A DNA stretch of 36,038 nucleotides from positions 1 to 36,038 of the forward strand of contig JALOQB010000017.1 in assembly GCA_025453595.1 (NCBI GenBank). The letters run 5' to 3'. Made by a program: the position numbers and the translations under genes. Numbering within the stretch: the first letter of the stretch is position 1; the number at the start of each line of letters is the position of its first letter. The DNA is from Polyangiaceae bacterium. Its GTDB lineage: Bacteria; Myxococcota_A; Polyangia; Polyangiales; Polyangiaceae. Shown piece after piece: positions 1-36,038 of this stretch. The notes below the pieces were generated by a model. That model was not told the DNA's origin and did no database searches. It saw only the letters and a list, made by a program, of their open reading frames with translations.

Positions 1-1536
1 CTGGATGAGCGCCTCGCGGTTCTTGCGGAGGGTCTTCTGGAATTTCTCGAAGGTGAGCCCCTCGGTGGACTCGCCGTTCTCGCGCTTGAGCCGGAGGAAA
101 TCTTCGAAGACCTGGGGCCACTCGGAGGTGTCATCGTCATCGCTGGCCTCGGGCGTCGAGGCGGGCGGGGGGGCGACAGGCCGGGAGCCGGAGGCCTCGG
201 CGCGGGCGTTCCGGGGGGGCGGAGGGCCCTTGCCCGAGGAGGGCTGGGGCAGGCTGAACGAGGTGGAGAGCTCGGGCTTGAAGGTGGCGCTCGAGGCCTC
301 CGGGGGGGGAGCCTCGCCAGGGAACGAGAACGCGCTCATGGCAGGCTGGGCGGGGATGGGGCCCAGGACCTGCTCGAGGTCAGCGGCCTTGCGCGAGCCG
401 CCGCCCTTGGCCACGGCCTTCTCGATGCCGTCGTTGATGTCGCTGGCGATCTTGCGGAACGTGCTGAAGAACTTGCTGGGGGCGAGCTGGTCGACGTCGC
501 CCTTGGCGAAGCGCGCGGCCTCCTTCTGGAAGGTGCGAAGGGGCTTGGAGTGCTCGAGGAAGGAGAAGAGCAGGCCCACCAGCGCCGCGAGGGCCGACAG
601 ACCGGCCACCACGGGGATCTTGGCGGCCTTCTTGTCGGCGTCGTCGCCGGCGGTGAGGAAGCCCGTCGGCCCCCCCACCAGCTCGGCCTGCCGGCCCACG
701 GCGAAGCCGGCGCCGAGATCCCAGGATTCACCGGGGATCAGGGAGTAAACCACGGCGAGGTTGTCCCGGAGCACGCGGGTGGAGCTTCGCCCCTTTTCCT
801 TGTAGTCCTTGTCCTGCTCCACGCCGTCGAGGTCGGTGGTGATAGCGTCCAGCATGGCGGTGGGGAACCCCTCCGGAGACGCCGCCGCCACCCGGGTCTT
901 CGCCGCGTAGAAGGCGACCGCCGCGTTGGTGCGCTTGGTGAGCTCCCGGGCGAACACATCGTCGACGATGCGAGCACCCACGATGGCCCCGGCGGGAGGC
1001 TGCGACGTGTCGTACTCGACCGGGCGGGCCACCACGCGGTAGATGCGGCCGTCGAGCACCCAGGTATCGTCGCGGATCCAGCCGTGGAGGGCGTCGGCCA
1101 CGATACCGTAGCCGCCCAGCTCGAAATCCTCGATACCGGCGGCCTGATCGTAGCCCTGCTGGGCCACCACGCGGCCGTACTGGTCCACGGCAAAGAGGGC
1201 GGTGAATTGCAGGTCCGAGGGCAGCTTCTCGTCGACGCCCTTGAGCATCTTCTTCACCTTGTCCCGGACGTCGGCGGGGGGCTTTGTCGGCGAGCCGCTC
1301 GACTTGGCGAGAGCCGAGGCCAGCTCGGGATCAAGGGCGAAGTTGATGAGCGCGCTGGAGCGCTTGCGGGCGTCGTCGCGCAGGTACCACGACACCACCT
1401 GCGCATCCCCGTTGAGGCCCTCGCGCATGCTCCGCTGGGAGGCGCGGTCGAAGTGGGAGGAGGCCACGTAAAGCTGGAACGTCAGGAACCCGATGACCAG
1501 GCTCAGGACGAGGTACCAGAGGCGTGAAGCGATCAT
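1..1536 (-). CDS. Membrane-bound sensor-like protein (HAMP-like, myxobacterial C-terminal domain), partial
   Basis: The reading frame opens at an ATG sharing one base with the stop of the upstream gene and stays open to the window edge: 512 codons, no stop, so the C-terminus is missing. Seen: an N-terminal membrane helix (about residues 5-25), an extracytoplasmic region of about 280 residues, a second helix (about 307-327), then a HAMP-like stretch starting with FLEHSKPLRTF. A Pro/Ser/Ala-rich cytoplasmic linker follows, and a conserved-looking block from about residue 472 (EWPQVFEDFLRLKRENGEST). That layout is typical of a one-component or adaptor-type membrane sensor. The C-terminal block resembles the one I recall from the MXAN_5187-type myxobacterial family; this is a memory-based match. 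No kinase, cyclase or chemotaxis output domain is visible in the part present. Translational coupling suggests co-expression with the secreted protein upstream. Confidence 0.8.
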   Translation of the reverse strand, partial: MIASRLWYLVLSLVIGFLTFQLYVASSHFDRASQRSMREGLNGDAQVVSWYLRDDARKRSSALINFALDPELASALAKSSGSPTKPPADVRDKVKKMLKGVDEKLPSDLQFTALFAVDQYGRVVAQQGYDQAAGIEDFELGGYGIVADALHGWIRDDTWVLDGRIYRVVARPVEYDTSQPPAGAIVGARIVDDVFARELTKRTNAAVAFYAAKTRVAAASPEGFPTAMLDAITTDLDGVEQDKDYKEKGRSSTRVLRDNLAVVYSLIPGESWDLGAGFAVGRQAELVGGPTGFLTAGDDADKKAAKIPVVAGLSALAALVGLLFSFLEHSKPLRTFQKEAARFAKGDVDQLAPSKFFSTFRKIASDINDGIEKAVAKGGGSRKAADLEQVLGPIPAQPAMSAFSFPGEAPPPEASSATFKPELSTSFSLPQPSSGKGPPPPRNARAEASGSRPVAPPPASTPEASDDDDTSEWPQVFEDFLRLKRENGESTEGLTFEKFQKTLRKNREALIQ

Positions 1537-2267
1537 CACTTCTTCCCCGGCGGCGGTGCATCCTCCGCCACGACCACGGGCTCCTTGAGCTCCATGGGGA
1601 TCTCGCTGGCCACCTTGAGCGGCACCGGCTTGCCCACCGCCTCGCCATTGAAGAAGGCCTTGAGCGTGTACTCCCCCGGCGGCAGGTTGGCGAAGGAGAA
1701 CACCCCGTCGCGACCCGGGTAGGCGACCGCCGCCACGTTGGGCTCGGCCACGATCCAGGAGCGAATGCTCGGGGCGAGCTGATCACGGAGCTCGTACTTC
1801 CCCGGGCTCGGCACCTTCCACTGGCGGCTGCTCGCGCCCTTCATGTCGGAGGCCTGGAAGGTCGCGTTCCCCACCAGGTAGGGCCGGTGCGGGAAGGGAT
1901 CGCGGTTCTGGAACTCGATCACCGTGCCCGGGGCCACCACCAGCGTCACCGGGGAGGTCCGTCCCCCGCCGATGCGCAGCGCCATGGGGTTGCTAGGGGG
2001 GGTCGCCGCCGCGCCACCGATGGCCGCGATGCAGACCTCTTTCGGTGCGTGGGGGAAGAGCGCCCGGAACTCGGCGCGCACCGTGGGGGACGGTTCGCGC
2101 CAGGTGTACCGGTTGGCCCCTGGCTCCTTGGCCTCGTTCCAGACCGGGTTCACCAGCTTCTGGACCCCGTTCACCCGACCCTTGACCACCGCCGCCCAGG
2201 ATACCACCGGCCACAGGAGAAACCCTGCCCCGAGGATCACGAGCCCTCTGGAAATCAGACGTTGCAT
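1536..2267 (-). CDS. Secreted carboxypeptidase-regulatory/cupredoxin-like protein
   Basis: Encodes about 243 residues from the chosen ATG; the frame stays open upstream to a TTG at 2294, but the ATG at 2267 is preceded by AGAGGG and gives a clean signal peptide (MQRLISRGLVILGAGFLLW, cleavage near WAA). The middle (PGTVIEFQNRDPFPHRPYLV) resembles the beta-sandwich of plastocyanin-like proteins, but the full set of type-1 copper ligands is not evident. The C-terminal part (VFSFANLPPGEYTLKAFF) is the hallmark strand pattern of carboxypeptidase regulatory-like (transthyretin-like) domains. It probably acts in the periplasm or at the surface as a binding or structural protein; no enzyme activity is implied. 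It overlaps the downstream membrane sensor by one base, so the two may form a sensor/ligand-binding pair (inference). Confidence 0.75.
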   Translation of the reverse strand: MQRLISRGLVILGAGFLLWPVVSWAAVVKGRVNGVQKLVNPVWNEAKEPGANRYTWREPSPTVRAEFRALFPHAPKEVCIAAIGGAAATPPSNPMALRIGGGRTSPVTLVVAPGTVIEFQNRDPFPHRPYLVGNATFQASDMKGASSRQWKVPSPGKYELRDQLAPSIRSWIVAEPNVAAVAYPGRDGVFSFANLPPGEYTLKAFFNGEAVGKPVPLKVASEIPMELKEPVVVAEDAPPPGKK

Positions 2268-2350
2268 GCGCCCTCTCATCTCGCTCGTGGGCAAGCTAAC
2301 CCGCCGCGCGCGCCCCTGTAAACCGCGAACCCGCCCCGCTCGCTCCCCCC

Positions 2351-2553
2351 TGGTTGGTCATGTTCCTTGCCGCTTGCTCGCGGGCGGAACCGGGAACCCC
2401 TGAGCCTTTTTCAAGGTGGGGCCCGTCTGGTCGTTTTAGGCTTCCCAGTGAAGAATTCTGGGCCTGCACACCGCGACCCACGTTAGGCCCCGGGGTATTA
2501 GGTGTTCGGGATTCTTTGGTAGCCCGCGAGCAAGCAGCCGGAACAGCCACCAC
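2351..2553. repeat. Long imperfect palindrome in intergenic DNA
   Basis: This fills most of the gene-free stretch 2268-2690. The outer arms match closely: GCTTGCTCGCGGGC (2372-2385) is repeated inverted at 2522-2535, with TGTTCC also conserved outside it. Moving inward, GGGGCC pairs with GGCCCC, a CGT..GGTCG block pairs with CGACCcACG, and the centre is CCCAG (2444-2448)/CTGGG (2458-2462) around a 9-nt AT-rich loop. Together the arms could fold into one hairpin of about 200 nt with internal bulges. Both strands carry short open frames here that start with similar residues, which is merely a consequence of the symmetry. It could be a structured RNA, a miniature inverted-repeat element or an intergenic repeat family; the sequence alone does not decide. 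Confidence 0.7.
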
Positions 2554-2690
2554 AGTACGCCCCCGCGCGCGTCACCGCAAGCGGCTCCGGAACCCTTTTG
2601 CCTGAGCCGATGTCACGTCCTCCGTCGTTGTGGGAACATGGACAGCGGCGGGAAGAATTGCTCGTCGTCCACAGTAGCCGGAGAAGTCGC

Positions 2691-4781
2691 ATGCGTCACA
2701 CCTCTCGGATCGGTTGGGTTGGGTTGCTTGGCTCGGGTGCATTGCTCGGGCTGTCTCTGGTGGGGTGTGGTCGCCCTGCACCCACGAGCACCGCCAGCGC
2801 GGTCCAGGGCCAGCAGGCGACGGGGGCCCGCTGTGCGCGGCGCCATGGCTCCGTCGGGCCAGTGCGCGTCGATGACAACCGGGAGGGGCGCCCCCTCGCG
2901 CTCGCCCGGCTCCAGGATCGCACCCTCGCCTTCGTCGCGGACGAGGACGACGCCACCCTCCACACCGTCGATCTCACCTCCGGCAAGGAGATCGCCCTCA
3001 CCCCGCTCCCCGGGGCGCCCGCCCAGGTCCTCGTGCTCAAGGATGGCCGCGTCGCCGTCACCCTCCGTGATCGCAACCAGCTCCAGATCCTCGAACCCAC
3101 CGCCAACCCCGAGAACCCCCTCGACTCCCTCTGCACCGTCGAGCTCCCCACCGAACCCATCGGCCTCGCAGCCAGCCCCGATGATCGCCTCGTCCTGGTG
3201 ACCAGCGGCTGGGGTCAGGCCCTCTCCGCCCTCGACGGCGACTCCCTCCGCGTCTCCTTTCAGGTCCCTCTCGCTCGCGAACCTCGCGCGGTCGTGGTCT
3301 CCGGCGATGGCTCCACCGCTTACATCTCTCACGTGGTCGGTTCTCGCGCTTCCGCGGTCGATCTCGGCACCCCCGAGCACCCGGTTCGCACCGTCGACCT
3401 CTCCGGTCAGGACCCCAACCTCGCCCAGCCCCGCCGTCGCAACCTCGTCAAGGCTGTCGGCAACGCCTTCCGCGCTGAATCCCCCAGGAACAATCGCTCC
3501 GCCTGCCAGGGCTTTGCCCTCACCCGCAGCTCCGACCCCCAGGGCCGCATCTTTGCACCCCAGGTTCTCGTTGACCCAGGCAACGCCGAGGTGCCTTCCG
3601 GGGGCTACGGCGATGGCTTTATGGCCTCCGAGGTGGCGAGCGTGGGGGTCATCGACGAGGCCTCGGGAGAGACCATCCGGGCCTCGCTCCAGCTGAGGCC
3701 CGAGGATGGCCAGCTTCACATGGCCACCCGGGAGTGCTTGCTGCCTCGCTCTGCCGCGGTGGACCCTTCGCGCAAATCGCTCTTCGTCTCGTGCCTGGGT
3801 GGAGACACGGTGGTCGAGTACGACGCCGCTGCCCCCAACCCTCACGGGGCCGAGCGCCGGCGCTGGTCGGTGCCGGCGGGCCCCACCGGGGTGGCGGTCG
3901 ATGGCCTTGGCCACCGCCTGGTGGTCTGGTCCCAGTTTGATCAGGCCCTCTCGGTCGTTGATCTCAGCGAGCAGGCGACCGCCCGCCGTCCTGTCACCCT
4001 GGCCCTCTCTCGCAAGGCGAAGACCGCGGCCGAGGGCGACCTGGCGCTGGGCCGCAAGATCTTCCACGCCGCCGGCAACACGGCGATCTCCCAGGACGGT
4101 AGGACCTGCGCGTCGTGCCACCCGGACGGCCGCGACGACGCGCTCACCTGGTCCACCCCCGAGGGGCCGCGGAACACCCCCATGCTCGCCGGACGGCTGC
4201 AGAAGACCGGCCCCTTTGGCTGGAATGGCTCCAGCTCCACCGTGCAGGAGCACCTGCACCAGACCTTCCAGCGCCTCCGGGGCTCGGGTCTGCAGGAGCA
4301 CGAGCTGGCCGCCCTCGACTCCTTCCTTCACGCGATGCACACGCCCCGCCTGCGCGCTCCGGCGCCTGGCAGCGAGATGGCCAAGGTGGCCCGCGGCAAG
4401 GAAATCTTCGAGTCCGCCGATTCAGCCTGCGCGACCTGCCACCGCACCGACGATGCCTTCATCGACCGGACCAAGCACGACGTGGGCAGCAAGGCTAAGG
4501 CTGACAACGAGACCAGCTTCGACACGCCCACGCTGCGCTTCGTCGGCGCGACGGCGCCTTACTTTCATGATGGTCGCTACGCGACCTTGCGCGAGATGCT
4601 CCTGGGCCACGACGGCAAGATGGGCCGTACCAGCCACCTGAAGCCCGCCGATCTCGAGGCGCTGGAAGCCTACCTTCAGACGCTGTTACCGCCCCGGCGC
4701 TGCGCCCAGCGCGCGAGCTGTGCATACAGCCCCCGGGGCCCTTGCTCCCCGAGATCGAGCCCCCGGGGGAAGCCAACATGA
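2691..4781 (+). CDS. Di-haem cytochrome c lipoprotein with beta-propeller (MauG/CcpA-like)
   Basis: About 696 residues from the ATG preceded by GGAGAAG; an in-frame start 93 bases upstream is less likely because this one gives a perfect lipoprotein signal with lipobox LVGC (Cys26). The N-terminal about 400 residues show repeated YVTN/Lgl-type beta-propeller blades (for example IGLAASPDDRLVLVTSG and GPTGVAVDGLGHRLVV). The C-terminal part carries two c-type haem motifs, CASCH (about 473-477) and CATCH (about 580-584), with the DTPTLRFVGATAPYFHDGRY block typical of cytochrome c peroxidase/MauG-like proteins. It would be anchored in the periplasm or outer membrane and act in peroxide reduction or electron transfer; the substrate is unknown. 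The last 30 or so residues are Arg/Pro-rich and overlap the convergent hydrolase by 106 bases. Confidence 0.85.
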   Translation: MRHTSRIGWVGLLGSGALLGLSLVGCGRPAPTSTASAVQGQQATGARCARRHGSVGPVRVDDNREGRPLALARLQDRTLAFVADEDDATLHTVDLTSGKEIALTPLPGAPAQVLVLKDGRVAVTLRDRNQLQILEPTANPENPLDSLCTVELPTEPIGLAASPDDRLVLVTSGWGQALSALDGDSLRVSFQVPLAREPRAVVVSGDGSTAYISHVVGSRASAVDLGTPEHPVRTVDLSGQDPNLAQPRRRNLVKAVGNAFRAESPRNNRSACQGFALTRSSDPQGRIFAPQVLVDPGNAEVPSGGYGDGFMASEVASVGVIDEASGETIRASLQLRPEDGQLHMATRECLLPRSAAVDPSRKSLFVSCLGGDTVVEYDAAAPNPHGAERRRWSVPAGPTGVAVDGLGHRLVVWSQFDQALSVVDLSEQATARRPVTLALSRKAKTAAEGDLALGRKIFHAAGNTAISQDGRTCASCHPDGRDDALTWSTPEGPRNTPMLAGRLQKTGPFGWNGSSSTVQEHLHQTFQRLRGSGLQEHELAALDSFLHAMHTPRLRAPAPGSEMAKVARGKEIFESADSACATCHRTDDAFIDRTKHDVGSKAKADNETSFDTPTLRFVGATAPYFHDGRYATLREMLLGHDGKMGRTSHLKPADLEALEAYLQTLLPPRRCAQRASCAYSPRGPCSPRSSPRGKPT

Positions 4782-5622
4782 CCACCGGGGACAACGCGCG
4801 CGTCCACGGTGGCCGCGGCGCGGCGCAGCGAGGGGAGCACCGAGCGACCCGGGACCATCGGGTCCTGGGCGCCGACCACCACCAGGGTCTCGGTCCGGAG
4901 CCGATGCAGGTGGGGCCCGGCGCTCACCTGCTCGTAGTAATCATGGGCCCCCTTGAACCCGAAGCGGGGCGCGATGATCCGCTCATCCCACGCCTGGATG
5001 CTGCGGATCCGGCGGGCCTCCTGGACGGGCAGGGGGACCGGGTGGCGCGCAGCGACGCGCTCGTAGATATCGCAGAGACCCGCCAGCACGTAGCGAAGGA
5101 ACGGTCGCCGTTTCCAGCCATCGAGGGCCACCGCGCCGGTGGCCAGGTCGAGGGGAGGGCACACGGCGATCACCCCGGCCAGCGGCGCCTCCGGGCGGTG
5201 CGCGGCGTAGCGGAGTGCCAGGTGTCCACCCAGCGAGAACCCCCAGAGCACGAGGGGGCCGCGCCGGCGTAGCTCCGGGCTCTGGAGGGCCGCGTCCAGA
5301 TCTTCCAGAAGACCTGCGTGGTAGAAATCTTCTCCGCTCCGGTCTGCCCCCCGCAGGTCAAGGCGGAGGTGCCCCAGCCCGAGGGACGCCAGCGCGGCGG
5401 AGGCCCGCCGCATGTAGGGACTTTCCCTGTGGCCTCCGAGGCCATGGAGCAGGACAACGAAGGGGCCCGATCCCTCGTGGAGGCGCCCGGAGAGGCGCAC
5501 CGGGCCTCGCAGCGGGTCGAGGAGGGTGGCGGAGAAGGGGGCGGAGGGCAGAGGGGCAGGGGAGGGGGCCACGAGGGGGCCCAGGGTCCAGGCGAGGCCC
5601 CGGAGGGGGCCCTGGATCGCGG

Positions 5623-5626
<4 letters not shown>
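4676..5626 (-). CDS. Alpha/beta hydrolase, YheT-like
   Basis: About 316 residues. I place the start at the GTG at 5626, whose GTGA overlaps the stop of the ABC-F gene; an ATG 45 bases upstream lies inside that gene. Seen: the oxyanion-region motif LLHGLGGHRESPY, the nucleophile elbow GFSLGGH, a late acid (GAQDPMVPG) and the catalytic histidine in GGHVGF. The early LHGLGG..S.YM pattern and RLDLRGADRS are characteristic of the YheT/EMB8 branch of hydrolases, whose physiological substrates are poorly defined (lipids or esters). It is translationally coupled to the ATPase upstream. Its 3' end overlaps the convergent cytochrome gene by 106 bases. Confidence 0.85.
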
Positions 5627-7551
<1,925 letters not shown>

Positions 7552-7628
7552 GTTGCGTCGCAGCAAGAGGGTCGCAGGCGGCCCGACCTTAGCAGACTAC
7601 GCGGCGCCCGGGCCAGGGCCCTCCCGGC

Positions 7629-8390
7629 TCATTCCCCGAGCAACCAGCCGAGCGCTTCCCGGTTGAAGGCATCCGGATTTTCTATACAAGCGAGGTGACC
7701 GGCCCCGGGGATCTCGACGGCGACGCCGCGGGGGGTCAGGTCGATCATCGCGTGGGTCTCCTCGGGGGGGGTGAGGGTGTCGTCGGAGCCCACGAGGCCG
7801 AGGACCGGGATACGGCTGTTGCGCAGGGTCCCGGTGTGGTCGGCGCGATCCCGCAGGGCCACGAGGGCGCCGGAGACCGCCTGGGGGGTCTGGTCGAGGG
7901 CGATGTGGCGCAGGCGCTCCCGGGTGGCGTCCCCGGTGGACGGGGCCACCAGCCTGGGCAAGAGCTGCTCGAAGAGGCCGCCGACCCCGCCGCCGCCGTG
8001 CAGGAGCGCGAGCTGCCGTGCCCGGCCCTGGCGCCCCTCGGCGCTGTCCGCGGTGGCCCGGGTGTCGCAGAGCAGCAGCCGCTCGACCCGCCCCGGGTGC
8101 CGTGCCAGCAGGGACAGCGCCACGTAGCCCCCCATCGAGAGCCCCGCCACCGCTGCCTGCTCGACCCCCTGGGCCTCCAGCAGCGCCGCCACGTCGTCGG
8201 CCATCTGGTCCATCGATGTCGGCGCCCCGAGCCCCCGGGAGCGGCCAAACCCCCGTAGGTCCGGGATGAGCACCCGGAAGCGGGCCGAGAACGCCTCGAT
8301 CTGGGCCTGCCACAGGCGGCCGTCGAGGGGGAAGGCGTGGAGCAGCACCAGCGTCGGGCCGGTGCCGTGGTGGGTGAACGCGAGGGCCAT
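7629..8390 (-). CDS. Alpha/beta hydrolase, 3-oxoadipate enol-lactonase-like
   Basis: About 253 residues. The frame is open further upstream, across the regulator gene, but the homologous part starts at the ATG giving MALAFTHHGTGPTLVLLHAF. Motifs seen: LLHAFPLDGRLW (oxyanion region), DLRGFGRS, nucleophile elbow GLSMGGYVA, acid GSDDTLTP and catalytic histidine in GAGHLA. The length (about 250) and pattern fit the PcaD/RutD/BioH-like branch. A MenH role is unlikely because a better candidate sits inside the menaquinone operon. It is transcribed divergently from the GbsR-type regulator, so it could be that regulator's target. Confidence 0.85.
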   Translation of the reverse strand: MALAFTHHGTGPTLVLLHAFPLDGRLWQAQIEAFSARFRVLIPDLRGFGRSRGLGAPTSMDQMADDVAALLEAQGVEQAAVAGLSMGGYVALSLLARHPGRVERLLLCDTRATADSAEGRQGRARQLALLHGGGGVGGLFEQLLPRLVAPSTGDATRERLRHIALDQTPQAVSGALVALRDRADHTGTLRNSRIPVLGLVGSDDTLTPPEETHAMIDLTPRGVAVEIPGAGHLACIENPDAFNREALGWLLGE

Positions 8391-8430
8391 GCGGGCCAGC
8401 GTTTGCCTGGCCTGATCGGCGCAGCAAGGC

Positions 8431-8472
8431 TTGACGAGGGGCGGAAGGGTATCTATTGAACTTTCAAAAGTT
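8431..8472 (+). promoter_or_regulatory. Candidate promoter with overlapping dyad upstream of the quinone operon
   Basis: A -35-like TTGACG (8431-8436) is followed after 17 bases by TATTGA (8454-8459). The -10 region runs into a perfect dyad AACTTT-CA-AAAGTT (8459-8472), flanked by outer TTGAA/TTCAA matches (8456-8460 and 8480-8484). It lies between the divergent hydrolase and the GbsR/MarR-type gene, an arrangement typical of an autoregulated operator. The ribosome binding site AAGGGGA lies at 8484-8490, 8 bases before the ATG. The -10 match is weak; the dyad is clear. Confidence 0.5.
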
Positions 8473-8498
8473 TCTGAAGATTCAAGGGGACCATCGAG

Positions 8499-9071
8499 AT
8501 GACCATGACCCACCCTTCCCACCCGGCGGTGCTGCTGGCGGCAGACGCCGTGGGGGATGTGATCGAGTACTGGGGGTTCCGGAAGGCGCTGGGGCGCGTG
8601 TGGGCGGTGCTGTACCTGTGGGATGGTCCGCTGTCGGCGGGGGACATCGGGGAGCGGCTGCAGATGTCGGCGGGTGCGGTGAGCATGGCGCTGACGGAGC
8701 TGCAGCGGTGGGCGGTGGTGAAGCGGGTGTGGCTGCCCGGGGAGCGGCGCGAGTTCTTCGAGGCGGAGGTGGATCTCTGGAAGATGATCGCGAAGGTGAT
8801 CAGCGAGCGAGAGCGGTACCTGGCGCGGGGGGTGAGGGAGCGCCTGGAGCAGGCGAAGCGGATGGTGGAGGAGAGCGGAGGGGGCGTGAAGGGCCAGCGA
8901 GAGAAGCTGGAGAAGCTGGTGTCGGTGGCCCAGCTGGCGGAGCACGTGATCGAGGCGTTTATCCAGTCGCGGATGGCTGATTTTTCGACGTTCACCGGGG
9001 CCCTCAGCGGCGCTGGTGAGGGCTCTGCGAAGGCTCGGAAGGTGAGGTTAGAGACAGGGCGGAAGAGATGA
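8499..9071 (+). CDS. GbsR/MarR-type transcriptional regulator
   Basis: 190 residues. A winged helix-turn-helix is recognisable at about residues 38-85 (GPLSAGDIGERLQMSAGAVS then MALTELQRWAVVKRVW), followed by a helical dimerisation region rich in Glu/Arg/Lys. The N-terminal ADAVGDVIEYWGFRKALGRV is the usual lead-in of GbsR-type proteins, which repress or activate neighbouring operons in response to small ligands. It is the first gene of the long menaquinone operon and shares ATGA with the polyprenyl synthase gene, so it most likely regulates that operon and itself through the dyad upstream (inference). The ligand is unknown. Confidence 0.82.
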   Translation: MTMTHPSHPAVLLAADAVGDVIEYWGFRKALGRVWAVLYLWDGPLSAGDIGERLQMSAGAVSMALTELQRWAVVKRVWLPGERREFFEAEVDLWKMIAKVISERERYLARGVRERLEQAKRMVEESGGGVKGQREKLEKLVSVAQLAEHVIEAFIQSRMADFSTFTGALSGAGEGSAKARKVRLETGRKR

Positions 9072-10111
9072 TGACAGGGCAGAGCGAGGGGATGATGGCG
9101 AGGCTGGAGGCCAGCGCCCGCGGCGGCGGGGCCGCGGTGGTGGCCGACAAGCTGGTCTCGCTGCGCGTCTTCCTCGAGGATGACCTGCGGCAGGTCGAGG
9201 AGGATCTGGCCTCCATCGAGACGCGCCCGACTCCGCTGCACCGCAGCGCGCGGCACCTGCTGGACCTGGGGGGCAAGCGGCTCCGCCCCACCTGCGTGGC
9301 CCTGGCCTCGCGGGTCGGGTCGGGCTTCGGCCCCCTAGCGCGAGAGATCGCGGTGGCGGTGGAGCTGGTGCACAACGCGACCTTGCTCCACGACGACGTG
9401 GTCGACGTCGGGGATCTGCGGCGCGGCGCCCCCGCGGCGCGGGTGCTCTACGGCAACGCGGCCTCGATCTTCGCCGGCGACTGGCTGCTGGTCGACGCGC
9501 TGCAGCGGGTGCAGCGGGTGGGGATCCCGGGGCTGCTGGAGCGGATGCTGGGCGTGCTCAAGGAGATGCTGGACGCGGAGGCGCTCCAGCTCACCAACCG
9601 CGGCAAGCTGCGGGTCACGCGGGAGGATTACTTCCGGGTCATCGAGGGCAAGACCGCCGCGCTCTTCCGCTGGGGCATGTTCGCCGGGGGGCGCGCGGGC
9701 AACGCCTCGCCAGGCCACTGCGAGGCCCTCGCCTGCTTCGGCCAGTCCCTCGGGGTCGCCTTCCAGGTCATCGACGACGTGCTGGACGTGGCCGGGGAGG
9801 GGGCCACCCTGGGCAAGACGCTGTTCGCTGATCTACGCGAGGGCAAGGTCACCTTCCCGCTGCTCGTGGCCCTCGAGCGGGATCCGGGGCTGGAGTCCGT
9901 GCTCCAGGCCGCCCTGGCCGACTCCGGGCTCTCCGGCGGTGAGGCCGAGATCGCCCAGCTTGTCCGCGCCAGCGGCGCCATCGAGGAGAGCCGGGCCCTG
10001 GCGGCGCGGCTCTCCGCCGAGGCCCTTGGCCACCTGTCCAGTCTCCCAGCAGGCCCCGTGCGGGACGCCCTCGAAGGGGTCGCTCTCGCCATGCTCCACC
10101 GGGTTCAGTGA
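9068..10111 (+). CDS. Polyprenyl diphosphate synthase (menaquinone side chain)
   Basis: 347 residues. Family hallmarks in order: GGKRLRP, first Asp-rich motif HDDVVD after VELVHNATLL, GNAASIFAGDWLL, the EGKTAALF lysine block and the second Asp-rich motif FQVIDDVLD with the downstream GKTLFADLREGKVTFP. This is a trans-isoprenyl diphosphate synthase, extending farnesyl or geranylgeranyl diphosphate with isopentenyl diphosphate. In this operon the product is most likely the chain that MenA attaches to DHNA. The length and motifs fit heptaprenyl/octaprenyl synthases (HepT/IspB); the exact chain length cannot be read. The N-terminal about 40 residues, before the catalytic domain, are longer than usual. 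The start overlaps the regulator's stop. Confidence 0.9.
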   Translation: MMTGQSEGMMARLEASARGGGAAVVADKLVSLRVFLEDDLRQVEEDLASIETRPTPLHRSARHLLDLGGKRLRPTCVALASRVGSGFGPLAREIAVAVELVHNATLLHDDVVDVGDLRRGAPAARVLYGNAASIFAGDWLLVDALQRVQRVGIPGLLERMLGVLKEMLDAEALQLTNRGKLRVTREDYFRVIEGKTAALFRWGMFAGGRAGNASPGHCEALACFGQSLGVAFQVIDDVLDVAGEGATLGKTLFADLREGKVTFPLLVALERDPGLESVLQAALADSGLSGGEAEIAQLVRASGAIEESRALAARLSAEALGHLSSLPAGPVRDALEGVALAMLHRVQ

Positions 10112-10120
10112 GGTGCAATC

Positions 10121-11101
10121 ATGGTGATTTATCTCAAGCCTGGCGCCGACGCAGACCGCATCAAGCGCGCGTTGATCGCCCGGGGGCAGTGGATCCAGCA
10201 GACCGAGAAGGGGGCCTCCGGCGAGGTCCTCAGCTTCTCTCTCGCCTCGTACTCGATGGCGCTCGACGCGGCCGAGCTGGAGGCCATCGACGGGGTCGCT
10301 CGCGTGGGGGCCCCCGCCAGCGAGCACCCCCGGGTGGACGCCCAGGGGCCCCGGGTGCTGGTGAGCGGGGTCGAGATCGGCGGCGACGCCCCTCCGGTGC
10401 TCTTGTCGGGCCCCTGCGCGATCGAGTCCGAGGAGCGTATCCAGGGCATCGCCCGCCAGCTCGCCCCCCTCGGGGTGACCTTCCTGCGGGGCGGGGCCTA
10501 CAAGCCACGCACCTCGCCCTACGCCTTCCAGGGCCACGGCGCCGAGGCGCTGCGCTGGATGCGGCGCGCCGCGGACGCGCACGGGCTCAAGGTCGTCACC
10601 GAGGCGATGAGCGAGGCCGATGTGCCGCTGGTCGCCGAGTTCGCGGACCTGCTCCAGATCGGCTCGCGCAACATGCAGAATTTCTCGCTCCTCAAGGTCG
10701 CGGGCAAGGCCGGGCGTCCGGTGCTGCTCAAGCGCGCCATGGCCGCCACCGTCGAGGAGTGGCTGCTGGCCGGCGAGTACCTGCTGGCGCACGGCGCGCC
10801 CGGCGTCATCTTCTGCGAGCGAGGGATCCGGGGCTTCGATGGTTCAACCCGGAACCTCCTCGACCTCGGCGCCGTCGCCCTGCTGGCCGCGGTGCACCGC
10901 CTCCCGGTCATCGTGGATCCTTCCCACGCCACCGGGCGCCGCGACCTGGTGCTGCCCCTGGCCCGCGCCGCCCTCGCCGCCGGCGCCGCCGGCGTCATGA
11001 TCGAGACCCACGACGACCCCGCGCAGGCCCTCAGCGACGGCCCGCAGGCCCTCGCGCCGGCCCAGCTTCGTGACCTGTTCCCACCCCGGAGCCAGCGATG
11101 A
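10121..11101 (+). CDS. aroF: 3-deoxy-7-phosphoheptulonate (DAHP) synthase, type I-beta
   Basis: 326 residues with AGGTG upstream of the ATG. The N-terminal about 70 residues (MVIYLKPGADADRIKRALIA) form the ferredoxin-like regulatory extension found in the Thermotoga/Bacillus-type enzymes. The catalytic barrel shows LSGPCAIES, LRGGAYKPRTSPYAFQGHG, IGSRNMQNFSLLK, FCERGIRGFDGSTRNLLDL and VIVDPSHATGRRD. It condenses phosphoenolpyruvate with erythrose 4-phosphate, the first step to chorismate, which MenF uses four genes later. Placement inside a menaquinone operon suggests a dedicated supply of chorismate for quinone synthesis (inference). Confidence 0.93.
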   Translation: MVIYLKPGADADRIKRALIARGQWIQQTEKGASGEVLSFSLASYSMALDAAELEAIDGVARVGAPASEHPRVDAQGPRVLVSGVEIGGDAPPVLLSGPCAIESEERIQGIARQLAPLGVTFLRGGAYKPRTSPYAFQGHGAEALRWMRRAADAHGLKVVTEAMSEADVPLVAEFADLLQIGSRNMQNFSLLKVAGKAGRPVLLKRAMAATVEEWLLAGEYLLAHGAPGVIFCERGIRGFDGSTRNLLDLGAVALLAAVHRLPVIVDPSHATGRRDLVLPLARAALAAGAAGVMIETHDDPAQALSDGPQALAPAQLRDLFPPRSQR

Positions 11102-12258
11102 CCACCTCGCGCATCAGCGGTTTTTACCTCCGCTCCGTTCGTGAGCGGCTCGACGATCTCGCCCGGGCGGGAGACCTCGACGCGGAGACCGTCGCCTTCT
11201 TCCGCCGCGGCGGCGGCCTGGAGCTGCCGATCGCCGACCGGATGAGCGAGAACGTCATCGCCACCCACGGCCTCCCCCTCTCGGTGGCCCTCAATTTCGT
11301 CCTCAACGGCCGCGATGTGCTGATCCCCATGGCCGTCGAGGAGCCCAGCGTGGTCGCCGCTGCCTCCAACGCGGCCCGCATGATCCGTGAATCGGGCGGG
11401 TTCCACGGCGAGGCAGACCCATCGATCATGACCGCCCAGGTCCAGTTCGATGACGTCCCCGACCCCGCCGAGGCCGCCGCCCGCGTGGTCGCCGAGCGAG
11501 CCCGCATCCTCGCCCTCGGTGACGCCTCGATCCCCAGGCTCATCGCCCGCGATGGCGGCTGCAGGGACCTGGAGGTCCGCGTCCTCGACCCCCAGGCCGG
11601 CGTCCTCGTCTGTGACCTCTTTGTCGACGTCAAGGACGCCATGGGCGCCAACATCGTCGACACCGTCGCCGAGGCCGTCGCCCCCACCCTGCTCTCCCTC
11701 GTGGGCGGCAAGATGGGCCTCCGTATCCTCAGCAACCTCCCCCTGCGCCGCATGAGCCGCGTCCGTTGCCGCGTCTCCGACGACGCCCTCGGCGGCCCCC
11801 AGGTGGCCGACGGGATCGCCCGGGCCAGCCGCTTCGCCGAGCTCGACCCCCTCCGCGCGGTCACCCACAACAAGGGCTTCATGAACGGGCTGGACGCCGC
11901 CGCCGTGGCCCTCGGCCAGGACTGGCGCTCCCTGGAAGCCGCCGCTCATGCCTACGCTTCCCTGGGGGGTAAGTATGCACCCATGAGCACCTGGCGCCGG
12001 GTCCCCGGAGGGCTGGAGGGTCAGGTGCAGCTTCCCCTGGCGGTGGGGGTGGTGGGCGGGGCGACGGGGGCGCACCCGGGGGTGCAAGCGGCCTTCAAGC
12101 TGCTGCGGGTGGCCACCGCGCAGGAGCTGGCCCTGGTGCTGGCGTCCGTGGGGCTTGCATCCAACCTGGCGGCGCTGCGTGCGCTGGCCACCGACGGTAT
12201 CCAGAAGGGCCATATGCGGTTGCATCAGCGGAAATTCACCACGCCGGAGGGCGCATGA
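11098..12258 (+). CDS. mvaA: Hydroxymethylglutaryl-CoA reductase, class II
   Basis: 386 residues; the ATG overlaps the DAHP synthase stop (ATGA). Class II signatures are all visible: MSENVIATHGLPL (about 49-61), VEEPSVVAAAS with the catalytic Glu (about 82), THNKGFMNGLDA (Lys), GQDWRSLEAAAHAYA (Asp), the GVVGGATGAHP nucleotide site and the late GHMRLH histidine. Class II enzymes interconvert HMG-CoA and mevalonate. Although the class is often called degradative, its position next to a polyprenyl synthase suggests the biosynthetic direction, feeding mevalonate-derived isoprenoids to the menaquinone tail (inference). No other mevalonate-pathway gene is in the window. Confidence 0.92.
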   Translation: MTTSRISGFYLRSVRERLDDLARAGDLDAETVAFFRRGGGLELPIADRMSENVIATHGLPLSVALNFVLNGRDVLIPMAVEEPSVVAAASNAARMIRESGGFHGEADPSIMTAQVQFDDVPDPAEAAARVVAERARILALGDASIPRLIARDGGCRDLEVRVLDPQAGVLVCDLFVDVKDAMGANIVDTVAEAVAPTLLSLVGGKMGLRILSNLPLRRMSRVRCRVSDDALGGPQVADGIARASRFAELDPLRAVTHNKGFMNGLDAAAVALGQDWRSLEAAAHAYASLGGKYAPMSTWRRVPGGLEGQVQLPLAVGVVGGATGAHPGVQAAFKLLRVATAQELALVLASVGLASNLAALRALATDGIQKGHMRLHQRKFTTPEGA

Positions 12259-12968
12259 CCTCTTCCCCTGTTCGCCCCGGCAGCGGGGCCATGTTCGACG
12301 CCATCGCGGGCCGCTACGACCTGCTCAACCGCATCATCTCGCTCGGGGTCGATCAGCCCTGGCGGCGGCGGCTCATCGCCTCGATCCAGCCGCGCCCCGG
12401 GCACCGGGTGCTGGATCTCGCCACCGGGACCGGCGACGTGGGGTTGATGCTGCTGGACCTGCACCCGGAGGTGAAGGTGGTCGGGCTCGACCCCTCCGCC
12501 GGTATGCTCGACGTGGCGCGGGGCAAGATCGGGAGAGGTCGGCTCGATCACCGCATGGAGCTGATCCTGGGGGAGGCCGAGCGGCTGCCCTTCGAGGACA
12601 GCTCCTTCGACGGGTGCATGATGGCGTTCGGCATACGCAACGTGGCGGATCGACCGGCGGCGCTCCGGGAGATGGCCCGGGTGGTGCGCCCCGGCGGGCG
12701 CGTCGCCATCCTCGAGCTCAGCGAGCCGCGCTCCGGTGTCCTGGGGCCCCTGGCCCGGTTCCATATTCACCGGGTCGTGCCCACGGTCGGGGCCCTGCTC
12801 TCCGGCGCTCGCGAGTACAGCTACCTGCAGTCTTCCATCGCCGCCTTCCCCCCGCCAGAGGTCTTCGCCGCCCAGATGCGAGAGGCAGGGCTCGATGTGC
12901 TCTCGGTGGTCCCGATGACCTTCGGGTCGGTCTGCCTCTACGTGGCGTCTCCAGCCCCGTCGGTGTGA
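12255..12968 (+). CDS. menG: Demethylmenaquinone methyltransferase
   Basis: 237 residues; ATGA overlap with the HMG-CoA reductase gene. UbiE/MenG hallmarks: MFDAIAGRYDLLNRIISLG at the N-terminus, the SAM-binding LDLATGTGDVGL, GLDPSAGMLDVAR, AERLPFEDSSFDG and FGIRNVADRPAALREMARVV, and the late YSYLQSSIAAFPP block. It methylates demethylmenaquinone with S-adenosylmethionine as the last step of menaquinone synthesis, at the cytoplasmic membrane face. No ubiquinone genes are nearby, so the menaquinone role is favoured over ubiquinone. Confidence 0.93.
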   Translation: MTSSPVRPGSGAMFDAIAGRYDLLNRIISLGVDQPWRRRLIASIQPRPGHRVLDLATGTGDVGLMLLDLHPEVKVVGLDPSAGMLDVARGKIGRGRLDHRMELILGEAERLPFEDSSFDGCMMAFGIRNVADRPAALREMARVVRPGGRVAILELSEPRSGVLGPLARFHIHRVVPTVGALLSGAREYSYLQSSIAAFPPPEVFAAQMREAGLDVLSVVPMTFGSVCLYVASPAPSV

Positions 12969-12972
12969 GCTC

Positions 12973-14268
12973 GTGGATGCAGACCTGGCCTCCCTGCTGA
13001 ACGCATCGCCCTCTGGCTCCCCGCGCTCCCTGGTGGTCCCGGCGCCCCTCGTCGAGCCCGAGCGCTTGCTGCGCCTCGACCTGGCCGGGGATCCGCTCTT
13101 CTGGGACGGATCCGCCTGGGGAGAGCATGCCATCGCCGCCCGCGGGTTCGCCGCGCGCTGGCCTCTCTCCCTCGGCGCCCCGGATCGGGAGATCCGCGAG
13201 GCCCTGGCTCGCCATGAGCTCCTCGGGGCCCCGGACGCCGGGGGGCCTCGCTGCTACGGGGGGTTCGCGTTCCACGATGTGCCCTCCCGGGGGGGCTGGG
13301 CAGCCTTCGGGCGCGGTGCCCTTGTGCTCCCTCGTCTTGGCTACGAACGCCACGGAGAGCGCGCCTGGTTGCGCCTCAACCTCGCCGCTGACGAGGCCCT
13401 GGCGGGCTGGATCCCGATGCTGCACCGGGTCCGGTGCCAGCTCGCCGAGGAGGCCCCCACGCCTCCGCCCCGGGCGCGCATCCTCGACGAGGCCGCCGCG
13501 GCGTACCAGGGGGTCGTCGCGTCCGCCGTGGCCGCCATCGAGCGCGGAGAATTCGTGAAGCTCGTGGCTGCACGTGCCATGCAGGTGGAGCTCCAGCACC
13601 CCGATCCCTGGGCCACCCTGGCCGCGCTCCGCGGCCCCAGCCTTGTCCGCTTTGCCCTGGGCCAGGGCCCCTCGATCTTTCTTGGAGCCACGCCGGAGCG
13701 CCTCCTCACCCTGGACGACGCTGGCGTTCGTACCGAGGCCCTCGCCGGATCCGTGGCCGCGGGCCCGGGGGCCGAGGGCTGGCTGATGGACTCGGCGAAA
13801 GATCGCCACGAGCACGAGGTGGTCGTCGAGACCATCGTGAACACCCTCCGCGCCCACCGCTGCACCGTGGAAGCCCCCGCCTCCCCCGCGGTCCGTCGCC
13901 TGCGCCACCTGCTGCACCTGGCCACCCCCATCCGTGCGCGCCCTCCCTCCGGCGCCTCCGCGCTGGCCCTCGCGGCGATCCTCCACCCGACCCCGGCGGT
14001 CTGCGGCCTCCCCCAGGGGCCCGCCGCCGCCTGGCTCCACGCCCATGAACAGCTGGAGCGCGGGTGGTACGCGGGCCCCTTCGGCTGGTTCGACGCCCTC
14101 GGCCGCGGCACCTTCGCCGTCGCCCTGCGCTCTGCACTGATCCATGAACGCTCGGCCCTCGTCTTCGCGGGGGCGGGCCTCGTCCGCGGTTCCACCCCCG
14201 ACGGGGAGCTCCGCGAGACCGCCCTCAAGGCTCGATCCATGCTCGATGCGCTCGGAGTTTCCCCATGA
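12973..14268 (+). CDS. menF: Isochorismate synthase
   Basis: 431 residues, starting with GTG four bases after menG. The C-terminal chorismate-binding domain shows AAIERGEFVKLVAARAM (the catalytic-lysine region), FLGATPERLLTL, EALAGSVAAGP, KDRHEHEVVVETI, LLHLATPIRARPP and GPFGWFDALGRGTFAVALRS. It converts chorismate to isochorismate, committing it to menaquinone. A salicylate or EntC-type role is possible from sequence alone, but the immediate overlap with menD fixes the assignment. The N-terminal about 170 residues are poorly conserved, as is normal for the family. Confidence 0.92.
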   Translation: MDADLASLLNASPSGSPRSLVVPAPLVEPERLLRLDLAGDPLFWDGSAWGEHAIAARGFAARWPLSLGAPDREIREALARHELLGAPDAGGPRCYGGFAFHDVPSRGGWAAFGRGALVLPRLGYERHGERAWLRLNLAADEALAGWIPMLHRVRCQLAEEAPTPPPRARILDEAAAAYQGVVASAVAAIERGEFVKLVAARAMQVELQHPDPWATLAALRGPSLVRFALGQGPSIFLGATPERLLTLDDAGVRTEALAGSVAAGPGAEGWLMDSAKDRHEHEVVVETIVNTLRAHRCTVEAPASPAVRRLRHLLHLATPIRARPPSGASALALAAILHPTPAVCGLPQGPAAAWLHAHEQLERGWYAGPFGWFDALGRGTFAVALRSALIHERSALVFAGAGLVRGSTPDGELRETALKARSMLDALGVSP

Positions 14269-16043
14269 GCAACAACCTCCACCTCGCCTGGTGTCGCCTC
14301 TTCGCCCGGGGCCTCGCCGGTAGCGGACTCCAGGACGTCGTGATCAGTCCTGGGTCACGTTCGACACCCATGGTCCTGGGGCTGGACGCGGAGCGTGCCC
14401 TCCGGAAGCATCTGGTGGTGGACGAGCGTTCCGCGGGTTTTTTTGCCCTCGGGCAGGCGCGCGCCACCGGCCGACCCACCGCCTTGCTCTGCACCTCCGG
14501 GACCGCCGCCGCCCACTATTTGCCGGCGGTCGCCGAGGCCTCCCTGGCCCGCGTCCCCCTCGTGCTGCTCTCCGCGGATCGCCCCTGGGAGGCCTACGAC
14601 TGCGGCGCCTCCCAGACCATGGACCAGGTGAAGCTCTTCGGGGATCAGGTGCGGCACTACGCCGAGCTGGGCTTGCCGGACGCCGCCGCGCTGCCTGCGG
14701 TGCAGCGGGTGGCAGCCCAGGCGGTGCTGCGATCGCGCTGGCCCGACCCTGGACCTGTTCACATCAACGCTCGCTTCCGCAAGCCCCTGGAGCCGGTCGA
14801 GGTGTCCGGGCCCGAGCCCCACGCGGCCCTCGTGGAGCGGCTGCTGGAGGCCGGCCCTCCGGTCGCTTTTCCGCCGCGCGAACAGGTGGACCCGGATGCC
14901 ATCGATTTCCTGGTGCGAGCCCTCCGCGGCTGCTCCCGGGGGCTGATCGTGGCAGGGCCTTCCCTGGGGTCCTCCCTGCCGCTGCTCCGCGAGGTGCTGC
15001 CTCGTCTGTGCGCTGCCCTCGGCTTCCCCTTGCTCGCGGAGACCACCAGCGGTCTCCGGGCCCTGGCCAGCGTGATGCCGGTGGTGACCTCCTTCGATGT
15101 CCTCTTTCGCTCCCCGGCCTTCCTGGCCCGGCATGCGCCCGATTTCATCCTGGAGATCGGCATGCCTCCGGTCTCCACGGCCTATGCTGCCTGGCTCGCC
15201 TCCCAGCCCCAGCTCGCCCGCGTCGTGATCGCGCCGCGAGGCTGGAACGATCCCCACGGCACCGCCAGCGCCCTGCTCCTCGGGGACCCGGCGGCCTACC
15301 TCCACGAGCTCTCGCTCCGGGCAAACCCCGAGGCCCTCGACCCCGCCTGGGCCCCTACCTGGCACCGCGCGGCGGCCATCGTGGAGGGCCTCGTCAAGGC
15401 GCAGACCGAGGCGAGCCCCCTGTGCGAGGGGGCCGTCGCCCGCTCCGTAGCCCAGGCGCTCGGCCCGGGGGTCACCCTGCTGCTGGGCAACAGCGGTCCG
15501 GTCCGGGACATCGATTTGTATGGAACCTCTGTATATCAGATCGACGGAGATCTGGCGCCCCATGTGCTGCATCAGCGGGGGGCCGCGGGGATAGACGGGC
15601 TGATCGCCGGCGGGGCCGGGGCCGCCTCGGTGAGCGGCGGGAGGCCCGTGGTGGTCTACCTGGGGGACATCTCGTTGCAGCACGATCTGGGGAGCTTGCA
15701 CCTGGCGGCGCGCGCGTCCGAGCCCCTGGTGATCGTGGTGACCAACAACGACGGGGGGCGGATCTTCGAGCAGCTGCCGCTCGCCCGACGGAGCGAGGTG
15801 AAGGGGGCCTTCGAGCGCTACTTCATCACCCCGCACGGCGGGAATTTCGAGGGCCCTGCGCGAGCCGCGGGGCTCTGGTACCGCGAGGTCACCGAGCGCG
15901 GGGCGCTGCAGGAGGCGCTGGCGCAGGCGGCGGCGCGCCCCGCGGCCTCGCTCATCGAGGCGCGGGTGCCGCCGGAGCAGGGGGCCCAGGAGCGCACCAG
16001 GCTCTGGCGCCAGGCCGCCGAGCTGCTGGGGGATCTGGGCTGA
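14265..16043 (+). CDS. menD: SEPHCHC synthase (2-succinyl-5-enolpyruvyl-6-hydroxy-3-cyclohexene-1-carboxylate synthase)
   Basis: 592 residues, slightly longer than the usual 550-580. The N-terminal ThDP-enzyme half shows DVVISPGSRSTPM, LVVDERSAGFFALGQARAT with the ThDP-activating Glu and TSGTAAAHYLPAVAEASL; the SADRPWE...GASQTMDQVKLFG block is MenD-specific. The C-terminal ThDP/Mg site is GDISLQHDLGSLHL...VTNNDGGRIFEQLP. It joins isochorismate with the succinic semialdehyde unit from 2-oxoglutarate. It overlaps menF by ATGA and menH by a single base. Confidence 0.95.
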   Translation: MSNNLHLAWCRLFARGLAGSGLQDVVISPGSRSTPMVLGLDAERALRKHLVVDERSAGFFALGQARATGRPTALLCTSGTAAAHYLPAVAEASLARVPLVLLSADRPWEAYDCGASQTMDQVKLFGDQVRHYAELGLPDAAALPAVQRVAAQAVLRSRWPDPGPVHINARFRKPLEPVEVSGPEPHAALVERLLEAGPPVAFPPREQVDPDAIDFLVRALRGCSRGLIVAGPSLGSSLPLLREVLPRLCAALGFPLLAETTSGLRALASVMPVVTSFDVLFRSPAFLARHAPDFILEIGMPPVSTAYAAWLASQPQLARVVIAPRGWNDPHGTASALLLGDPAAYLHELSLRANPEALDPAWAPTWHRAAAIVEGLVKAQTEASPLCEGAVARSVAQALGPGVTLLLGNSGPVRDIDLYGTSVYQIDGDLAPHVLHQRGAAGIDGLIAGGAGAASVSGGRPVVVYLGDISLQHDLGSLHLAARASEPLVIVVTNNDGGRIFEQLPLARRSEVKGAFERYFITPHGGNFEGPARAAGLWYREVTERGALQEALAQAAARPAASLIEARVPPEQGAQERTRLWRQAAELLGDLG

Positions 16044-16801
16044 TGACGCCGCCGCTTGTCACCCTCCACGGCTTCCTCGGGGCTCCTTCCCTGTGGGCCG
16101 CGTGCCTGACAGGGGTCGCCTTGCCGGTGCCGGTCGAGCACCGCTGGCTCCCGGGGCACGGGCCTGACCCTCAGGGGCCTCGCTCCCTGTCTTTTCGTCA
16201 GCTCGTGGACGAGCTCGCCGCCAGCTGCCCTCCCGGCTCCTTGCTCCTCGGGTACTCGCTGGGCGCACGGCTGGCCCTGGCGGCGCTGGCCTGGCACCCG
16301 GGGCGCATCGCGGGGGCCATCGCGGTGGGGGGCCACCCGGGCCTGGAGTCCCCGACCGAGCGCGACGAGCGTGCTCGCTGGGACGAGGAACAGGCCGCAC
16401 AGATCGAGCGCGAGGGGCTCCGACCGTTCCTCGAACGCTGGGAGTCGCTCCCTCTCTTCGCCACCCAGCGGCGACTCCCGGCTTCTGCCCTCGACGCACA
16501 GCGCGCCGCCCGCCTCGCCCACCGGCCTGCCGCGGTCGCCTGGGCCATGCGTGCCCTCGGCCTGGGCAGCATGCCCCCCTGCGCCGGGGAGCTCGCCGCG
16601 GTCCGGGATCGGGTCACCCTCGTGACCGGCCGGCTTGACCAGAAGTTCCATACAGTTGCGGCGGAGCTATCGAGGAGGTTGCTTGTGAAGCACGTGATCG
16701 TGGAGGGGGCCGGGCACAACGTGCCGCTGGAGGAGCCGGGGACCATGGGGGAAGTGGTGCGCCTGGAGGTCGAGCGGCTGCGGCAGGGGAGGGGGGCATG
16801 A
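16043..16801 (+). CDS. menH: SHCHC synthase (MenH-type alpha/beta hydrolase)
   Basis: About 252 residues from the ATG sharing one base with the menD stop; the same frame is open far upstream inside menD, which is only a shadow. Motifs: [21 protein letters not shown], nucleophile elbow GYSLGARL (Ser72), an Asp in GRLDQKF and the late histidine in [11 protein letters not shown]. The LPGHG and GYSLGAR forms are typical of MenH. It eliminates pyruvate from SEPHCHC to give SHCHC. The operon position directly between menD and menA supports this over a generic esterase. Confidence 0.9.
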
Positions 16802-18342
16802 GCGGGGTCGTGGCTCCGGGGTCGGCGCGGGCCTGGCTGCTGGCGTCGAGGCCAGCCACGCTGCTGGTCGGTCTGGTCCCGGTGCTGGTCGGGGCGGCCC
16901 TGGCCACCGCGGCCGGTGGGTTCCGGGCGGGGCCGACCCTGGCGGCGCTCTGGGGGTCCGTATTTTTGCAGATCGGATCGAACTTCGCGAACGACGTGTT
17001 TGACTACGAGAAGGGCGCGGACACGGAGGCGCGCCTCGGGCCGGTGCGGGCGACCCAGGCGGGCCTGCTGACGCCACGCCAGGTGAAGGGGGGCATGGTG
17101 TTCAGCTTCGTGCTCGCCTTTCTCGCCGGGATCTACCTCACCGCCGTCGCGGGGTGGCCCATCGTGGTGATCGGTCTCTGCTCCATCGCCGCCGCCATCG
17201 CCTACACCGGGGGGCCTTACCCGCTCGGTTACAACGGCCTGGGGGAGGTCTTCGTGTTCCTGTTCTTCGGCCTCGTCGCCGTCCCCGGTACGGTTTTTGT
17301 GCAGATGCACACGGTGCTCCCGGCGGCCTGGCTCGCCGCGCTGCCGGTGGGGCTCCTGGCGTCGGCGGTGCTCGTGGTCAACAACGTGCGGGACCACGAG
17401 ACCGATCGCGTCGCCGGCAAGCGCACCCTCGTCGTCCGCTTCGGGCGCCCCTTCGGCGTGGGCATGTACCTCGCGTTCCTGCTGCTCTCGTACCTGACTC
17501 CGGTCGCGCTCCTGGCCCTGGGCCTGGCGACCCCCTGGGCCCTCGCCCCGCTGCTGACCGCCCCCCTCGGCTTCCGGCTCTGGCGTACCCTGCGGGTCGA
17601 GCGCGAGGGGGCTGTGCTCAACCGGTGCCTCGCCGGCACGGCCCGCCTTCTCTTCCTCTTTGGCCTCCTCTTCTCGCTGGGCCTCTCGCAGCGCTTAGCT
17701 CACGCATCATGCAGATCCTCTCCGCACAGCTACGACCGATCGGAGGCGCCGTCTCTCGCGGGGTCCGGAACGCACGCAAGCGCTGGGCCGAGCGCGAGGG
17801 GATCTTGCTCTTGCTGGAGGCTCCAGGCGGGCTCCGGGGCGTCGGAGAGGCCTCCCCGTTGCCAGGCTACTCCGCCGAGGATCTCCCCGCGGTCCTCGAC
17901 GAGCTTCGCTCCTTCTTGCCCTCGGTGCGGTACCTCCCGCCGACCCCCGGCGAGATCGAGGCCCTCTGCGCCCCCCTCCGCTCCCCCTCCGCCCGCTTCG
18001 CCCTGGAGACCGCGCTCCTCGGCCTCCTCGCCTGCTCCCTCCGCACCTCGCTCCACGGGCTGTTTCAGCCCGCCGCGGGCCCGCTCCCTCGCAGCGGGTT
18101 GCTCCAGGAAACGCACCTCGATGCGCTCCTCGAAGAGGCCACGATCAAGGTGGAACGCGGCCTCTGCTGCCTCAAGCTCAAGATCGGCGCATCCTCCCTC
18201 GATCGGGACATCGAGCTCCTCCACGCCTTGCACCAGGCCCTGGGCCCGGCCATCACCTTTCGCCTCGACGCCAACGGCACCCTCTCGCCGCAGCAGGCCG
18301 CCTCGTTGCTCCAGCGCATCGCGGCCGTCCCCGTCGATCTGA
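16798..18342 (+). CDS. menA: DHNA polyprenyltransferase MenA with an anomalous run-on 3' end
   Basis: The first about 300 codons are a clear Men[19 protein letters not shown], the first Asp motif [46 protein letters not shown] and the second motif [17 protein letters not shown], with about eight hydrophobic membrane helices. It attaches the polyprenyl chain to DHNA in the cytoplasmic membrane. The family normally ends near residue 300 (about 17700 here), but no in-frame stop occurs there. The frame continues about 214 more codons through the menC gene with the Ser/Pro/Arg-rich composition of an out-of-frame reading. A TAG sits at 17696-17698 in the next frame, so a single-base indel would end the protein at the usual place. 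The true 3' end is therefore uncertain. Confidence 0.82.
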
Positions 18343-18767
18343 TCGAGGAGCCCGTCGCCCCGTCCGACTGGGGGCTCCTCGCGCCCCCCGGCTCCTCCCG
18401 GGCCCCCTGGGCCGCGGACGAGTCCCTCCTTTCCCTGGCCGACGCTCACCTCGCTCGCCCGGGCCTCGACGCGTTCGTCCTCAAGCCCGCGATCCTCGGC
18501 TTCTTCGGCGCCCTTCGCCTCGCTACCCGCGCCATCGAGCACCGCAAGCGCATCGTCATCACCCACCTCTTCGACGGCCCCATCGCCCTCGCCGCCGCCT
18601 GCGAGCTCGCCCTCTCTCTGCCCGCCGAGCACCTGCTCCCTTGCGGCCTCGACCTCCACGACGCTCTCCACGCCTTCCCGCGGATCTTCCTCCCTCAGCT
18701 CGCGGTCCCCGGCTTCCTCGTCCCCCTCCTTGAGCCTGGCCTGGGCCTCCGGGGGGTCCACCGTTGA
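17709..18767 (+). CDS. menC: o-succinylbenzoate synthase
   Basis: About 352 residues from the ATG giving [13 protein letters not shown]; the same frame is open upstream within menA but carries no homology there. Enolase-superfamily features in order: [12 protein letters not shown], the KxK catalytic lysines in CLKLKIG, metal ligands in [17 protein letters not shown] and AADESLL, then VLKPAILGF and the late [13 protein letters not shown]. It dehydrates SHCHC to o-succinylbenzoate. It is overlapped on its 5' 630 bases by the run-on menA frame and overlaps menE by GTTGA at its stop. Confidence 0.92.
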
Positions 18768-20140
18768 CCTCGTTCTCCTGGCTCCAGGCCTCTCGCGAGG
18801 CACCCCTCCTCGAAGCACTCCGCTTCGAGGATACTGTATGGAACTTCCGTGATCTTGGCGACGAGGTGGATCGGACCTCCCGGCGCCTGGCGGCCCTCGG
18901 CGCCGGGCCTGGCGCCGCGGTGGCGCTCCGGGCCCAGAACGGCCTCGATGCCCTGCGGATCGCCGCGGCGACGATCGAGCTCCAGGCCCCGCTGGTGCTG
19001 CTTCACCCGAGGCTTACGCAGGCCGAGGAGGGGGCCTTGCTGGCCCAGGCGCAGCCCCGCGTGCTGGCGCTGGAGGGCGAGCCCCGGCAGACCGAGCGCT
19101 TCGAGCCGTTGCCTGCGGAGGTGGGGGTCGTGATGTTCACCTCGGGCACCAGCGGCCGACCTCGGGGGGCGATGCTCCCGTGGGGCGCGCTCTCGGCGGC
19201 GGTCGAGGCGAGCGCGGCCCTGCTGCCGGTGGCCCCGGGCGACCGGTGGCTGCTCTGCCTGCCGCTCTGCCACATCGGGGGGCTTTCCATCCTGCTGCGG
19301 TGCCTGCGGGGGCGGGGGTCGGTGGTGCTCGCGCCGCGCTTCCGCGCCGCGGAGGTGCTGGCCTTGATCGAGCGCCACCGGCCGACGCTGCTCTCCGTGG
19401 TGCCCACGATGCTCCATGATCTCCTGGAGGTGGACGAGCGCAACCTCCTCGCCACCCTGCGGGCGGTGCTGGTGGGGGGGGCCGCGGCCCCGGCGCCGCT
19501 GCTGGAGCGCAGCGCCCGGCGCGGCGTCCTGGCACTCACCACCTACGGCCTCACGGAGGCTTGCTCCCAGGTCACCACCCAGCGCCCGCGCGATGCCTCG
19601 ACGAGCGAGCCCGGGGTAGGTCGCCCGCTCCCGGGGGTTGCGCTGCGGCTGGTGAGCGAGGAGGGGGCCGAGGTCAGGCCGGGAGCGATCGGCCGCATCC
19701 AGATCCAGGGGCCCACGCTGATGCGAGGGTACCTGGGAGAATCGCCCATTTCAGGCTGGTTTGACACCGGAGATCTGGGCTCCTTTGATCTTGCCGGGCA
19801 CCTCCATGTCCACGCCCGCCGCTCCGATCTCATCGTCACGGGGGGCGAGAACGTGTACCCGGCCGAGGTCGAGGCGCAGCTCCTGGTCGGCGGGGGCGTG
19901 CTCGCGGCGATGGTCTTTGGTGTGCCTGATCCGCGGTGGGGACAGCTCGTGGCCGCCGCGATCGTGCCCGCCCCGGGGTTCAACCCGGAAGCCTGGCGCG
20001 CCGCGGTGCTCGCGGCGATGGCCCCGCACAAGCGACCCCGGTTGTTCTGCGTGACCGATGCCATCCCCCTCGGCCCCACCGGGAAACCTCTGCGAAGGCT
20101 CGCCCTCGAGCTCTTCCAGAAACGACTCTCACTTCTTTGA
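18764..20140 (+). CDS. menE: o-succinylbenzoate-CoA ligase
   Basis: 458 residues, starting with TTG inside the menC stop region. ANL-superfamily adenylation motifs: FTSGTSGRPRGAMLPW (P-loop), LPLCHIGGLSIL, TTYGLTEACSQVTT, GWFDTGDLG, RRSDLIVTGGENVYPAEVE and the terminal catalytic lysine in PLGPTGKPLRRL. It activates o-succinylbenzoate with ATP and CoA. It is the last gene of the operon; the next step (MenB) is not encoded here. Its 3' end overlaps the convergent gene by 12 bases. Confidence 0.93.
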   Translation: MTSFSWLQASREAPLLEALRFEDTVWNFRDLGDEVDRTSRRLAALGAGPGAAVALRAQNGLDALRIAAATIELQAPLVLLHPRLTQAEEGALLAQAQPRVLALEGEPRQTERFEPLPAEVGVVMFTSGTSGRPRGAMLPWGALSAAVEASAALLPVAPGDRWLLCLPLCHIGGLSILLRCLRGRGSVVLAPRFRAAEVLALIERHRPTLLSVVPTMLHDLLEVDERNLLATLRAVLVGGAAAPAPLLERSARRGVLALTTYGLTEACSQVTTQRPRDASTSEPGVGRPLPGVALRLVSEEGAEVRPGAIGRIQIQGPTLMRGYLGESPISGWFDTGDLGSFDLAGHLHVHARRSDLIVTGGENVYPAEVEAQLLVGGGVLAAMVFGVPDPRWGQLVAAAIVPAPGFNPEAWRAAVLAAMAPHKRPRLFCVTDAIPLGPTGKPLRRLALELFQKRLSLL

Positions 20141-20977
20141 ACGGGGGGGCCGGATCGTCACCCGCTCGTGGACATCATCGGGCACTTTCTTCTTGCCCAG
20201 CGGCAGCTTGGTGGTGGGGCGCTCGTCGGCGCTCGGGGGGCGCTCCGAGCGCCGCGAGGGGAGCGCGATCTTCACGCTGCGACACTGCGCGAACTCGGCC
20301 ACCTCCAGGCGCCCTTCGTGATGCTCCAGCGTCGCGGCGTGGTGCGCCCAGCGCTCCGGGCTCCAGCTGGGCCCCTGGTACCCATCCCTGCCTCGCAGGA
20401 GCTGAAGCTCCAGCTCCACCCCAGAGCCATGCAGGCGCCCTCGAAGCACCAGATCATGCTTCCACGGCTCCCCCTCCGGTGTCTGTCGGTACACGTCCAG
20501 CAGCAGGCCCAGCACCAGACCCCGCAGCATCCTTGGATCCCCCTGCACCCGCGCCTCGGACCCCTCCAGCGCCGTGTGCAGCACCAGCCGCTCCTCCAGC
20601 CGCGGCCTCACGGCCCTCAGCACCTCCCGCGCCAGGTCGAAGAGCGCGATCGACTCCTCCACCACCTCGTGGGGCTCCCGCTGGAGCGCCTCCAGGCTCT
20701 CTCGGCAGCACAGCAAGGCCTGGTTCACGGCCTCCTGGGCCACCGCGCGCAGCTGCGCCGCGTCCTTGGGGTCCCGCAGGATCTGCCTCGCCTGCTCCAG
20801 GTTCCACCCCAGCACCTCCAGCCAGTCCTGTTGCTCTTTGAACCATCCGACGGTTCGTGTCTCCCGCGCCCTTGTTTGCACGCCGCTGGTGGGGCGTGGC
20901 GCGTCCTCCCGCTGTCGTTGGTAAAAGTCACTCTGCGACGAGGCAGCGAGGGGGAAGGGGGGCGGGCGGAGACGCAT
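20129..20977 (-). CDS. Degenerate histidine-kinase-like protein, unknown function
   Basis: 282 residues. A Gln/Glu/Leu-rich helical region spans about residues 45-130. It is followed by a stretch that looks like a decayed GHKL ATPase: VQGDPRMLRGLVLGLLLDVY stands where an N-box would lie, and the late HHEGRLEVAEF...VKIALP resembles the G2/F-box tail. The expected N-box asparagines and the phosphoacceptor histidine are not seen. No membrane segment is present. The tail (after about 230) is Lys/Arg/Pro-rich. It could be a pseudokinase or scaffold in a signalling pathway. The start is uncertain because no strong ribosome binding site precedes it. The thioesterase gene lies 39 bases upstream on the same strand. 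Confidence 0.6.
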   Translation of the reverse strand: MRLRPPPFPLAASSQSDFYQRQREDAPRPTSGVQTRARETRTVGWFKEQQDWLEVLGWNLEQARQILRDPKDAAQLRAVAQEAVNQALLCCRESLEALQREPHEVVEESIALFDLAREVLRAVRPRLEERLVLHTALEGSEARVQGDPRMLRGLVLGLLLDVYRQTPEGEPWKHDLVLRGRLHGSGVELELQLLRGRDGYQGPSWSPERWAHHAATLEHHEGRLEVAEFAQCRSVKIALPSRRSERPPSADERPTTKLPLGKKKVPDDVHERVTIRPPRSKK

Positions 20978-21016
20978 GAGCCCCAGTGAAGCACATGCGA
21001 GTTCTGTTTCAATATG

Positions 21017-21448
21017 CTACATAGCGGGCGCGACCGTTTCTTCCCCCAGGGCGGCCCTCAATTCCCCGGGCAATTCCCTGGGGCGCCCGCTGGAAGGGTC
21101 GATGCAAACGTGGACGGTCTTGCCCTCCGCGTGGACGTTCCCCCCCTCCGAGACGATCCGGTGGTGCAGGGTGTACGAGCTGCGGCCAATGGTCTCGACC
21201 CGGAGCTCGGCGCGGTACACCCCACCGAAGCGGAGCGGTTGCTTGTAGTCGGCCTCGGCATGCACCAGCGGCATGATCCAGGCGCGCTCCTCCAGGATGC
21301 GATGGAGCGGGAGCCCCCGCGACGCGAGGTGCGCGACGTAGGCGTCGTGAAAGTAGTCGAAGACGCGGCCGTAGAAGGCGATCCCGGCGGCGTCGATGTC
21401 CTGGAATCGCACCGTGCAGGGGGTAGAGAAGAGGGGCCTGAACTCCAT
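21017..21448 (-). CDS. Hotdog-fold acyl-CoA thioesterase, candidate DHNA-CoA hydrolase
   Basis: About 143 residues from the ATG giving MEFRPLFSTPCTVRF; the frame is open further upstream but without homology. The 4HBT signature FQDIDAAGIAFYGRVFDYFH carries the catalytic Asp (about 17-19). The rest (YKQPLRFGGVYRAELRVE, YTLHHRIV, AEGKTVHVCID) is the normal hotdog core. The DAAG-I-A/Y form resembles the cyanobacterial/plant DHNA-CoA thioesterases as well as YbgC-like enzymes. Because it sits within 1 kb of a menaquinone operon lacking exactly this enzyme, a MenI-like role is the best guess. A PHA- or lipid-related thioesterase is the alternative, since phaR is also near. Confidence 0.82.
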   Translation of the reverse strand: MEFRPLFSTPCTVRFQDIDAAGIAFYGRVFDYFHDAYVAHLASRGLPLHRILEERAWIMPLVHAEADYKQPLRFGGVYRAELRVETIGRSSYTLHHRIVSEGGNVHAEGKTVHVCIDPSSGRPRELPGELRAALGEETVAPAM

Positions 21449-21510
21449 GGGGGGAGACTCTCTGCCCGGCGCCCCCTCCGTCAACTGCGCTCGACCGGAG
21501 TGCTTGCGCC

Positions 21511-21762
21511 TCAGCTCCGGGGAGTCACCAGCTCGACGGCGCGCCGGGTCAGCTCCATCGACAGCTTGCGCCACTGGGCGTTCAGCTCGACCCCGTAGCT
21601 CATCGACGCCCCGGTCAGCCGGGCCCACTCTTCCAGCAGGCGCCTGGCCTGCTCGGCCCGCTGCTGCTCGAGCCGGGCGTACTCGCCCAACATGGTGTCG
21701 ACCCGGTGGCCTTGATCGGTCAACCAGCGGCCCAGAAGATGTTGCACTTGCGAGATGGCCAT
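21511..21762 (-). CDS. Small phasin-like protein
   Basis: 83 residues with GAGGAG about 8 bases before the ATG. Predicted to be almost wholly helical with an amphipathic pattern (QVQHLLGRWLTDQGHRVDTM, ARLEQQRAEQARRLLEEWAR). It has no signal peptide and no recognisable catalytic motif. It lies directly downstream of phaR, behind a perfect TGTTGC-N3-GCAACA dyad. Phasins are small amphipathic helical proteins that coat PHA granules and are repressed by PhaR, so a phasin-like role is inferred from context and helix character rather than from a sequence match. The minus-strand promoter may be the TTGACG at about 21839-21844. Confidence 0.6.
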   Translation of the reverse strand: MAISQVQHLLGRWLTDQGHRVDTMLGEYARLEQQRAEQARRLLEEWARLTGASMSYGVELNAQWRKLSMELTRRAVELVTPRS

Positions 21763-21851
21763 GGGCGGTCTCCTCGTGAGGTCAAGAAGGCGAATTCGCC
21801 TGCATCACGTCAGAGCAGCTAAGCTCCGAGGGGGGCCATCGTCAAGGTACT

Positions 21852-21868
21852 TTGTTGCAACGCAACAA
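21852..21868. promoter_or_regulatory. PhaR-type operator A (phasin gene)
   Basis: Perfect inverted repeat TTGTTGC-AAC-GCAACAA, with 7-base arms and a 3-base spacer. It lies 90 bases upstream of the phasin-like start and 4 bases beyond the phaR stop. It is the best-matching of four sites in the window sharing TGTTGC-N3-GCAACA. Confidence 0.7.
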
Positions 21869-21872
21869 GGTC

Positions 21873-22436
21873 TCAGGGTCGCTTGCGCCGCGGGGGACGC
21901 TGGTGCCTGGGCTCCTCCAGCTCGCTGCGTAGCTCGGCGATCTGGCGCCGCAGCTCGGCGAGCTCGGCGCTGGTGTCGCCGGCCTCGGGGGGCGGAGGCA
22001 CCGGGGGCCCGGGGAAGGCGGGGGCCGGGGTCCAGGGCGGGTGCAGCAGCAGCCGGGCCAGGGCCGAGGTGGCCTGGAACGGGAGGGCGGCGAAGGGGTT
22101 GAGGGGCGAGAGGGTCTGGGCCCCGCGCCGGGTCTGCTGGTAGGCTTCCAGCGCCAGCCCCAGGGCTCGCGCAAGAAATTCGGCCAGCGCGTCGTCGTTG
22201 CGCATCCGGATGATCTGCTGCAGCAGCGAGACCGGCAGCAGCCTCGACGCCCCGTTCTTCTCGATGATCTGCAGCAGCGTCACCTGGGTCAGGTCGTCGT
22301 TGGTCTGGGCGTCCACCACCCGCACCTCGGCCCCCCCGAGGATCCGCTCTTCCAGCTGCTCCAGCGTGATGTACTGGCTCTCGGAGGTGTCATAAAGCCT
22401 CCGGTTCGAGTATTTCTTTACGAGCAGCGATGCCAT
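21873..22436 (-). CDS. phaR: Polyhydroxyalkanoate synthesis repressor PhaR
   Basis: About 187 residues from the ATG giving MASLLVKKYSNRRLYDTSES; the frame is open upstream into the intergenic region without homology. The N-terminal about 64 residues are the PHB/PHA accumulation-regulator DNA-binding domain (KKYSNRRLYDT, YITLEQLEERI, VVDAQTNDDLTQVTLLQII). The adjacent LLPVSLLQQIIRMRNDDALAEF is the granule-sensing PHB_acc region. The C-terminus is a Pro-rich linker and a short Glu/Arg/Gln coiled coil. PhaR binds DNA and PHA: as polymer accumulates, it leaves its operators and phasin is expressed. Dyads lie in front of this gene and of three neighbouring units. Confidence 0.93.
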   Translation of the reverse strand: MASLLVKKYSNRRLYDTSESQYITLEQLEERILGGAEVRVVDAQTNDDLTQVTLLQIIEKNGASRLLPVSLLQQIIRMRNDDALAEFLARALGLALEAYQQTRRGAQTLSPLNPFAALPFQATSALARLLLHPPWTPAPAFPGPPVPPPPEAGDTSAELAELRRQIAELRSELEEPRHQRPPRRKRP

Positions 22437-22484
22437 GACGGTGCGACCGCACTCTAGCCCGGATCCTGGATCCCGGGGCGCATA

Positions 22485-22499
22485 TGTTGCGGCGCAAAA
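22485..22499. promoter_or_regulatory. PhaR-type operator B (phaR upstream region)
   Basis: TGTTGC-GGC-GCAAAA, five of six bases matching in the second arm, 49 bases upstream of the phaR ATG. It fits autoregulation, and together with operator C it sits in the divergent phaR/lipoprotein intergenic region. Confidence 0.55.
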
Positions 22500-22504
22500 A
22501 CAGG

Positions 22505-22543
22505 TTGACTCCTGGAGGGTGTTTTTTATGTTGTGTTGCAACA
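22505..22543 (+). promoter_or_regulatory. Sigma-70-like promoter with PhaR-type operator C
   Basis: TTGACT (22505-22510), 16 bases, then TATGTT (22527-22532). The operator TGTTGT-GTT-GCAACA (22529-22543) overlaps the -10 box and probable start point; its core TGTTGCAACA is also a perfect palindrome. The envelope cassette starts at 22582. A repressor bound here would block polymerase directly. Confidence 0.6.
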
Positions 22544-22581
22544 AAACCGGTCCCAACCTCACCTCCAGCCGTGGGTTCCTC

Positions 22582-23589
22582 ATGCGCGCTTTGCTCTGCT
22601 CCTTGATGCTGATCCTGGGCGCCTGCTCGTCGGCGGGTGGCTCCTCTCCCGAGGGGTCGTGTACCTCGGGCTCCGAGTGCCCCTCGGGGGTATGCGGCGG
22701 CGATGGGGTGTGCGTGGCGGGGGGGGCTGGCGGCGAGGCCGGGTCCTCGGGCGCCGCGGGCCAGGCAGGGCAGGGGGGTGAGGCCGGGGCCGGCGGGGCG
22801 GGGGCCGGCGGCGAGGGCGGGGCGGGGGCGGCGGGGGGCGGCGCCGGAGGTTCCGGACAGGCAGGGGCGGGGGCCGGCGGTGGGTCGCAGGTGTGCGCGC
22901 CGAACAACGACGGGACGATCACCCGGGCCGAGACGCCGCTGATCACCGGCGCCAAGGCGACCTACAAGCTTGCCCAGAAGGTCCCGGTCGACACGGCAGG
23001 CAAGGGGGAGGGGGCCAGCCGCGAGTGGGATTTCTCCAAGTCCTTGCCCGGAGAATACTCCTCGCTGGTCGAGACCCAGCCCCTCGAAGGCAAGTGGTTC
23101 GCGTCCAAGTTCCCCGGGGCCTCCTACGCGTTGAGGCTCCGCGACGGCGAAGAGCTGCTGGGCGTCTTCGAGGCCAGCGAAGAGGCCCTGCTGCTCCGCG
23201 GCGTGGTCTCTCCCACCGACGGGTTGACCCGCACCGAGCTCACCTACAACCCGCCGGTCAAGGTGCTCACCTTCCCGCTCAAGGTCGGGGCGAGCTGGTC
23301 GACCCAGACCACCATCACGGGCGTCGCCAGCGGCGTGTTCAGCACCTACTACGAGAAGTACGAATCCAAGGTCGACGCCGCGGGGCTGGTCAAGGTCCCC
23401 TTCGGTGATTTCCCGGCGATGCGCGTCAACCTGCTCCTCACCCGCACCGTCGGCTTGCTGGTCACCATCTCCCGCACCTTCGTCTTCACCTCCGAGTGCT
23501 ACGGGACCGTGGCCCGGGTCGTCTCCCAGGACAACGAGACCGGCAACGAGTTCTCCACCGCCGCCGAGATCACGAGGCTCTCTCCTTGA
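22582..23589 (+). CDS. Lipoprotein with Gly/Ala-rich linker, paralogue of the gene at 26066
   Basis: About 335 residues from the ATG giving MRALLCSLMLILGACSS; the frame is open upstream without homology. A lipobox (LGAC, Cys15) is followed by a Cys-rich cluster (about 27-44) as in many myxobacterial lipoproteins, a Gly/Ala/Glu linker (about 46-102) and a folded C-terminal domain of about 230 residues. I do not recognise the domain. It shares clear blocks with the lipoprotein at 26066: PNNDGTI/PNLDGQI, QPLEGKWFAS.FP, and the end SEC(Y/F)G.VAR...EFSTAAEI.RL. It is the first gene of a four-gene unit with one-base or four-base overlaps, behind operator C, and is probably surface- or periplasm-exposed. 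Confidence 0.85.
   Translation: MRALLCSLMLILGACSSAGGSSPEGSCTSGSECPSGVCGGDGVCVAGGAGGEAGSSGAAGQAGQGGEAGAGGAGAGGEGGAGAAGGGAGGSGQAGAGAGGGSQVCAPNNDGTITRAETPLITGAKATYKLAQKVPVDTAGKGEGASREWDFSKSLPGEYSSLVETQPLEGKWFASKFPGASYALRLRDGEELLGVFEASEEALLLRGVVSPTDGLTRTELTYNPPVKVLTFPLKVGASWSTQTTITGVASGVFSTYYEKYESKVDAAGLVKVPFGDFPAMRVNLLLTRTVGLLVTISRTFVFTSECYGTVARVVSQDNETGNEFSTAAEITRLSP
22717..22887 (+). repeat. Gly/Ala-rich low-complexity coding repeat
   Basis: Encodes residues about 46-102 of the lipoprotein, built from irregular GGxGGxAG units, giving an extended flexible tether between the lipid anchor and the folded domain. Such tracts are frequent in myxobacterial surface lipoproteins and can vary in length between strains. 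Confidence 0.8.
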
Positions 23590-24500
23590 TGCCGTGGCCC
23601 CGCTCTCTCCTTGCCCTCATGGCCCTCGGCGTCGGCTCCCAGGGCTGCGCCGGCTCCTTTCATCGAGGGCCCATGCCCGGCGAACCCAGGGACGCCACCT
23701 TCCTCGAGATCGAGGGCACCCGCGTCCGCTACACCGACCGCGGCGAGGGCCCCCCGGTGGTGCTCATCCACGGTTTTGCCTCCTCCCTCGAGACCTGGCT
23801 CGCCGTGGCTCCGGCCCTCGAGAAACGCCACCGGGTCCTCTCGTTGGACCTCAAAGGTTTTGGCTGGACCGATCGCCCCGAGGGTGACTACTCGCCCGCC
23901 GCCCAGGCCCGGCTGGTCTGGGGGCTCCTCGACGCTCGGGGGGTCGAGCAGGCCGCCGTGGTGGCCCACTCCTGGGGCTCCTCCGTCGCCCTCTCCATGG
24001 CCCTGTCCCAGCCCCGCCGGGTCAGCCGCATCGCCCTCTACGACGCCTGGGTCTACGAGGAGCAGCTGCCCTCGTTCTTCCTGTGGTCCCGCTCCCCCGG
24101 CATCGGAGAGACGCTCTTCGGTCTCTTCTACAAGGAGCGACCGGACGAGAAGATGGCCCGCGCCTTCTACGATCAGCGCTTTGTCACCCACGCGCTGGTC
24201 TCCGACGTCGAGCGGGCCCTCGACCGCCCGGGCACCGTGGCCGCGGCCCTGGCCGCCGTCCGGGGGCAGCGCTTCGCCGAGATCCAGGATCGCTACCGCA
24301 CCATCACCCAGCCCGCCTTGCTCCTCTGGGGCCGCGAGGACGAGGTGACCACGCTCCCCTTCGGCGAGCGCCTCGCCCGCGATCTGCCCGACGCGCGGCT
24401 GGTCGTGTACCCCCGCTGCGGCCACTTCCCGATGATCGAGGCGCCGTACGTCTCCACCGCCGAGCTGGCCTCCTTCCTCGCCGCCGGAGGCACCCCGTGA
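23589..24500 (+). CDS. Lipoprotein alpha/beta hydrolase
   Basis: About 303 residues; the ATG shares one base with the preceding stop. An N-terminal signal with Cys in GSQGCAGS suggests lipidation, although the lipobox is weak (SQGC). Hydrolase motifs: VVLIHGFASSLETW, LDLKGFGWTDRP, nucleophile elbow AHSWGSSVA, acid in WGREDEVTT and histidine in RCGHFPMIE. This is an esterase/lipase-type fold placed outside the cytoplasm. It lies in the cassette downstream of operator C, between two paralogous lipoproteins and next to a beta-barrel. The substrate is unknown; a lipid, ester or polyester is conceivable from the PHA context. Confidence 0.85.
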   Translation: MPWPRSLLALMALGVGSQGCAGSFHRGPMPGEPRDATFLEIEGTRVRYTDRGEGPPVVLIHGFASSLETWLAVAPALEKRHRVLSLDLKGFGWTDRPEGDYSPAAQARLVWGLLDARGVEQAAVVAHSWGSSVALSMALSQPRRVSRIALYDAWVYEEQLPSFFLWSRSPGIGETLFGLFYKERPDEKMARAFYDQRFVTHALVSDVERALDRPGTVAAALAAVRGQRFAEIQDRYRTITQPALLLWGREDEVTTLPFGERLARDLPDARLVVYPRCGHFPMIEAPYVSTAELASFLAAGGTP

Positions 24501-26062
24501 AGCGGGCCGCCCTCGCGCTGGCCTCGGCCCTCCTGCTCGCGCCCCAGACGGCCCTCGCCACCGGCTTCACCGAGATCGGCCAGGACATCCGCCCCCGCAC
24601 CGACGCCTCCTTCAAGCTCGAAGGTTACTTCCGTACCCGCGGAGAATCCCTCTACAACCTCGACCTCGATCGCGGGCTGACCCCCTCGGGCCAGCCCCTC
24701 TTTCCGGTGCCCTCCGATGGGGGCCAGTCCCTCTACGGAGGCGACCTGCGGCTGCGCACCGATCTCTCGATCTATGCCCCGGGCGGCACCGTCGCCGTCA
24801 AGGTCCGCATCGATACCCTCGATAACCTGGCCGCCGGCAGCAGCGCCGTGGGCAACTATGCGGCCTCCACCACCCAGGTTTCTCCCGACGGGGCCATGCG
24901 CGTCAAGCGCGCCTACGGCACCGTGCTCACCCCCATCGGCGTCCTCTCCGCCGGGCGCATGGGCAACCACTGGGGCCTCGGCATGCTGGCCAACGGCGGT
25001 GACTGCGCCGACTGCGACAGCGGCGACGCCGCCGACCGCGTCGCCTTCCTCACGCCGCTGCTGGGCCACGTCTGGGCCCTCGCCTACGACATCTCCGCCA
25101 CCGGCCCCGTGACCGCCCGCAAGGACGGCGTCCGGCAGCTCGATTTCGAGCCCACCGACAACGTGCAGACGGTCACCTTCGCGTTCCTCAACTTCCGGGA
25201 CGAGGGGGCCCTGGCGCGGCGCCGCAAGGCAGGCCTCGGCACCGCCGAGTATGGAGCTTACCTATCCCACCGGTGGCAGAAGAACGACGTCCCTTCGAGC
25301 TACCTGCCCACCACCCAGCCGGTCCCCTACTCGGCGGCGCAGGTGGTGCGGCGCGGCTACACGGCGACGGCGATCGACGGGTGGCTGAAGCTGACCTGGC
25401 CCTCGTTCCGCCTCGAGCTGGAGGGGGCGCTGCTCCAGGCGCAGATCGAGCAGGCCTCGCTGCTGCCCGGCGTCGAGCTGAAGAAGCCGGTGAAGTCGAG
25501 GCAGCTCGGCTTTGCGCTGGAGACCGAGCTGGGGTCGCCGGAGGGGCCCGGCGGAGGGGGCCTGGACGCCGGCTACGCCAGCGGGGATCCGGCCCCTGGC
25601 TTCGGGGCCTTCCCGCTGCCCAACGGCACGGCCCCGGCCCCCGGTGAGCTGGACGGGCCCCAGGCCAACGTGCCCCGCGACAACCGGGTCGATAACTTCC
25701 GTTTCAGCCCTGATTACCGCATCGATCGGGTGCTCTTCCGCGAGATCATCGGCACGGTGACCGACGCGCTGTACCTGCGCCCCCACGCCCGCGTCGTGCT
25801 CTTCCGGAACGCCGCGGGTCAGCTCGCGGCCTCCCTCGCGGTCATCAATTCGTGGGCGGTGCAGGCCGCCTCGACCCCGGGGAGGCAGAGCTACCTGGGC
25901 CTCGAGCTCGACCCCACCCTCGTCTACCAGAGCCACGATGGCGTTGCGCTGGCTCTCGATCACGGTGTCTTCTTCCCTGGCGCGGCCTTCGATAACCCCG
26001 AGTCCCGCCTTTCCGCCCGCACCGCCCAGGTGATCCGGGCCCGCCTGTTCCTGAGGTTCTGA
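24497..26062 (+). CDS. Outer-membrane beta-barrel protein (TIGR04551-like)
   Basis: About 521 residues from a GTG whose GTGA overlaps the hydrolase stop; the frame upstream is a shadow. It has a cleavable signal peptide (MKRAALALASALLLAPQTAL) ending ALA. Alternating hydrophobic/polar strands run throughout, for example FKLEGYFRTRGESLYNLDL and LRLRTDLSIYAPG, and the last residue is Phe (ARLFLRF), as in proteins inserted by the Bam machinery. It resembles, from memory, the myxobacterial outer-membrane family TIGR04551; its function is unknown to me. The cassette position suggests it forms a pore or anchor for the two lipoproteins and the hydrolase. Confidence 0.8.
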   Translation: MKRAALALASALLLAPQTALATGFTEIGQDIRPRTDASFKLEGYFRTRGESLYNLDLDRGLTPSGQPLFPVPSDGGQSLYGGDLRLRTDLSIYAPGGTVAVKVRIDTLDNLAAGSSAVGNYAASTTQVSPDGAMRVKRAYGTVLTPIGVLSAGRMGNHWGLGMLANGGDCADCDSGDAADRVAFLTPLLGHVWALAYDISATGPVTARKDGVRQLDFEPTDNVQTVTFAFLNFRDEGALARRRKAGLGTAEYGAYLSHRWQKNDVPSSYLPTTQPVPYSAAQVVRRGYTATAIDGWLKLTWPSFRLELEGALLQAQIEQASLLPGVELKKPVKSRQLGFALETELGSPEGPGGGGLDAGYASGDPAPGFGAFPLPNGTAPAPGELDGPQANVPRDNRVDNFRFSPDYRIDRVLFREIIGTVTDALYLRPHARVVLFRNAAGQLAASLAVINSWAVQAASTPGRQSYLGLELDPTLVYQSHDGVALALDHGVFFPGAAFDNPESRLSARTAQVIRARLFLRF

Positions 26063-26065
26063 GCG

Positions 26066-26959
26066 ATGCGATGGTCCTGGCTGTTGCCCCTTTTGTGCTT
26101 CGGTTGCAGCGAGAACGAGACCCCGGTGCGGGACAAACCCCCGTACCAGGCCCCCGAACTCGAGCCCCTCACCTGCGTCCCGAACCTCGACGGTCAGATC
26201 GAGGCGAGCGAGCTCAGCGCGGCCTTTGACGTCCCCGTCTCGTACCTGGCCAGCCCCGCCGGCGAGCAGCGGGCCGTCGCCCTCGACGGCGCTCCCAACC
26301 CGGATGGCTCCTTTGTTGTCGCCTGGGACGCCGATTTTGCCACCGATCAGGTCGCCCAGATCTCGGCGCAACCCCTCGAAGGCAAGTGGTTTGCCTCCTC
26401 CTTCCCCCAGGGCCAGTTCGTCACCCCCCTCGACCTCGGCGGCACCACCCTCTCCGTCTACCAGCGCACCGAGAGCGCCCTGCTGCTGTGGGGCCTGGCG
26501 AGCGCCGAGGAGAACCCCGCCGCCGGCAAGACCTTGATGGTCTACTCGACCCCCATCACCCTCTACCAGTTCCCCTTCGCGCCCGGGTCCACCTGGGTCT
26601 CGACCGGTGAGATCCAGAACGGCGTCATCCGCGGCCTCGCTTACGCCGGTAAAGATACCTACGAGACCAGGGTCGATGGCGTCGGCGAGCTTCGCCTCCC
26701 GGACCTCACCTTCAAGCAGGTCCTCCGCGTTCGCACCCGCGTCGTCCTCCAGCCGGCGGTCGGCGCCACCGTCATCACCCGCCAGACCTCCTTCCTCTCC
26801 GAATGCTTTGGCGAGGTGGCCCGCGCCACCAGCCTCCAGGGCGAAGAGAACGAGGCCTTCTCCACCGCCGCCGAGATCCGTCGGCTGGGTCTGTTATGTT
26901 GCACCGCACCAAGGGATATCGCTCATGATGCTCTGGGATCTCTGGAAAAAGGGCTTTGA
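26066..26959 (+). CDS. Lipoprotein, paralogue of the gene at 22582
   Basis: 297 residues; lipobox CFGC (Cys14) in MRWSWLLPLLCFGCSEN. The domain matches that of the lipoprotein at 22582 block by block (see there), without the Gly/Ala linker. I do not recognise a named family. The shared domain ends at about residue 275 (EIRRLGL); the last 20 residues have no counterpart in the paralogue and are encoded by DNA that also holds operator D, the phaE ribosome binding site and the first 35 bases of phaE. It begins 3 bases after the barrel gene, so it closes the cassette. Confidence 0.85.
   Translation: MRWSWLLPLLCFGCSENETPVRDKPPYQAPELEPLTCVPNLDGQIEASELSAAFDVPVSYLASPAGEQRAVALDGAPNPDGSFVVAWDADFATDQVAQISAQPLEGKWFASSFPQGQFVTPLDLGGTTLSVYQRTESALLLWGLASAEENPAAGKTLMVYSTPITLYQFPFAPGSTWVSTGEIQNGVIRGLAYAGKDTYETRVDGVGELRLPDLTFKQVLRVRTRVVLQPAVGATVITRQTSFLSECFGEVARATSLQGEENEAFSTAAEIRRLGLLCCTAPRDIAHDALGSLEKGL
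26897..26911. promoter_or_regulatory. PhaR-type operator D (phaE-fadD-phaC unit)
   Basis: TGTTGC-ACC-GCACCA, five of six bases matching in the second arm, 13 bases before the phaE ATG and inside the 3' end of the preceding lipoprotein gene. A TATGTT (26895-26900) overlaps its left arm exactly as at operator C. No good -35 is visible, so a separate promoter here is tentative. Confidence 0.5.
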
Positions 26960-27251
26960 CGCCTGGGAAGACGCCACGGCTCGCTACCTCGAAGCGGTGC
27001 TCAAGACCTCCGCGGTGCTGGTGCCCTCCGGGGCCCTGCTCTCGGCCATCTTGAAGCTCAAGGCCGAGCGCGAGCGCATGACCGCGCAGCTCTGGGGGGC
27101 CCTCGGTCTCCCCTCCAGGCGCGACCAGGAGCGCATGCTCCATCTGCTCAACCAGCTCCAGAGCCGGATCACCGACCTGGAGCTCACCATGCAACAACAA
27201 CGTGGTCGGGGCACCGAACCCGAACGGATGCTCGAGAACCGTTCCAACTGA
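26925..27251 (+). CDS. PhaE-like/phasin-like PHA synthase accessory subunit
   Basis: 108 residues with AAGGGA 8 bases before the ATG; a second ATG follows directly. The N-terminal helix is aromatic and amphipathic (MMLWDLWKKGFDAWEDATAR), followed by a hydrophobic stretch (AVLKTSAVLVPSGALLSAIL) and a coiled-coil tail (RDQERMLHLLNQLQSRITDL). That is the layout of the conserved C-terminal part of PhaE, the non-catalytic subunit of class III PHA synthases, though it is far shorter than classical PhaE (about 350 residues). It precedes an acyl-CoA synthetase and phaC in the same unit. A granule-associated phasin is the alternative. Confidence 0.7.
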   Translation: MMLWDLWKKGFDAWEDATARYLEAVLKTSAVLVPSGALLSAILKLKAERERMTAQLWGALGLPSRRDQERMLHLLNQLQSRITDLELTMQQQRGRGTEPERMLENRSN

Positions 27252-27272
27252 GCGCAGGCAGGAGGACTCGCG

Positions 27273-28999
<1,727 letters not shown>

Positions 29000-29003
<4 letters not shown>

Positions 29004-30037
29004 CCCAGTCGATCGCGAGCAACGACAGCAAGCGCATCTGGAACCTCCTCGGGCTCCCTTTTCGCAAGAAGCCTCTGGTCGGTGTATCCCCCTCCGATGT
29101 GGTCCACCACGAGAACAAGTGGCGCCTGATCCGTTACCGCAGCCGCCCCGAGGGCCTCGCCTTCCGCACCCCGGTGCTCCTCGTCCCGTCCCTCATCAAC
29201 CGCCATTACGTGCTCGATCTGATGCCCGGAAAGAGCCTCGCCGAGTACCTGGTGGCCCAGGGGCACGACGTGTTCGTCCTCGACTGGGGCACCCCCGAGA
29301 ACGAGGATCGCTACCTCACGTTTGACGATATCTGCGATCGTTACCTCGGGCGCGCGCTCCGGCTCACCTCCGCTTACTCCGAGCGGAACCAGGCCCACGT
29401 CCTCGGCTACTGCATGGGCGGCATCCTCACCGCCATCCACACCGCCGCTCGACCCGGGCGCGTCGCCTCCCTCGTGCAGCTCGCGGCCCCCGTGCGCTTC
29501 CACGACGACGGGCTGCTCTCTGCCTGGATGCGCACTCCCTCCTTCGACGTGGACACCATGATCGCCGCCTACGGCAACGTGCCCTGGCAGCTCATGCAGT
29601 CTGCCTTCCACCTGCTGCGCCCCACGCTCTCCCTCTCCAAGGCCGTCGGTCTCCTCGATCGCGCCTGGAACGACGAGTTCCTCGATGGCTTTTTTGCCCT
29701 CGAAACCTGGGGCAATGACAACGTCTCCCTGCCGGGCGAGTTCTTCCGCCGCTTTGCCCGCATGTACCGCGACGACGACCTGGTGCGCAACGCCATGACC
29801 CTCGGCGGCGACCCGGTGCACCTGGCGGATATCCGCTGCCCCTTCCTCGCCGTCACCTTCGAGCACGACAACATCGTCCCCTGGCGCAGCGCCGCCGAGG
29901 TGATGACCCTCATCTCCTCCGAGGACAAGCAGCACATCCACCTCCCCGGGGGCCACGTCGGTGCTGTCGTCTCCAAGTCTGCTGCCCGCGGGCTCTGGCC
30001 CCAGATCAGCGGCTTCTGGGCCCAGCGCGACCGCTGA
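29000..30037 (+). CDS. phaC: Class III poly(3-hydroxyalkanoate) synthase
   Basis: About 345 residues; ATGA overlap with the acyl-CoA synthetase. The length is that of class III/IV synthases (about 355), not class I/II (about 590). The lipase-like box is GYCMGG with the nucleophile Cys138; the partners are Asp290 (EHDNIVPW) and His319 (GGHVGAVV). Also typical are [27 protein letters not shown] and [13 protein letters not shown]. It polymerises 3-hydroxyacyl-CoA into PHA at the granule surface. Class III enzymes need a PhaE partner, for which the small protein three genes earlier is the candidate. Confidence 0.93.
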
Positions 30038-30060
30038 CCCTCACCCCCTCGTTGCCGCCC

Positions 30061-32352
30061 TCACTGGGTGCAGGCCTCCGCCGCAAGCTCGATCGCACCG
30101 GCGGTTGTAGGCTCGTCGCGGGGCTTGCCCTGCCCATCCTGAAGCACCTCCGGTAGCTTCGCACCGGACGAGGTGTGTGCGCAGGGCAGATCGCTCTTCG
30201 GTACAGCAAACCCGGGCGGAGAGGAGAAATCAATCTTGGCTGGAACAACCTCGAACATGTAGCCGAGGCATTTCTCCGGAGATTCACAGCTGCCAACCAC
30301 CTTGCAGGAAGAATTGTTGACGCTGCTGCTGAAGCAATTTGCGGTGAGGTAGCGATTCGCATCGATCGAATCCTTCACGATCTGATCGATTTCAAAGCCG
30401 TTGAAGCTCTTGGAGCCTCCGCAAGAAGTGGGGTTGAACCCTTGCACGACCGTGGTGGTCCCGTTGGACAGCACCACGTTCCCCCGGAACGTATTGAATA
30501 CGTGGGATGTGCACGATTCCACCACGATGCTGTAGTTCCCGTTCGTTGCCGGGGCAGGATCCACGTCGAAGGAGCCCAGGAGGTTGTTCTCGAAGCGCTC
30601 CACTCGACCCCCTTCCGATACAAAGAGCACCGTCGGGTTGTTCTTCAAGCCTGCTTTCCCGCTCACGATCGTGTTGTGCAGCAGCGACGGATTCCCCCCG
30701 GCCTTCACCAGCACGCCGCGGGTGCGGGTTGTACCGACGCCAACGGTGAGATTTCCACCCATGATCAGGTTGTTTTTTATCATGATGGGAGCCGGGTTAT
30801 TTCCGTCCCCTCGCTGAAAGAACCCGACCGAGGTGATGAGGCTAAATCGATCCTGGAATTCACCTCCTGGCTTTTCGCTCTCGCTGTCCCCGCCGTAAAG
30901 CCGGCTCTTTTCGATGACACCGGTTGCCCCCTCCGCGAAGATCGCGGCCACGAAGGATCCGTCGTGAGGAAGCGTTGTGATCGGTTCTGCTCCGACCCTG
31001 CCCTTGCCGCCGTGCAAGAAGGATTCGGACACCTGCAGGAAGTTTGCAACATCCTTTCCCGGGCTGAAGGCAGCGATGGCGGCCGAGGGGCGGCCAAACA
31101 ACACCCTGCCGCTCCCGCCGAACACGTTGCTCCTGTTCACCTGGATCGGGCGCCGCGTGAAGATGCCCACGGAGCCGTTGCCTTCCTTCCCGAACGGAAG
31201 GTTCGCGCTGGGGAGGTCTCCGGTACCCCGCCCCGTGCCACCGTCGATCGTGGCGTTGTTCAGCGTGACCGGCGGGCCTGGTTCCAGATAAACGCCCGCA
31301 CTACCGGGGTAATCCGCGCGACTCGTGTGCCCGGACCCACCATGGATATCAACGTCCTTGAGCGTTGCGGAGGCATCTTGCTTCAGCCAGAGGCCAACGG
31401 ACCCCGGGTTGTTGTCCGCAGCGCTGCCATCTCCACCCTCCAGCACCACCCGTTCCAGCTCTATCTTGGCTTGATTTTCGACGTGGATCGCTGTGGTGAC
31501 GTAATTAAAATTCTTACCATCACTTGTCGCTTCACCGGCAATCAGCAGGTTCTTGATGCGAACATCACCCCCCAGAACGTGCATGGTGTGCGCCAGTTTG
31601 CCATCGAATCCGCCTACAGCAGTTCGAACCAGCTTCGTGCCTACCTTGTTCTTGTTGAATTCACTCTGCTCCGGAGGTGCCCAGGTGGTGCAGTCAAAGT
31701 CTCCTTGAAGGGTGAGAGGCTCCTTGGAAAAGTCAGCGGGGATGCTGACGGCCTCCTGGTAAGTGCCTCGACAGACCTTGATCAGCTTCTTTGAACTCCC
31801 CTTGGCCAGGTTGATGGCAGCCTGCAGCGTCTTCTTGGGAGACTTCTCGCACCCGCTGCCCTCATCGTCGCTCGCCTGGGCGTTGACATAGATGGCTCCG
31901 CAATCCCCCTGCGGTGCCCCGCCCGCCCCCGCCTCGCCCGCGGCCCCTGCTTCACCAGCCGCCCCGGCCCCGCCTGCGCCCGCGTCGCCCCCTGCACCAG
32001 CCCCCGCGTCCCCTCCGGCTCCGGCTGTCCCTGCATCGCCGCCCCCACCCGCAGCGCCGCCCATGCCTGCCCCGGCCTCGCCGCCCGCACCGCCCCCACC
32101 CGCCCCAGCACCGCCCGCCCCAGCACCGCCCGCGCCGCCTGCCCCCGCATCCCCGGCGGTGCCGCCCTGTCCGGAAGTTCCGGCCTCACCACCGCCCGCG
32201 GCGCCGGCGTCTCCAGCCGCGCCTCCGAGCCCGGCAGCGCCAGCCGAGGCGCCTCCCGCCCCTGCAAACCCCTCGGAGGAAAGCTCTTCGCCCGCACAGG
32301 CAACCAGGGAAACAAGTAGACCAGCCCAGGACCAGGAAAGAAGCGTACGCAT
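30061..32352 (-). CDS. Beta-helix (DUF1565-like) lipoprotein with Gly/Ala-rich linker
   Basis: About 763 residues. Starts at 32370 (GTG), 32361 and 32352 are possible; I chose 32352, which gives a compact signal MRTLLSWSWAGLLVSLVAC with lipobox LVAC. A Gly/Ala tract of about 118 residues follows, then CGAIYVNAQASDDEGSGCEK...TLQAAINLA...KVCRGTYQEAVSIP, the start of a DUF1565/pectin-lyase-like parallel beta-helix. Repeating coil-like strands follow (VTLNNATIDGGTG, SVGIFTRRPIQVNRSNVFGG, PIMIKNNLIMGG). It is probably a surface adhesin or polysaccharide-binding protein; no catalytic residues are evident. The beta-helix half is visibly richer in A/T than its neighbours. It converges on phaC with a 23-base gap. 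Confidence 0.85.
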   Translation of the reverse strand: MRTLLSWSWAGLLVSLVACAGEELSSEGFAGAGGASAGAAGLGGAAGDAGAAGGGEAGTSGQGGTAGDAGAGGAGGAGAGGAGAGGGGAGGEAGAGMGGAAGGGGDAGTAGAGGDAGAGAGGDAGAGGAGAAGEAGAAGEAGAGGAPQGDCGAIYVNAQASDDEGSGCEKSPKKTLQAAINLAKGSSKKLIKVCRGTYQEAVSIPADFSKEPLTLQGDFDCTTWAPPEQSEFNKNKVGTKLVRTAVGGFDGKLAHTMHVLGGDVRIKNLLIAGEATSDGKNFNYVTTAIHVENQAKIELERVVLEGGDGSAADNNPGSVGLWLKQDASATLKDVDIHGGSGHTSRADYPGSAGVYLEPGPPVTLNNATIDGGTGRGTGDLPSANLPFGKEGNGSVGIFTRRPIQVNRSNVFGGSGRVLFGRPSAAIAAFSPGKDVANFLQVSESFLHGGKGRVGAEPITTLPHDGSFVAAIFAEGATGVIEKSRLYGGDSESEKPGGEFQDRFSLITSVGFFQRGDGNNPAPIMIKNNLIMGGNLTVGVGTTRTRGVLVKAGGNPSLLHNTIVSGKAGLKNNPTVLFVSEGGRVERFENNLLGSFDVDPAPATNGNYSIVVESCTSHVFNTFRGNVVLSNGTTTVVQGFNPTSCGGSKSFNGFEIDQIVKDSIDANRYLTANCFSSSVNNSSCKVVGSCESPEKCLGYMFEVVPAKIDFSSPPGFAVPKSDLPCAHTSSGAKLPEVLQDGQGKPRDEPTTAGAIELAAEACTQ
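31912..32265 (-). repeat. Gly/Ala-rich low-complexity coding repeat
   Basis: About 118 residues made of GGAGxAGxAG-type units with scattered Asp/Glu, forming a long tether between the lipid anchor and the beta-helix. It is about twice as long as the similar tract at 22717-22887. Confidence 0.85.
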
Positions 32353-32452
32353 GGCTCGCATGCCTACCACAGGTGGGGGGGGCGTCCAGTTCGCCCGGGG
32401 GTGCGGCTGGGCGCGCTTGGAGCCGTCGACCGATGGAGCCTAGGATGGCGCG

Positions 32453-34675
32453 ATGCGTCGCTGGTTGTTGCTCTCCTCCTGCCTCGGTGGGCTCCTTTTC
32501 TCGTGTGTCGAGCGTCTCCCGGAGCCCCAGGTTGCCCCTGCCTTGCCAGAACCTCTGCCCGTCACCAGCGCCAGCGCCAGCGCCAGCGCCAGCGCCTCGG
32601 CCCCGGTGGCCGTGAACAACCCGCTGCTGCTGCCCTGGACAGGCCCTCATGGCGGGGTCCCTCCCTTTGACAAGGTCAGGGTCGAGCTGTTCGCGCCCGC
32701 CCTGGAAGCCGCGATGAACGAGCAACGCCGGGAGATCGAGGCCATCGCCGCCAGCAAGGAGGCCCCCACCTTCGAGAACACCATCGCCGCCATGGAGAAC
32801 GCCGGGCGCACCCTGGATCGGGTCGAGACCCTCTACGGGGTCTGGGCGTCCACGATGAACAGCCCTGAATTCAAGGCAATCGAGCGGGACATGGCCCCGA
32901 AGCTTGCCGCCTTCGCCGACGAGATCGCCCAGAACGAGCGCCTCTTCCGCCGCGTCGAGGAGGTCTACCAGCATGACCGGCAGACGATCCCGCCTGAGCA
33001 GCAGCGGCTTGTATGGAAACACTATACTTCCCTGGTCCGGGCCGGCGCGCGGCTGGATGCGGCGGCGAAGAAGCGGATGACGGAGATCAACCAGCGGCTG
33101 GCGACGCTGTTCACGCGCTTCAGCCAGAACGTGCTGGGGGACGAGGAGGAGATCGCGCTGATCCTGGAGCGGGAGAGCGATCTGGAGGGGCTACCGGACT
33201 CGGTGCGGTCGGGGGCGGCGGCGGCGGCGGAGGCCCGGGGGCAGAAGGGGAAGTGGGCGATCAACAACACGCGCTCGGCGATGGAGCCGTTCCTCACGTA
33301 CTCGACCCGGGATGACCTGAGGCAGAAGGTGTGGACGAGCTACGTCAACCGCGGGGACGGTGGGGGGGAGCGGGACAACAACAAGATCATCACGGAGATC
33401 CTGGCGCTCCGGGCGGAGCGAGCCCGGCTGCTGGGGCACCCGACGCATGCGCACTGGCGCCTGGAGAACGCCATGGCCCGGACCCCGGAGCGGGCGCTGG
33501 CGCTGATGGAGGAGGTGTGGAAGCCCGCGGTGGCCCGGGTGCGGGAGGAGGTGGCGGACATGCAGAAGATCGCCGACAGGGCCCGGGTGAAGCGGAAGAT
33601 CGCCCCGTGGGATTACCGGTTCTATGCGGAGAAGGTGCGGAAGGAGCGGTACGATCTGGACGAGGGCGAGGTGAAGAATTACCTGCAGCTCGACCGGCTC
33701 CGGGAGGGGATGTTCTGGGTGGCTGGCGAGCTCTTTGGCTTTGTCTTCGAGCCGGTGAAGGGGGTACCGGTGTACCACCCGGACGTGCAGGTCTGGGAGG
33801 TCAAGGACCGGAGCAGCGGCAAGCACGTGGGGCTCTGGTATTTTGACCCCTACGCCCGCGCCGGGAAGCGGTCCGGGGCCTGGATGAACGCGTACCGGGC
33901 GCAGGAGCGGTTCCGCGGGGAGGTGACCACCATCGTCAGCAACAACTCCAACTTCGTGAAGGGCAAGGAGGGGGAGCCGGTGCTGATCAGCTGGAGCGAC
34001 GCGAGCACCCTGTTTCACGAGTTCGGGCATGCGCTCCATGGGCTCTGTTCCAGCGTGAATTACCCGAGCCTGGCGGGGACGAGGGTGGCGCGGGATTACG
34101 TCGAGTTCCCCTCCCAGCTGCTGGAGCACTGGCTCGCGACGCCGGAGGTGCTGGGCCGCTTTGCCCTGCACCACAAGACTGGCGCCGCGATGCCGAAGGC
34201 GCTGACCGCCAGGATCGAGAAGGCGAGCACCTTCAACCAGGGGTTCCAGACGGTGGAGTACCTGAGCGCCGCGCTGATCGACATGAAGCTCCACCTGGCG
34301 GGGGCGACCCCCATCGATCCGGACGCCTTCGAGCGCGACACCCTCAAGGCCCTGGGCATGCCGGACGAGATCGTGATGCGCCACCGGACCCCGCAGTTCA
34401 GCCATGTCTTCGCCGGCGATGGGTACTCCGCCGGCTACTACAGTTACCTGTGGTCCGACGCGCTCAAGGCCGACGCGTACAACGCCTTCCTGGAGGGCAA
34501 GGGGCCCTACGACAGGGCCGTGGCCGAGCGCCTGCGGCGTCACGTCTTCTCGGTCGGCGACACGATCGATCCGGCAGAGGGCTACCGGGCCTTCCGGGGC
34601 CGCGACGTGGATACCCGCGCCCTGATGAAGCAGCGGGGCTTCTCGCCGGCAGAGCCCGCGAAAAAGAGGCGTTGA
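32453..34675 (+). CDS. M3-family oligopeptidase lipoprotein
   Basis: 740 residues. A signal peptide with Cys18 (LLFSCVERL) suggests export and lipidation, unlike the cytoplasmic OpdA/Dcp relatives. A (Ser-Ala)n tether precedes the thimet-oligopeptidase fold. The zinc site is HEFGH (about 522-526) with the third ligand Glu551 in DYVEFPSQLLEHW; the C-terminal FSHVFAGDGYSAGYYSYLWS holds the substrate-binding His/Tyr residues typical of M3 enzymes. It probably degrades short peptides in the periplasm or at the surface, in line with a predatory or proteolytic lifestyle (inference). It is divergent from the beta-helix lipoprotein. Confidence 0.93.
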   Translation: MRRWLLLSSCLGGLLFSCVERLPEPQVAPALPEPLPVTSASASASASASAPVAVNNPLLLPWTGPHGGVPPFDKVRVELFAPALEAAMNEQRREIEAIAASKEAPTFENTIAAMENAGRTLDRVETLYGVWASTMNSPEFKAIERDMAPKLAAFADEIAQNERLFRRVEEVYQHDRQTIPPEQQRLVWKHYTSLVRAGARLDAAAKKRMTEINQRLATLFTRFSQNVLGDEEEIALILERESDLEGLPDSVRSGAAAAAEARGQKGKWAINNTRSAMEPFLTYSTRDDLRQKVWTSYVNRGDGGGERDNNKIITEILALRAERARLLGHPTHAHWRLENAMARTPERALALMEEVWKPAVARVREEVADMQKIADRARVKRKIAPWDYRFYAEKVRKERYDLDEGEVKNYLQLDRLREGMFWVAGELFGFVFEPVKGVPVYHPDVQVWEVKDRSSGKHVGLWYFDPYARAGKRSGAWMNAYRAQERFRGEVTTIVSNNSNFVKGKEGEPVLISWSDASTLFHEFGHALHGLCSSVNYPSLAGTRVARDYVEFPSQLLEHWLATPEVLGRFALHHKTGAAMPKALTARIEKASTFNQGFQTVEYLSAALIDMKLHLAGATPIDPDAFERDTLKALGMPDEIVMRHRTPQFSHVFAGDGYSAGYYSYLWSDALKADAYNAFLEGKGPYDRAVAERLRRHVFSVGDTIDPAEGYRAFRGRDVDTRALMKQRGFSPAEPAKKRR
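32567..32596 (+). repeat. Hexanucleotide AGCGCC repeated five times
   Basis: Five exact tandem copies encode five Ser-Ala pairs in the tether of the M3 peptidase. Changes in copy number would keep the frame and only alter linker length. Confidence 0.9.
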
Positions 34676-34761
34676 TTCAGCGTAGTATCCAGGTACGCCG
34701 GAATCGCACGCCCTTCCACGCGCAGTTGCAAAGGGAGGGGTCGAGCACGTAGTTTGGGGTC

Positions 34762-35262
34762 ATGCAAGGGTCACGCTACGACTTGAAACCCGAAGACGAG
34801 CTGGTCCAGGATTTCATCGCCGCAGCAAAGGAGCGTTACGAGGACGGCTCCGTCTTGCAGGCAGGGGGGCGTTCTTATGGCAGCATCTACATGGCGGGCT
34901 ACGCCGCAGAAATGTTGCTCAAATCGGCATGTTTTCTCTTCCTCGGGGCCACCGCTGCATCCCGAGCAGAAGACTTCCGGCGCAGGGCCAGGAGCGCCGC
35001 AGAGACCCACGGACTGGACACTTCCCTGGCGGAGAGCGGCCACAGCGTGGCGTACTGGTACCGGCTGCTCCTGACGTTGCGAAGCCAGGCCGGGCGAGAC
35101 TCACCTTTTGCTCGAGAGCTTCAGGCACACGTGGTGGCGATTCACTCCCAGTTTTTCGTCGAGATGCGCTACCGGGCAGGGGCGGCATCGGCCGCCGATG
35201 CCCTTGATGTTCTGGCTGCAGTTTCCTGGCTGGAACGCAACCACCGGACCCTCTACACTTAA
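34762..35262 (+). CDS. HEPN-like protein
   Basis: 166 residues. The N-terminal half contains GGRSYGSIYMAGYAAEMLLK followed by SACFLFLG, the helix pattern seen in HEPN proteins (small helical domains, often RNases or partners of nucleotidyltransferases). The C-terminal VEMRYRAGAASAADALDVL is the usual HEPN continuation. An R-x5-H (Arg77-His83) is present, but it lies mid-protein rather than at the usual catalytic helix, so nuclease activity is unclear. It is followed 5 bases later by a small gene of unknown family; the pairing recalls toxin-antitoxin or defence modules (inference). Confidence 0.6.
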   Translation: MQGSRYDLKPEDELVQDFIAAAKERYEDGSVLQAGGRSYGSIYMAGYAAEMLLKSACFLFLGATAASRAEDFRRRARSAAETHGLDTSLAESGHSVAYWYRLLLTLRSQAGRDSPFARELQAHVVAIHSQFFVEMRYRAGAASAADALDVLAAVSWLERNHRTLYT

Positions 35263-35267
35263 TCATC

Positions 35268-35579
35268 ATGCCACTCATTCGTAGGTCTCCCCGCCAGGCT
35301 CCCGAGGCCGACCGCTTGCGCCAACTCCTGGTCGAAGAGCTGAAGAACCCCAAGCCGAGCGGAGAGCCGGTCATCTTCCTGGAGGGTGACGGCGTGCGCA
35401 GCGGATACCACCTCTTCGTGGTCTGGAACGAGTGGGCGAACCTGCATCAGCGCCAGCGCTCGGAACTCATCCTGGACGCCTTTGACCAGGTACAAGGCCG
35501 CGAGGAGTCGCTCAAGGTAACGCTGGCCATGGGGCTCACCAGATCCGAGGCGCTCCAGGCGGGGTTGTCCGTCGATTGA
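35268..35579 (+). CDS. Small protein of unknown function, partner of the HEPN-like gene
   Basis: 103 residues, starting 5 bases after the HEPN-like stop, with no evident ribosome binding site of its own, which suggests coupled translation. I do not recognise the family. It has a basic N-terminus, a predicted strand pair (GEPVIFLEGDGVRSGYHLFV) and helices (WANLHQRQRSELILDAFDQV, SLKVTLAMGLTRSEALQAG). The VVW..W..L....R..ILDAF pattern looks conserved and could be the binding face for the partner. Confidence 0.6.
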   Translation: MPLIRRSPRQAPEADRLRQLLVEELKNPKPSGEPVIFLEGDGVRSGYHLFVVWNEWANLHQRQRSELILDAFDQVQGREESLKVTLAMGLTRSEALQAGLSVD

Positions 35580-35610
35580 TCTTGTGGGTCTCTCCGGGTG
35601 GTCTTTTACG

Positions 35611-36036
35611 ATGCGGCCCATGGCGCAAGCGAAGAAGACGAAGACAACGAACAGCAAGAAGATCACCGCCGCGAAGGCGAAGACCAGTACCCCTGCGAGC
35701 TCCGAGGCGACCGTCGCCAGGGAGGTTCTCGACCGGCTCCAGCAGATCGTGGATCTTCTGGAGAACCTGGAACTCGCCCGATTGACGGTGGAGGAGAGGC
35801 AGGTTGCCAACGGTCGCCTCCGGGACGGAGAGGAAGAGGTACTGGAGACGCTAGTAAACCATCACCGCCGTGAACGGCGGTGCTTTTGGCAACCGCGTTC
35901 GATTTCGGTGTCCGAGACCTCGCGGTCTTCGGTTTCTGTTTCGCAGGCCGCCCTACGGCGTCGCCTCCACAGACTTCGACCCCGCCGGTTCGACGGGTGT
36001 GGATCTCTTCGTAGCGCTGTCGCAGCACGCACGCCG
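35611..36036 (+). CDS. Lys-rich small helical protein, 3' end apparently disrupted
   Basis: Starts at ATG 35611, or at the second ATG at 35620 (MAQAKKTKTTNSKK). A Lys/Thr/Ala-rich basic tail is followed by an acidic amphipathic helix (EVLDRLQQIVDLLENLELAR...NGRLRDGEEEVLETLV) up to about residue 83. From about 35851 the frame enters the hairpin and the Arg/Ser-rich reverse complement of a transposase-like frame, and stays open to the window edge without a stop. The natural C-terminus therefore seems replaced by inserted DNA. The function is unknown; the basic tail suggests nucleic-acid or polyanion contact. Confidence 0.45.
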   Translation, partial: MRPMAQAKKTKTTNSKKITAAKAKTSTPASSEATVAREVLDRLQQIVDLLENLELARLTVEERQVANGRLRDGEEEVLETLVNHHRRERRCFWQPRSISVSETSRSSVSVSQAALRRRLHRLRPRRFDGCGSLRSAVAARTP

Positions 36037-36037
36037 C
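35663..36037 (-). CDS. C-terminal fragment of a TnpB-like (IS200/IS605 OrfB) protein, partial
   Basis: The frame enters from the right edge. Its first residues (AACVLRQRYEEIHTRR) fit the end of the TnpB RuvC/zinc-finger block, normally D-x-NAA-x-x-L, followed by a TGGVEVCGG...KQKPKTARSRTPKS tail like those often seen after TnpB cores. The hairpin at 35863-35882 then lies inside the frame, which continues without a stop to 35663 within the neighbouring gene. TnpB proteins are RNA-guided nucleases carried by IS200/IS605 elements. Only about 50 residues are diagnostic, so the assignment is tentative. Confidence 0.4.
   Translation of the reverse strand, partial: AACVLRQRYEEIHTRRTGGVEVCGGDAVGRPAKQKPKTARSRTPKSNAVAKSTAVHGGDGLLASPVPLPLRPGGDRWQPASPPPSIGRVPGSPEDPRSAGAGREPPWRRSPRSSQGYWSSPSRR
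35863..35882. terminator. GC-rich hairpin at the probable element end, terminator-like on the plus strand
   Basis: CACCGCCG-TGAA-CGGCGGTG: 8-base perfect stem with a 4-base loop, followed on the plus strand by CTTTT. On the minus strand it is followed by ATGGTTTACTAG. It could be a Rho-independent terminator, the right-end hairpin of an IS200/IS605-type element, or both. Confidence 0.6.
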
Positions 36038-36038
36038 G

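Follow-up and report, generated by a model that had tools for sequence, protein, structure and literature searches.

The window analysed here, a stretch of 36,038 nucleotides from a Polyangiaceae bacterium, holds a phaR-type regulator gene, a phasin-like gene and a PHA synthase operon, and short spaced dyads lie before them. The question that this locus raises is which protein reads these dyads, and to what effect. Very probably, they are operators of the adjacent regulator (i.e., a PhaR of the type-1 group of PHB_acc_N proteins), which would repress its targets until PHA forms. This reading draws on the sequence and positional conservation of the sites, their co-occurrence with only one of two PhaR paralogues and the identity of the linked genes; it is well supported for three of the sites (O1 to O3) and plausible for the fourth (O4). 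The features concerned are listed in Table 1.

Table 1. Features of the window discussed in the text, in order of position
Feature	Position	Strand	Remarks
Fifth motif match	7551..7565	.	Start codon of ABC-F gene
Phasin-like small protein, 83 aa	21511..21762	-	Homologues beside phaR and second phaC in relatives
O1 operator	21853..21867	.	Perfect dyad TTGTTGCAACGCAACAA, upstream of phasin-like gene
phaR, type-1 PHB_acc_N regulator, 187 aa	21873..22436	-	PF07879 84.7 bits (cut-off 25)
O2 operator	22485..22499	.	One mismatch; divergent phaR/LP1 spacer
Sigma-70-like cassette promoter	22505..22532	+	TTGACT-N16-TATGTT, flanked by O2 and O3
O3 operator	22529..22543	.	One mismatch; overlaps LP1 (envelope cassette) -10 box
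LP1, predicted lipoprotein, first cassette gene	22582..23589	+	Lipobox-like Cys15 invariant
ABH, alpha/beta hydrolase, lipoprotein-like N-terminus	23589..24500	+	PF00561 110 bits
OMP, TIGR04551 family	24497..26062	+	TIGR04551 307.8 bits (cut-off 300)
LP2, second predicted lipoprotein	26066..26959	+	Frame extends into phaE
O4 operator candidate	26897..26911	.	One mismatch; directly before phaE, within 3' end of LP2 frame
phaE-like, 108 aa	26925..27251	+	PF09712 25.8 bits (cut-off 25.7)
fadD-like acyl-CoA synthetase	27273..29003	+	PF00501 226.7 bits
phaC-like, class III type PHA synthase	29000..30037	+	PF07167 35.7 bits over cut-off

The dyads and the motif behind them

An earlier note on this DNA had reported four TGTTGC-N3-GCAACA dyads with at most one mismatch each, and all four were indeed present, the one at 21853 being perfect and the other three carrying a single mismatch. 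The three-base length of the spacer held as well, but the spacer is not a free N3, since it reads R-N-Y in all four cases. Across the whole 7.65 Mb genome, the perfect dyad occurs only twice and there are 32 matches with up to one mismatch, six of which fall inside the 36 kb window (binomial P ~9e-9, post hoc) and four inside the 5.06 kb named in that note (binomial P ~7e-9, post hoc). When up to three mismatches were allowed, the window yielded 22 matches versus 7.5 expected in shuffles, a count that none of 100 shuffles reached. The TGC-RNY-GCA core is exact in O1, O2 and O4, the mismatch in O3 puts TGT in place of the usually invariant TGC, and all four sites have a T at -7 and an A at +7 from the centre.

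A de novo Gibbs sampler, run on 200-bp upstream regions from 25 related phaR genes (window and congener excluded), returned the motif ttTGtTGCGcCGCAaCAaa, in which positions ±2-4 and ±7 are the most strongly conserved and ±1 is weaker, in agreement with the positions reported for R. eutropha PhaR. Over all 27 type-1 genes, its log-likelihood ratio amounted to 13.9 nats per sequence (vs. ~6 for shuffled sequences), and cross-validation with a train/test split gave P = 1e-7. With a held-out motif (i.e., learned from relatives, with the window left out), the window's top five matches were the four dyads and a site at 7551 (O1 26.8, O2 25.3, O4 25.0, 7551 21.8 and O3 21.5 bits), separated by a gap of 12 bits from the next one at 9.2 bits. 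As judged from these sequences, the actual motif reads TGC-RNY-GCA flanked by T/A at ±7, i.e., the published PhaR consensus of alpha- and beta-proteobacteria. In keeping with the earlier statement that PhaR binds TGC-rich dyads, the window motif agrees with PhaR sites mapped elsewhere by footprinting or EMSA (PMC12849132, PMC6201568, PMC12542648). More specifically, the R. eutropha site is YTKNTGCRNYGCANMAR, with conserved "positions 1-4 and 7" (PMC12849132), footprinted Bradyrhizobium sites share a TGCRNYGCASMA core, TGCRNYGCA (PMC6201568), S. meliloti sites identified by EMSA read YGCRNYGCR (PMC12542648), and the R. sphaeroides site is CTGCNNNGCAG (as cited in PMC12542648). In the literature on PhaR in Myxococcota, PHA genes are reported, and no PhaR site was found there.

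The 7551 site, which was not in the earlier note, is a fifth and equally good match. It was at first read as a fifth member of the regulon, a reading that was dropped because the site is not conserved, being absent from the congener (G001, whose ABC-F protein is 84% identical) and from 16 other relatives. The match is probably due to chance or specific to this species.

Among related loci, sites lie upstream of phaR in 24 of 26, of LP1 in 13 of 20 and of the phasin-like gene in five of six, compared to 0/19 for ABH, 2/19 for OMP, 1/19 for LP2, 1/19 for FadD and 0/20 for PhaC within the operon, and to 4 of 3019 background windows; the phaR and LP1 counts partly reuse regions on which the motif was trained, and those for the window, the mid-operon genes and the unused genomes do not. 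The congener in the search set also carries the locus (as MAG SKYG56), and its phaR/LP1 spacer has diverged from that of the window except for two dyads, O2 and O3, which stand out as a footprint. The dyad reported at 26897 before phaE-fadD-phaC is present too, but its conservation is not, as a site of this type occurs in only 4 of 18 loci (window included) and was not found at the corresponding place in the congener (the other species of the genus) or in most relatives. One of the four reported sites is probably a local addition, and O4 is the least certain of them. Half-sites of this kind are short, and an isolated match can lack conservation, as at 7551, but the shuffle, reversed-pattern, background-window and cross-validation controls all argue against chance or a compositional artefact, an explanation that is already refuted for O1 to O3 and negligible overall.

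Two PHB_acc_N paralogues and their sites

The window PhaR carries the N-terminal PHB_acc_N DNA-binding domain (PF07879, above cut-off). Against TIGR01848 it scores 87.3 bits, under the cut-off of 109.45, and it is therefore called PhaR-type rather than a certified PhaR equivalog. The C-terminal PHB_acc domain was undetected in the window protein, and matches to it at E <= 1 were obtained for 16 of the 18 aligned proteins (best 6e-6). The window genome and many of its relatives encode two members of the PHB_acc_N family, which were sorted by sequence into type 1 (KKY.NRR) and type 2 (KRY[SA]NRK); the second protein of the window genome (C474) is of type 2.

A site with up to two mismatches is found at 20 of 27 type-1 phaR loci and at none of 43 type-2 loci (Fisher 5e-12). 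At the genome level, genomes with a type-1 phaR contain 164 matches to TGTTGCRNYGCANMA vs. 49 to a reversed control, and those without it contain 36 vs. 57, with the type-1 set having been assigned from fetched loci, so that a few genomes may be misplaced. These counts bear on which protein reads the dyads. Since the link between regulator and site is drawn from co-occurrence, an unlinked regulator other than PhaR, co-evolving with the PHA genes, could in principle be responsible; this is very unlikely, as the sites track type-1 phaR over the 27 loci, are missing at type-2 loci and have the same design as PhaR sites mapped elsewhere. Even less probable is that the type-2 protein C474 is their main reader, which would be in line with its belonging to the same DNA-binding family and the same genome, but is at odds with the lack of sites at type-2 loci and of any motif excess in type-2-only genomes or those with neither type. 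The adjacent type-1 PhaR is the preferred candidate.

Upstream of type-2 phaR, a palindrome CTTGACGC...GCGTCAAG was weighed as a possible second operator but not retained, its left arm resembling a -35 box. A recurrent CTTGACGC...GCG in this position (e.g., L066, L122, L159) is perhaps such a box, or perhaps a second type of operator.

Promoters and the direction of control

The earlier note had found TATGTTG at three of the sites and proposed a common -10 geometry; the heptamers are there, but a properly spaced -35 (TTGACT, 16 nt) accompanies only the one at 22529. It had likewise assigned the dyads at 22485 and 22529 to phaR and the cassette, respectively; the dyads themselves stand, but both flank a single envelope-cassette promoter, with O2 upstream of its -35 (its centre 35 nt ahead of the -10 box of LP1) and O3 over its -10. 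This promoter fits 9 of 12 consensus positions, with 0.1 such promoters expected in shuffles. O1 is situated just upstream of the phasin promoter with its -35-like TTGACG, in a register that recurs in relatives, and no recognisable -35 was found at O4. Overall, 28 of 141 sites have a sigma-70-like promoter nearby (vs. 0.4% background), and two main registers emerge, with the dyad centre either 37-41 nt before the -10 or over it. Most phasin-type dyads adopt the former, just upstream of the -35, and a distal KASIII promoter follows the overlapping register in the window species and its congener alike. For phaR itself, a weak candidate -10 (TAGAGT, minus strand, 22456-22451) was noted by eye, ~36 nt from the centre of O2.

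These registers bear on a variant of the PhaR reading that differs only in the direction of control, i.e., that PhaR binds the sites and activates from upstream positions, or both activates and represses. R. eutropha PhaR activates phaP3 (PMC12849132), dual action has been reported for phaP1 and phaP3 of that species, and the phasin-type dyads mostly occupy the 37-41 nt offset. Nevertheless, the repressed R. eutropha phaP1 likewise has its site directly upstream of the -35 (PMC12849132), and O3 covers the -10, a placement suited to a repressor, so that we regard this variant as unlikely. Under the favoured repressor model, and by analogy with studied PhaR proteins, PhaR dimers would occupy the TGC-RNY-GCA palindromes when PHA is lacking, thereby repressing the phasin-like gene, the operon in which the envelope cassette is followed by phaE-fadD-phaC, and perhaps also phaR itself. 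Once PHA forms, PhaR would be drawn onto the polymer and transcription would rise. PhaR binding, the direction in which it acts and its response to the polymer are inferred, and most of the arrangement looks like one switch.

The envelope cassette and the wider regulon

The product of the gene at 21511-21762 matched no phasin family model (Pfam/NCBIfam) and is called phasin-like because of its position beside phaR and phaC homologues. The same databases gave no match for LP1, which is paralogous to LP2 (~33% identity). In both lipoproteins there is a C.PN.DG.I...E motif reminiscent of half an EF-hand loop. At 26890-26959, the LP2 frame of the window reads through the O4 dyad and overlaps phaE by ~35 bp, and the LP2 frame of the congener ends ahead of phaE. 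The OMP probably resides in the outer membrane, and we know of no report that ties its family to PHA. The phaE-like protein is just above the Pfam cut-off, with a match covering its C-terminal part only, and the phaC-like protein scores 261.5 bits against TIGR01836, under the cut-off of 365.3. Further upstream in the window, men-type genes at 9068-20140 look, by eye, like a menaquinone biosynthesis cluster.

The order LP1-ABH-OMP-LP2-PhaE-FadD-PhaC accompanies type-1 phaR at ~19 loci, some of which are truncated by contig ends or rearranged. In one MAG (L163 6417-8981, minus strand), hydrolase and OMP are fused into a single 854-aa frame via a Pro/Gly-rich linker, which suggests that the two work together. 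Structure models were unusable (mean pLDDT of 26 for OMP and 45 for LP2) and a fold search with LP2 gave nothing significant; with only three and seven eligible sequences, this says nothing about the fold. A sequence search of solved structures revealed no OMP relative, and only weak, short matches for LP1 and LP2.

The regulon appears to include this conserved lipoprotein-hydrolase-outer-membrane-protein cassette, and while the system is otherwise of a known kind, the cassette as a PhaR target is the part for which we found no description. The cassette may serve ester uptake feeding storage. More specifically, granule sensing by PhaR might also control a conserved envelope machine (the two lipoproteins, the hydrolase and the OMP) that would hydrolyse external esters or PHA oligomers, import them and pass them on via FadD to the co-transcribed synthase, an idea that we put forward tentatively and consider rather doubtful. 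If true, storage would open its own supply line.

The earlier note had spoken of a local regulon, which turned out to be too narrow, since the same dyad precedes distal PHA-related genes across the order. It had also named a motif that is frequent genome-wide without enrichment near PHA genes as an outcome that would speak against it, and the opposite was found: the exact RNY dyad is infrequent, with 32 sites over 59 genomes, and concentrated at PHA genes; by our own count, 21 of these sites lie at type-1 phaR loci and 5-6 more at other PHA genes. Exact sites stand before a PHB depolymerase (TIGR01849 539.6 bits), a hydrolase together with 3-hydroxybutyrate dehydrogenase (TIGR01963 322.3 bits), acetate-transporter-like genes (PF01184; one member above cut-off), and phasin-phaC and KASIII-like synthase operons. 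The second perfect site of the window genome (C34:10210) and a site in the congener lie before the same KASIII gene. Genomes outside motif building carried the site at three transporter-like loci and two KASIII loci (one adjoining a transporter), as well as at hydrolase-dehydrogenase, phasin-phaC and phaR loci; another ~10 loci had an exact site and no evident PHA link. One genome of the order (G078, L219-L222) contains 23 exact dyads, six of them within 18 kb around phaR, apparently an expanded set.

If our reading holds, the PhaR operator code, mapped so far in alpha- and beta-proteobacteria (in the literature cited above), would extend to Myxococcota with its specificity almost unchanged, and two PHB_acc_N paralogues could be told apart by their sites. 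The envelope cassette, which is conserved and unnamed and shares an operon with a PHA synthase in many genera, would obtain a first testable function class, and the depolymerase, 3-hydroxybutyrate dehydrogenase, acetate transporter and KASIII genes are predicted as further targets.

In comparison with known systems, the phaP1 and phaP3 operators of R. eutropha H16 share the TGC-RNY-GCA core with T/A at ±7 (YTKNTGCRNYGCANMAR), a phasin target, and the placement of sites immediately before the -35 and near the transcription start. Unlike in that species, the myxobacterial targets include an operon for a class III type synthase as well as the envelope cassette, the regulator has a PHB_acc_N paralogue, and the phylum is Myxococcota. 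Bradyrhizobium diazoefficiens PhaR likewise has a TGCRNYGCASMA core, two sites around the phaP1 -35 and depolymerase targets; its regulon is broad by transcriptomics, whereas the one described here is predicted from sequence. The Sinorhizobium meliloti PhaR (AniA) regulon resembles the myxobacterial one in the YGCRNYGCR core with AT-rich outer arms, in having phasins and depolymerase as targets and in paired sites flanking the -35. In S. meliloti, however, phaR lies beside phbAB and PhaR binds weakly to the promoter of its own gene, whereas here no site is better conserved than the dyad upstream of phaR.
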